Origin: Tethya wilhelma
Taxonomy: Eukaryota > Porifera > Demospongiae > Tethyida > Tethyidae
Length of the DNA: 64,000 bases
Direction of reading: 5' to 3'
Assembly (NCBI GenBank): GCA_964030475.1
Contig: CAXIPT010000015.1
Coordinates: 157,692-221,691 of the forward strand
The notes beneath the pieces were generated by a model. The model was given only the letters and a program-made list of their open reading frames with translations. It had not been told where the DNA came from and did no database searches. Both the position numbers and the translations under genes were made by a program. The stretch's first letter is position 1. Each line of letters starts with the position of its first letter. Positions 1 to 64,000 of the stretch are shown here, one piece after another.

Positions 1-1160
1 GTTGCTTTAATTTAGCGCACTTGAAAATCTACTGAATCAAAATCTAAAGTGGGTATTCTCATTTATGCGATTGTGGTCCAAGTCAGGCCTATATTGTCCT
101 AACTATAACAAAGTGGATATCGTTTGAATCCTCTCAGTGTGTTGAATTCAATAGTTAGGTCCACAGTCTTGTCCTTCCTTTTCACAGTCCAATATGAGCG
201 TGTCTTCTGTGGCCTTTTTGTGGCCTTTTTTTGGCATGACTAGATATTTTCACATATTATTCATTAGTGATTTGTTTTACAAAAAAAAAGTTAGCACCAT
301 TGTAATCAGCATAAAAAGGGCTTTCAAATGATATATAGATTGTCATGTTTTTTTTCAAAACCTTAGATACTGAGTTGCTTTATTTAGATCACCTGAAAAA
401 CCTACTGAATCAAAATCTACAGTGAGTATTGTCATTAATTTTATGCGATTATGGTCCAAGTCAGGCCTACGTTGTCCAAACTATAACAAAGTGGATATCA
501 TTTGAATCCTCTCAGTGTGTTGAATTCAATAATAAGGGCCACAGTCTTATCCAACGCTCTCACAGTCCAATATGCACGTGTCTTTTGTGGCCTTTTTGTG
601 GCTTTGTTGGACTAACTAATTATTTTTGCATATTGTTTGTGAGTAACTTGTTTTACAGAAAAAAAACGTTAGCACCATTGTAACTAGCATAAAAAGGGCT
701 TTCAAATGATATATAGATTGTCATGTTTTAATTTAAAACCTTACATACAGAGTTGCTTTGATTTAGAGCTCTTGAAAACCTACTGAATCAAAATCTATAG
801 TGGGTATTGTCATAATATTATATACGATTGTGGTCCAAGTCAGGCCTATTATTGTCCAATCTATAACTTAGTGGATATCGTTTTAATCCTCTCAGTCTGC
901 TGAATTCAATAATAAGGTCCACAGTCTTGTCCAACCTTTTTACAGTCCAATGTGAACATGTCTTTCGTGGCCTTTTTGTGGCCTTTTTTTGGCCTAACTA
1001 GATGTTTTCACATATTATTCGTTAGTGTTTTGTTTTACAAAGAAGAGTTAGCACCATTGTAATCAGCATAAGAAGGGCTTTCAAGTCAGGCCTACATTGT
1101 CCAAACTATAACAAAGTGGATATTGTTTGAATCCTCTCAGTGTGGCGAATTCAATAGTTC
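1..1160. repeat. Tandem satellite, about 375-bp unit, three copies plus a partial copy
   Basis: Units begin at 1, 374 and 752 with GTTGCTTTA/GATTTAG and run through conserved blocks such as CTACTGAATCAAAATCTA, GTCAGGCCTA and AAAAGGGCTTTCAA. A fourth, internally deleted copy (about 1084-1160) ends just before the first UBA6-like exon acceptor. The copies differ by scattered substitutions and small indels. The array may begin upstream of the window. No coding capacity was seen. Confidence 0.9.
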
Positions 1161-1176
1161 TCTTTCTTCATTACAG

Positions 1177-3569
1177 GGATGATGGTGATGCCAACCTTCT
1201 CTCAAAGTTAGCAACAGAAATAAACAATGACTACAAACTGGTCAGTAGATGTACTCGTTGACAATCATGTGATGAAATTTTTGGGGGGGAACTGACATAG
1301 CCTCATTCCCAGGCCTTCTGCATGCTGCTAGTATTGATTTATTAAATTGACGATCTTTACCATGTTTGTGCTTGAATAAATCGGCAATAGTAGCATGCAG
1401 AGGGCCTGAGGATGAGGCTAATGTTGATAATCTTTACCAATTTCTTTCCAGCACTTTGAGATGATCAGTGTACTTATAGTCAATTTACAGAAGGCAATAG
1501 ACAGGCAATATACACTGTCAAACATACATTTAGCACACTGATAGTTTTGAATCATAAGACTTACTATTTTCTGTACTCATGATATAACCCATCATAAGCT
1601 TCCATCTCTCTCCTTCTATCTCAGGTTGATAAGGTAGACAGTGGAGTATGTGTTGTGTGCCTAGCTTTATCTTGATGCAAGTGAAGTTTTGAGTGGTCTA
1701 GAGAAATGTGACCCTCAGTTATTTCAAATAAAGTAAGCCTCATGTTATCAAACAACCTTTTTCTCTCTATAATTATCACTGATTCTATTGCTAGAGGAGA
1801 TCGCTATGATGCTGTGAGAGTTTGTTTGGGAGAAGAACTTCTGCAGAAGTTAGCCAATCTCAAACTCTTCATGGTTAGTTACTCATGTATGTAATTCTAT
1901 TGGTATGCAGGTTGTTTTGTTGTTTTTTTCTCGATTGGGAGAATAGGGGGACCTCCCACCCCACTTTATTTCACTCATTCCGCCTCAAAAAAACTTCTAG
2001 AAAAACTCTGGGTTTGTACTTGTATTGAGCTATCTCTTTTTGTCTTCATGTACTGTAGGTTGGTTGTGGAGCTATTGGTTGTGAGATGTTGAAGAACTAT
2101 GCCATGTTGGGAGTTGGGAGAAAACCACACGGCCTAGTAAGACCAACCACTGTAGCAATTGACATGTACATTGTAATAATTAGTTATTGGCTATTGACTA
2201 AAGTCTGTCTGGTTTGAGAAAGCTGCCAAAAGTGAAATAATGAGATTCGTGTCTTATGGGGCAATTAAATAGCTAGCTTTTGACTGGTAATTAAGGAGTA
2301 GGAATTTGAGCAGGAAAAGTTATCAAAAGAATTGGGGGATGAGCTCTTTCCAATAGTGCTTGAAATTTTAATTTGTTGGCCAGACCCTTTCTCCTCAAAA
2401 GGTCAAAGGAGAAGGAGAGCTTGAATATGAGGCTAGATCCACTCAGTGTAATTTTTTAATGTGTTTTGCCTCATGAATTATCCAGATCACCATCACTGAT
2501 AATGATCTGATAGAGAAGTCAAATTTGAATCGTCAGTTTCTCTTCCGACCCCAACACATTCAGGTACATGTATGTACACTACATGTGATGGAAACGCTCA
2601 CCACTGTGTGTGTGTCAACCATAAAACAATCTCCGTCTTGCCTCTTTAGCAACCAAAGTCAGTCGTAGCTGCTCAGTCAACAACTGACATCAATTCAGGT
2701 ATTAACTTTAACCTTTCATGTTACAACTTATGTAGATTTCACAATAATATTATTGTCAGATATGTGTACATAATACACTGCTAAAAATTTTGGACTGCTT
2801 AATTTTCCATTTGGACTGATTCGCGTGTTTAATAATTTTTCATCATTAATGATAAATGTTTTGATAGCAAAAGTTTCTTAATCTACGATATTTGTAAGAT
2901 TATGTACCTTTACTGTGTTCATTGTCATTCCCTCCCTCACAGACCTCTCCATCAATGCCCAACAGTACAAGGTGTTCCCTGGAACCGAAGCCAAGATCTA
3001 CAATGATGGTTTCTTCATGGCTCAGGATATGGTGGTCAATGCCTTGGACAATGTGGAGGCACGAAGATATGTTGACAGGTAGGCTATGTACTGCAGTAGT
3101 ACATGTACATGTATAGTTTAGGCATTGATTATATAGATTATACTTATTACACCCTTCCCTGTGCTGTATGGAGTGCACTCTATAATAATCTATGGTTTAG
3201 GTCTTTGAAATTCCTGTAGATGGGATATTTTTGCCTTTGAACTGATTTGGTCAAAATAGGGGTGTAGTTTAAATTTTTTGCATATTTAATTCTTGCCAGT
3301 TGCACTTGTGACAAATTTATCGCCTCTGATAATTATTTGCAATAGAATTAAGTTTTAGTGTTGTTTATACATCTTGTGGTTTCTTTCCCTCACAGTCGTT
3401 GTGTGACCAACCAGCGACCTCTGTTGGAGTCAGGGACAATGGGCGCCAAAGGACATGTCCAGGTATGGCTGCATACATTTGTCTTTTTCAATCAATATGA
3501 TATGTTGTCATTGATACCTCCCTTTTCTAGGTGGTGGTGCCAAACCTAACAGAATCCTATTCCAGTCAG
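1177..3569 (+). CDS. UBA6: UBA6-like ubiquitin-activating enzyme E1, internal exons only (truncated)
   Basis: E1 enzymes adenylate ubiquitin (UBA6 also FAT10) and pass it to E2s. Exons with GT-AG borders: 1177-1240, 1625-1645 (uncertain), 1665-1732, 1795-1873, 2059-2136, 2486-2563, 2650-2698, 2943-3078, 3396-3462 and 3531-3569, with matching phases from 1665 onward. Visible motifs are [34 protein letters not shown] (nucleotide-binding glycine loop), [40 protein letters not shown] and [23 protein letters not shown] and the QPKS block are closer to UBA6 than to UBA1. The N-terminal half, the catalytic-cysteine domain and the ubiquitin-fold domain are absent. The exon that should encode the GG-x-x-(A/S)QE helix is missing: only 19 bp separate the pieces at 1645 and 1665. 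Downstream the gene runs into a foldback element and an N gap and does not resume. It is either a partial gene or an assembly break. Confidence 0.85.
1298..1420. mobile_element. Short foldback MITE in a UBA6-like intron
   Basis: An inverted repeat with ends TAGCCTCATTCCCAGGCC and GGCCTGAGGATGAGGCTA, and an inner GCATGCTGCTA/TAGCATGC pair, encloses about 65 bp of AT-rich sequence. The ends resemble those of the larger element at 44277-45140 (TAGCCTCGTCC). No clear target-site duplication was seen. Confidence 0.7.
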
Positions 3570-3605
3570 GTATGTAGTACTTGTACTTGTCCATCCACTG
3601 TAAAG

Positions 3606-5198
3606 TATGAAGGGCCATTTAGGCCAAAAATCCACTATAATTGGCGAACGCCAAAATGGTTTACCACTTCCGCGTACAACACTTCCGTTCGCCAAAATGG
3701 TTAACCAGATTGGCAAACAAAAATCGATCACTTTGCATGCACAAATGGATAACCAGAGTGGATAACCATCTTTGGTTTATCAGATTGGTTCACCATCTGG
3801 GTTCACTATTTTTTGGTTCACCAAATTTGTTCACCAGATCTGCTCCAACTTGGTTCACCATTTTGGTTCACCAGCTTGGTTCACCATTTTGGTTCACCAG
3901 CTTGGTTCACCACTTTGGTTCACCAACTTGGTCAACTGTTCCATTTTGGTTTGCCACTGTTTGGTTCACCATTTCATTCACATACCGGATTGGATAATAA
4001 AGGATATTATTATTAAAAAGAACCTTGCTGAAGATCAAACTGTTGTCATCTATAAATGAGCAAACAGTGATAAAAAGGATTCGTACAAGACAACCAAGAC
4101 GAGCTGGGGGTATTCAAGTACTCAAGTGCAGGTATTATCAGAAATGGAGAGAATGATTGAATTAGCTTACATCCACGTGCACTCCAAAGACGTACAAGCA
4201 TGGATAGTATAGCAACTCAACTGGGAAGGCTGCATTGCATTATGTTTATACTCCTATTAGAAACAGATCCTTAGGAGTGTTTGCAGATGCTTGGAATTGC
4301 CACTGGTTGGGTTCAGAATAATATAATTATGTCCCCTATACAAATGTGGAGATCAGGAATGATACATAATGTAAATTCTGATTCTGTTGCCACAAGAGAG
4401 CTCTTCCAAAGTGATTTATCAACTTTTGGTATTGATCATGAGAGTCCAGTCCCTCTTATACCAATGATGATGCTTTAAATTTTGAATCTGACTCCGGGAA
4501 CCACTAATACTTAGTGAGGAACAACTTGAAGAGTTAAGGAAGATTGATCCTCTCCAACAAAGTGATTCATGGGGACTCAATTTGTATATGTATATCTGCA
4601 GCACAGAAAATCTATGAAATGTTATTATGATAATCATGCAGTGTTATACTTTTATGTTTGTGGAAATTTTCTGGATAGATTAATTATTACAAGTTTCAAT
4701 ACTATAATAATAATTATTATATGCAAACTGACAACCGTACAATATTATTGCATCATTGATTCAAGTACAATGTCATAAGACATATAAAATAAATCTAAAT
4801 CAACACCAAGCTCACCATTTCGGTTCACCATATGGTGAACCGAAATGGTGAAACAAAGTGGAAAACAAAAACGGTGAACCAAAACTGGTGAACCAATCTG
4901 GTGAACCCAAATGATGAACCAATCTGGTGAACCAAGTTGGTGAACCAATCTGGTGAACCAAGTTGGTGAACCAATCTGGTGAACCAAAATGGTGAACGTT
5001 AACCAAAAAATGGTGAAGCAAAGTGGTGAACCAAGCTATTTATCCACAGTCTGGTTATCCATTTGTGCATGCAATGTGGTTGATTTGTTTGCCAATCTGG
5101 TTGACCGTTTTGGCGAACGGAAGTGTTGTACACGGAAGTGGTTAACCATTTTTGACGTTCGTCAATTAGTGGATTTTTGGCCTAAATGGCCCTTCATA
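3606..5198. mobile_element. 1.6-kb foldback element built of GGTTCACC repeats
   Basis: The left end (TATGAAGGGCCATTTAGGCC at 3606) and right end (GGCCTAAATGGCCCTTCATA, ending 5198) are inverted repeats continuing inward about 400 bp. The element is flanked by the direct repeat GTAAAG (3600-3605 and 5199-5204). The inner part of each arm is a degenerate array in which GGTTCACC (right arm GGTGAACC) recurs every 18-20 bp. The unpaired centre (about 4000-4800) is AT-rich and has short open stretches but no recognisable transposase. Open frames in the arms (Phe-Gly-Ser-Pro/Val-His repeats) follow from the 8-mer periodicity and are not treated as genes. Confidence 0.85.
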
Positions 5199-5229
5199 GT
5201 AAAGTACTTTATGACTAGCATCATTGCCA

Positions 5230-5284
5230 NNNNNNNNNNNNNNNNNNNNNNNNNNNNNNNNNNNNNNNNNNNNNNNNNNNNNNN
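5230..5284. other. Assembly gap (55 N)
   Basis: Undetermined bases. A further single N lies at 5432. The sequence on the two sides does not continue the same gene, so the join across the gap is not supported by gene content. The stretch 5285-5625 shows nothing coding. Confidence 0.95.
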
Positions 5285-5625
5285 AGAGCTAACATCTTAC
5301 TTGAACATTCTTGCATCTTTACAAACAACAAGTAAGACATCTTTGGTGCTGTGTTGTTCAACTGTTTCCATAAGTCCAAGAGGTACCTTCATACATTGGA
5401 TAGAAAGGGATAAAATACCATCGGAGTAAAANTATGTGTTATTATAGCTGGCTGCTATAGCTACAAATTAACTACAGCATACCTAATGCAATTTCTCACA
5501 ACTACTCACACTGAATTATACAGAGTGAATATTTAATGGATCCTCTCTTAAGTCAGTTTGCAATCACATCTGTTGCTTATTGTAAAACTGAAACAGTGAC
5601 TATAAAAGTGAAATTAATTATTGTT

Positions 5626-7116
5626 ATGCGGTTCCTTGTCTTCTTGATTACTCTTAGACTCCTAAAGTCTGTGGAGCCTCAGAACCGGTGTGTTAGAGAG
5701 ATCAGATCACTAAAGGATGACCTACAAGATGAGCTGAGAGAGATCGTGAGAGATACACTGATTCCAGAATCTAGTGTTTCTAGCGAACATGTAGTACTAC
5801 AAGAACTGGTTGAAGAGACAGCAACAAAGGAAGATATCCACACACTCAAGCAAAGCATCACTGCTGGAAATCAACTTATCCATGACACAATAGATGCTAA
5901 TCATAATGGCACTATTGAAAATCTACAGCAAATTATCCAAAATAAAGCCACAAAAAGAGATATTGAGGCACTTCATCTTGGAAACCAAGCCATCATGGAC
6001 ACCTTACTTGCTATCAATAACACAATTAGAAATGAGGTCACAAACATTTGTGAAGTTATAAATTTGCTCAATTTCAGTAACGAAATAACCACTGAAGCTC
6101 TCTCACAGATTGTAGCAACACAGGAATTAATCCAAAAGGCTACCACTCTCAATTGTGATATCAGCCACGGTCCAGAAGACCAGTGTGTCACAAAAGATGA
6201 GGTACAAGCTATCATTAGAGAAGAGGTAGAATCAGTTGTAAGGAGTGAAGTACAGTTTCTCACGAGACAAATTGCCAATATACAAAATAACTTGGACCAA
6301 CTGCTACAAACACTCAAGGTAAATGCTGTCTCTACAGCATCCACTACAGAGAGTAGTACAACCACAGACTTCATTCAAGAGCCTACAACCGACAAGATTA
6401 CAACCTCTAATCCACTGTACACGCATACTTGCAATGGCACACCAGGATGGAAGCAAGTGGTGTTCATTGACATGACTGATATCAGTCACAACTGTCCTCC
6501 TGGACTACAACTGTCTTTATATCCGAAGAGAACATGTGGACGAGCTCACTCAGGTGCAAATAATTGTTCGTCAACTACATTAAAAGTTGAAGGTTCTGAG
6601 TACAGCCGAGTTTGTGGGAGGATCAGAGGGTATCAAGTTGGATCAACTGTGTCATTTACTGGGTATAACTTAGCTTCTAATTCACTTGAATATCGGTATG
6701 TTGATGGTGCGAGTCTGACTCATGGACCTGATGGTGAACGGCAACACATCTGGACCTTTGCAGCCGGACTCACAGAAGAAGCTTTCATTCCTTTATACAA
6801 TTACTATCTTTGTCCCTGTGACCAATCAACCTTTGGCTCTCCTCCATTTGTTGGTAATGATTATTTCTGTGAGAGTGGTGCAAACAGAGACTGGATTTAT
6901 GGAGGCTTTCATGGAGAATTTTTTACAAATGACCCCCTCTGGGATGGACAGGGCTGTTCATCCACTAGCACATGTTGTCAACTCAACAACCCTCCATGGT
7001 TCACAAAGGACCTACCCAACCTTACAACTGATGATATTGAGCTACGCCTGTGTCTAAATAATGAGAGTCTCTACAGTGACGTTGCACTAGAGCTCATTGA
7101 ACTCTATGTCCAATAA
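5626..7116 (+). CDS. Secreted coiled-coil protein with cysteine-rich C-terminal domain (sponge/cnidarian family)
   Basis: Uninterrupted 496-residue frame. I chose the ATG at 5626 because it opens a signal peptide (MRFLVFLITLRLLKSVEP); an in-frame ATG 30 codons upstream would bury it. Residues 20-245 are charged and heptad-like with repeated 'T-K-x-D/E' helices, consistent with a coiled-coil stalk. A Thr/Ser-rich linker follows (about 255-275). The C-terminal 220 residues form a globular cysteine-rich domain with motifs CPPGLQLSL, VCGRIRGYQ, VDGASLTHG, IWTFAAGL, VGNDYFCESG, DPLWDGQGC, STCCQLNNPPWF, TTDDIELRLC and a terminal LIELYVQ. From memory this domain is widespread in sponge and coral secreted proteins and has no settled function; that attribution is recall, not a search. 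Several N-glycosylation sites are present. Probable role: extracellular recognition or matrix. Confidence 0.85.
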   Translation: MRFLVFLITLRLLKSVEPQNRCVREIRSLKDDLQDELREIVRDTLIPESSVSSEHVVLQELVEETATKEDIHTLKQSITAGNQLIHDTIDANHNGTIENLQQIIQNKATKRDIEALHLGNQAIMDTLLAINNTIRNEVTNICEVINLLNFSNEITTEALSQIVATQELIQKATTLNCDISHGPEDQCVTKDEVQAIIREEVESVVRSEVQFLTRQIANIQNNLDQLLQTLKVNAVSTASTTESSTTTDFIQEPTTDKITTSNPLYTHTCNGTPGWKQVVFIDMTDISHNCPPGLQLSLYPKRTCGRAHSGANNCSSTTLKVEGSEYSRVCGRIRGYQVGSTVSFTGYNLASNSLEYRYVDGASLTHGPDGERQHIWTFAAGLTEEAFIPLYNYYLCPCDQSTFGSPPFVGNDYFCESGANRDWIYGGFHGEFFTNDPLWDGQGCSSTSTCCQLNNPPWFTKDLPNLTTDDIELRLCLNNESLYSDVALELIELYVQ

Positions 7117-7485
7117 AAGTATTACAGATAGACCTATGTGGTACCTAGAATATAGTGTTAGAAGTGATATTGTTGTAGAACCACAAAACAACTCAGGTAA
7201 CACTCACAAAAACATTTTAATCAAATAAAATGTGTCATTATATGTTTACATCCAGACAGTCACAAATGCCTATTTGTGTAAACACACTATACTCTATATA
7301 TTGTGTGTGGTTTGGAGGTTGGTATGGAACACAAGGAGAGCAGTAACCACTTTAAGGTCTTCTCTGCTTTAGCCCCGATATACATGTATAATACATCCTA
7401 GAGAGAGAGCATCCCTATCACCAGAGCCTAGCTCTGCTGTGGCGTAGCCTAGTTTGGTGTGTATCAGCTAGGGTAGAATGTGTGA

Positions 7486-7542
<57 letters not shown>

Positions 7543-9375
7543 AACATGGATTGTTCTCCCTATACCCTCACTCCATCATTTTGAGGGAAGCTATATAGAG
7601 GTTAGGTTCATGGCTAACTTTTTGGTGTGTTAAGAAACAATGTAGGTGTGTTGTATGAAAATAGTTCAAGTATAATTTGTACACACACAGGTGTGTATAC
7701 TGCTATGAATGTGTATACGACAGTTTGAATGTGTACATAAATGCTAGCTCCATGCATAAGCAACATGTACAGTGCCTGAACAGTAGTTTTGTGGTGAAGT
7801 TAAATTTGTTGAGAGGAATAGGGACAGATGAGAAGTATAAAACTTACAGAGAAAGGGAGAGGGGGTTCAATCAGCCATTCACAATCTGTTAAGCATATTT
7901 CTATGTTGGTTTTATACTTATGTGGAGTTGGGTATGAGGCTACTAATGAGACTACCAATGGAAGCATATAACATAAGTACATACATACACAGCATGGTTC
8001 AAAAGAATATCATTTCAATTCCATTTTATCATTTCATTTCAATTTATCATTTCATTTCAATTCCATTGATTAATCACAGTATAGACATTGTGGACGTATA
8101 CATTATGTGGCAGGATGCTCAGTCTAGTCTGCCTCTATGAGAAGCCAGCTAGTGCTAGAGGAAGAAGAGTTAACACTCTTGAAGACGTACAGGAGGTAGA
8201 GCTAGAGGTTTGGTTCAGCATGGCTAATTTGTTTGATGTGTTGAGAAACAGTATAGGAAGCATGTAAAATATCTGCACACACGCAAAGTTAACAAATTTA
8301 TACAAACACAAGTCAATCTGCTTTGATTCCAAGGCCCTACAAAGGCGTGTGTACAGCCTTGAATGCATATAGCAACGTGTGTGTGTGTGTGTGTACACTT
8401 GCACTATTAGGCCTCTCTCACCCACATAATAGTATTATAGGCGGGATTTAGTGTAGAGGGTACACTATTTCCCATCACAATAGAGACATTGTAGACGTAC
8501 GCAATTACTACGCATTATGTAGCAAGATACTCAGTCTAGTCTGGCTTGAGAAGTCAATTAGTGCTAGAGGGGGAAGAGTTAACACTCTTGAAGACAGGAG
8601 AGCTAGAAGTTTGGTTCATGGCTAATTTTTTGGTGTGTTGAGAAACAATGTAGGTGGTATACAAAATACCGTATAGCAGGAAATTTCTGTGGGTTGCAAA
8701 TTTTTGTTATTTTCATGACTAACCCCTGCATCACGAAATTTTTCCTCCCACAAAAATTTTTTCTGAGGTCAACGGTCAGTGGCCACAAGCACATTGACAA
8801 AGACTTCAGTTCTCTGTGTCTTTCCTGTCCTTTCAAGAAGTTTGCAGTCAAAATAGCTATAGTATCTAGCTGACATGAATATGATTGTCTTACCTCACAG
8901 CAGCTAATTGATGCATCCACATTCAGTGGGTTACAATTCCACTCACCACTGAGGAAGGTACTGGAGTGAGACAGCTGCATCTGCCGCATCATGGTGATCT
9001 GAAAATGAGTAATGACAGTGAGTGGTGATGAGAACAGGGAATGGCTCTTGCACACTGACAGGGTCAAAACATGATCATTAATTAGGGGCTTGAATCTTAT
9101 TAAACTGGTAGTTACCTTTGTGAAACCATATGCTAATTATTTAGATGTTTATTTGCTGAAAATTTCGTTCTTTTCAGTTTTGCCGCAGCTCGGCCGCAGC
9201 TGACATGTCGACAACAAAAGCCATAATTAATGCCCACCACCACCTAAATGAGACCACACCCACAAGTTTTGTGCTGTGTCAGCAAACAAACAAAAGTGTA
9301 GTCACTGAGAAGCTAGTAACAAGTGTATCTTCTGAATTCTGAACTGGAGGTGAACATCATCCTGTCCTAAGTATA
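7117..9375. repeat. Intergenic region with microsatellite and dispersed repeat copies
   Basis: No gene recognised. It holds a (GT)n tract (7488-7541) and three partial copies of a dispersed repeat containing GGTGTGTTGAGAAACA and TGTACACACACA (about 7586-7735, 8185-8395 and 8585-8670). A fourth copy lies at about 14645-14870. A half MITE of the TACCGTATAGC family begins at 8668. The last 100 bp before 9376 are presumably promoter and 5' UTR of NLR A. Confidence 0.6.
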
Positions 9376-12300
9376 ATGGAAGTCAATGCTGACTATTATT
9401 TCGACTCTATACCTCTAGAGAACAGATTCAAACTGGACAAGGGTCTGGACTATGATCATGATGGTGTCCAAAGGGACCTTGGTACTATTGCTCGTTCAAT
9501 GGACCAGTGGGAAGGAAATATTGCTGAAGAGCTTCACCTGACCATATTTGAGATACAAGCCATCAGAACAAAGTACCCTGGAGAGCTACCCTTACAAACG
9601 TGAGTCACGGTGAGGTGACATGATCACCACTAAGTACAGTAATTTAAAAGTCTGTTCAGCTGTGACTAGTGGGTTCACAAAGCTACTATTACTGAGTTCT
9701 TTGGAAATGCCGTTTCCCAATTTCTAAATTGATATGTATTTAATGGATCGTGCAGTACAGCTGTACGTAGACAAGAACTTTACTAGACTCTGGTAAATAT
9801 GCAGTGGGGGGAAGGGGCCGGAACCCTGTCTGTTACAGACTTGCTACTAAAGCATTTGGGCATGGACATTTTTTATAATTACAATGATGATTAGTTACAT
9901 AATTTGTACCACAGGCTGGAAAGCAGTTTTAAGACTTAATTACAAACAAGTCACCCAGTCTGTTCTTCATCTCTCCTCTCTGTAGAAGAGCTGCCTTACA
10001 GAAGTGGCAGGAGAAGTTTGGTCCCATGGCTACCTATAGAGCTCTGATTACAGCATTTGTGAGAGCTGGTAGGAGAGACTGTGCTAGGGCAGTTTGTAAA
10101 GTGATCAAAGAAAGTGACACAGGTGTGTTGAACAAAACTATATGTACTCACACAGAACCCAGGGTCTATATAGTGCATAAATTTTATAAAAGCTACATAA
10201 ACCTTCTGTATTAATTTTCTTGCTTAGATGGTCTAAATTTTCCTCCTTCAAAACTGGACAGTGATCTCAGTGTTCCCCTCCCACCCAATATCTCACGTTT
10301 TGCTATGTACCTCAAAGGAGTGTACAGACGAGCAATCTCAACATCAGACAAGTTCCCTCACCTAATGTGCAACCAGTTCATCAACCTCGCTCTCGTCAAG
10401 AAAGATTATGTAAGCAGGTCGGAAGCAGATGACTTTACCAAAGCCACTCTACACGGACACATCGATGAGATCCTCAAAAAAAAGGTACCAATTAAACTAG
10501 AAGAAATACTCAACCCAGCACAAGGTCAGCCAGACATGAAGTGCATATTCATAGAGGGTGCTCCTGGTATAGGAAAGAGCACATGTGTTGGGGAGCTTTG
10601 TAGAAGATGGGATGAAATTGATGCTCTCAAAAAGTATTCCCTAGTCATTCTCTTAAGGCTACGTGAGAAGCAAGTGCAAAAAGCTCAAAGTGTTGAGGAT
10701 CTCTGTTTCCATAGAAACAGTGATCTTAGACAAGCTGTAGCGGCTGAGATTGAAGGTTGTGAAGGTAGAGATGTGCTTTTCATTCTTGATGGGTTTGATG
10801 AGCTCCCAGAGTCTCTTCGAAGGCAGTCTGTGTTTGTTGAGCTTATCCAGGGCACTTACCTTTCCTATTGCACAGTCCTAGTGACTAGCAGACCTTCTGC
10901 TACTGCAGACCTTCTTGCTGTAGCCCGGCCTCAAATACACAAGCAAATAGAAGTGGTAGGATTTACTCAAGAGCGTATTGAGGAGTATGCTAGAGCCTTC
11001 TTTGCCTCTCAGAAACAAATACTAGACAACTTCTTGACATATTTGTCCACCCATCCTCACATCAGAAGCATGATGTATATTCCCCTCAACTGTACCATAG
11101 TGGTAGAAATCTATAGGCACAATAGGACTGGCAATAGACCTATCCCTCAAACCATGACTCAACTCTACGTTGAAATGAGTCGGACACTATTGAAGAGATA
11201 CCTTGGTGAGGATGACCCATTGGCCAAACACATCCCTTTAAGGTTACAAGACCTTCCAACACAACTGCTTGAGCCATTTACATCATTAGCCAAGTTAGCT
11301 TTTGATGGTTTGGAAAGGAATGAGGTGGTCTTCCATGAGCTTCCAGTTGACTTCACTCATTTTGGTTTCATGAATTCACCAACTGATCTCTATCTTGGTG
11401 AGAAATGTTTGATATCCCATAGCTTTCTCCATCTCACCCTTCAAGAGTTCCTTGCAGCCTTCCATATCTCTCAGCTCTCACCAGGTGAACAGCAGAGTGT
11501 GTTTGAGGAGCGTTGTAGAACAGCTGGTTGGGATGTGGTCTGGAGGTTTGTAGCTGGTCTGAGTGGATTCCATGGAATTGGGTGGGAAGTGGTTCAATCA
11601 AAAGCAGGAAGAGGTGAGGATGGAGAAGTGTTGCCATTCTTGATTCAGTGTTTGTATGAAGCACAAGAGAATGTTGATTCTAACTCTGGTTTGGGAGAGT
11701 CTGAGGTTGTGTTTGACGGTACAGATGATCTTACTCCATTTGATTGCTATGCTGTTGGTTCTTGTGTGGCCAACAGTGGGTGTATGTGGAAGCTAGATAT
11801 GTCCAGTAACTTTGAGTGTGGTAGTACATTGGTTGAGATGCTGAAACATGGTCTTCATTTCTCTTACGCAAACTTGCCGCGAAAGGAACACTCAAATATT
11901 CTCACACTAAATGTATGTTTCTGTGGACTAAATACATCAGCTTTCACCCAACTTGCTGATGTCATCCCACTCATGCCCAACTTGAGAGAGCTCGATATCA
12001 ATGACAACCCAGCAGGAGATGGTGGACTGGTGAAACTCTTCCATTCATTGTCTCATCTCAAGAGACTACATACACTACGTATGCATAGGACTAGCATTAG
12101 CTACAGTGATATTGAAGCGCTATCATTGCCTTCTCTAGTTAGTCTGAGGGAGCTTGTTATAGGGGAATTTGATGTGACCATGTCACCTGAATGTAAGGAA
12201 CTAATGTTTCAGAAGGTGCTCTCACCATCCTCATTAGAGAGGCTTACAGTCTATTATGTTAATTGGACCCAGCAGGCTGCCACACTGTTAGAAAGAAACT

Positions 12301-12686
12301 GGAATCTTATCAAATTAGAACAGCATCAGGATCACCAGTACATTATTGCATCATCATCTGTTGTACTCATAGCCAAAGCTTTGCACAAACATTCTCATTT
12401 AAAGTTTTTGGTGTTAAGAATTGTTGACGTTTTTCCTATCACTGATGACATTGTCTTATTGTTGGCTGAAATGCTAAAATATAATCGCTCACTAGAATGT
12501 TTGGAATTAGAATCAATCACTAAACATCAGCTCTCCATTCTTAATGATGCCCTCCAGTGCAACCACACACTAAAAAAACTGATAGTAACACTAATAATTA
12601 TTCATGCAAGACACCCAAAACAGCTTCAAAATACGACTCTTGATCTGGATCCTAGAATAACACATCACATGCAAATTTCCATATAG
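9376..12686 (+). CDS. NLR A: DEATH-NACHT-LRR innate-immune receptor
   Basis: Three exons, 9376-9599, 9986-10122 and 10228-12686, join in phase (2, then 1) to a 939-residue protein. Exons 1-2 encode a DEATH domain (YYFDSIPLENRFKLDKGLDY, MDQWEGNIAEEL, ALQKWQEKFG, YRALITAFVRAGRRDCA). Exon 3 encodes a NACHT ATPase with Walker A GAPGIGKST (about 231-239), Walker B LFILDGFDELP (about 304-314) and sensor-1-like VLVTSRPSAT, then helical NACHT-associated sequence and degenerate leucine-rich repeats (RELDINDNPAGDGGLVKL) to the stop. This is the architecture of bona fide NLRs reported from demosponges. It is predicted to be a cytosolic sensor that oligomerises on ligand binding and signals through DEATH-DEATH contacts. 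NLR B has the same three-exon structure and a closely similar sequence. No signal peptide or 2A leader was found in front of this copy. Confidence 0.93.
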
Positions 12687-13024
12687 GTGAAACAGTCCTT
12701 GCATTGTGAATATATATATATTATATATAGTAAGTATGACTGAATTAATTTTTGTATTATTGTTGTGGCTCAGTGTGTATTGCTTATTTTATGGAAGGGA
12801 CACAATTAATCCTTTTAAACTTGTTTGACTTTGTATTTACAACTTGTTGAAAAACTTCATGCATACATGCACAAACCTAGTTGTACTATGTAGTCTATGT
12901 ATGCGTGTGAGAGTGATAGCCTTTGATTTCAAAAAAGCTGTTATAGAAGACAACAAAACCAACAAATAGTGACAAAATTATATAGTACGTTGTGAACTAT
13001 AAGTAATTATTCCAGAGGGTGGAG
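12687..13024. other. Intergenic/UTR stretch between NLR A and SH2 gene
   Basis: AT-rich, with a short TATATATA run (12711-12727). It probably contains the converging 3' UTRs of NLR A (+) and the SH2 gene (-). Nothing else was recognised. Confidence 0.6.
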
Positions 13025-13249
13025 TTAAATTCTAAATGAAGCCATGTGGTTCATACTACGAGGAACTGGGTATCGTAATCTCTTGTGCTCTGTTCCACGA
13101 ATGTTCAGCCTTTGCTTGAGGTAAAATGCAATGCACTCTGGTACAGTTTGAAAATGGCTGCTGAACTGACCCAACACATAGCCAGGTTGTCCAGGACTTG
13201 AATCCCTTTCATAGACTATTCTTAGATGAATGAAGCCACTTGAGAGGTC

Positions 13250-13316
<67 letters not shown>

Positions 13317-13669
13317 CATAAACACTGAATTCATTATGGTACAGTTAATAATCCAAATAGAAGTCTATGGAAAAAAATTGGGAGGTTCTTGCTAGCATTG
13401 AACAAGATTGGTAAAGGTCATCACTATTGAAAATAAGTAAATGGATTTGCTGTGCCACTTTAGTTGGTGTCACAAAGTCATGGTGGGATTAATCACAAAA
13501 TCCAACATATAAATAGACTAATGACCCTCGATCACAATAGTGTACTTACCGAATAGAGAGGGAGAAGTCAGTCTTGCAACTCTCACTGTTTCTTACAAGA
13601 AAGCTAAAGTCTGGTTGGTCTATTAAGATGGACTCAGCCTCCGTTCTCTTGATTGAACCATGATACCAC
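13025..13669 (-). CDS. SH2-domain adaptor (SHB/SHD/SHE/SHF-like), last two exons
   Basis: Two exons on the minus strand, 13550-13669 and 13025-13250, join in phase and together make one complete SH2 domain at the protein's C-terminus. The first exon gives WYHGSIKRTEAE (beta-A/alpha-A) and FSFLVRNSES with the phosphotyrosine-binding arginine of the FLVR motif. The second gives GYVLGQFSSHFQTVPE, an alpha-B helix, and IRGTEHKRLRYPVPR, then a stop 11 residues later. A C-terminal SH2 with a 'G(T/A)EHxxLxYPV' end is characteristic of the SHB adaptor family, which links tyrosine kinases to downstream signalling. Upstream exons were not identified. Both exons have their splice acceptor directly at the end of a (CA)n tract (minus strand), so the microsatellite is part of the splice site. 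Confidence 0.8.
13252..13313. repeat. (GT)n microsatellite abutting a splice acceptor
   Basis: About 31 GT units. On the minus strand it reads (CA)n-CAG immediately before the second SH2 exon. Confidence 0.95.
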
Positions 13670-14043
13670 CTGTGTGTGTGTGTGTGAGAGAGAGAGAATA
13701 CTTGAAAATGTGCACGACATAGAATTTGAAATCATACAGAGTATAGAACCACCACTCTGGAATGAGTGCTAATAATGTGAGAGTTTTGAAGTGGCACAAA
13801 TCACACATAGTGGCAGTGAAAGAGTTTGTCCTGCCAGAGGTGGTTCAGTGTTGATGGCTTATGGAGGAAACAGGTGCCAATAGCAACAGTAATGTAGTGT
13901 GTGCATACATGTACCCATGGAGTATTTTAGAGACAGTGAAATACAGTAGGAGTTAGCCATTAGCTAGGCTGACATAGGGATCGATGCACACACAGAGAAG
14001 CAGCTGTAACATTTGATATAATGATACTAATTGGGAGGAAGAA

Positions 14044-14105
<62 letters not shown>

Positions 14106-14445
14106 GAATGTATAATCAAAATTTCACAGTTAGTATTAGAACCACAAAATCAACTAAAACTTTATGAAACTTGGAATCCAAACTCTCACAAAACATTTCA
14201 ATCAAACAGAATGTGAAGTGTGTTTATATGATTACAAGAGTATTATATATACCCTTGATGTTTACATCCCTAGAGCTGTGCTCCATGCAGTCTCAGTTGG
14301 TCACAGCTCTCCTTGTGTTCCATACCAATCTCCAAACACTTGACATCATGGCTCATTAGGCTGACTAATATGATGACAGCATGCTTGTATGGACGGACAC
14401 ACACAATACATAGAGTGTAGTGTGTTTACACAGAGAACAATCGAC

Positions 14446-14478
<33 letters not shown>

Positions 14479-14829
14479 CCCCAATACACACCACACTAGG
14501 CTAACGCCTACAGCAGAGGCTCTGGAGATAGAGATGCTCTCTCTAGGGCATATGGTCAAAACAGAGAAAACCAGCTTCAAAATAGGCAATATTTTCCCCA
14601 GTCTCTAACCAGCCTCTCTCTTCCTTCATGCCTATATCTACACTCACTCTTGAAGACAGGAAAGCTAGAGGTTTTGAACGGCTAATTTTTTGGTGTGTTG
14701 AGAAACAATGTAGGTGGTATGCAAAATAGTCCAAGTAATTTGTACACACACAAATACAAACACAAGTCGATCTGGTTTGATTCCAAGGCCCTACAAAGGT
14801 GTGTGTACTGCTATGAATGTGTATACAAC

Positions 14830-14873
<44 letters not shown>

Positions 14874-16058
14874 TGCTTGGTCTATAAGTAACATGTACTT
14901 ATACATACTGTACACTTTTAACTACATACTAGAGTGGTGAGGTCAATACTATAATGTAGTGGCTAAGAGTAATAGGAAGAGAAGTTAAAACTGTCACTGA
15001 GGGAGAGAGAGAGACGGAAATCAACCGTTCACATTTGATAAGCCTAACAATTATTACTATGGGGATAGAGACTAGCTGGGAATAAGGCTACTAATGGCAG
15101 CAGCACTTACCATACATGTAAGTACATGACATTGTACATCCAGGGCATGGTTTAAATCACTTCAACCTTATTCAATTAGTCACAGTTGCTGCTCATCAAG
15201 ATATATAGACCAGACTGAGCATCCTGCTACATAATGTTTACATCCTCCAATGGCTGAAGGAGAAGCCAGAGTAAAGGGGGAAGAGGAGTGGATGGGTTCA
15301 CCACAATACCCCCACACCACCACCACAGGAGTTGAATACATGCATGGTTAGGGAGAGGGAGTTCAGTCTGGGTGCTTCAATGGGAGGTGTATATTTAGGG
15401 AGAATGGGAGGAAGTCAGTGACAATGAGATGGTTTGAGATAGTGTGTGTGTCTTAGAAGATCTGTGAACTGAAGCTGTAAGTGTGTTAAACTAAAATGGT
15501 TTCTCATTTTTAATCGTTCTATCTTACTCTCTCAAGAGAGAGAGAGACTCAAGAGAGAGAGAGAGAGAGAGAGAGAGAGTAATGTTCTATTGTCTCCATA
15601 GCGATTAGATTAAGATGTTTGTTTGTTTGCTGGAGGCTGGAACTGTGCCAACACAGAAAAGCAGAAACAGGGATTATATTACAATATGCATACACATACA
15701 CACTGTACACAAATACAGTGACACACACACATACACATACAGGGAAAGAAATGATACAAGCTTCCGTGTTGATCTACTGAAATTCAATTTTTCATTCTGA
15801 CTTTCAGCATTGAATGAAAAACACACCTATAGATGCAAGGCTACAACATGGCAACACCATTGAAGAACAGTCCTCTACATCAGCCACCCTAGCACTCTCC
15901 TCTCTATTGTCCCAAACATGTAGCAGTACACAAAGACACACAAAAGACCCACCACATACAATGCAAGCAGCTACAGTATATATTCACATAAGGTCCTGTC
16001 CAGCCATTATTATTGTTCCTTTGTGCGTGAACTTTAGAACCTTCATGCTCATGCTCAT

Positions 16059-16108
<50 letters not shown>

Positions 16109-16636
16109 TCTCTCTGATTGTAGGCCACACCAAAGAGAGAGCATGGTTGGAATCTGTTAATTTGTTAACAGGAATAAGCGAGACCAATTAGTGAATGATT
16201 TGGTTGTATTCTAACTCAGTTCGCACCATCAACTCATGGCTTCACCACTTTGTACATTCACAGCTTCTTTCGGACAACATTACAACTGGCTACAATAACA
16301 ACAACAGCACACAAACAAGACACACACAATGACACACACACCTCGAGTACAAAGGAACGTGCTTCTAGACACACACAGACATGATGTAGTGGTGCTTGTA
16401 TACAGTGTCTCTACACACTCAAGACACATAAGGGAAGACACCAAACAAATTGGGTTTTAATATACACTTCCATTCTTACATCGACCCAAACAGCCAAGAA
16501 GAAGAGCAGAAGTAGTGTTCAGTGCTACAAGTAGGGCAGGGTCAGTGATGTTGGAGCACAACTCACAAGACATGACCTAGTTAGACCCAATGAATATAAT
16601 TTAACACACGCACACACAATTATAACCACTATACAG
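13670..16636. repeat. Repeat-rich intergenic region
   Basis: No gene was recognised in 3 kb. It contains microsatellites (GA)n 14047-14102, (CA)n about 14451-14477, (GT)n 14833-14871, (AG)n about 15541-15580 and (CT)n 16061-16105, plus a copy of the dispersed GGTGTGTTGAGAAACA repeat (14645-14870). Open frames here are low-complexity translations (Arg-Glu, Thr-His, Ser-Leu) and are not credible genes. Upstream exons of the SH2 gene could be hidden here. Confidence 0.6.
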
Positions 16637-16946
16637 TGATAGATTGGATTTCCTGCTCATCAAGAACAACGTGTTTCTCTCTGATGACTTGGATGACTAT
16701 CACATCACTGGCACTGACATCAGTGGCTCCTCCATTACTGTCGACCTAGATGCTCCCAGCACAAGATACATTGGTTACCACATCAGTATTAAACCAGGCA
16801 GGAAGAAGAGTGACAGTGAGAAAGTATGTGAGCACTTAGATAATTTTAGCTTTGTCTGTATATGCTCGCTTTTTCCTCGCTCCCTCACTCACACATTCAT
16901 ACCTCCCTTACTCACACACTCACACCCTCACTCACACACTCACACA

Positions 16947-16994
<48 letters not shown>

Positions 16995-17085
16995 TTCACA
17001 GACATTTAGTACAGTTCAAGATTGTCTTGACTATTTTGATGTCCATGGTCTGGAGGAGCTGCCCCTCACTCCGGCTGAGGATGAG
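16637..17085 (+). CDS. Unrecognised gene fragment, two exons ending at an N
   Basis: Exon 16637-16823 follows ATACAG and ends at GTATGT. It reads without stop through LDFLLIKNNVFLSDDLDDY, ITGTDISGSSITVDLD and GYHISIKPGRKK. The next exon starts at 17002 after a (CA)n-rich acceptor and continues TVQDCLDYFDVHGLEELPLT until the N at 17086. The phase matches (0/0) and composition is coding-like. I do not recognise the family. The gene is cut by the join at 17086, where sequence switches abruptly to an inverted-duplication arm, so its continuation is missing. Confidence 0.5.
16949..16992. repeat. (CA)n microsatellite next to an exon
   Basis: Lies 9 bp upstream of the acceptor of the exon at 17002. 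Confidence 0.9.
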
Positions 17086-17086
17086 N

Positions 17087-17320
17087 TTTGTCAGTCACAA
17101 CAGCTATCGTAGCTACAGCCTTCTCTTTTTTTGTTTTCTCTGAGTTGGTAATGATCCTGTCCAAAACCTCGCTCTCCAACACTCCTTTAGCACATAACTC
17201 GCTGGAGAGGAGAAAGGGGTCCAGGACTTCAACTAGAACCTTTGAGAGGCTCTCTAGAGAGGCGGTAGCGGCTGCAGACTTCAGCTTAGTGTGCTGCTCA
17301 GACACTCCCAGCTCAGCCAT
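17087..17320 (-). CDS. Death-fold (CARD/DED-like) protein, 5' fragment, left copy
   Basis: Reads from ATG at 17320 leftwards through MAELGVSEQHTKLKS and LDRIITNSEKTKKEKAVA to the N at 17086, 78 codons identical in sequence to the start of the gene at 34595. Only this N-terminal part is present because the duplication arm ends here. It shares a promoter of about 160 bp with the EIF2B5 copy starting at 17480. Confidence 0.7.
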
Positions 17321-17479
17321 GTTGGCAGGATGCTGTCAGAGCCACACCCACGTCAGCTTGCAGTTTCTCGATCGCTGACTCAGCATTCCGGATATTCACG
17401 TACTCCCTTCGTATACTACATAGGCACATGTATATCTTATGAACTTTGCACCTGTATCCAAAAATCAGCTCAAGGAGCC
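17321..17479. promoter_or_regulatory. EIF2B5: Bidirectional promoter, left copy
   Basis: This 159-bp spacer separates the two divergent start codons. It is 16 bp longer than its counterpart at 34452-34594, partly because of a short insertion (about TCAAGGAGC) just before the EIF2B5 ATG. No TATA box was seen. Confidence 0.6.
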
Positions 17480-19600
17480 ATGAGCAAGAAAGACAAGAGC
17501 AAGAAAGGTGGCGAGAGCAAGTGGGACTCTGAAGATGTCATTCAGGCGGTGGTCATCGCAGACAGCTTCAACTTTCGTTTCTTGCCCATCACGATAGAGA
17601 AACCCAGAGCCTTGTTGCCTCTGGTAAACCGTCCTCTGATCGACTACACCGTGGAGTTCCTAGCTGTATCGGGGGTGGAAGAGATCTTTGTATTCTGCTG
17701 TGCCCACGCTGAAATGATCAAGGCTCATTTGGAAGCGTCACGATGGATGGAGCCCACCTCGCCTGTCAAGCTTCGCATCATCATTTCCGAAGATTGTCCA
17801 TCAGTTGGAGATGCTCTGAGAAACATCGATTCTCAAGCTTTGATTCGCTCTGATTTTGTTCTCGTATCTGGCGATCTAGTTTCCAACATGGAACTGAAGG
17901 AGGTGATTGAGATGCACAAGGAACTGAGAAAGAAGGACAAAATGACTGTCATGACGTGTGTCTACAAGAAGGCCAACCCCGATCACCCCACTCGTAGCTC
18001 GGAGGACGATATCCTCATCGTGACGAGCGCCAACGACAGACGCCTCCTTCACTGCGAAAAACCCAACAACAAGAAGAGACTCAACATCCCCGTGTCGATT
18101 TTCGAAGAGAATCCCGACATCGAAGTGCGCTACGACGTCCTAGATTGCCACGTCAGCATTTGTGCTCCGTCTGTCCCCCAGCTCTTCTCCGATAACTTTG
18201 ACTACCAGACCCGTCACCACTTCATCCGAGGGATCATAGTCAACGAGGAGATCATGGGGAACCACATCTACTCCCACATTATCTCTGACCAATACGCCGC
18301 TCGCGTTTCAAATCTTCAAACCTACGATGCCGTGAGTAAGGACGTGATCCATCGATGGGTGTATCCCCTCGTACCCGATAATGTGATCGGAGAGAGCTAC
18401 TCCTACAGTCGACGTAACGTCTACCTCGATAAGAATGTAGTGCTGGCGGCTGGTGCTGTTCTGCACGAGGATGTAGTCATCGGTAGGGACACAATGATTG
18501 GGGAAAACACACAGATTACTAATTCCTCCATCGGGCACAACTGCAAGATCGGTAAGGATGTTAGAATTGAAGGGTCCTACGTTTGGGATGGAGTGGAGAT
18601 TGAGAACAACTGTGTCATAGAGCAAGCTATTGTATGCAACGGAGCACTAGTGAAGAGGAATGTGACGCTGGAACCAGGCTCCATCCTCTCCTACCTGGTA
18701 AGAGTGGGTCCCGACCTCACCGTTCCAAGGGGGTGCCGACTCACGACCAAACACCAATCCACCACGGACACAGACGACTGGGGAGATGACTCTGATGAGG
18801 AGGAGGGGGAGGGGGAGGGGGAGGACACACCCTCGGGGAACAAGTCCCCTCTCAAAGAGCCAGAGTCCATGGCTAAAGATGTCGGGGAAGAAGGCTATGG
18901 GTTTGTGTGGCGGCCACCAACACCTGATGAAGATGATGAGTCGGAGAATGTCGTGAATGAGCAGTGGCCGTTTAAACATGATTCTTTCTCCTCCAGTGGA
19001 AGCAGTGCAGGCTCTTCCCGCGCCCAATCTATTGAACTGAATGAGGCAGACACAGACATCATCATGTTTTACAATGAAATTTTAGACAGTGTCCGATCGG
19101 GTGTTGCAGAACTTGTGCCGAATGAGAACACCATTTTGATGATCAATGCCTCGAAGCACGCCTACAACATCCCCATCCAAGACGTACCACCGGCTATAGT
19201 GAAAGCAATAATGGAAGGTCCTCTAAACAGCACCACGGGACAACCTTCAGAACTGCTCCTCTACGTCAAGAACGCAATCTCACATTTTGAAACACTCCTA
19301 CAGCACTACATTAAGTCAGAGAAGATCCAGACCAGCATCTTGCACACCCTCACAGAGTGTGCAACACAGCACCCCAATGTCCACACCATCTTCCCTAAGG
19401 TGGTGCTACACCTGTACAATGCCGACATCATTGAAGAGGAGCCCATCCTGGAGTGGTACACCCTCATGCAAGGCTCCACGTCACCATCGCAGAGCAAGAG
19501 ACAAGAACTGTTGAGCAGCATGAAGCCCGTCATCGAGTGGTTGGAGAATGCTGAGGAGGAGTCGTCTGAAGAGGAGGAGGACAGTACAGGAGAGAACTAG
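17480..19600 (+). CDS. EIF2B5: Translation initiation factor eIF2B subunit epsilon (left copy)
   Basis: Single-exon 706-residue protein; human eIF2B-epsilon is 721. eIF2B is the guanine-nucleotide exchange factor for eIF2, and epsilon is its catalytic subunit. Residues about 20-280 form the nucleotidyltransferase-like domain (AVVIADSFNFRFLPIT, PRALLPLVNRPLIDYT). Residues about 320-450 contain hexapeptide left-handed beta-helix repeats (VVIGRDTMIGENTQITNSS, IEGSYVWDGVEIENN). An acidic Glu/Asp linker follows, then the C-terminal W2/HEAT catalytic domain ending in EEEPILEWYTLM and an acid-aromatic tail EWLENAEEESSEEEED. I start at MSKKDKSKKGG because upstream in-frame codons lie in the shared promoter. 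Intronlessness of such a long conserved gene is notable. The copy at 32331-34451 is the same length and almost identical. Confidence 0.95.
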   Translation: MSKKDKSKKGGESKWDSEDVIQAVVIADSFNFRFLPITIEKPRALLPLVNRPLIDYTVEFLAVSGVEEIFVFCCAHAEMIKAHLEASRWMEPTSPVKLRIIISEDCPSVGDALRNIDSQALIRSDFVLVSGDLVSNMELKEVIEMHKELRKKDKMTVMTCVYKKANPDHPTRSSEDDILIVTSANDRRLLHCEKPNNKKRLNIPVSIFEENPDIEVRYDVLDCHVSICAPSVPQLFSDNFDYQTRHHFIRGIIVNEEIMGNHIYSHIISDQYAARVSNLQTYDAVSKDVIHRWVYPLVPDNVIGESYSYSRRNVYLDKNVVLAAGAVLHEDVVIGRDTMIGENTQITNSSIGHNCKIGKDVRIEGSYVWDGVEIENNCVIEQAIVCNGALVKRNVTLEPGSILSYLVRVGPDLTVPRGCRLTTKHQSTTDTDDWGDDSDEEEGEGEGEDTPSGNKSPLKEPESMAKDVGEEGYGFVWRPPTPDEDDESENVVNEQWPFKHDSFSSSGSSAGSSRAQSIELNEADTDIIMFYNEILDSVRSGVAELVPNENTILMINASKHAYNIPIQDVPPAIVKAIMEGPLNSTTGQPSELLLYVKNAISHFETLLQHYIKSEKIQTSILHTLTECATQHPNVHTIFPKVVLHLYNADIIEEEPILEWYTLMQGSTSPSQSKRQELLSSMKPVIEWLENAEEESSEEEEDSTGEN

Positions 19601-20136
19601 AGGTGGGCTCTCTTCGTAGTTGTCTACCTTGATTTTTTTGTCTCTTCACCATTTTGCTTTTTCTGTCTATTCTTTGATTTGTAAACTATATACCACTGCA
19701 CCTTTTTGTCTCTTAGCATAATATTTTGATTTCATGCATGCAGTCGATCTACATTCTTTGATTTGTATCTATTATAATAAATTATTATCCTACAAGTCTA
19801 ATGTATATAAATTCATCGGATTCGAAAATAACAATATTCTCTTTGGAGGGCACTACATCATTATGTAGCTACAGCGTTTACAGTATATTATGCTTTTTGC
19901 CTTTTCCCAAGCAGCAAATAGGTACCTGATCTGTTCATGCACGATCACTTATATGTACAATCATACAAATTAGCAACATTGTATCATTCAGTGAAGGTTC
20001 CACATAAATTGTGACTTAAAAAAAAGCACATGACCTTTTAAAGCAGAATACATAGTATTCATCTTGAAGAAGCAATTAAAACACAAATGACTGAAACATA
20101 AATTCATGGCTTTGTCAACAAGAGTGAGGGACAGAT
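19601..20136. other. EIF2B5 3' flank and converging LYSMD 3' end
   Basis: AT-rich 3' untranslated sequence. The homology with the right arm continues to 20117, 20 bp before the LYSMD3/4-like stop codon, so the duplication breakpoint lies inside the 3' UTR of the neighbouring gene. Confidence 0.6.
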
Positions 20137-21775
20137 TCAGTGCTTTAATTTGTCTTTCCTTGTGACAACAAAAAGAAAGAGTAGCACAAACAGTGCCCCT
20201 ACAATTAACAACCCTATGACAATTAGCACTCTAAACCGACAGTTAAGGTAGCGATTTGCACTAGTCAGTATGTCCTCACCACTCTCTGTTGCAACTATGG
20301 GATAGATTGTCGGCGAATCAATTCTCAGAACTACTTCGTTTAAGTTTGTATTTCGTTTCTGTTCCGTACTCTGTCTAATCTTTTGCAAATCTTCATCAAA
20401 TTTGTTCAACAAAGCACGACTACTGTGCTTCCACTTGAGTGCCGACTGAATGCTCACGTCCCTGTACTCTGGTCCATCAGAATCACCCACTTCATCATCG
20501 GCATCCCCTGACGACCGTTGCCCCTCTTCGTCAGACTTGTAATAAGCTGCCGGCCCCCCTAATCTTAGCTCATCAGCAGTTGCTCCTCCCGAGCTTTGAT
20601 TGCCGCTGGTAGCCGAGGTGGTCTCATCAACGGGATTCTGACGACACTTCTCTCTCATCTGTGTCTCTGTGAGCACCCCGTGTTCCCTGACGGGGATTTT
20701 GACAGTCTTTAGGCCAAAGAAATCTTGGTCCTTGTAGAGATTGTTCACTCTCCGGATCTCTGAAACCTGCAGGAGTGAGCAAAGAAGAACAAGATGCATA
20801 TAATGGGGAGATACAGAATAGTATTGAGTACACCACCATGGATGGTGGCATAAGCATAGGCTAGCTTGTAGACTAGGCCTGCAAAGAAGAACAGTGATAT
20901 ATTCTGAAATAGAGATTGATCGAGTTGGTACTCAATTTACCACAAGCATAGCTTAGCTTTCCTGCTCTTATAATACATGTAGGAGGCTATAAATTATAAT
21001 TATATGAAGTGCCATTAACCCTTGCATCATTAGTCAATGGTATAGAGTTACATTGTGAAAGTGACTAAAGGTAAACTGTGATCAAAACAATAATGATACA
21101 TGACTACTTGCATACATGTACACATATGCATAGCCCAAACTCAGAGTATAGCCATACACCAGACACCTGAGAGTAAACCAAAGCTCAGGAAGTTATCTTT
21201 ACCATGTGACACTATGTGGTATACGACTGGTTAAGTTGTGACCACCGTAACAGATGTTCAAGTGGTGGGCATTAAATAGAAACAACGCACTCACTTACAG
21301 GACACCCATAGCGCAGTGACACTCTCTGGATGCTATCATCAGGTAGAATGGGCTCTTCGATGACCACAAACTTCGGTCTTGAACCTCTCGATGTCATACC
21401 CCCACCAGACTTGGGAGTTTTAGGACTGTTCTTTAATCTGGTACGACGAGTTCTGACCTTTCTGGGCTTGAGATCGAGCAGTTCTATGTGTTCTCCCTCA
21501 CCCTCTGATTCACTCTGATCCAACCCTGTCGGTACGTACTTGCCTCTGTCACCAAACATGTAGAACAAACCAGGTCTGAGGTTCTTTGGCACCTTCTTTC
21601 TTCTACTAGAGAGCCCTCCAACGGCTGGTGCACTGGCTGTGCCGTGGCTGGGACTCTCCAAAGTGTCATGGTCTTTTGTTGGTACTCTCATGTATCCATT
21701 TCGAGTGGTCATAGTAGCACTAGCTTCAGTGATTGAATTAGGCCTACTGATAAAAGTTGTATAAACAGTAGACAC
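20137..21775 (-). CDS. LYSMD3: LysM-domain type II membrane protein, LYSMD3/4-like
   Basis: Two exons, 21299-21775 and 20137-20766, splice in phase 0 in the middle of the LysM domain: LPDDSIQRVSLRYGCPV joins SEIRRVNNLYKDQDFFG, then LKTVKIPV. This matches the single LysM of animal LYSMD3/LYSMD4. Downstream are an acidic Ser-rich stretch, a conserved LNEVVLRI segment as in LYSMD3, and one transmembrane helix near the C-terminus (FRVLIVIGLLIVGALFVLLF) followed by a short basic tail. Length is 368 residues from the first ATG, or 347 from MTTRNGYMR at 21712, which may be the real start. Vertebrate relatives sit in Golgi or plasma membrane; the exact role here is unknown. It is tail-to-tail with EIF2B5 and divergent from the PX gene. 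Confidence 0.85.
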
Positions 21776-22226
21776 AGGGCCAATTTATGACGTACAAAGA
21801 GTCTGTGCTTCTTGTTCGAGCATTGAACGCTTCAGTAGAAGTCACAAGGACACGTACAAGGTAGACAAACTCATAATTTCTAGACAAAAGTTGTTCTCCT
21901 GTTCTTTGTCTCTAACATGATGATGTCATAATTGCATCATAATTGCTCCAAAACAGCCGACCGCACCCCCTTCCACATAATGTGCCCCACCTACTTTTCT
22001 GTAGAAGTCAGGTGTGATATCAAAAACAGTTAGCTTTCAGTGTTACTGTGTGATAACATCAACTGGCCAAGAAACAGGAGACAAGAAGCTGAGAACGAGT
22101 ACTATTAAAAGTGCAAGAAGAGCTGAAGAAACGCTTGGAAAACTTCGCACGCAACGTTCACTGCCCTGTGTCATGAATATTTATAACTGCTAATTACCTA
22201 TCAAATTTGATTGGCATTCCGTGATA
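21776..22226. promoter_or_regulatory. Divergent promoter between LYSMD3/4-like and PX-domain genes
   Basis: 450 bp between two divergently transcribed start codons. It presumably holds both promoters and 5' UTRs. No TATA box or other specific site was recognised. Confidence 0.4.
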
Positions 22227-25200
22227 ATGTCCTTGAGCAAACGGCACTATAGTGATTCTTCGATTCGCTCCAATCTACATGTAGTCGACACTCCCCCGAG
22301 CCCTGCAGAAGTAAACCTTACACGCAAACAACTAGCATCGGAGATCAAGTTACAGCAGAGCTCACACGAACTGCTGCTTCTCTACCAAGAAAGTCAAAAC
22401 TGGGTTGCGGTCAGCGAAGTTGCTCAGACCTTGAACACGAACTCGAAACGAATAGAGCAGCTCAAGGGCCAGCTGTTGAGTTTGGAGAACGGGAGTATAG
22501 TCAGCCACCCTCCGTTGTTGGAAAGCATTCTAGAAGCGGAGAGTCCTGCCGACAACCAGCACGTTGCTGTCACCGAGCAACGTGCAGCTGATAGTAGCCC
22601 TGTTGAGACTGTGACTGAAAGAGAAGACCAGTCTCAAGACAATACAGAAGATATCGACAAGGGAACTGTAGAAGAAAACAAAGAGTTTAAGAAGAAAGCC
22701 TCTAGAAGCGGCAGCTGCACTGAGAGTGACAGAGAAGATAATCAAGGAGAGGGTGGGGAAATTATCAGTCTCAACCACACTGACCCTGAATACACATCAA
22801 AGCCTTTGGAGCCCAAAGAGAGTAAGTGTACTTTGAGTTTAGAAGGCAGTGAGCTGATCAATGGTATAATTTCTCCAGATTCTTTGGAACCACCCTCAGA
22901 AGAAGAAGAAGATATTAAAGAACAGGCAATAAACAAAGAGGAGGTTCACGTGGATCAACATATTGACGCACAATCAAGCACTGTTGATTCACCACCACCC
23001 CAGGAGAACAAGGCTGAGAGTGTTCCAGAAGAAACAGTCAGTGAAGGTTCCCACACAGAAGAGCCCAACACACAACTCACTTGTACCGATAAACCTGCTA
23101 GTGAAAACACTCAGCAGCCTCCCACAGAGGAATTCATACCTCAACCTGTTCAACCAGTTTCCGGCGACAAACAATTCAGCCCACTTGTTGAACAAGATCT
23201 ACAACCTGTTGCTGTCACTGAGCAGCCAGCCTTAGATTGCCCACCTGATACACTCGATCAGCCCCCTCCTGTTGACATTTCAAGCCAACCAGCAACTAGT
23301 GAGGGTACCCCTGAGCCACAGATCACCAAAGAAGACTTTGAAGCCGCTGTAACTGATACTCTACAAGTTGTTGATCAGCCACTACCAGAACAGTCTAACG
23401 TTGACGGTACAGACCCAGAAGAACAGCCCGATCGTTCTGCGACTGTAACTCCGGAACGGCCTGTTCTAGTCGACTCATTGGATCAGTCCGAGCTGCTTGA
23501 TGAGCCGATAATTGGTGAAGACACAGTTGAAGAATCACTAGAAAAGTTAGCAGCTTTGGTTGGCAATATTCAACTAGACCTTGAGGAGTCACTGGAAGAG
23601 GTAGAGGTTGATGTGAACAGAGAGGAAGAAAAGTCAGAAGACAACGTAGCCCTGCCAAAACAAGACGCTAAAGAGACTGTTCCTGTGAGTAGCCTGAGTA
23701 GGGAGAGCAGTGTAGAGTTTGAGGACGCATTCAACGACGAACAAGTTCGAGTTGAATCTTCCGATGAGACATCTGATAGTTTTTTCAGTCCACCCGAGAG
23801 TCTAAGTCCGTCTGACAATATTCCCCCCCACATTGAGGCATCGGTTGAGGAGAGTGAGCCTGCTGATAGAGAGAGTGTTGAAGACCAACCCCAACCAGAA
23901 GGTGAAACTACCGATAAGATTAAAGTAGTCGAAGAAGAGGAAGCCCCTGAACTAAGTGATCCTAATCAGCTGTCATCACCTCTAGAAATTGTATCTGAAG
24001 CTCCAATCAAGAAAGAGGAAGCCCCTGAACTAAGTGATCCTAATCAGTCGTCACCTCTGGAAGCTGTACCTGAAGTTCCAACCAAGAAAGAGGAAGACCC
24101 TGTGATTATCAATTGTGATCAACCACTCTACGGGGACACAGCTGATACTGTCTCACCGTCCATTGATTCTCAACCCAGTTCCAAAAACAAGGAAGACCCT
24201 CTAATTGTACCAGTTCAAGACCCTTCCATCGACAAACAAGAGGAGGACCCTAATAATCAAGCTCCGGACAGCTTACCTGCCGTTGAACACCCTGTAGCAT
24301 CAGCTCCTACTGAGGAGAAAGATACAACAGGACCTGTTTCTGAAGAGACAACTCCTGTGATTAGTGACATTGTCTCACCATCAGTCAATGCTCAAGCCAA
24401 AAACGAGGAAAATCCTCTGATCATTCCAGTTCAAGACCCAGCTGTTGACAAGCAAGAGAAGGACCCTACTGATCAAGCTCCAGACAGCATACCTGCCGCT
24501 GAAGACCCTGAAATATCTGCTCTGACTGCTGAGAACGGTACATCTGTGTCTGAAGAACCAACTCCTGTGATTACTGACACTGCTTTATCATCTGTTGATT
24601 CTCAACCTGATCCCAAGTACGAGGAAAACCCTGTAATTGTTCCAGTCCAAGACACAGTTATTGACAAACAAGAGGAGGACCCTATTGATCAGTTGCCTAA
24701 CGACTTACCTGCTATTGAAGACACTGTAGCATCTGCTACTGCTGAGAACAGTACCACAGCATCTGATTCTGAAGAGGAAACTCCTGCAATAACAACAGCT
24801 AATCAAAACACACCAGCAACTGTTCAAGACACTGAGCAAGAAGGTGACACTGGTAACCTAGTCTTGACCACAACTGACGATACTCCAGCACCTGTCATCA
24901 CTGTTGAAAGCACTGAAACATCAGCCACTTCTGTTGAAACCAAAGAGGAAGTCCCTGGAAATCAAGAGACTGACGATTCTGGTGACAGCACAAACACAGA
25001 TTCTATTGTGGCAACTCCCAAGCCATTCGAATCAGAGGACACTCCCACAATCTTATCTAATCAAGTATCTAATCAACCAGAAGAACCTCCAGCTGCTTTG
25101 GACAGGTCAACTCCTCCGAGTAAATCAGAACAGACCCCTGAAATCACTTCACAAAACGAAGATTCAAGTCCCAAAAAGAGAAAAATGGGTGACATTACCT

Positions 25201-25601
25201 TTACTGTGAACAAGTTTAGAAATCCTAGTGACAATAAAATGTTTTTTCGAATCGACATCCGTTCATTCGATCAAATATTCAGTGACCCAGACCTCCTCCA
25301 ACACCTCCCAGTGTTGCACAGCCTGGAAGATTTCCTGAGACTGAGGAAGAGACTCGAATCTATCGCAAAGGAAAGAGACTCAGAGGCAGAGATTCCAGAA
25401 CTCATTCCTGAGAGTAATCACGTTGACACAAGTATGAAGAACGGGAATGGTGTTGATGAGGAGTGTGAACAGTTTGAGAGGTTTTTAAACCAAGTTGTGA
25501 ACGATCCAAAACTGGGCAAAGAGAAAGTTGTGGTGCAGTTTCTGTCTGGTAGAGGTCCCTCCTTGTCACCTGGTCCTACCGAGTCACAAACAGGTATGTG
25601 A
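22227..25601 (+). CDS. Long acidic repeat protein with C-terminal PX-like domain
   Basis: The open frame of 1124 residues begins at MSLSKRHYSD (22227). The N-terminus (about 20-95) is helical with charged heptads (LTRKQLASEIKLQQSSHELL). Residues about 100-970 are acidic, Pro/Ser/Thr/Glu-rich and probably disordered. They contain internal repeats: EEAPELSDPNQ occurs twice, and a roughly 75-residue unit built around IVPVQDP-x-x-DKQEEDP and APDSLPA occurs three times. The last 120 residues resemble a PX phosphoinositide-binding domain: FTVNKFRNPSDNKMFFR, LEDFLRLRKRLE and CEQFERFLNQVVNDPKLG. The frame ends at a TGA inside a good splice donor (ACAG|GTATGTG at 25600), so transcription may splice to exons near 26991 or 28510. 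Likely endosomal or membrane-associated. The PX call is by motif only. Confidence 0.7.
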   Translation: MSLSKRHYSDSSIRSNLHVVDTPPSPAEVNLTRKQLASEIKLQQSSHELLLLYQESQNWVAVSEVAQTLNTNSKRIEQLKGQLLSLENGSIVSHPPLLESILEAESPADNQHVAVTEQRAADSSPVETVTEREDQSQDNTEDIDKGTVEENKEFKKKASRSGSCTESDREDNQGEGGEIISLNHTDPEYTSKPLEPKESKCTLSLEGSELINGIISPDSLEPPSEEEEDIKEQAINKEEVHVDQHIDAQSSTVDSPPPQENKAESVPEETVSEGSHTEEPNTQLTCTDKPASENTQQPPTEEFIPQPVQPVSGDKQFSPLVEQDLQPVAVTEQPALDCPPDTLDQPPPVDISSQPATSEGTPEPQITKEDFEAAVTDTLQVVDQPLPEQSNVDGTDPEEQPDRSATVTPERPVLVDSLDQSELLDEPIIGEDTVEESLEKLAALVGNIQLDLEESLEEVEVDVNREEEKSEDNVALPKQDAKETVPVSSLSRESSVEFEDAFNDEQVRVESSDETSDSFFSPPESLSPSDNIPPHIEASVEESEPADRESVEDQPQPEGETTDKIKVVEEEEAPELSDPNQLSSPLEIVSEAPIKKEEAPELSDPNQSSPLEAVPEVPTKKEEDPVIINCDQPLYGDTADTVSPSIDSQPSSKNKEDPLIVPVQDPSIDKQEEDPNNQAPDSLPAVEHPVASAPTEEKDTTGPVSEETTPVISDIVSPSVNAQAKNEENPLIIPVQDPAVDKQEKDPTDQAPDSIPAAEDPEISALTAENGTSVSEEPTPVITDTALSSVDSQPDPKYEENPVIVPVQDTVIDKQEEDPIDQLPNDLPAIEDTVASATAENSTTASDSEEETPAITTANQNTPATVQDTEQEGDTGNLVLTTTDDTPAPVITVESTETSATSVETKEEVPGNQETDDSGDSTNTDSIVATPKPFESEDTPTILSNQVSNQPEEPPAALDRSTPPSKSEQTPEITSQNEDSSPKKRKMGDITFTVNKFRNPSDNKMFFRIDIRSFDQIFSDPDLLQHLPVLHSLEDFLRLRKRLESIAKERDSEAEIPELIPESNHVDTSMKNGNGVDEECEQFERFLNQVVNDPKLGKEKVVVQFLSGRGPSLSPGPTESQTGM

Positions 25602-25687
25602 TTTGTGGGTATGTCCTTTGTTATTACCTCAATTTACAAATGTCCAGTAGTGTTTTGTAGGAAAGTTGTTTTTCGCTCCTTGAATTG

Positions 25688-25735
<48 letters not shown>

Positions 25736-26033
25736 NTTGACACAAGTATGAAGAACGGGAATGGTGTTGATGAGGAGTGTGAACAGTTTGAGAGGTTTTT
25801 AAACCAAGTTGTGAACGATCCAAAACTGGGCAAAGAGAAAGTTGTGGTGCAGTTTCTGTCTGGTAGAGATCCTTCCTTGTCACCTGGTCCTACTGAGTCA
25901 CAAACAGGTACATGATGTGTGGGTATGATCCTTATTATTAGCTTAATTACATGTAGCAATGTGCAGCAGGGTTTTGTAGGAGAGTTGTTTTTCACTCCTG
26001 GAAATCGTGTGTGTGTGTGTGTGTGTGTGTGTG
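25423..26033. repeat. Direct duplication of the PX 3' exon around an N
   Basis: 25423-25735 (exon end, donor, intron start and (GT)n) is repeated at 25737-26033, separated only by the single N at 25736. The copies differ by scattered substitutions (RGPSLSPGP versus RDPSLSPGP, and changes in the intron). Both end in a (GT)n tract. The second copy has no 5' part of its exon. Either a tandem duplication or two haplotype sequences joined end to end. Confidence 0.85.
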
Positions 26034-26589
26034 ATACCCTTGATCCTATAGTAAGCACTCATTCATGTGCATGATGTGTACTCACACTCACAACTTGTTC
26101 TGTGCACTCACCCTCCAATCACCAGGGATATCTTATCAGGCATACAAGCACACTATAATATGGTAGCCATAGGTACAGAGATAAGATGCATATAATAAGA
26201 CTTGCTGCCAATTGATGACAAAACTTAGAACTGTTGGGACAACAATGTGTTTACACACTGAAGGGCTCTGTTTTGAAGGAACTGGTCCTTTCAGAGAATA
26301 TAGGCTTCCTGATATAGTTTAATCCTTTGAACGTTATGTGGTGATTACTGCATGTACTAACTGCAATCCATTAATGTGTTTGTGTTTGTGTTTGTGTGTA
26401 GTTTGGTAGCTTCATGTCCCTGGTTGCATGTATGATGGGCCCTCATTTCATGGTTCTTAGTCTTTGAAGAATGTGAGTGGTTTGTTTTGGAGAAGTTTTT
26501 GTGGCTGAATCAGTTGACATGTGTGTGGTACACATGTCTATAAATGACACACAATTACTGTGCTATTAGTTTTGATGTAGTAGTAGTAG

Positions 26590-26590
<1 letters not shown>

Positions 26591-26648
<58 letters not shown>

Positions 26649-26653
26649 TTTGT

Positions 26654-26714
<61 letters not shown>
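26591..26714. repeat. Compound (GT)n microsatellite, 124 bp
   Basis: Two long GT runs separated by a short interruption (TCTTTGTAC). Confidence 0.95.
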
Positions 26715-26716
<2 letters not shown>

Positions 26717-26990
26717 TGTTTAGAGCATAGCGCTTAGCAACGGCAAGAAAATGTGCATTGTGTGTGTGAAAGAGAGACAGTGTGTATTTGTACACGTGTG
26801 AGATAGTATTCCGTGAAATTGAAAATGTCCTTAACTGCAGTAATGTTGACTCTGAGCTGTTGCTTTGTGTGCCTTTATGATGTGAAATTCTATAGAATTA
26901 ATCACAAACTGTTTAAATTACTGTGCCTTTTAAGTAGTCCTAAACTATAAACCCAAAACACTGAAAAAAATGCTTTTGCTTGAGCTGCAG

Positions 26991-27042
26991 AGACCACTCC
27001 TCTAGTCATGCCAGGGCTATTGCCTATTTCTCCGTTTTACAT
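26991..27042 (+). CDS. Candidate downstream exon of the PX gene
   Basis: A 52-bp segment between CTGCAG and a perfect GTAAGT donor. It is open in the phase required by the donor at 25600 and reads ETTPLVMPGLLPISPFY. No homology was recognised; support is from splice sites and phase only. Confidence 0.3.
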
Positions 27043-27858
27043 GTAAGTCTGGTACAGACATACACTGTATTTTTTAATTTACTGTAATTGTGGTATTTTT
27101 CCCATTGCAGAACCTTTTTGTATTTATAGGGCTATTGTTGATTTTTAGGGGGGCTTGGAGGGGGTACTGTTTGAGCCTGCTAGTTACAGTACCTCTAGTA
27201 GCTCTGTTTCTATTGACTGACGTTCAAATTATCAGTGTGTCTGTTGTAGTGTAGAACAATCTACTCTACAAACAGTTTGCTTTGGGTTTTGACTAAGTGA
27301 TGCAGTGGTGCTTGTGATAAGATCAATATTTGTGTGTGTTCCTGGATCCCTTGCAATTGCTACCTAAAGTCGTCTGTATTCCATTTGTTTTTATTCTGTA
27401 GAATAATAGTAAAGTACATAATACTACATTGTACTCTCTGCTGTACCATTGTTTCAAACTAAAGAAACGGTGAAGTGTACAGCTAGAGCTGTACAAGCTG
27501 TGTACATATTATTTTATGTTGTGCTCTTTATAGCCAGCAGTCACTGGCACTAGCTGACCATACACTGTCTGTATAGGGTCTCACTGACTTCCTTCTGTTC
27601 TGAAGGTGGGGCATGTTGTCCAACCAGTAGGACTGGTTCTCTTAGCTGGTAGGTCCTTGGCCTCACTACCTGTTGTTGGTGTCAGGTTACATCATGTCTC
27701 TGATGCACTTGGCTTGTCTTTGACCTTGTACTACACCTGTATAGTAGTCACTTAGCTACACCACAAGTGAAACGCCCTCTTGTTTGAATTGCCAGTGACT
27801 GGCTGGGTGGAAGTGACAATAGAGAAGCTAGGGGTCACAGGGGGTCAATGGCAAACAA

Positions 27859-27933
27859 ATAGTTACATGACCCTTAAGTGTGTGGCATTCAACCATGCAT
27901 CGAGTGCCCCCCACTTAAGGGTCATGTAACTAT
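27859..27933. repeat. Perfect hairpin, 21-22 bp stem
   Basis: TAGTTACATGACCCTTAAGTG at the left is exactly reverse-complemented at 27912-27932 with a 31-base loop. It sits directly beside a (GT)n tract and a short dispersed repeat (about 27785-27860). It may be a very small MITE. Confidence 0.8.
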
Positions 27934-27934
27934 A

Positions 27935-27981
<47 letters not shown>

Positions 27982-28382
27982 GTGCGTGCGTGTGCTTGTG
28001 CGTGTGTGTGTGTGTGAATGAAAAAGGTTGCAAAATAGTCAATAGATTGAAAATATGTATTAAATTTTAAAGAAAAGTGGACAAAAAAATGCAGCTCAAG
28101 TCCTTGAGGTTATGTGTATCATACTAACACAGTATGTATTCTTACTTGAGTGGCTTGGCCTTTTGTTAATGATACATTTTGGCAACTGGTGTGTGAGCTT
28201 CAGTGAGTACAGAATTAGTCTAGTTGATATAATCATTGGATAAGTGGGGCCAGTTAGTTAACTACATTGACAAATCAACTGTTTTTCTTTGCCCCCTCCC
28301 CCTCTTAATTGTGTGGGATAAGTACAGTTGAACCTTGAACCCACTGCAGGCTATGTACAATTCATGAGTTCACTTGTCTGTC

Positions 28383-28431
<49 letters not shown>

Positions 28432-28509
28432 AAGAAGTGATTGCACTTACCTAAATGTGTATCACCTGGTAAGCTGATTTACAGTCAACAACTTCCCTCT
28501 CCTTCTTAG

Positions 28510-28623
28510 AACCCATTCCACGGTTGATTACAGCTTACTGTGGTCCACCAATGGACCTTATGGTATCTGATCTGAAATCCACCATTTGTGGTGCATACAC
28601 GATGTCACATATGATGGGAGTGG
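28510..28623 (+). CDS. Candidate exon, possible PX gene continuation
   Basis: Preceded by TTCTTAG and ending before GTATGC. In the phase of the 25600 donor it is open and reads PIPRLITAYCGPPMDLMVSD. In the phase of the 26991-27042 exon it instead encodes about 20 residues and a stop. No family was recognised. Confidence 0.25.
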
Positions 28624-29094
28624 GTATGCAAGTAATGCTGTTGATGATGCGGCACATACAGTAGTCCTAGGCTGCTGAAACCTGTAAACAGCATCTTCTA
28701 ATGTGTATTGATATCTACATGGTACTATGTACTGTATGCACGCTTATTGTTATGCGTATACTTGATGTCAAGAATTGAAACTGATGGCTCAAATCCTTTG
28801 TCAGCTAGTAATCATATTATAGTACATACAGTAAGCTATGTACTGATGTACATGACAGGGCAGTATTAATATAGTTGTGAGCAATATCTTTCCTGTTCTA
28901 AGCAAGATGACTACTGTTTCCAGAGCCTTTCAAGTTGATAAGCAACAATACTGCACATTGAGAGGACAGTGGACCAGCTTTGTCAGTAAATGGTATATGT
29001 GTAACAGTAGAAGGCTAGTTTTCATCCAAGGTCAATTTTTCCTATTTTGTACAATGTATATTCATGTATCCTGTAGTGGGAAGTTAACAACCTA

Positions 29095-29305
29095 TACCGT
29101 ATAGCGGGAAATTTTTGTGGGGGAAAATTTTTTGCGAATTTCATGGTTTGGCAGCTTTCCGCGAAAATTTTCCTCCACAAAATTTGTACGGTACGAGGTC
29201 GTCACGTAATGTTGAGACGCAATCCATGAAAAATTTCCCTGCGAATTTCTATTCAGAACGAAAACGCAAAAATTTTCCCCCACGAAAAATTCCTGCTATA
29301 TGGTA
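29095..29305. mobile_element. Palindromic MITE, TACCGTATAGC family
   Basis: 211 bp with ends TACCGTATAGCGGGAAATTT and the matching complement ending CCTGCTATATGGTA; TA flanks. The arms are rich in GCGAAAATTTTCC-type blocks. It is non-coding. Confidence 0.8.
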
Positions 29306-29516
29306 GTTATTAAACTCTCTTCTCCTATAGGCTTGCTGTATCACAATTATAAGATCCTGGTCACATGACTAGAATGCCTGATTTGCTGGCTCAAGCAGCA
29401 ATGGGACTCCACTGTTGTAAAGTGTTCAGTGCTTGTTGCCTAGCTGTGAGCTCAACCCTATCAGTTTAGATTGAACTGCATGTACCTGGCCAGGCCTTTC
29501 CAATGTGGTTTTAAAT

Positions 29517-29737
29517 TACCGTAAACGTGGAAATATTGGCAGTACATTAAATTTGGCGATTTGGCGATCGTCTCGGAAATTGCCAAATTTAATGTACCAC
29601 CAATATTTCGTCATACATATAATTCTGCGAGTGTTCAGTCAATGATCGCCAAATTTAAAGCCGCCAATATTTTTGTTGGAGGCTGCCAGACCAAAATCAC
29701 CAAATTAAATTCCTGCCAATATTTCCACGTTTACGGT
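29517..29737. mobile_element. Palindromic MITE, TACCGTAAACGTGG subfamily
   Basis: 221 bp with ends TACCGTAAACGTGGAAATAT and ATATTTCCACGTTTACGGTA as perfect inverted repeats. The interior alternates GGCGAT/GCCAAATTTAA blocks. TA flanks. Confidence 0.85.
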
Positions 29738-30162
29738 AAGCTTAATCACCGAGGAACAAGGGCTGGGAACGATGCTGGATTGGAAAGTTTGGAATGAGTA
29801 CTCAGTTGCAAGGAGAGATACGGTATAGACTTGGATAAATTTTGTAATCACCACATACATTGTGCAGTCTTCTTACAGGCGTATTGTTTAAAAACAGAAA
29901 GTTCTTGATGTGTATAGTTTTCCAAGCATGACACTATAAATACTCGTTCCTCCAAACGAATGATACAATAGAGTTTGCACTAGCGTGTTAGCATGTTAGC
30001 ACTTGAGAAGCCGCTTTTCTGAGTGAAATGGAGAACCAAGCAGTTAGAAGTGTGGTCACATGTTAGTCCTCATTATTAGGTGCACCTTGTTATTCACCAC
30101 TGTCTGTTTCCACTAATACCCCATTAAGTGAATGTGCCAAACAACATAAATCTGTGGTGTAA

Positions 30163-30517
30163 TTGGGGCGAGCCTGAGCGAGCCCCATTGGAACGGTGAA
30201 ACATTGAGGCAACTGTAACTGCCACTCACAGTCAGCTAAGCATGACAGTGCCACTCACAGTCAGCTCAGCCTGACAGTCCCGGCCACTCACAGGTCAGCT
30301 CAGCCTGGCAGTACTGGCACTCACAGCCTGACAGTAATGCCACTCACAGTCAGCAAAGCCTAGCTTGTTTCTTCACTCCTTCCCAGGCGAAATTATGGCA
30401 GCCGGCCGGCCTGCTTGTGGCCTTGACTGAGTTGTAGATCTACTTATAATCACGCTCTTGTCTACTTTGTATTAGCATAGTCCTGTGAATGAAGATCTTT
30501 CGCTCAGGCTCGCCCAA
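30163..30517. mobile_element. Inverted-repeat element with internal 30-bp tandem repeats
   Basis: Ends TTGGGGCGAGCCTGAGCGA and TCGCTCAGGCTCGCCCAA. Between about 30217 and 30362 a unit containing GCCACTCACAGTCAGC(T/A)(C/A)AGCCT is repeated about five times. Confidence 0.7.
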
Positions 30518-30834
30518 CGATGTTTCCATCTAACTAGTATTATAACAGACACCGAGAAGGTTTTGATGTGAGCCTCCCTTTGTGAGTGAGTTGCAAGAAA
30601 GTTGTTAGCAGATAGGTGCCCTTTGCAATCACTTATTGTGGTCACATGATTGGAATGCAATTAACAGACTTGCCACCCAGCACAACAATGGGACTAAAGA
30701 TGAACATGTCATGTGATTGCATGTATAGTTTTAAGTTGTGCACATTAGGTGCTGGATGCACTTTACCAAATATACAGCTTACCAATACTGGATATTTGTA
30801 GCATAGTTTATTGTTATGCAAGACTAAAGTGTTG

Positions 30835-30883
<49 letters not shown>

Positions 30884-32330
30884 TCAATCCCTGAAATCCC
30901 TCAAATCAATTAAGATTAATCCCCTCCAATAAATTACTCTATTAATGCACATCCTAATGTGCATACAACAACAATAGCTTATTGGCTTCAATGTGTACAT
31001 GCCATTGCTATGGGAACTGGGAAGCTGTGGCCATGCTCCATTCTATACTTTTCCTCTCCCGCCTCTCATTCCCCTCTCTTTAAGAGTGATGTCATTCTTA
31101 CTTAATGCCATATTATGGTGGTCTTCTTTCTGTGTATGTATGAGCAGTGATGGAGCTAGCATACTTTGAGAGAGATCCATTGCATGACACAAACAGGAAA
31201 AGGGAAAAAGGAAAGACATGGCCCTGACCCTTCCACCTCTAGCTGGCCCTTCTCCTCCATTCCTCCCCTGCACCTTTCCTTCCTGTAAAACACAAAATAA
31301 AAAATCACTTATCAAATTTCATGGTAGATGCGTGCATTTGTTTGTTTGTGTGTGCATGTCTGAAAGATGTAGTCACTCACCTGGATCATGCATACACTGG
31401 TTGTCTGTTGCATGATATAACTCGTGTGATATTTGCATTAGCTTTGTGACTTAAATGGCCACAGAGCTTCATGTTGTATTGTATCACTGGAACAAGTGCA
31501 CACATATCACACTGTGATTAAGCCATTGAATTCTCCAGTGACCTTTCTACTTCCTTTAGTGTAAGGCCTGAGATACACACTCCATCTCCAAATAGGGAGG
31601 CCACTCCTAAAATGGTCGACCATCTTTGTCACGTATGAGCCATAGCCTGAGGGGGTTTCAAGGCATCAGAACAGGAACATGTCCGTGTGCATGTGTGTGT
31701 GATCTCAAAGGGGTACTATTACAGTGCATGTGTGTGTGCTGCTCATTGTCATATTGTAATGGGAGGGATGAGTGAGCCGAGCTGTGTGTGTGCACACATG
31801 TAAACACTGCTTNTGACAAAGCCATGAATTTATGTTTCAGTCATTTGTGTTTTAATTGCTTCTTCAAGATGAATACTATGTATTCTGCTTTAAAAGGTCA
31901 TGTGCTTTTTTTTAAGTCACAATTTATGTGGAACCTTCACTGAATGATACAATGTTGCTAATTTGTATGATTGTACATATAAGTGATCGTGCATGAACAG
32001 ATCAGGTACCTATTTGCTGCTTGGGAAAAGGCAAAAAGCATAATATACTGTAAACGCTGTAGCTACATAATGATGTAGTGCCCTCCAAAGAGAATATTGT
32101 TATTTTCGAATCCGATGAATTTATATACATTAGACTTGTAGGATAATAATTTATTATAATAGATACAAATCAAAGAATGTAGATCGACTGCATGCATGAA
32201 ATCAAAATATTATGCTAAGAGACAAAAAGGTGCAGTGGTATATAGTTTACAAATCAAAGAATAGACAGAAAAAGCAAAATGGTGAAGAGACAAAAAAATC
32301 AAGGTAGACAACTACGAAGAGAGCCCACCT

Positions 32331-34451
32331 CTAGTTCTCTCCTGTACTGTCCTCCTCCTCTTCAGACGACTCCTCCTCAGCATTCTCCAACCACTCGATG
32401 ACGGGCTTCATGCTGCTCAACAGTTCTTGTCTCTTGCTCTGCGATGGTGACGTGGAGCCTTGCATGAGGGTGTACCACTCCAGGATGGGCTCCTCTTCAA
32501 TGATGTCGGCATTGTACAGGTGTAGCACCACCTTAGGGAAGATGGTGTGGACATTGGGGTGCTGTGTTGCACACTCTGTGAGGGTGTGCAAGATGCTGGT
32601 CTGGATCTTCTCTGACTTAATGTAGTGCTGTAGGAGTGTTTCAAAATGTGAGATTGCGTTCTTGACGTAGAGGAGCAGTTCTGAAGGTTGTCCCGTGGTG
32701 CTGTTTAGAGGACCTTCCATTATTGCTTTCACTATAGCCGGTGGTACGTCTTGGATGGGGATGTTGTAGGCGTGCTTCGAGGCATTGATCATCAAAATGG
32801 TGTTCTCATTCGGCACAAGTTCTGCAACACCCGATCGGACACTGTCTAAAATTTCATTGTAAAACATGATGATGTCTGTGTCTGCCTCATTCAGTTCAAT
32901 AGATTGGGCGCGGGAAGAGCCTGCACTGCTTCCACTGGAGGAGAAAGAATCATGTTTAAACGGCCACTGCTCATTCACGACATTCTCCGACTCATCATCT
33001 TCATCAGGTGTTGGTGGCCGCCACACAAACCCATAGCCTTCTTCCCCGACATCTTTAGCCATGGACTCTGGCTCTTTGAGAGGGGACTTGTTCCCCGAGG
33101 GTGTGTCCTCCCCCTCCCCCTCCCCCTCCTCCTCATCAGAGTCATCTCCCCAGTCGTCTGTGTCCGTGGTGGATTGGTGTTTGGTCGTGAGTCGGCACCC
33201 CCTTGGAACGGTGAGGTCGGGACCCACTCTTACCAGGTAGGAGAGGATGGAGCCTGGTTCCAGCGTCACATTCCTCTTCACTAGTGCTCCGTTGCATACA
33301 ATAGCTTGCTCTATGACACAGTTGTTCTCAATCTCCACTCCATCCCAAACGTAGGACCCTTCAATTCTAACATCCTTACCGATCTTGCAGTTGTGCCCGA
33401 TGGAGGAATTAGTAATCTGTGTGTTCTCCCCGATCACTGTGTCCCTACCAATGACCACATCCTCGTGCAGAACAGCACCGGCCGCCAGCACTACATTCTT
33501 ATCAAGGTAGACATTACGTCGACTGTAGGAGTAGCTCTCTCCGATCACATTATCGGGCACGAGGGGGTATACCCATCGATGGATCACGTCCTTACTCACG
33601 GCATCGTAGGTTTGAAGATTTGAAACACGAGCGGCGTACTGGTCAGAGATGATGTGCGAGTAGATGTGGTTCCCCATGATCTCCTCGTTGACTATGATCC
33701 CTCGGATGAAGTGGTGGCGGGTCTGGTAGTCAAAGTTATCGGAGAAGAGCTGGGGGACGGACGGAGCACAGATGCTGACGTGGCAATCTAGGACGTCGTA
33801 GCGCACTTCGATGTCGGGATTCTCTTCGAAAATTGACACGGGGATATTGAGTCTCTTCTTGTTGTTGGGTTTTTCGCAGTGAAGAAGGCGTCTGTCGTTG
33901 GCACTCGTCACGATGAGGATATCGTCCTCCGAGCTACGAGTGGGGTGATCGGGATTGGCCTTCTTGTAGACGCACGTCATGACGGTCATTTTGTCTTTCT
34001 TTCTCAGTTCCTTGTGCATCTCGATCACCTCCTTCAGTTCCATGTTGGAAACTAGATCGCCAGATACGAGAACGAAATCAGAGCGGATCAAAGCTTGAGA
34101 ATCAATGTTTCTCAGAGCATCTCCAACTGATGGACAATCTTCGGAAATGATGATGCGAAGCTTGACAGGCGAGGTGGGCTCCATCCATCGTGACGCTTCC
34201 AAATGAGCCTTTATCATTTCAGCGTGGGCACAGCAGAATACAAAGATCTCTTCCACCCCCGATACAGCTAGGAACTCCACGGTGTAGTCGATCAGAGGAC
34301 GGTTTACCAGAGGTAACAAGGCTCTGGGTTTCTCTATCGTGATGGGCAAGAAACGAAAGTTGAAGCTGTCTGCGATGACCACCGCCTGAATGACATCTTC
34401 AGAGTCCCACTTACTCTCGCCACCTTTCTTGCTCTTGTCTTTCTTGCTCAT
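32331..34451 (-). CDS. EIF2B5: Translation initiation factor eIF2B subunit epsilon (right copy)
   Basis: Intact 706-codon frame, same length and domain order as the copy at 17480-19600: nucleotidyltransferase-like domain, hexapeptide beta-helix repeats, acidic linker and W2 domain. The only protein difference I noticed is Val for Met in VVIGRDT(V/M)IGENT. There are several silent differences in the beta-helix section (about 33420-33630). The start is MSKKDKSKK at 34451, 143 bp from the divergent death-fold gene. Two intact near-identical copies imply either very recent duplication or the two alleles of one locus. Confidence 0.95.
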   Translation of the reverse strand: MSKKDKSKKGGESKWDSEDVIQAVVIADSFNFRFLPITIEKPRALLPLVNRPLIDYTVEFLAVSGVEEIFVFCCAHAEMIKAHLEASRWMEPTSPVKLRIIISEDCPSVGDALRNIDSQALIRSDFVLVSGDLVSNMELKEVIEMHKELRKKDKMTVMTCVYKKANPDHPTRSSEDDILIVTSANDRRLLHCEKPNNKKRLNIPVSIFEENPDIEVRYDVLDCHVSICAPSVPQLFSDNFDYQTRHHFIRGIIVNEEIMGNHIYSHIISDQYAARVSNLQTYDAVSKDVIHRWVYPLVPDNVIGESYSYSRRNVYLDKNVVLAAGAVLHEDVVIGRDTVIGENTQITNSSIGHNCKIGKDVRIEGSYVWDGVEIENNCVIEQAIVCNGALVKRNVTLEPGSILSYLVRVGPDLTVPRGCRLTTKHQSTTDTDDWGDDSDEEEGEGEGEDTPSGNKSPLKEPESMAKDVGEEGYGFVWRPPTPDEDDESENVVNEQWPFKHDSFSSSGSSAGSSRAQSIELNEADTDIIMFYNEILDSVRSGVAELVPNENTILMINASKHAYNIPIQDVPPAIVKAIMEGPLNSTTGQPSELLLYVKNAISHFETLLQHYIKSEKIQTSILHTLTECATQHPNVHTIFPKVVLHLYNADIIEEEPILEWYTLMQGSTSPSQSKRQELLSSMKPVIEWLENAEEESSEEEEDSTGEN

Positions 34452-34594
34452 GGCTGATTTTTGGATACAGGTGCAAAGTTCATACATGTGCCTATGTAGT
34501 ATACGAAGGGAGTACGTGAATATCCGGAATGCTGAGTCAGCGATCGAGAAACTGCAAGCTGACGTGGGTGTGGCTCTGACAGCATCCTGCCAAC
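34452..34594. promoter_or_regulatory. Bidirectional promoter, right copy
   Basis: 143 bp between the EIF2B5 (-) and death-fold gene (+) start codons, conserved in the left arm. A degenerate third copy of the EIF2B5 side occurs at 50170-50305. Confidence 0.65.
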
Positions 34595-35065
34595 ATGGCT
34601 GAGCTGGGAGTGTCTGAGCAGCACACTAAGCTGAAGTCTGCAGCCGCTACCGCCTCTCTAGAGAGCCTCTCAAAGGTTCTAGTTGAAGTCCTGGACCCCT
34701 TTCTCCTCTCCAGCGAGTTATGTGCTAAAGGAGTGTTGGAGAGCGAGGTTTTGGACAGGATCATTACCAACTCAGAGAAAACAAAAAAAGAGAAGGCTGT
34801 AGCTACGATAGCTGTTGTGACTGACAAAGTAACCTCCGAGCCAGGAGTTCTAGGGAGATTGTGTGAAGTGCTGTGTGGAGATCCAGCAACAAAAGATATT
34901 GGCACATCACTCAAAAGTAAGCAATTTTTTTACTGACTGCCTCTCCCCAGCCAGTGTTGTAGTTGTGTTTTATGTTTCAGGTCATTGATTTGTTTAATAG
35001 GATGCTATGGAGACACTCTAGTGGAGAAATTACGGCTTAAATATTCATCTGAAGATCTGATTAAG
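34595..35065 (+). CDS. Death-fold (CARD/DED-like) protein, 5' exons
   Basis: Exon 1 is 34595-34916 and exon 2 is 35001-35065 (phase 1, then 0). Exon 1 encodes about 107 residues of amphipathic helices: LSKVLVEVLDPFLLSSELC, GVLESEVLDRIITNSEKTKK, VTSEPGVLGRLCEVLCGDPA. This pattern resembles the CARD-like six-helix modules common in sponge signalling proteins, in which the first four lines of helices are Leu-rich and a 'D-P-A-T-K' turn precedes the last helix. Exon 2 continues CYGDTLVEKLRLKYSSEDLI. The gene then runs into a (CA)n tract and an N gap (35255-35263), so the rest is missing. Assignment to the death-fold superfamily is an inference from helix pattern. Together with the NLRs it may belong to apoptosis or immune signalling. 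Confidence 0.6.
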
Positions 35066-35164
35066 GTATGCAGGTAGATGTGGCTTAAAGTGTGCGGCAC
35101 TCCACCCAGCCAGTAACTGGCAATTAGCCTATAAAAACTTTGGTTGCAAGGCAATGGCAAACAA

Positions 35165-35165
<1 letters not shown>

Positions 35166-35254
<89 letters not shown>

Positions 35255-35263
35255 NNNNNNNNN
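35166..35263. repeat. (AC)n microsatellite followed by a 9-N gap
   Basis: About 44 AC units to 35254, then Ns 35255-35263. The gap probably reflects failure to assemble through the repeat. Confidence 0.95.
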
Positions 35264-35310
35264 CCAGTCTCTGATAGTCTCCACACTGTAGTGTTGAAAA
35301 AAGTGAATGA

Positions 35311-35702
35311 ACAAGTAGTAAAAATTTCAAAAAAATAAGTAGTGTAGGAATGGGCAGTGCAGTAAAAAGCATTGGAACAAGGCATGTCTCAATTTCGGCA
35401 CATGACTACTTCATTTTTTATGCCCAACTCTTGGCTGGCACTCCAGTTTAAGTTGCCTATCTTGTTATGGTTTACTCCATTGCTTAGCCAACTGATAACC
35501 AATGCAACAATATAATTAAGCTATGGTATACTATAGTAGTACAAATCTTTGCATTTATGACACTGAGGATCCATATTAGCTAGGGATCAAGAACAAAAAT
35601 GAAGTAGTCATGTGCCGAAATTGAGACATGCCTTGTTCCAATGCTTTTTACCGCACTGCCCATTCCTACACTACTTATTTTTTTGAAATTTTTACTACTT
35701 GT
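35311..35702. mobile_element. Foldback element, ACAAGTAGTAAAAATT family (copy 1)
   Basis: The arms match for about 150 bp: ACAAGTAGTAAAAATTTC, GTGTAGGAATGGGCAGTGC, CATGTGCCG/CGGCACATGACTACTTCA and their complement. A unique centre of about 120 bp separates them. A sister element is at 40999-41404 and one arm only at about 49774-49867. Copies 1 and 2 share about 47 bp of left flank (CCAGTCTCTGATAGTCTCCA), so the true element may be longer on that side. Confidence 0.85.
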
Positions 35703-35918
35703 AGTTAATAAGATTTGCAAAGCTTTATGTTGGATCACTAATTAAGATTCACTATGTGTTTAGTCTAAAACAACGAAGAAAAAGGGGACTAAGCTATATA
35801 TATATATATATATATAACACTGCAGTCTAATGATCCTAAAGTGAATAAAAAATAGCTTGTTTCAGTTATCGGGTTCGCCTGAGATTTTGTCCTATAGCAA
35901 GATCTAGAGCCGGGCAAT

Positions 35919-38900
35919 TCAGAACCGAGAAGGGCGAGCATTAGCATATGGTGAATATCTCGATTGGGTTCGGCGCTGAGATTCTTTGCCCTTGATACTG
36001 TCAAATGTGTGTGTTTTGGGTTGTGCTGGAGAGAAGGACTCTGTAGCAGCTGATAACTTAGAACTGAATATCTTTGAAGAGTAAGGAGCTATACTTTCAC
36101 TCAATTCACTGATGCTGTCTCGAATCTCTCGATCGTAATCTTCAATGTCACTTCCTGTTGATATAGTTATAACAATGACAAAATGAATAGTGTATAATAA
36201 TATTATGATGTTGTATTAATTGGGTGCATATGTTCATGAATGAGGCTTGTGTATGGTGTAACTTTTAGCTGTTAATATATGGATGCCTCATCATTATTAT
36301 CTTCTAATTAGCAAGTTTACTCACTAATTCCTACTTTTATTTTAATTCACTTACTTTCTACTTTAACCTGAATGAAGCCTTCTACCATATTTGCCTTTCT
36401 TGTGTCATTAATGAAACGTTCCGCGTTAGGTGCAAGTGATCTCAATTCAATAGGAAGAACTAGTTTCAGCAATGAAGAATTTTTACTTAAACACTTTGTC
36501 AGCTCCAAAATACCTTCATCAGTTATTATATTCGGCAATAAAACACTGTCTCTATAATGGCAATTGTACAAGATAAGCACTTGTAGCGCTTTATTTTCTG
36601 GCAACAATCCAGCAAGGCAACTAACTTCTGAGTCAGATAAATTGCAGTTTGAAATGTGTAGCTGTTTCAACCCATCATTACGTTCAAGTGAATGTGCAAA
36701 TTCCTGAAATCCGCACCTTTCTCCTTTATTCATAGAATCATGTAAAACTGTCATTGATAAATCATTGTAGCTAATGTCTAATATCTCGAGGGTCCTGTTG
36801 AAAGCTAGAGCTTCTCCGAGTGGTTTCAGACCTTTTTCAGACAAATTGCATCCATACAGGTACAAACACTTCAGTGATCTATTTATTCTCAATTGGTGTG
36901 AAATGCACTCAACTCCTTTATCCTCCACACCATGGTTGTCACCAAAATCTATGGTGTGAATACAATCAAAACGCATTAGTTGGCAAAATCCTTGTACACC
37001 CTGGAGCTGAATATCATTACAGCATACAATAATTTTCAACCCTTGTTTCTTGAGGCTGTTTTCTAAATTGTTGACAAGATATCTACAGCCTTGATCACTT
37101 ATTTTGCAATTTTTCAAATTGACTCTGTATCTCTCCAAGGTGATATGAGATAAAACATAGCAAAGACAAATACAGTCTGATGGAAGAAGTGTGATATTGC
37201 CCAAATTTAGTCCGTTCTGAAGGTTGTTTAAAAACTGCTTGCATAAGCTTTCATTCTGAGCTTCATAGAGACAGCGGATCAAAGAAAGTAAGTACATTTT
37301 GTCTTCATCTTTTACATTCCATCGACCATACTGTTCAGCTATTCTAGTGATGGCACTATTGAAACCAGAGTGAGAAAGATGAGAAATAGCTGCATAGAAC
37401 TGGAATACTTGGCTATATCGAGTATTATTGAAATGTGCTTCATCCGTGTTCCTAAAATGATCTTCAAATATTGAAACTTGTTCCTCAACTGGAAGTTTCT
37501 TTGCTATGTGCCAAGCTGCTAGAAATTCTTGAATTGAGAGGTGAACAAAGCTATAGTGTAACTCTGATGTTGGCATTGGTGCATCAATCCTTACTCTAAA
37601 ACTTTGTATTCCCTCAAGTAGACCTAGTGTTTCAGAATTTGGGCTAGGTAGGCTGAATATCACTTTGTCTTCTAGAGTACATTTATACGCAAGAGCACAT
37701 ATCTCATTAAATTGTTTGTGAATGTCTTCTGGTAGTTCATCTGGTGTTGCAATCCTCATTATACTTCTGTCGGGTTTTTTGGTACAGATATATGAACATA
37801 TTAGCTTCACATAAATGCCGAATTGAGATGCTGGAAACCCTTCTTCATCATCATACAAGTGAGCTAGGACAATGGCATTTAGTGGAAGATGGCAGCTGCT
37901 TGCAACAGCTGGAATTGCTTCAATCTTGTTTATTAGATCTTCAGCTGATGTATCATCTTGCAAGAAATATGTAAAAAAATCTTTTAGTTCTGTTGGTTTA
38001 AACCCCAAAACTTCAACTACCCTTGTATTTCTCAACTGAGCAATTGGTAGTATGGTATATGAGGCTATTGGACGTGATGTTATGATAATTGCACTCTGAT
38101 GCAGTCCGTTTATTGAAGAATAGCTAGGATTCAATAACTCCTGTAGAAGTGGGTTTTTTCGATGCTGTGGTGGAAGTTCATCCCATCCATCAAGTATAAA
38201 CAATACGTGTTTGCAATTTTCAGACAACAAATTTTGAGCTATTTGTTTTGCATTGAAACTTTCATTTTTTTCTGCTAAGTCAAATAAAACAAGTTGTATT
38301 AAGTCGTCCAGGTTTTGTGCTCTCTGTACTTCAGGACGTCGAAGTTGGAGAAGAATTGTGATCTCAAAATCTACAAAAAGTTTTCCTTTTCCCCATTGCT
38401 CACAAATGTGTGTGCATAATGTACTCTTTCCACTTCCAGGTGCTCCCTCAAGCAGTACTAGCTGACGTCTGTTTGGAGGTAATTCGTCAAAGAGATCTTG
38501 GAGTTCAATTGGCCGTTTCTTTCGAAAGATGTCATCTGCTTTCCCAGTAATAGTTGTCTGCACATATTGATCTAAATTACCTATTCTAATTTTTTTGCCA
38601 GTACTTTCGACTAATGCCAAGTTAAATGTTTTGAATGCTGGCCAATATTTTTCTTCAATACTGATTCTCTGGAAGGCTGAGGCATTTAAATCCTTATAGT
38701 GATCCCTCAGCTGCTTAGCAAAGTGAGACACTATAAAATTAATATGAGAGCAGATTCATTTTGATGTTTTTCAGCACTAGTTTTTACTGTATAGCGGGTA
38801 AATTTGGCGGGCTTAAAATTTGGCGAATTCATATTTTAGCGATTAGGCCCTGGCACATAATAATATTGCTCGGCAATATGGGAAATAATGCTTAAGCAAG

Positions 38901-41900
38901 CAAGAAATATAGGTAACTTCAATGGGAAATTTCGGCAACAATCTTAATTTAAACTTCGCAAAAAAACTTCAAGGCGCAAGCTAATTGAACATGTTTTCTC
39001 GATTTTAAACAACAGTTTCAACACTAGACAGGAATCTACACTTGATGATTATATACAACTATCTGTCATGATGCAATATAACAATCGAAAAAAATAATTA
39101 TGTTTTTATTGTTAATTTTGATGTACTGTAACAATATTATTTTTTGTGTTTGTAACTTGCAATAAAATTTTGGTAGATATGTTGGGAAATATTGGGAGAG
39201 ATTGTGGGAAATAAAGAAAAGAAATTTAGGCAAAATTTTGAGCAATTTGTGCCAGGGCCTATTGGCGATTTTAAATTTGGCGATTTAATTCTGCACACTG
39301 CATCGTTTATATGTATGTGCGTGCGTTTGGCAATTTTAACTTGGCGATTTGTAGAAAAATTCACCAATTCGCCAAATTTACCCGCTGTACAGTACTTTAT
39401 GTTTTTAAGTATTATGTGTATCTCAATTATAATAGCTGATAGTATCACGTTATTAAGTATAATATGGGAATCAGTATACTAGCTTAGCTGACGTGTACAA
39501 CCATTATTTTGTCAAGGGATTTATGTTTGTACTTTTATGTCAATTTCATCAAAATAAAATTCTGAGTATAATATTATAGGTCTAAAAAATTTTTCCAGCA
39601 ACTCAGCTACGTATTATAGTGCAGGTTAACTGTACACTTAGACAATTGATGTGCAATAGGAAAAGCACAGTAGCCTTCAATCAAAGGTACAGTGTGGTGA
39701 CCATTTGACCTTTCAAGTTCAACTCTATACCTCCACCATTCATGTAATGAACTTATAACTTTTAAATTAGCCTTATTGGCCTTGCAAAATTGACATTGTA
39801 TACAGTTTGCCAGCCTATATCAATTTATAATGTCAACCTGGGCATTCTCTATACAAGTATTGTGTAAGTTAGTACTAACTTACCACTTTGCTGAATAGAT
39901 GGCCCATTGTTGTATTTACTCTCCAATTGCTTGGCTAAATTTTTTTCGTTAACAGTAGATGCCCTCAAAGCAGAAAAAATAGAGCCCCAGCCTGTATCTT
40001 CTTCATTTTTTAACCAGAAATTTAATGTTTCACATAACAGTCTGTGAGTCTCAGGACCAAATTGTTCTTCGATCATGTTTAGATCAGAAACACTAATGTT
40101 TAGATGGATTCCTATTTGATGCCACTTGTGACTTATAGAACCTAGCTCTTGCATCAATGACTTTATATCTAGAAAATGGGGAGGAGGATGTGCATTTATA
40201 ACTGTTGTGAACGGTACAATGTCTGTTGTGCATTTTTTGTGATTTTTAATTTGGATAAAATTAATGGAAAGAGTTTGGAGTTTTAAATCATGCACTTCCC
40301 AAAGTTATTGGACGTATGGATTTGAAGTTACACCCAAAAGTGTGAATGTACAAAGGTCATATATTTTACAGTTTCCCAACAATCAAGGCATCAATTTTGT
40401 ACCACTCACAATATCATACGTACGTTAGTACGTATAGTAGGAATGGGCCGACTGTCCCATAGACACAATACAAAATATTTATCGCCATAAAAATCTAACA
40501 ACACAAAGTAGAGGCTTCAAACTTGCTCAGAGGCTCTCCTTTACAGAAAACCAACTGCATGGAAGGCTTAAACTTTGCCGAAACTTTTCTGATCACTCGT
40601 AGAGAGAGCGCTTGCGAGAAGCCACACTAGTGCAATTTTGTTCTCCTAACCGTCCTTCTAATTAACTGACTTACTTGAAAACGATTTCCAGAGAACCAGA
40701 AAGTGTTGAGCCAACTTTGACGCCACAAAGTAAGTTCTTTTCTTTGGTAGTACGTTCCTTTATACTCGTTTTCATCGTAAATAGGCCTAAACAAAAACTA
40801 GAAAGCTTTGAAACTTAGTGTATAAATTCATGTGTTACAATGCAGCCATCTTTGTAGGTAGAGTTCAAAGGTCATTATCCACGTGGCATTATGCGCATGC
40901 GCACTAGCCTCTAGCATAATAGCTGAGACTCAAGCTTTTTGTAGGGACTAACCAGTCTCTGATAGTCTCCACACTGTAGTGTTGAAAAAAGTGAATGAAC
41001 AAGTAGTAAAAATTTTGAAAAAATAAGTAGTGTAGGAATGGGCAGTGCGGTAAAAAGTATTGGAACAAGGTAGGGTCTCAGTTTCGGCACATGACTACTT
41101 CATTTTTATGCCCAACTCTTGGCCAGCAGGTTATATACCTGTCTATTATAGTTTACTCCATTGCTTAGCCAAATATAATTATTATAATAGTGAACCATGC
41201 AATGCAATAATTATGATAAGCTATGGTACTATAATTATAGTGTACAGATTATTTGCAAGACGACACTGAAAAATCCATATGAGGGTTAAAAAATAAAAAT
41301 GAAGTATAGTCATGTGCCGAAACTGAGACCCTACCTTGTTCCAATACTTTTTACCGCACTGCCCATTCCTACACTACTTATTTTTTCAAAATTTTTACTA
41401 CTTGTACTATTAGTTGTAACTAATATCCCCCACCCCTGTGATATAATTATCAGGTCATTTACTAGGTGTAGGCTCTACAATCTATGGTCCATGGGGACAA
41501 ATTGAGGGATTGTAGTATAATTATATGTGGAGTCATAGAAGGAGAGAAAAAAATCCCTTGATATAATTTTAAAGGAACTGTGTCACTATATAAGTTACTA
41601 AAAATAAAATGCGTGACTTTTATGACATTCTATGACCATTTGTGACATTTTTTGTTTTGTTATTTAATTTCTAGTGTGATCTGGGTACTACGTCCGGATA
41701 CTATAGCTCTGTGTACATACGTATATTATGCGTTTGTCAACAAAAAAACGTTACATAATATAACATATTTAAGCAAGAATGCATGCTTTTACCCACCTAT
41801 ATGGACACAGGATTTTTTGAATGTTTACTACTGTAATAATATTGTTTAGGCCTGAAACCAAAAACAAATACAGCTAAACAACACCATACTTGTATCTAGC

Positions 41901-42097
41901 ATACCCAAACCTGCAGATCAGTGCTAAAATGTGTCCATATTGTGCTGTCCTCATAATTAAGTATAGCTTAGCTAGATACAGATATAGTGGAAGCTATTTT
42001 TGTACAAACCTAGATCCAGAATAGGACCAGGATTTATCTCCACATCTCCAGACAGTAGTAAGAGAAGTCCTACTAAAGCAGTGGACATCCTTAGCAT
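35919..42097 (-). CDS. NLR C: 2A leader-DEATH-NACHT-LRR receptor
   Basis: Four exons (42010-42097, 39884-40168, 36355-38730, 35919-36154) all join in phase 1 to a 994-residue protein. Exon 1 starts MLRMSTALVGLLLLLS, a signal-peptide-like hydrophobic leader, and continues GDVEINPGP, matching the 2A consensus D(V/I)ExNPGP in which the ribosome skips the bond between the final Gly and Pro. Then ILDL splices to the DEATH domain (IKSLMQELGSISHKWHQIG, WGSIFSALRA, VNEKNLAKQLESKY). Exon 3 holds NACHT with Walker A GAPGSGKST (about 219-227), Walker B VLFILDGWDELP and IIITSRPIAS, then leucine-rich repeats (SLKCLYLYGCNLSEKGLKPL, LEILDISYNDLS). Exon 4 is a Ser-rich tail. The NACHT-LRR exon also has an in-frame TGA overlapping its GTAAGT donor, so an unspliced form would end six bases further on. 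Expected products: leader-NLR fusion or cytosolic NLR beginning with Pro. Confidence 0.88.
38785..39394. mobile_element. Palindromic MITE in the NLR C intron
   Basis: Ends TACTGTATAGCGGGTAAATT and complement ending CCCGCTGTACAGTA. The arms contain GGCGAATT/GCCAAATT blocks and the GCCCTGGCACA/TGTGCCAGGGCC pair. 610 bp, larger than other members of the TACCGTATAGC family. Confidence 0.75.
40999..41404. mobile_element. Foldback element, ACAAGTAGTAAAAATT family (copy 2)
   Basis: Same arms and order as 35311-35702, with the shared CCAGTCTCTGATAGTCTCCA flank at about 40952. It lies in the long first coding intron of NLR C. Confidence 0.85.
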
Positions 42098-42186
42098 GGA
42101 AAAGAAAGGTACTTTGAAACCAGCAACTTGGTATCCATAACTGTTACATGCTTTTGTTTTCCGCTCCTTATGCAAGGTTCCATCTG
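42098..42186 (-). promoter_or_regulatory. 5' leader of NLR C exon 1 with an overlapping upstream ORF
   Basis: The exon probably begins at 42186 after the acceptor TGTATTTTAG. An upstream ATG at 42184 opens a short frame (MEPCIRSGKQKH...) that terminates with TAA overlapping the main ATG region at 42097. This would be expected to modulate initiation on the leader ATG. Confidence 0.4.
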
Positions 42187-42572
42187 CTAAAATACAAAGT
42201 ATATATTATTTTGTAACTATACAGATAATTATGTAAACACTATATTCCCAGAAGAAATTCTTTACATTGTCTTGCTGACCCTCCTCCTTAGTCACGTTGT
42301 ACGCGCCGGCCTAGGGTCTAGCAAACGTGACGCTTAATGAGATTTCAATTGACCAATCAGATTCAACTACCCAGATTCTGGGTAGTATAATTTAATTATA
42401 CGCCAGACTACTGAAGTATAATGGTTTTCGATGATTTCTGGAGCTTTTGTACTACTTTTGTACTCAAAAAGGCTTGAACAGTCTTAGATGTAGGCCTAAG
42501 GCATTTAATTATTCAACAAAAGTACAAAGAGACTGAACAGTGCATGTGGAACCGATTCTACCTATATAACTA

Positions 42573-43059
42573 GAGTAAGCAATCGTGTTTCGGTCAATTT
42601 TCTTAAATTGTGCATGCCATTCTTGTACCTGCCTAAATTGCTAGTTGTCCGAATTTGATACCAAAATTTGCAAATTTCTCACTGTCATTTTATCCCGTTT
42701 ACAAAGCGTCCTGGTTTGGCACTCAATTAGGAGCCTCCAGCTTCTTTCTTGGTGCGCAGTTAGCCAAAGGGTTGAAGTTTGTGTATTGCAAGTTTTGAGC
42801 CCCAAAGTCTTATACAAAAATGTTTGTAACTGCATGCTGTCCGTCCAAGGATTAATTAGTCCGATCTGCCAGTAATTCGGACACGTGCTTTTGCGAGAAA
42901 TGGAAGCCATATGAGTGAGTGGGTGGGGCTGCCATTTGGCGAGTCCAAGTCAACTTGACATGGGCTAATAAGCTATGCAGCTCTCCAAGACGTAGCTCGT
43001 ACCAGTTTCTGGAAAAAGTGTCCGATCCCGCATGGTGTCCGAAACACGATTGCTTACTC
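42573..43059. mobile_element. MITE with GAGTAAGCAATCGTGTTTCGG termini and TA target duplication
   Basis: About 21-bp terminal inverted repeats, GAGTAAGCAATCGTGTTTCG and its complement, flanked on both sides by TA. Consistent with Tc1/mariner-type or PIF-type non-autonomous elements. Confidence 0.8.
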
Positions 43060-44276
43060 TATAGACAACCTAACTAGCGATTCCGGATATACTTTTTGAT
43101 TATCTGGTCTACCATTAATGTTGCTATGATAAAATTCTTCAGGGATTTCTGAGTCGAATGGTCTTTGTTTGGTGAAAAATGGTTTAATAGAAGCAGAGTT
43201 AGAACGCAAACTAATCTGCAGGAAAAAAAACAGTAGTGTTATTTTACGGTAGAATTCAGAGCGCATGCGCGAGCATTTTCCCCGTCGCGTAACTTTAGAA
43301 TGGTTTATCGTGTAGAGTTTATCCAGGTACCATTTTGTTCCTCTTCCCATGAAGAAGGTAATACAAGTATAAAGTTGAAATTTTGACCTGATTCTCGAGG
43401 AGGAAATTGGTCCAGAATGAAGTGAGTATTATTTTAAATTGTGCCATGGTGAATTGTACAAAAAAAATTAATGATAATGATTAATGAGACTAAAAGAAAG
43501 AATAAGATTTACATCTTCACTTTTTGAATCAACTTCTGTAGAATAATTATATAAGTGTACCTATTGTCTAGCTATAGAATCATTTCTCATTGTACATGTA
43601 CAGTGTGATAACATGAAATTATAGTTGTTATTGCAACCTTGACTATATTATCAATATGCTTGACAATGTTTCTTCTGCTTTTCTTTTTATAGGTTTGGAG
43701 TAAGATGTCAAAAGTAATAATTGCATGCTAATCCACACTAAAATATTCTATGATGAGCTTTAGTTCATATATTTTTTTGATACATTACACAAGTAAATTC
43801 TTATTCCACAGAACTTACATTTATCCACAAAAAAATCTTAACACATTCATATAGTATTTGAGGAGTGCTGTCAGAAAAATTGTGTTTCGTGATGTAAAAC
43901 TGCTTTCAACATGCCCAAATTCGAATTTGTTTGTTTGTTTAAGATGTATCTGTTTATAATGTGCATAAAAATACATGAAACTACAAAATTCATAATTAAT
44001 TATTACAGAACTTTGTGATTCCAATGATATATAATATGTTGGGTCTTTGTTGTTCAAAGCTGTGTAAACTCAAATTTGTTTTGCGAGGTCATGGCTAACC
44101 ACATTTAAGATTTAAATTTGGCGGGAATTTTAACGGGTTAAACGCTTCCGGAATCGCTAACATAACCTAACATAATCTGCCTGGCTAGTCTATCAACTTC
44201 TACCCTATCAATAGTGGACTTGTGACTATCAAAGGTTCTTTTCTGGTACTAGCGAGTGCTTTTCAGGCTGCAAGTC

Positions 44277-45140
44277 TAGCCTCGTCCCTAGGCCCAAAAG
44301 AGGGCCTGGTACACACTGTTTGCGCATGCGCGTAATTATCGCCGTGAAACCACGTGGTTTTGAGAAGATTTGTAGGTACCGGTGTCATAGGATATTCTGA
44401 CCATTGGTTAGTCCTACAAGCTTGTATACAATCTGACATTCATCCATAGCCTTTTTAGTACCTCATGACCATCAACAACAGTATAAACTCTTGTTGTTTA
44501 GGGGGAGCTTGTATCCTAAGGGGGGAGATTCCGTCCTAGGAAATTAACTCCGGGGGGAGAAATTACCCTTAGGAGAAATTCTCCCCCGGAGAAAATTTTC
44601 GGGGGGAGCTCTGGTCCTGTGACACCGGTGCACCGGGTGTGTTCAAAGATGACGTATGCATATCGAACGCTAAACCAGTTTAGAGCAACCAATTGAGTAG
44701 TACCTCATTAGATCAAAAAGCTTACAACCAACATCTTCGTTGGAGAAATTGTCAGTGGTGAGTGTCTGTCTTGTAAAAATACGACACTGAAAAACTAATT
44801 CAAATTGGTAGATAAGTAGAAATTGTAATTCAACACTCCAATACGAGGAGCAAACAACATTAACACACATTTTATGTATAGTTAAAAAGATAGTATAAAT
44901 TATATCCAGCGACCTACTCTCAGCCAAGAACTTCGGCTAAAAATACTGCTATTCCGTGGATCACTTTTCTTCATACTTTTAGAATGGGGGTTCAAGGTAC
45001 ACTGATTGAGAAGTGACGTCAAAGTATACGGATGTAGTATTACGTGTCTCGATAGTTTTCAGTCGCCCTGGAATTCCAGGGCGAGCATGCGCAAACAGTG
45101 TGTACCAGGCCCTCTCTTTGCGGGCCTGGGGACGAGGCTA
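44277..45140. mobile_element. Mutator-like non-autonomous element with 10-bp target duplication
   Basis: Terminal inverted repeats of about 55 bp, from TAGCCTCGTCCCTAGGCCC inward to GTACACACTGTTTGCGCATG. Flanked by a perfect direct repeat GCTGCAAGTC (44267-44276 and 45141-45150). Long TIRs with 9-10 bp duplications are typical of MULE-type elements. A second inverted repeat (GGTACCGGTGTCATAGGA, 44375 to 44634) with GGGGGGAG-rich palindromes is nested near the left end. Confidence 0.8.
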
Positions 45141-45260
45141 GCTGCAAGTCTATCTCTTTGTCCTGTTTGCCGTCTTTTCTAAAATAATGCGCACAGTCAA
45201 CGCACATTTAATTCCGCGTTTTTATTAATTGCGCATTGAACGTGACCTTTGCTAGACCAT

Positions 45261-45453
45261 ATGGCTATCACAGCATGAAAATGGTTCATTTCCCAAGAGT
45301 TTCCAATTTGTACACTCTTGTCAGTCTTGTGCACTACTTGCACACCACTTGTGAAATGAACTCAATTTCACTAACTCTGGGAAACTACTTGTTCATGTAC
45401 ATAATCCAATATAGTGTACAAATTGGAAACTAAGCCTTTTTGTGTTGTGTATA
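45261..45453. mobile_element. Hairpin MITE with 8-bp target duplication
   Basis: TTTCCAATTTGTACACT (45299) and its complement (45414-45431) form inverted arms. The insertion is bounded by direct repeat TAGACCAT (45253-45260, 45454-45461), as for hAT-type elements. Confidence 0.6.
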
Positions 45454-45608
45454 TAGACCATGGACCCTTTCTCTCGGTGCGTGCAACCATGGTGCAACGT
45501 GATGAAGAAGGAGGGTCTAGCTCGATAGACTAAGCCCGCTTGTATGTAATGTTCAGTGTTACTTGGTGTTGCACAGCATGCATTCTATAATGATTATACC
45601 ATATAGAT

Positions 45609-46753
45609 CTATATGTGCCTACCATTGCAGCAGCTTTTGTTTATTCCAAGCCTTAGGGTAACATAAAAGCTGTTGCTTGCTGAATCGTACAGAATCTCAT
45701 TTTTTTGGTCACTCTTCAACCAGTATAAATCCAGATGGCTTAACCTCTGCATAAGTGTCCAACTGTTAGTTGGCTTGAGTTCTTCAATACCAACCACAAC
45801 AACAAGTAAAATGATAGTCGTGTATAGAATAGTGGTAAGGAATAAAATTGCAGGATATAGTGTACTCTGCCAGGTGTTGAAGACTTCAAGTGTAGGTTCA
45901 AAACCTGATAATCAGAATTACACAATAAGTATATAATATTATAGTGAACTGGCAATGATTTATTCTTCAAATCGCCAAATTAAAAATTGTCAAACAGTTT
46001 TATATATGGCACATGTGCACATACAATGCATGTCTCACACAATTCTCTATTTTCAGTAACAGCTAGCTAGAGACACATCCATATTCTGTGACTAATGTAA
46101 CTGACAGTGTGTAGAGCCCTGGTCAAGTAGCTCTAGAAATGATAGACTATATATATACACATGCATAATTATGACAGATCTAGACTCACTATTGACAACC
46201 GTGTTTACAAATTCACTGAATTTTATTACACTTCTGGTCAAGTGACAGTATATGATTGTACCATTCTCCTTTATAGTACCACCATTAAGCTAATCAATTG
46301 CATGCTACAGTAACCAAAGCATGCTACCACTCACTGGTTACTATAATATACTCCTATACATATGGCAAGATCATATCAACAACCCTTATAGATGTGTGTG
46401 GTTCAATTTTTTTTTTAATTCAACAGTTGAACAGAAAGGAAAAGCTTACCCATGGATCCCATATTTGTTGTTATCCGATTGGCAATGCCCTGATTTCTGC
46501 TTGCAAAACTTGTGTACATGTACTTCGTGAGCATTGTGGTTACTCCAATTGTAAACTTGTAGGCATTGTAAAGCAGTGGCATACAGAGTATTAGCAAAGC
46601 AACATTGTGCCCTTTCCAACCACAAGGAGGAAGTAGCAAATGATGTTTTCTGAAGGGTCCATTGGTGGAATAACATACTCTGCTGTAGTTTGTATGTGTA
46701 TATGGTCTGCAGACATTTAGCAGACCACGCCAATTTTCATTCCCTATTGGCAT
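45609..46753 (-). CDS. Unrecognised small membrane protein, two exons
   Basis: Exon 46450-46753 (start MPIGNENWRGLLNVCRPYT) and exon 45609-45904 join in phase 1 across GTAAGC...TTATCAG, giving about 199 residues. There are two clear hydrophobic segments: VALLILCMPLLYNAYKFTIGV in exon 1 and LYPAILFLTTILYTTIILLV in exon 2. The N-terminal part has several cysteines; the C-terminal 70 residues are soluble (WTLMQRLSHLDLYWLKSD). No family was recognised. The matching phase and good splice sites argue it is real. It sits beside the transposon cluster and is 1.2 kb upstream of the first HAUS1 copy on the other strand. The true 5' end may lie further upstream. Confidence 0.45.
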
Positions 46754-47958
46754 TTTCTATATAAAATGCATGTATATATATATACACAATCATCAGGCAT
46801 GAGTTAATTGCACAATGAATAAATATTTTACTACGTATACAGCAAAGCTAATTGTGAATATATATCTTACTTCCAATATGATATTTAGTAAGCTGTACTG
46901 TACACATCCAGTAACACTGTAGACTGAGATAGCAAGTTATCCTCTTATGATTAGAATTGCATACACACCCCTTTTATCATGTATTGCTCCTATGAATAAT
47001 TTAATAATGCAGATAAACAATCTATCGTACGTCATGCTCTATGCCGGCTTCCATGAATCCAGTCATGCAGTACTAGTGCACATGCAATTCTAGTATTCAC
47101 GATGTTGTTTGTTTGAGCTAGATGAAGTAGATTGGTTGCAGTTGCGTCATCAGATTTCATTGATCATTAATTTTAATTGAGTGAAGAATTTTTGGACAAT
47201 AGCGTTCGGAAAACCATAGGGGTGGTATAGGTCAAAAAATTAATGACTCTAAAAATGATTATTTCAACAAGATCTGTGTCCAAAAAACATATTTTCTGGC
47301 AAGAGCCTGCATGAGGGTACACTGCTCTAACTAGAAGTTCAACTGCACTAACTAAAAGTTCAACTCAGGTTCAATTGCAATGTGAAATGATTTTTCTTAT
47401 CTTGCAGCACAGCACAGCTATTGGATGAATACAACTGAGATGATAAAACAACTGAACACACAACCATGGCATTGCTGCCATTGCACAACCAAATAAACTG
47501 ACCAATCAGAATAAAGCATGCATGAACTTTATTTCCTTCCGTAGAAGACACTGACATCTTACGCAACATAACACACAGAAACAAGTTCGATCTATAACCA
47601 GCTTCAAACCAGTTCTAACTGAACAGACATAAACAACCACAAAAACATAATATTTACAAGTTCACAGTTAACGTTATCACACAAAGATATCACAGTACTA
47701 TAAATTTTTGATACTTTAATTTATGAATGTGTGCTGCAAAGAAAGTGAAAATAAACTAATTTCCCCATTTATTTGAAAACATCAGACTTGTCACTGAGAG
47801 GCCTGGATCATTTTATTTTTTATTGTAGACCCCTATAGTTTTCTACAAAAGAAAAAAATGTACAGCTCAATGGCCAGTGGATTTTCTCAGCAAATGATTA
47901 TGACGACCAATACCACAGAACAAGCGACAACGACCTTTTCCAGTTTAATATTTGACTT
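46754..47958. other. Intergenic region upstream of HAUS1 copy 1
   Basis: AT-rich and no gene seen. The last 80 bp (CGACCAATACCACAGAACAA onward) resemble the region just upstream of the other HAUS1 copies and are probably promoter/5' UTR. Confidence 0.5.
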
Positions 47959-49633
47959 ATGGCGGAAAAATTCAAGTTGGGAGTAAATTTATCAGGGGGA
48001 AGTAAAGATGAGCAGAATGAAACGAAGCAAAAGTATCTTTATGTAAGTTTGGTATGTTTTATTACAACATATCTATCTTGACATTCTTCTGGTCTTGATT
48101 TGACAAATTATAGTCTATGATTTGACTTTGGTGTGGCTCAATCATGTGACACTGATGTGTAATATGTTCAGTCAATCCATCCCTATGATTCACCTAGGTG
48201 AGGTCATGGCTGGAGAAGGTATTTGCTGGTGAAGAGCCCCCTGAGTATGAGATCAACAACCAGACTGTGGATGTGCTCTTTGCCATGGCTCAAGAGAGTG
48301 AACTCAAGGAGAGGAGGGCAGAGATTGTCGTGGAAGACCTCTTGCAGAAGACGGAGGAGTATACCACTGAAAGTATGTTGTATAATGTTTTGGTCTCTAT
48401 GTAGAGTAAGTGCAAGTAAATCACTTCTGTATGGCAAATTTAATATACAGGAGTGATTCTGAAAAATATACAGTTGTCATTTACTTCCATATTATGCCAA
48501 AAAAAGAAAAAATTAATAACAAAAAAAAAAAAAACATCTGTTTTTTGATGATGTAATTGCACCTGCTCATGGGTAATCCTTTGTTCAGTCATTGTAGGCT
48601 AGATTTAAACTTGAGATTGATCTACCGTTTGAACTATCTACAGTATGTTGCATGGATATCTAATCACAGGGCTACATCCACCCACATACAGTCATGTTAA
48701 AATGTACTACAAATGTACAACTCTTTCTCTCATACTACAGCCGCCAGGCTCCAGTCAGAAATGGAGTGGCTGGGCTTCAGCACTAAGGACCTCTCTCCTA
48801 CCTCCCTGGGCTACGTACAGAGCCTGGCTGGTGTCGCTAATGCACTGGAGATCAAAGACTGTTCCAACACAAGGTAAAAGTACAGATATTGTTTGTTGTT
48901 GTTGTTTGTTATTTTTTCGCTTATTTACAAAGCCTTCTGAAAGAGAAGGGACTTGGCAATAATCATTGTTAATATTATAGTAGGAAGGTTTGGTTTTGTC
49001 AGGATGAGTCAAGTAGTGTCTGATCCAAAGTATGTCCCACTTTAGTGATTTTAGGGTCCACAATACCATATAGCTGGAAATATTCACGGTTAAAAAATTT
49101 GATGTTTTGCTCCGCAGAACATAAAATAAAAATGTTGACAATTTAAATTTGACAATTTGCGCGTGTGCATAGTACGTACATTAATATATGGGGCCCACAA
49201 TATTGGCAGATTTCGATTTGGACTTCGACCGTCAAATTAAATCCCCACCAATATTTCCGGCTATACGGTAGTAGTATTAGATATCACCTGGGATCAAGCC
49301 ATTTTTGCTGCAATAAGTAAAAAAGTCCATACTTAATGCTTTTCCCCATCTATTCAGTATGTTAGCTGTACACCAGAAGGCAGCTGCTAAGTGAACCACA
49401 CCCCAAAAATTGGGGGGAAGATGTAAATGCTATACTATTGCATTCATTTTGGAGACTTTAGTAGTAAAGTTATATATCTACATCACTTACACACACAGCT
49501 ATTGTCTAGCTCTGAGTGAACTCTGTCAGCAACGAGCTAGTGCTGCTGTGAGGGAAGAGGAGGTCGGGAGAGACCTGGAGAGACAAAAGGAAGGAGTGAG
49601 GAAGACACTCGTTAAACAAGCCAACCAAAAGAA
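47959..49633 (+). CDS. HAUS1: HAUS augmin-like complex subunit 1, partial copy (exons 1-4)
   Basis: Exons 47959-48042, 48198-48372, 48741-48873 and 49499-49633, in the same phases as the complete copy at 54089. They encode MAEKFKLGVNLSGGSKDEQN, VRSWLEKVFAGEEPPEYEIN, ARLQSEMEWLGFSTKDLSPT and YCLALSELCQQRASAAVREE. HAUS1 is a coiled-coil subunit of augmin, which nucleates microtubules from spindle microtubules. The open frame is intact as far as it goes but exons 5-9 are missing: the sequence stops at the single N (49718). Introns, including a 207-bp MITE in intron 3, are nearly identical to those of the complete copy. Confidence 0.88.
49064..49270. mobile_element. MITE in HAUS1 copy 1 intron 3
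   Basis: Ends TACCATATAGCTGGAAATAT and ATATTTCCGGCTATACGGTA, TACCGTATAGC family. The same insertion is at 55175-55381, so it predates the HAUS1 duplication. Confidence 0.8.
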
Positions 49634-49717
49634 GTATGTGTGTGCATTCCATTGCCTAGCAACCAAAGTTTCTGGGTGGAGGTGACAATAGAGTAGCGAG
49701 GGGTCACAGAGGTCAAC

Positions 49718-49718
49718 T
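49718..49718. other. Single-N assembly joint
   Basis: Marks the abrupt end of HAUS1 copy 1. To its right is half of an ACAAGTAGTAAAAATT foldback element (49774-49867). Confidence 0.8.
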
Positions 49719-49911
49719 ANCAGATCATTCTGTGAACCATTTACGACAAATATCAATGAGGGATCAAAAATGAAAATGAAGTAGTCATGTGCCGAAATTG
49801 AGACCATCCTTGTTCCAATACTTTTTACCGCACTGCCCATTCCTACACTACTTATTTTTTGAAATTTAATAATAATTATTGGCTTAATAATACATTATTA
49901 TGTGATAAAAT

Positions 49912-50168
49912 CATCAAGACTTTCAAATGAGAGTTTTTGCACAATGCTGCAGCCACTGAACTTGGCAACATTGATGCACCAAATATTTCTAATGTATAAT
50001 AGTCAAATTTGTATTGTTTTCCAGTAATTTAACAGCCTTGTTGATTTCATCATTATGTATATTTAATTTTCAAAGTACTTATATACTCCAGTGATGATGG
50101 TGAAAGTACAATCTTCAACACTGCTTCTACAATTTCACATGATGTAATCTTGTCATGCATCAATCACA
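49912..50168 (-). pseudogene. Relic of an NLR leucine-rich-repeat region
   Basis: Aligns by eye with 50770-51000 of NLR B: shared blocks include AGTTTTTGCACA/AGTTCTTGCACAGAGCT, GTTTTCCA and CAGTGATGATGGTGAAAGTACAATCTT-type sequence. It contains indels and no open frame. Confidence 0.7.
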
Positions 50169-50169
50169 G

Positions 50170-50305
50170 GTTTCTTGCTTTTATCTTTCTTACGTACTCA
50201 TGGCTGACTTAGGATACAGGTGCAAAGTACAAGTTATGTCGTACATGTGCTAATAGTTGAAATATGGAGGATGTACAAGACAACACATGAATATCTGGAA
50301 AAATG
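50170..50305 (-). pseudogene. EIF2B5: Relic of the EIF2B5 5' end and promoter
   Basis: Matches 34425-34545: TTTCTTGCT, TCTTTCTTNNNNACTCATGGCTGA-like start-codon context, GGATACAGGTGCAAAGT, ACATGTGC and GAATATC. The frame is destroyed: the codon after MS-T is TAA. It abuts the NLR relic directly. Confidence 0.7.
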
Positions 50306-50493
50306 ATAGGTGCATGTATGTGACACAACGAAAAAAGGGTTCAATTAAAGATAATAATAATTATTATTGTTATTAACTGCATGAGAGCTATAAGTTGGGT
50401 TTAGCTCTATGTAACAATTCCAGATCCACTTTCACATCACCCTATAGCTACAAGAGAGGCTTGGATTTCAAGTGCACTGTGAATTATGAACAA

Positions 50494-53400
50494 TTATCTT
50501 GAAGTTATTGTTAGGCGTGGATCTAATGATTCCTGATCCATTTCCTGATCAAAGCCCTGGAGAGAAGTTTGTATATTAAGTGTTTTTAGTGTGCAATTAG
50601 ATTGAAGAGCACTGTTGATCATGACCAAATCTTCCTTCAAGTTAGTAAATTTACAATGCCATAACATTGTTTCCAGCGTTTGGTTTGTGCGGAGCAGTTC
50701 AGCCAACGATGATGCACTATCACTAATATTGATACAATCATTTGGTCTGTATACATAATATGATGAAATGTACAAGTCTTTCAAACAACAGTTCTTGCAC
50801 AGAGCTAAAGCGATTAAACTTGAAAATTTGGAAGATGTACTATATAGTTTCAGTGTGGTCAGATTTTTGTTTTCTTCCAACATTTTAACAGCTTGGTCTA
50901 CTTCAGTATCTATTGAAGAAAATATCACACATTCCAGTGAAGATGGTGAAAGTACAATCTTTAACATTGTCTCTGTATTTTCAGGTGACATGTTCCGGCC
51001 ATCAATAACCAACAACTTCAGAGTGGATGATGGAGATACCAAACAAGATAAAGCGCTAATTTCATCACGACTAATATTTGGGGGAGACAGCTCAAGTCCT
51101 TCTAAGTGCTTAAGATGAGACAAAGTATGGAGGAGCTTCACGAACACAATATTGCCAGGGTTGATACAAATACTAAAGTTCTTCAAGTTTGTCATGAGTG
51201 GGATGACTTCAATAAACTCAATAAAAGTAGTTAAATTTGGGCTTTCTTGGAGTCCACCAATTGCAAGAAAAGTCAGGTTTTTGTTTTCTTCCAGCAATGG
51301 AACAGCTTGGAAATTCCAATTCAATGCAACACTATCCAGTGATGATGGTGAGAGTACAGTCTTCAACAACATATCAACAGTTTTAAAAGGCATTTCTTCG
51401 TCACCAATTATTAGTAGCTTCAAACAAGAAGATAGAGCTATCAATGAAGACAAAGCTTCAATGTCAGGAAGACCGATATTATTGTCACACATGGCGAGAG
51501 CTTTGAAATTCTTGAGACAAAATAAACTTTGAAGAATTTTCACCAGTCCACCATTACCTGCTGGGTTGACGTTGATATCAAGCTCCTCCAAGTTGGTCAT
51601 GAGAGGGATGAGTTCAGCTAGTTGATTGAAAGCTGTTAAATTTAGACCACACCGTTTTAGCTTCATATAAAGGATGTTTGGATGTGCCATTTTAGGTTGG
51701 CTCTGATTTGGAGAATGTAGGCCATGTTTAAACATCTCAACCAATGTACCACCAAGAGACTCATTGCCGTGCATATTCAATCTCCACATACACCTACTGT
51801 TGGCCACACAATAACCAAGAGCATAGCAATCAAATGCACTAAAATCACCTCTACCACGAAAAGACACCTCAGCCTCTCCTAATACTGAGTCACAATCAGC
51901 TTTCTCTTGTGCTTCATACAAGCATTGAGTCAAGAATGGTGCAAGTCTCTCACCATCATATGCAGTTCCTTTTTTTGATTTAATCACTTCCCATCCAATT
52001 CCATGGAATCCAGTCAGACCAGCTACAAACCTCCAAACCACATTCCAATCATAATGTTTGTTAAAGACACTCTGCTGATCAGCTGGTGAAAGTTGAGAGA
52101 TGTAAAAAGCAGCTAAAAATTCCTGTAAAGTAAGATGCAAGAAGCTATGAGAGATTGCTGTTTTTCTTCCCATGTACAGTTCTGTTGGGGAATTCATGAA
52201 ACCAAAATGGACAAATCCACTGGGAAGCTTGTGAAAAATCACCTCATCTCTTTCTAAACCATCAAAAGCTAGTTTGGCCAGTGAATTAAATGGCTCCAGA
52301 AGCTGTGGTGGAAGGTTTTCTAAACTATCAGAAAGTTGATCCACTAATGTGTCATCCTCACCTAGGTGTCGCTGCAGTAGTGTCAAGCTCATCTCAGTGT
52401 AGAGTTGTGTCATGGTTTGAGGAATGGGCCTATTAGCTGTTCTATTGTGGCTGTAGATTTCTGTTGTTATGGCACAATTCAATGGAATGTACATCAAACT
52501 TCTGATAGCTGGATGGGTGGATATGTAGACCAAGAAGTCAGATAGCACATCAGGTTGGGAAGCAAAGAAGGCTCTAGCATACTGCTCGATGTGCTTTTGA
52601 GTAAAGCCTATCACTTCTATTTGCTTGTGTATCTGAGGGCGAGCTACCTTAAGAAGGTCTGCAGTAGCAGAAGGACGACTAGTAACCAGCACTGTGCAAT
52701 GGGATAGGTAGGTACCAGAAATAAGTCTAACAAAAATGGAATGCTTTCGAAGGGAAGCAGGAAGTTCATCAAACCCATCAAGTACAAACAGTACACCCTC
52801 CCCCTCACGAGCTTCAATCTCAGCTACTAGAGCTTCTCTCATTCCTCTATTGTCATGGTAACAAAAGTCGTTCAATCTTTGAGCTTCTTGTACCTTGTTC
52901 TCTCGTAAGCGAAGAAGAATCACAAGCTCGTATTCATTCAAAGCATCATTTCCTTGTGTGCCCCACCTCTTACAAAGCTCCCCAACACATGTGCTCTTCC
53001 CAACACCAGGGGCACCATGCATGTATACACATTTCAATATCTGCTGACCTTCTACCGGCTTCATCACCTCCTCCAGTTTAATGGGCTCTTTTTTTTGGAG
53101 GATTTCATCAATGTGTCCATGAAGTGTAGCTTTTGTGAACTCATCTGCTTCTGGGTGACTGATTCGATCACTCTTTACGAGAGCAAGGTTGATAAATTCA
53201 CTGCATGTCAAGTTTGGGAACTTATCTGATGACACAAGGGCACTTTTGTACACTCCTTTGAGGTATGTGGCATAGCGCTGGATAGGGTTGAGGGGTACAC
53301 GTTGGATTGTAGGTTGAGAACCTGAATTATAATAATGTATTATTAAATTGAAGGTAACTAATACAATGCTTTTTGTGTACTGATTTATCTAGCTCACCAA

Positions 53401-53905
53401 GTACTTTACAAACTGCCTCAGCACAGTCTCTCCTACCAGCTCTCACAAATGATGTAATCAAAGCTCTATAGGTAGCCATGGGACCAAACTTCTCCTGCCA
53501 CTTTTGTAAGGTAGCTCTTCTACAGAATGACAATAAAATACAATGTCAGTCGAATGTGAATGATCATTTTAATAGTATGTAACTATTATGACAATTATTG
53601 AATGACAACCTCATCATGCAGCTCAGGCTAGTGACCTGAAGTGATATGCCCCCGGGATGCTGTATTCAGTGATCATTGACTCACGTTTGTAAAGGTAGCT
53701 CTCCAGGGTACTTTGTTCTGATGGCTTCTATCTCAGGTCTGGTCAACTGAAGCTGCTCAGCAATGTTTCCCTCCCATTGATCCATTGCAGTGGCAATAGT
53801 ACCAAGGTCCCTTTGGACACCATCATGATCATAGTCCAGACCCTTGTCCAGTTTGAATCTGTTCTCTAGAGAAACAGAATTGAAGTATGCTTCTAGATCA
53901 CCCAT
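50494..53905 (-). CDS. NLR B: DEATH-NACHT-LRR innate-immune receptor
   Basis: Exons 53685-53905, 53398-53519 and 50494-53321 join in the same phases as NLR A to a 1056-residue protein. The DEATH domain is split over exons 1-2 (FNSVSLENRFKLDKGLDY, MDQWEGNIAEQL, ALQKWQEKFG). NACHT has Walker A GAPGVGKST (about 217-225), Walker B VLFVLDGFDELP and VLVTSRPSAT. The C-terminus carries more leucine-rich repeats than NLR A (LEELDINVNPAGNGGLVKIL, ISRDEISALSCLVS and a third block), which accounts for its 117 extra residues. NLR A and B are clear paralogues, most alike in the DEATH domain and NACHT and least alike in the LRRs, as expected if the LRRs bind diverse ligands. The gene is divergent from HAUS1 copy 2, with only 183 bp between starts. 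Confidence 0.93.
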
Positions 53906-54088
53906 GTTTGAGTCCTTGTACCAGCAGGGTAATATAGTATCTTTAATAGATCATCTATGCTTGTACAGCGGTACAGGAGAGTAAACACACATATAGACTT
54001 GAACTTACCCTTTTATGGAAACCACATCCTTTATGATTTCAGTTGACGACCTGGCAATGCAACGACCTTTTCCTACTATTTTGACTTT
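53906..54088. promoter_or_regulatory. Bidirectional promoter between NLR B and HAUS1
   Basis: 183 bp between two divergent start codons. It includes the CAACGACCTTTTCC block seen upstream of every HAUS1 copy. Confidence 0.55.
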
Positions 54089-55848
54089 ATGGCGGAAAAA
54101 TTCAAGTTAGGAGTAAGTTTATCAGGGGGAACCAGAGCTGGAGATGAGCAGAATGTAACGAAGGAAAAGTATCTTTATGTAAGTTTGGTGTGTTTCATTA
54201 CAACATATCTTTCTTGACATTCTTCTGGTCCGTTGATTTGACTTTATAAAATTACTATGTATGTGACATGAGTGTGATAATGCTCAGTCAATCCACCCCT
54301 ATGATTCACCTAGGTGAGGTCATGGCTGGAGAAGGTGTTTGCTGGTGAAGAGCCCCCAGAGTATGAGATCAACAACCAGACTGTGGATGTGCTCTTTGCC
54401 ATGGCTCAAGAGAGTGAACTCAAGGAGAGGAGAGCAGAGATTGTCATGGAAGACCTCTTGCAGAAGACGGAGGAGTATACCACTGAAAGTATGTTGTGTG
54501 ATGTTTTAGTCTGTATATAGAGTAAGTGTAAGTAAATCACTTCTGTGTGGCAAATTTAATATACAGGAGTGATTCTGAAAAATATGCAGCTGTTATTTAC
54601 CTCCACACATGCCAAAAACAACAACAACAAAAAAAACTTCTGTTTTTTGGTGATGTAATTACACCTGCTCATGGGTAAATCCTTTGATCTTGGTCATTGT
54701 AGGCTAGATTTAAACTTGAGATTGATCTGCCATTTGGACTATCTACAGTATGTTGCGTGGATATCTAAGCACAGATGTACTACATCCATCCACATATAAC
54801 AGTCATGTTAAAATGTATTACAAATGCACAACTCTTTCTCTCATACTACAGCTGCTAGACTCCAGTCAGAAATGGAGTGGCTGGGCTTCAGCACAAAGGA
54901 CCTCTCTCCTACCTCCCTGGGCTACGTACAGAGTCTGGCTGGTGTCGCTAATGCACTGGAGATCAAAGACTGTTCCAACACAAGGTAAAAGTACAGATAT
55001 TGTTTGTTGTTGTTGTTTGTTGTTTTTTTGCTTATTTACAAAGCCTTCTGAAAGAGAAGGGACTTGGCAATAATCATTCTTAATATTATAGTAGGAAGGT
55101 TTGGTTTTGTCAGGATGAGTCAAGTAGTGTCTGATCCAAAGTATGTCCCACTTTAGTGATTTTAGGGTCCACAATACCATATAGCTGGAAATATTCACGG
55201 TTAAAAAATTTGATGTTTTGCTCCGCAGAACATAAAATTAAAATGTTGATGATTTAATTTTGACAATTTGCGCGTGTGCATAGTACGTACATTAATATAT
55301 GGGGCCCACAATATTGGCAGATTTCGATTTGGACTTCGACCGTCAAATTAAATCCCCACCAATATTTCCAGCTATACGGTAGTAGTATTAGATATCACCT
55401 GGGATCAAGCCATTTTTGCTGCAATAGGTAAACTTAATGCTTTTTCCCATATATTCAGTATGTTAGCTGTACACCAGAAGGCAGCTACTAAGTGAACCAC
55501 ACCCCAAAAATTGGGGGGAAGATGTAAATGCTATACTATTGCATTCATTTTGGAGACTTTCGTAGTAAAGTTTTATATCTGCATCACTTACACACACAGC
55601 TATTGTCTAGCTTTGAGTGAACTCTGTCAGCAACAAGCTAGTGCTGCTGTGAGAGAAGAGGAGGTCAGGAGAGACCTGGAGAGACAAAAGGAAGGAGTGA
55701 GGAAGACACTCGTGAAACAAGCCAACCAAAAGAAGTGTGTGTGTGTGTGTGTGTTTGCCATTGCCTAGCAACCAAAAATTTTATAGGCTAATTGCTGTTT
55801 ACTGGCTGGGTGGAGGTGACAATAGAGTAGCTACGGGTCACAGAGGTC

Positions 55849-55906
<58 letters not shown>

Positions 55907-57248
55907 TAACTCATCCTTATTATTTCACCAATGTAGAGTGTTGGCTGGGTTGGAAGAGGAGATGAGGATGGTCTCAGCCTCACTGGGGAAGCAGAGAAAA
56001 GAAGAACAGTTTCTCAAACAGAAAGCAGTCGAATATCAGAAACTGGTTTCATCAATGAAGGTACATAGTCATGAACTTTTATTTAGTCATACCCAAGAAT
56101 CCTTTGTGATCTTTACCAACAACATTTTGACTATCCCTGACTCTACAAACTCCTGCCCAAGGAGGTTGGACAGGCTGGGCCTACCCCCATTTTTTGTTGG
56201 GCAGAAAAACTAGGTGGGGTCTATAGGACTACTAGATGAGGTGAGGTATATAGTGTGGACATGCAGCCTGAGAGGGTCTAGGTTACTTTGGAGTACTGTG
56301 TATATAATTATAAGCTCCTCAAGTCCACTCTATAGCCATGAGTGTAGGCCTTTATCTAACCTCGTTCCTGGATCCCAGATTCCCAGGCCTTTTTCCCCGT
56401 GTTTAATTCTTTTTTCTTTAATTTTTAAAATTGGCACAGGGTAGGCCTCAGTACGAGACTAGCCATTATCAATTGCACTGTGTCCTAGCTGCATGTGTCA
56501 AAGTGATTGATGAAATGATCCCAAAGATAAGATAATAGTTTAGACTTGATAGATAATTATAAATGAGTCGTCTAAGTTGATCGACGTGAGGGAGTGCATT
56601 CCATTATGTTCCAACTGTTTGTTTGCTCTCAGGATGAGTTGAAGTCCATTGGATATGACTCCAGTGTGAGTCACACAGCCTTGCAGCAGTGTGCCAAGGT
56701 GAGACAGTTGCCATGACTACAGTGTGATATCCAATGTGATATTGTCTCTATGGACTAAGACCTTAGTATGTATGCATGTAATTGTTGCAGGAGATTGATG
56801 AACTACAGAGTCAACTTGCTCCTCTAAAGGCACAGCTGGCTAGCTATAAGGACCTGCCTCCAGTGAGTCACGCATGGCAGCATGTAATTCTTGTATAATA
56901 CATGCTCCCTATGGCCAAGTCTATTATAGCCTCATGCAATCATCGGGCCGCCTTGTCCTATTGATTGTTTTCCAAAACAAGAAGTAAATTTTTTATTCTT
57001 TAATACCTGTTATTCAGGACTTGAGTTTAGCACGAGTAAAGATTGAAGAGGCAAAGCAAGAACTGGTATGTATAATGCATATTGTTTGTATGTACCTTGC
57101 AGTTTAGCTATGATAATATTCGTACTGCACTCACAATGTTACATGTTCTATATCTCCACATACAAACAAACACGCACATGACGTACAACAGGCTAAACTA
57201 GAGGAACAGCTAGCAGACTCAATTGACCTGGTCCACGCAGCAAACTGA
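54089..57248 (+). CDS. HAUS1: HAUS augmin-like complex subunit 1, complete gene
   Basis: Nine exons: 54089-54178, 54314-54488, 54852-54984, 55600-55734, 55937-56060, 56633-56698, 56791-56862, 57018-57065 and 57192-57248, all in frame, give 299 residues (human HAUS1 278). Family landmarks: WLEKVFAGEEPPEYEINNQT, VMEDLLQKTEEY, LERQKEGVRKTLVKQANQKK, KAVEYQKLVSSMKDELKSIG, CAKEIDELQSQLAPLKAQL, DLPPDLSLARVKIEEAKQEL, ending LVHAAN. Nearly the whole protein is predicted coiled coil. HAUS1 is an augmin subunit required for spindle microtubule amplification and centrosome integrity. Intron 3 carries a MITE (55175-55381) and intron 4 two (GT)n tracts. It ends tail-to-tail with a minus-strand gene 206 bp away. 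Confidence 0.95.
55175..55381. mobile_element. MITE in HAUS1 intron 3 (complete copy)
   Basis: Same position and nearly the same sequence as 49064-49270. Confidence 0.8.
55850..55904. repeat. (GT)n microsatellite in HAUS1 intron 4
   Basis: Preceded by a dispersed short repeat (about 55750-55850: CCATTGCCTAGCAACCA, TGGCTGGGTGGAGGTGACAA) that accompanies (GT)n/(AC)n tracts at three other places in the window. Confidence 0.95.
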
Positions 57249-57454
57249 ACACATTCTACATCATACAACATCCACCCAATCATGAAACTGCAAGACACTA
57301 GCCAGTGATACATGACAACAAAACATAATGACCATGCATGACTGAACAAAAAATTTTATAGACTTTGATTCTGCACATCTGAGTTCACTGTTATTAAAAG
57401 GTTGAAATAATCCTGTGCTTTTTATATTCCTGTGTGTACGTGTCTTTACTTGAT

Positions 57455-58695
57455 TCAAGTGTTTGTGCTTTCCACTAAAATTGAGGGTACTGTGATTGTC
57501 TTCACGGCAGGGTTCAGTACAGCTCTCCTCCTCTCCTGCTGGAGCCAGTACAACATCTCAGTACGATCAGAGCTCATCTTGTCAGAATAGGGACGCCCCT
57601 GTAATAAGCATGATCAATGTTGGATCATGCAAACTAGCATTGTTAGCTACGTAGAGCCTACAGGTACAATGTCATGTAAATTGAAATCACAATGGTTTAT
57701 ATCCTTATATCATACACCAAGAATCTAATGTGTTTCCAGAATGTGAAAACACCAAAACTGCAAAATTCAAACTAAAAATGTATACAATGTACATCCTTCA
57801 AATCAAAATCAAGTCTGTTCTTGCATTTGTATATGCTAGCATGCACGCATTATTAGTCTAGCGCTGTAAAACTCAATTCATAATTGCCTCCTTCACTGGT
57901 GAAAAGGTGAGGTCTAAGGCTAGATAGAATACACATGTGCATGACTTACTTTGTAGGTGACAATATCTCCATACTTGGTTTGGAGTTTTCGTATGACTTG
58001 AGAAACTTGTATGTCAAGTTTATCCAGTTCCTGTGATAGTAGTATCAATGTAGAGGTACAACTATAAATATTTCATGTACCGTATATGAGCACAAAAATT
58101 TGGCGGATTAGCGGTACCGATTTTGGTAAGGACTACCAGTATCAAATCCGCCAAACAGTCATTTTTGTGTATGTACATACGGAATACGTGTATTGCTGCG
58201 TGCGCAAACGCCAAATTAAAATCTGCCAATCATAAAATATTTGATAATCCGCCAAATTTTATTCCTGCCAATATTTTGTGCTATATGGTATATATACCAT
58301 TTACAATAGAATTTTAAACTAATCGTAGAATACCTTGTGAAACTCCGTCCTCTTCCTTGCCTCTTCAAGTCGAACCACAGACGACCCTCTCTGACCTGAA
58401 ATATTAGTGAAAGGAAAAATCATTTGTTCACGGCTGGATATAGGGTAGGCTGATGACCACCAATACTAATCCAAGGAGGGAAAAACAAACAAATGCTTAC
58501 CCATTTATCATGCAGGTGTAATATACAGATGCATGTAAGTATACTGTATAACTATCTGCCAAATTTTTGTGCTATTAGGTACCTCTAGCAAAGAATCTCG
58601 TTGGGTCTGATGCTTTCTTTTCAAATGATTCTAATTGCGAGAGGAGTAGTTCTCTCTTTTCAATTGTTTCACATACTGCTTCCCATAATTCTAAA

Positions 58696-58697
<2 letters not shown>
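57455..58697 (-). CDS. Coiled-coil protein, last four exons
   Basis: Exons 58583-58697, 58334-58395, 57950-58030 and 57455-57598 join in matching phases and end at a TGA. Sequence: VLELWEAVCETIEKRELLLS, FEKKASDPTRFF, VVRLEEARKRTEFHK, LDKLDIQVSQVIRKLQTKYG, then TYKGRPYSDKMSSDRTEML and YWLQQERR. The helical heptads and the 'Y-K-G-R-P-Y' turn look like a conserved coiled-coil protein of the cilium/CCDC type, but I cannot name it confidently. Upstream exons were not found. The fibrinogen-domain gene on the other strand begins 370 bp upstream, so either that gene is nested in an intron of this one or this one is truncated. The first visible exon has its acceptor at the end of a (CT)n(CA)n tract. 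Confidence 0.6.
58078..58290. mobile_element. MITE between coiled-coil exons
   Basis: Ends TACCGTATATGAGCACAAAA and TTTTGTGCTATATGGTA with GGCGGATT/GCCAAATT arms, related to the TACCGTATAGC family. Intronic on the minus strand. Confidence 0.8.

Positions 58698-58699
<2 letters not shown>

Positions 58700-58776
<77 letters not shown>
58700..58776. repeat. Compound (GT)n(GA)n microsatellite serving as polypyrimidine tract
   Basis: On the minus strand it reads (CT)n(CA)n-CAG directly before the coiled-coil exon at 58697. Confidence 0.9.
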
Positions 58777-58778
<2 letters not shown>

Positions 58779-59065
58779 TCTGAGTACAGTGTGTGTGGGT
58801 GCGGCTGCGCATGCGCAATATTTATTGGGGCATAATTGCCGAATATAAAACCACGAAAGAGTTGAATTCTTCACTTCACAAACTGTTTGAAAGCTTGCGA
58901 GGAAAATATATCTTTCTTGTAACTGGTGAAAGCATAAAGTTTGTTGAAGATATAGGTCTAACTGTCCTGTGAAAAGTACGTCACAATATTCAATAGGCTT
59001 TCAGAATTTTCTCACTGTCAGAGTGTCGAATTTGATCAGAGATTTTATAGATCGTGATCATCATC

Positions 59066-60274
59066 ATGAAAGTGGCTATCGTTGTGGCGTTTGCATTGGT
59101 AGTCGTACCACTATGTTGCTGCATAGACAATTTCGGAATGATCGTGAGTCAAGAGAACAAAACAGAACCGGGGAATCAAAATCGCAGTGCTGGATTTGAA
59201 GACGAACCAGTATACACGGATGGCTTGCAAGATTCAGACGATTACGAAGAAGAATTCAAGCCTCTTGTTTGCATACTCAATCTCACAAGTCTCCTCTTCC
59301 AGCTACAAGCCCTCGGCGGTGATTGTCTTGGCCATGTGGAATTCGACGATTGTTGCCAGCCCAAGTTCCTGCAGCTAACTTATTCAGGAGTCTATCCATT
59401 GCGACACAATAGAATGGCCTTTTGCGACATGGAGAGTGATGGTGGTGGTTGGCTGGTGATCCAGAGGCGAATGAGAACCAACGACAACCGTAGACCGAGA
59501 TCGTTCAACAAGACGTGGGCCCAGTACAGAAGAGGGTTCGGAGCTGTTGATAAGAATTCTTTTTGGCTGGGTCTCGATGCCATGCATACTCTTACGTCTG
59601 TGCCAAGTGGAACAGAACTCATGGTAGTGTTGGAGCGGTTCAATGGCACAAAGGAGTACGTCTATTACGATACTTTCCACGTAGATAGCGAACAGCATTT
59701 GTACAAAGCCACAATCAGTGGCTACAATAGAAAACTAAGTACTGTTGTGGACTCCTTGTTCAGCATAAACGGAGCGCCATTCAGCACGAAGGACCGAAAC
59801 AACTACGGACTTATCCAGTACGGACGTCGTATAAATTGTGCTGTGCGCCACGGTGGAGGATGGTGGTATAAGGCTCTTGCTGGGTGTTCCAATGCTCCTC
59901 TCAATCAAAACTACCAAGGATCAGTTAATGTCAGCATCCCTGGGATTCCGTATGCACAGGCGTATTATCCTGATTTACCAATACCAATCTATCAGGGTGT
60001 TGAAGACTTCTTTGCAGCAGTTGAGATGAAAATCCGTCCGAAAACATGGTACTGTGGAAAATATCTGAACTATGATCCTCAAATTGTTCAAAACAGATTC
60101 AAGCTACGAAACTATCCCACAGATCTGGACAAAGATGATGACGAACAGACTCAAGGTGAAGAGCGTACCAGCACGACACCTCAAACACCATCTACCACAG
60201 CAAGCGAGACTGAGAAACCTGAAAAGAAACGTAGCATTGATTCTGAAGCTGAAGAGAACGTTGTTGAGAAGTGA
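59066..60274 (+). CDS. Secreted fibrinogen-related (FReD) protein
   Basis: Single-exon 402-residue protein starting at MKVAIVVAFALVVVPLCCC, a clear signal peptide. An acidic N-terminal segment (about 25-75) precedes the fibrinogen C-terminal-like domain (about 85-330). Motifs: CDMESDGGGWLVIQRR (hallmark of FReDs, in place of the usual 'C-D-M-x-T-x-G-G-G-W'), YRRGFGAVDKNSFWLGLDAM, NYGLIQYGRRINCA, GGGWWYKALAGCSNAPLNQN and VEMKIRP. The C-terminal 70 residues are Thr/Pro/Glu-rich and hydrophilic (STTPQTPSTTASETEKPEKK), probably a mucin-like tail. FReDs (ficolins, angiopoietin-like, tachylectins) bind carbohydrate or acetyl groups outside the cell; a lectin or immune role is plausible here. No collagen-like region was seen. 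Confidence 0.9.
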   Translation: MKVAIVVAFALVVVPLCCCIDNFGMIVSQENKTEPGNQNRSAGFEDEPVYTDGLQDSDDYEEEFKPLVCILNLTSLLFQLQALGGDCLGHVEFDDCCQPKFLQLTYSGVYPLRHNRMAFCDMESDGGGWLVIQRRMRTNDNRRPRSFNKTWAQYRRGFGAVDKNSFWLGLDAMHTLTSVPSGTELMVVLERFNGTKEYVYYDTFHVDSEQHLYKATISGYNRKLSTVVDSLFSINGAPFSTKDRNNYGLIQYGRRINCAVRHGGGWWYKALAGCSNAPLNQNYQGSVNVSIPGIPYAQAYYPDLPIPIYQGVEDFFAAVEMKIRPKTWYCGKYLNYDPQIVQNRFKLRNYPTDLDKDDDEQTQGEERTSTTPQTPSTTASETEKPEKKRSIDSEAEENVVEK

Positions 60275-61099
60275 CAAGTTTTACCTGCCTTTTTTCCTCT
60301 TTTTTTCTTCTCTTTTCGTCTCTTTATCTATCATTTTCTCTTCAGTTTTCCACAGCCATGATCATTTTTTCCTTCAACATTTATCACTTACATCAGTATC
60401 ATTCATTCATTCAAGTTGGAGTTAAACTGTCAATAGTTGCTTCATCTTAACTCTTAATTTCTCTCTGGTCTCTATGTGTAGTTGTGATCTTCTGTATTTT
60501 ATCTTCACAGTTCCAATATGCCATTCTGTCATTCACAATACCCTTATACTGTAGTACAATTTATTCAGTAGCAACAGAAATCTTTCCAAACTTTAAAAAT
60601 GGCTGTATATAGATGGGCTAGCTTGCATGGGGTTGGGAATTATACTACCTGAGCCTCTCTACATATTTATTAAAGTATTAGGGTATGTATCCATAGCAAC
60701 ACATTTGTACAATGTGTAAAAGGTTCCCTCTACAGTTACCATAGCAACCACATCAGCATACAATTATGCATAGCAATTTGAAGCTAGCACAGGTCATGTA
60801 ACTTGTAAAATCTACCATGTCCACAGTGAACCTTGAGCTACATAGACCAGGAATTCAGGCCTGGGAAGATCGATGGATCCCTCTCCAGAAGTGAAGTGAG
60901 TGGGTTAGAAAGAGATCTGAGGCTGATCAGGGTAGAAAAAAAGGATCTAGCTCAGCCCCAGATCAGGGTAGAAAAAAGGATCTAGCTCAATAGACTAATG
61001 TAAATGCAGAACAATGAGAACCAACAGAAAGTCAACCACCCTGATAGTCAATAAATCAAACAGCATGCACTGTCACTGAAGACAGTAGCTACATGTTAC
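60275..61099. other. 3' UTR and intergenic region after the FReD gene
   Basis: T-rich 3' flank with no gene recognised. The phrase AAAAAAGGATCTAGCTCA is repeated at about 60937 and 60970. Confidence 0.5.
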
Positions 61100-61154
61100 C
61101 TGTTTGAGCTGTGACCTGTGCCTGTGGCTGCTGTACTTGACCGCCATGTCTATC
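61100..61154 (-). CDS. Small candidate exon
   Basis: Lies between TCTCAACAG and GTAACA on the minus strand and reads IDMAVKYSSHRHRSQLKQ. It may belong to the PPP6R-like gene just upstream, but I cannot place it in that family. Confidence 0.3.
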
Positions 61155-61240
61155 TGTTGAGATGGAGGGAAGAATAATCTAGTCCAGACTTCTTGAAGAC
61201 TACTTTGAATTGCTTCTGAGCTATTACCCTACATGTTCGA

Positions 61241-61277
<37 letters not shown>

Positions 61278-61319
61278 GTGGGCCCAGTGAAGGTACAGAG
61301 TGAAGACTACATAGACATG

Positions 61320-61553
61320 ATTTCTAAGTGATTTTAGATAATTTTCTTTGTCCGTGTCTCCCTCCCCCTCCTCCCCTGTCTCTTGCGGTGCCTCTCCACC
61401 CCCACCCTCTGATTGGTTCTCCATGGTGACACTGTTGTTGTTGAGAGAGCCACCCCCACCACCACTGATGATGGCACTAGCTAGGGCAGCTATCACACAT
61501 GATTCCACGTGCATGTGTAGGAAGTTGTTCCATGGATACTCGAAGAACAAGTC
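61320..61553 (-). CDS. PPP6R/SAPS-domain protein, single exon
   Basis: Starts after TTGCCCAG at 61553 with DLFFEYPWNNFLHMHVESC, closely resembling the 'DLFFKYTWNNFLHxQVExC' block of protein phosphatase 6 regulatory subunits. It continues VIAALASAIISGGGGGSLNN and an acidic Glu/Gly-rich insert (EAPQETGEEGEGDTDKENY), comparable to the variable linker in vertebrate PPP6R proteins before their next conserved block. The 3' end is uncertain (about 61320). SAPS subunits direct PP6 phosphatase to its substrates. Upstream exons should lie beyond 61553, where instead there are an N (61680) and HAUS1 fragments, so the gene is broken or has a very long intron. Confidence 0.6.
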
Positions 61554-61680
61554 CTGGGCAATTAACAAACAATGAGAGGAGGAAAACTTAGAACAGAAAG
61601 GCTATCATATTTTGAGTGTTGTCAAACACAAAAAATGACAACTTTTACAAATTGACCGGTTTTAAGAATTCCAGAGATCN

Positions 61681-62430
61681 GAACCTCACCTAGGTGCCAA
61701 TCATAGGGGTTGCACACACAAGATCAATTTTCACAAGATCAACTCCCACATGATCAACTCTTACGGGTTCAACTTTTCATTGAATCAATTCTTGTAGCAG
61801 CAACTTTTTACTGACTCAACTCTTATATAGTCAACTGCAATCAACTATTATCTCAGTATCCTGCCATAGATTCCATCCTAGATCATGGATTTTCCTTTAT
61901 CAATAATCAGTTATGATGCAATCACTGACCTTCACACTCAGTTCAGTGACAGCTTGACAGCCAATGATGAGGAGTGCTCATGTTGACAATGGTTCAGGCA
62001 TCCACCATTAATTTCCAAAACGCTTTTATGCAAGCCATTTGGTGCAAGGTACAAAGCACCTTACTGGACTCTAATAGTTATTTTTGTGTTAATTCGTAGT
62101 TTTTGTTAGTTGATTTTGTTGCAATTGATTCTATTACAGTTGATTTCATAACAGTTGATATCGTGCAAAGTTGCTTCGTTGATAGTTGATCACGTGGGAG
62201 TTGATCTCGCGAAAATTGATCTCGTGTGTGTAATACGTGTATCATAGGGGGCTGGATTGACTGAGCATTATCACACATGTCACACGATGGCGGATATTGA
62301 GCCACACCGAAGTCAAATCAAGACCAGAAGAATGTCAAGATAGATATGTTGTAATGAAACACACCAAACTTACATAAAGATACTTTTGATTCGTTTCATT
62401 CTGTTCATCTTTAGTGCCCCCTGCTGACAT
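61681..62430 (-). pseudogene. HAUS1: HAUS1 5'-end fragment, inverted copy (exon 1, intron 1, exon 2 acceptor)
   Basis: On the minus strand, exon 1 is 62430-62374: MSAGGTKDEQNETNQKYLY, open and in phase, but lacking the MAEKFKLGVNL start of the other copies. Intron 1 follows (GTAAGTTTGGTGTGTTTCAT, GACATTCTTCTGGTCTTGAT), then the exon-2 acceptor context (CCTATGATTGGCACCTAGGT) interrupted by the foldback element 61710-62240. The copy ends at the N (61680), two to three codons into exon 2. Confidence 0.75.
61710..62240. mobile_element. Foldback element of GATCAACT repeats with 10-bp target duplication
   Basis: The arms carry AGATCAA, GATCAACTCCCACATGATCA and further GATCAACT-like units at about 17-20 bp spacing; the right arm is the complement (GTTGATC...). 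Flanked by ATCATAGGGG (61700-61709, 62241-62250). It is inserted a few bases from the exon-2 splice acceptor of the inverted HAUS1 fragment. Confidence 0.85.
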
Positions 62431-62478
62431 GATATGAATAACGACCAATGCAACGACCTTTTCCAACTATTTTGACTA

Positions 62479-63394
62479 ATGGTCAAGTTTATAGGAGTAA
62501 GTTGGGAGTTGGAGATGTAGATATGAGCGACTTGAAATTCACAGAAGTATCTTATGTAAGTTTGGTGTCTTTCCTTACAACATATCATTCTTGATATTCT
62601 TTTGGTCTTGATTTGACTTTGGTGTTTTTTTTGTGTGTGTTTTTTTTCTACAAGACTTGAAGCGGTTTAGCGGCAACTTAATGCGAGTTGATACTTTTTG
62701 TGTGTGTTTTTTTCTATAAGACTTGAAGCGGTTTGGCAACTTAATGCGAGTTGATACAACTTAATGATACAAAAAAAGCACAAAGGCTTAACACAAATGC
62801 CGCATCCTGAGTGAATATAGTTAATTACTGTACAAGTGCATGACAACACAAGCTATAAAGTGTTAGCTATATAACTAAACAAAGTCATGAATAGCACATT
62901 ACTGTCCAAATCTTGAAGATACTGTTGCAAGACAGTACTGATAGTGGACGGAAGGAATGTGTTCTGGTGGGAAAGTGTTCTACACCTTGGGACAATGAGA
63001 TTTATATCACTAGACAATTATAGTTGAGTTGCCTGGTCACTAGTGGTGCTTCGGGAAAGTCAGTGAGGCTATGGATAATCTTGAACAAGTGACACTGATA
63101 CACAGGCCTGTGTTCGCCTATAGCTTCAGTAGAGTACTAGAAGTAAAGTTCTTATAGAAGCACCTGCATGTTTATCATGTGATATGTGTGATATACTCAG
63201 TCAATCCATCCCTATGATTCACCTAGGTCAGGTCATGGCTGGATAAGGTGTTTGCTGGTGAAGAGTCCCCTGAGTATGAGATCAACAACCAGACTGTGGA
63301 TGTCCTCTTTGCCATGGCTCAAGAGAGTGAACTCAAGGAGAGGAGGGCAGAGATTATCATGGAAGACCTCTTGCAGAAGACGGAGGAGTATACC
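62479..63394 (+). pseudogene. HAUS1: HAUS1 5'-end pseudogene, direct copy (exons 1-2)
   Basis: Exon 1 (62479-62555) is degenerate: the frame from ATG reads MVKFIGVSWELEM and hits TAG, though the donor CTTAT|GTAAG survives. Exon 2 (63227-63394) is well conserved (VRSWLDKVFAGEESPEYEIN, IIMEDLLQKTEEYT) but 7 bp shorter than in other copies, shifting the frame after the donor. No exon 3 follows. It is head-to-head with the inverted fragment at 61681-62430. Confidence 0.8.
62636..62765. repeat. Short tandem duplication, about 65-70 bp unit
   Basis: The unit contains GACTTGAAGCGGTTT and AACTTAATGCGAGTTGATAC, present twice, in intron 1 of the HAUS1 pseudogene. Confidence 0.8.
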
Positions 63395-64000
63395 GTATGT
63401 TGGATGGTTTATGTATGTGTGTATTCTTCAATGTACTACAGCTCTAGAGACACGATCCTTTTAGTCATTAACTGGCCGAATTTGAACTTGACCTCAATCT
63501 ACCACTTACTACTTAGATTATGATCTATGTAGTCTCGCAGGCCGAGCATTTCGAGAGGGGGGAAAAAAGGAAGGTTTGGTAACTGTAGGCCACTTTCCGT
63601 GTGCATTCAAAATTTCATTAGCATGACCTAAGGTCATTCTGTCATTTGAAAAAAAAAAATTCTTTGCCAGAAGGTTTTAGTTTAGCTTAGTGTATATATA
63701 CTTGAGTGTGAAGTAATCATGAATTTGAACCATCTTCTACACACAAATAGTGAAAGTTCAGCCTTAGTAAGTTACAAAGCTTGCAGATGTGGACTATTCA
63801 TGGACGATGATTATACAGCACCTACGGTCTCACATGACAAGAACAATTCTAGTTAGTATGTTTCAGATTTGGCAAGAAATTTTATCTCATTAATTTCGAA
63901 ATTACAAAATACTGAAATCTGATTGTAGGTTACAACATTTCCCGATTGTAAATGAAAACTGGGCCACTTCTACCAGATGTCCTCCCCCCCCCCCCCCCCG
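63395..64000. other. Terminal stretch without recognised genes
   Basis: No exon or repeat was recognised. The window ends in a C homopolymer (about 63983-63999), which suggests a contig end. Confidence 0.6.

Follow-up and report, generated by a model that had tools for sequence, protein, structure and literature searches.

2A-like sequences on NLR proteins, and the dual targeting that they allow, are already known from one echinoderm. According to the available text of Roulston et al. (2016; PMC4981915), sequences of this type occur in the N-terminal region of 85 of 241 sea-urchin NLR proteins (SpNLR2A), and 14 of 87 NCBI entries carry a 2A-like sequence of 26 aa at the N-terminus itself. The same source reports about 80% skipping for a tested SpNLR2A and a mainly Golgi location for its non-skipping mutant. 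In viruses, the StopGo core is given as (D/G/C/N)(V/I)ExNPGP in the part of PMC12846837 that was consulted, where LLLLSG-like hexapeptides form a described class and a related L-rich upstream motif was active in vitro. Here, we describe an NLR gene of the sponge Tethya wilhelma that carries a 2A motif, and the distribution of this motif in the genome.

The 2A motif and gene model of NLR C

The gene, called NLR C below, lies on the minus strand of the window, i.e. the whole stretch of 64,000 nucleotides that was analysed. Its features are:

46450..46753, minus strand: predicted exon 1 (head), ATG at 46753, MPIGNENWRGLLNVC...TNMGSM, 101 codons, phase-1 donor GTAAGC preceded by G
42010..42183, minus strand: 2A exon, probably exon 2, phase 1-1, with tandem acceptor TTTTAGCAG
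42047..42085, minus strand: hydrophobic stretch STALVGLLLLLSG; this LLLLSG type has been described ahead of viral StopGo cores
42023..42046, minus strand: 2A/StopGo core octapeptide DVEINPGP, with the expected break between G and the final P
42004..42009, minus strand: 5' splice site GTTTGT, weak, phase 1, 13 nt past NPGP
39884..40168, minus strand: Death-domain exon, phase 1-1 (Pfam Death and four-exon profile)
36347..38730, minus strand: NACHT-LRR exon including the stop codon (Pfam NACHT and LRR_6)

Positions 42097-42010 of the minus strand read MLRMSTALVGLLLLLSGDVEINPGPILDL and are followed by the donor GTTTGT in phase 1. The core (42046-42023) follows the pattern D(V/I)ExNPGP and is preceded by LLLLLSG, so that LLLLSG stands directly before the D. 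The exact consensus match that a first-pass annotation had reported is thus present, and its coordinates and phase-1 donor proved right on the minus strand. The 23-nt motif has a single copy in the window and was absent from all 100 shuffles; a motif scan of the window found no second 2A. On the rough scale of this analysis the donor is poor (score 3.4), and the acceptor of the exon, in phase 1 and 137 nt before the D codon, scores only 2.1; its tandem arrangement gives an alternative exon start at 42186. Two in-frame ATGs within the exon (42097 and 42088) could start a short form of the protein.

The exon with the terminal sequence LLLLLSGDVEINPGPILDL and a phase-1 donor lies 1.8 kb upstream of the Death exon. 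The latter, preceded by TTTTCTAG, has its phase-1 start at 40168; its end at 39884 is followed by GTAAGT, again in phase 1, and it is joined in the same phase to the NACHT-LRR exon (38730-36347). Splicing from the ATG at 42097 gives 918 aa without a stop, and the statement of the first-pass annotation that the 2A is in frame with DEATH-NACHT-LRR holds through phase-1 junctions at every step. Pfam recognizes NACHT (72.6 bits, cut-off 26.7) and LRR_6 (34.4 bits, cut-off 23.4), while the Death exon reaches 21.6 bits (E 2.4e-4), 1 bit below the cut-off of 22.6. A profile of four Death exons from the genome, NLR C included, matches the death domains of CRADD and FADD in the PDB (best E 4.9e-4 and 7.8e-4); the NLR C exon alone gives E 0.25 at best. 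With a NACHT domain, LRRs and an N-terminal Death domain, NLR C is of the Death-NACHT-LRR type. A protein search with the whole 918-aa model returned 969 matches, and no outside relative was found at E 0.01 for residues 1-122.

The window contains several other genes. NLR A (10215-12686, plus strand) and NLR B (50494-53388, minus strand) are inverted paralogs with 73% DNA identity over 1.8 kb. An inverted duplicate (17087-20117 on the plus strand and 31814-34828 on the minus strand, 98.4% identical over about 3.0 kb) contains two ORFs, each a single exon, with lengths of 780 and 764 aa, which we take to resemble eIF2B epsilon. A protein with a fibrinogen C-terminal domain (59051-60274, plus strand; Pfam 137 bits) has an N-terminus that looks hydrophobic by eye.

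2A motifs in the genome

The genome analysed here comprises 124.6 Mb, and its COX1 reads through 8 TGA codons. The strict pattern DVExNPGP occurs 65 times in it, against 0 for the reversed pattern, and a wider motif yields 89 sites, against 1. The flanks of all 89 sites were inspected, and merging three near-flank duplicates left 86 distinct sites. Six of them are retrotransposon-like by eye, in that the 2A is followed by a Cys-rich or PHD-like part (L012, L027, L061, L068, L088 and L093), and four (L084-L087) form a tandem array with a long ORF. The remaining 76, as we sorted them, are classed as leaders on host-type exons; among them are a few poor cases, e.g. L059 and L060, which lack a hydrophobic leader. 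Within 24 nt of the 2A, the best-scoring donor is in phase 1 in 71 of these 76 leaders, in phase 2 in two and in phase 0 in one, and two leaders have no donor above the threshold within that distance.

Some of these sites have features of their own. L084-L087 (about 183-206 kb on contig C13 of assembly G000) are four tandem genes in which DVETNPGP lies inside the long ORF and is not followed by a good donor. In the same region, L100 has a frame of 752 aa that begins just before the 2A and ends, by eye, in a hydrophobic part; its single Pfam match is sub-threshold. L027 shows, besides its PHD-like part, an endonuclease-like sequence by eye. The leaders L015, L018, L019, L021-L024, L034 and L075 form a family whose core begins with N (NVERNPGP); the leader exons of this family lack an in-frame Met and probably need an upstream exon.

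Pairing of 2A with Death exons

A genome search with the NLR C Death exon yielded 291 candidates, 150 of them as scored matches. Among the matches listed, at least 35 of the 89 2A sites are followed on the same strand by a Death match no more than 1 kb away, and the other three quadrants are empty at this range. For distances up to 5 kb the figure is at least 41 of 89 among the listed matches, and the controls there gave 2 upstream on the same strand and 2 and 0 on the other strand. Viewed from the Death exons, a 2A lies within 3 kb upstream of 18 of the 19 best matches, the one of NLR C included, and of only 17 of the 120 matches of ranks 31-150, a low number that is expected for other Death genes.

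Similar results were obtained from reading frames of 3-kb loci around 27 leader sites, two pairs of which share one locus. A profile of NLR C, L098 and L099, made without the tested loci, placed a Death domain within about 1.4 kb downstream of 18 of the 27 sites. With one sequence each from L020, L023 and L028 added, all three belonging to tested loci, the number became 24 of 27; the controls gave 0, 0 and 1 of 27 with either profile. Pfam Death was over its cut-off in L099, L018 and L019 and below it in NLR C, L022, L028 and L035. At E 0.01, no Pfam Death match was found in the Death exons of L098 and L101, whose assignment rests on similarity to the NLR C exon and on the in-house profile.

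The gene types behind these Death exons differ. L098 continues into a long ankyrin array and L097 into TPR repeats, both with a C-terminus that is hydrophobic by eye, and L020 has a stretch that looks GTPase-like by eye and has no Pfam match. The presence of 2A before Death exons of several gene types indicates that it is not NLR-specific. The first-pass annotation had described an NLR leader and suggested looking for NPGP motifs at other NLRs of the genome. A 2A was indeed found within 12 kb upstream of 7 of 102 scored NACHT places, three of the seven being on the NLR C contig. The joining of the 2A to DEATH-NACHT-LRR that it described stands; what does not is the implied restriction to NLRs. 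From these distances and strands, 2A in this genome appears tied to Death exons of several gene types and not only to those of NLRs.

A proposed head-2A-Death cassette

We consider it rather likely that NLR C belongs to a family of genes with a head-2A-Death cassette, that its translation begins at 46753 and that StopGo splits the head from a soluble receptor. The order of the cassette, with all exons in phase 1, would be head exon, 2A exon, Death exon and a variable sensor, which in NLR C is NACHT-LRR. A ribosome starting at 46753 would make a head of about 154 aa ending in LLLLLSGDVEINPG; the nascent LLLLLSGDVEINPG would stall the ribosome and the head would be freed without a stop codon. 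Synthesis would resume at the next proline to give a separate, soluble Death-NACHT-LRR receptor of about 894 aa. One mRNA would then probably yield a small membrane-type protein, since the head with its two hydrophobic segments is probably membrane-bound, and a separate receptor, of which the head might, as a guess, be a membrane partner or a decoy. Where skipping fails, a fusion of 1048-1049 aa would arise, which the hydrophobic segments would tether to the membrane or send to the ER; a membrane-bound unskipped product is proposed by analogy with the sea-urchin non-skipping mutant. The motif, its conservation, the exon phases, the association with head and Death exons across the genome and the uninterrupted spliced frame are seen in the sequence itself; expression, splicing, StopGo activity, membrane targeting and a regulatory use of the split are inferred. 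Against the cassette in NLR C itself speak its weak donor (3.4) and acceptor (2.1) and an intron 1 of about 4.3 kb.

Within this model, StopGo could be essentially complete, so that the 2A would serve to make two proteins per mRNA and no regulated fusion would exist. This sub-case is plausible, and we lean slightly away from it. The core is canonical and its context is of the LLLLSG type, and in the consulted part of PMC12846837 in-vitro activities from about 92.7% to nearly 100% are given for four types of upstream motif, among them the L-rich motif 6. On the other hand, NLR C has L where, in the available text on SpNLR2A6, an R-to-A change lowered activity (PMC4981915; the position is inferred from the numbering).

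The predicted head exon and the probable start of translation

The first-pass annotation took the 2A exon for exon 1 and the peptide before the motif for a hydrophobic leader. Several observations lead to a different picture. The candidate exon at 46753-46450 opens with MPIGNENWRG and closes at a good phase-1 donor. It was picked by eye among 14 ATG-to-phase-1-donor candidates on the basis of its M-P-x(3)-E-x-W-R head, which resembles the heads M-(P)...-WR described below; motif scans did not single it out. As a check that does not depend on position, a genome search with this exon gave 31 non-self relatives, individually weak (E 5.7e-5 to 0.78), which read MPISAEQWRATTG...WKGY...LLCxPLLYRVYS. 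Twenty-two of the 31 lie at most 5 kb upstream of a 2A on the same strand, with one on the wrong side and none on the opposite strand; over a range of 12 kb, 24 are upstream of a 2A, versus 6 on the wrong side and 5 on the other strand. For seven relatives, the site list contains no 2A on the same strand in the 12 kb downstream. In 0.8-2.0 kb read at three head relatives (L105-L107) and at L103, which has a head of another class, no 2A-like core was found; at these loci the 2A may have been lost or may be located further away. Counted from the motif, a head lies within 5 kb upstream of 23 of the 89 2A sites, NLR C included, and at least 11 of the 89, among the Death matches listed and again with NLR C, combine such a head with a Death exon within 5 kb downstream. 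The case for the head exon thus appears strong in its co-location with 2A and weak in the single matches.

Eleven of the 76 leaders have a head of the form M-(P)...-WR-x-x-I(G/A) in the upstream sequence read, with one in the reverse-strand control; this stricter pattern was not found for NLR C. A composite 30-residue head of the other class (MPLWSVQEWRARIG...) gave seven matches, six of them beside listed 2A sites, several of the matched loci being its own source.

The leaders themselves also bear on the start. In 16 of the 76, mostly of the NVERNPGP group (among the 16 are L018, L019, L021-L024, L034 and L075), there is no in-frame Met at least 14 residues before the core, so that an upstream start or a non-AUG start is needed. 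An alignment of nine leaders of this group shows a conserved acceptor. L015, L018, L019 and L034 have a further conserved stretch upstream of the leader, which in the last three contains an exon that has an ATG and a phase-1 donor. Of 74 sites, 50, NLR C included, have their best acceptor upstream of the leader in phase 1, and 12 have it in each of the other phases; among acceptors scoring 4 or more, 15 of 23 are in phase 1. In NLR C, the four-exon model that starts at 46753 is open over 1048 or 1049 aa, depending on which AG of the tandem acceptor is used. Its only 19-residue windows above 1.6 on the Kyte-Doolittle scale stand before the 2A, at about 51-69, which is barely above this value, and 127-148.

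The phase-1 acceptor together with the homology and co-location of the head favour 46753 over 42097 as the start of NLR C. Translation probably begins at 46753, the 2A exon being most likely an internal phase 1-1 exon 2, and the peptide before the 2A is probably about 154 aa long with two hydrophobic segments, instead of a 25-aa N-terminal signal sequence; the terms 'exon 1' and 'leader' of the first-pass annotation are probably wrong. The rival reading would start at 42097, with the 25-aa MLRMSTALVGLLLLLSGDVEINPGP acting as a signal sequence plus 2A and the receptor split between cytosol and secretory pathway. Its length is close to that of the 26-aa SpNLR2As, one of which skipped at about 80% and led to the Golgi when skipping was blocked (PMC4981915, available text). 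The in-frame ATGs at 42097 and 42088 would suit it, and some leaders of the genome seem to have a short form only. It is at odds with the phase-1 acceptor upstream of 50 of 74 leaders including that of NLR C, with the genome-wide co-location of the head exon and with the 16 leaders that lack a suitable Met, and we regard it as unlikely for NLR C. The parallel that the first-pass annotation drew with the sea urchin stands as far as an NLR with a 2A is concerned, while the short N-terminal signal-sequence form is the less likely one here. The dual targeting through failed skipping that the annotation proposed may still apply.

A head is not universal in the genome, as suggested by six leaders (L013, L014, L026 and L072-L074) in which an in-frame stop lies within 46 codons upstream and the best acceptor is not in phase 1. 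L014 and L074 have a NACHT downstream; the in-frame stop upstream lies 27 and 40 codons ahead of the core, respectively, and an in-frame Met 22 and 18 codons ahead of it. A short-leader form like that of the sea urchin may occur in such other genes.

When the head-plus-2A exon of L056 was used as a query, six public ORFs of 35 candidates matched (E 3.4e-34 to 7.3e-3). Full coverage of the query, at 42-62% identity, is seen in three, the other three cover 36-55% of it, and all six have DIETNPGP near their end. Two pairs are near-identical, P0122 with P0123 and, over their overlap, P0125 with P0126, so that the six ORFs are not independent cases. None is identical to the copies inspected in the genome, which suggests that another species or assembly may be their source.

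Selection on NPGP

The conservation of NPGP was examined with a search blind to it, using the pattern LLLxGD(V/I/M)E over the whole genome. This pattern occurs at 54 places, versus 4 in the reversed control. NPGP is present at 53 of the 54, all of them in the NPGP site list, and the sole exception (L104) is an unrelated long ORF. The conservation of D-V-E is built into the pattern, and the blind evidence covers NPGP. The blind criterion holds for 51 of the 76 leaders, of which 47 are distinct and were placed on a tree. There, the NPGP codons show 25 changes at third positions and 0 at positions 1 and 2, and the neighbouring x codon shows 2 and 6 changes at positions 1 and 2. Since the leaders are paralogs, partly in tandem clusters, these counts are parsimony events on one tree. 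On such counts, NPGP in the leader family appears clearly to be under strong purifying selection.

As StopGo activity is predicted here from sequence, NPGP could in principle be kept for a reason other than skipping, for instance as part of a membrane anchor or as a protein-binding tail; NPGP is invariant while x varies, as in StopGo cores, which makes this very improbable. That the motif is a chance occurrence or a retrotransposon remnant beside an NLR is barely credible, for all the 2A-bearing retrotransposon-like ORFs at 6 of the 86 distinct sites, and is rejected, as far as sequence allows, by the 89 sites versus 1, the genome-wide conservation of NPGP, the donor phases and the pairing with Death and head exons. 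After the 2A of NLR C there is no endonuclease or reverse transcriptase; a donor follows at 13 nt and then come the Death and NACHT-LRR exons.

Comparison with known systems

Our literature search found no paper on 2A in sponge immune genes; a work by Rao et al. (Cell Reports, 2025), which reportedly deals with eukaryotic and viral 2A sequences, may list sponge cases. As far as this search shows, a sponge genome with dozens of host 2A exons, the tie to Death across gene types, the phase-1 cassette and the head exon are new. With 89 sites, 76 of them on host-type exons and many before Death domains of several gene types, the picture of 2A is changed, and the question arises why an animal immune system would split receptors from a hydrophobic head by virus-like recoding. 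We suggest, tentatively and with some doubt, that StopGo is a standard, inherited element of gene architecture in one sponge lineage, where dozens of innate-immune genes would share an exchangeable head-2A-Death cassette, yielding a small membrane protein with two segments together with a soluble Death-domain receptor, and receptors would become membrane-tethered on skipping failure, perhaps tuned by stress or infection. If so, StopGo would be a common tool of a cellular immune system and not a rarity outside viruses.

NLR C shares its DEATH-NACHT-LRR architecture, and its membership of a large family, with the sponge NLRD genes, e.g. those of Dysidea avara (PMC12909245); the main text of that paper, as far as consulted, does not contain the terms '2A-like' and 'signal peptide'. 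With viral StopGo, as presented in the consulted part of PMC12846837, the sponge motifs have in common the core, the LLLLSG-type hexapeptide and, in the NVERNPGP family, N at the first position. In contrast to viral StopGo, they reside in host genes with introns and not in viral polyproteins. APE-type non-LTR retrotransposons reportedly also carry 2A, in a study attributed to Odon et al. (2013). Two ORFs of the sponge genome, L012 and L027, resemble these elements in having a 2A followed by a PHD-like part, and it is possible that such 2As are donors or relatives of the host ones. Unlike that of the retrotransposons, the 2A of NLR C is followed by a splice donor and a Death exon.

The closest system is SpNLR2A, in which, according to the available text of PMC4981915 (Roulston et al., 2016), Death-NACHT-LRR proteins likewise have, in their N-terminal region, a hydrophobic stretch followed by a 2A core, and the sea-urchin genome, like that of the sponge, also has 2A retrotransposons. 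If the 2A-Death-NACHT combination is common to sponges and echinoderms, it would be either very old or repeatedly acquired. Unlike in SpNLR2A, the sponge 2A probably stands on an internal phase 1-1 exon after a head exon of about 100 aa, and its carriers include Death-ankyrin and Death-TPR genes besides NLRs.
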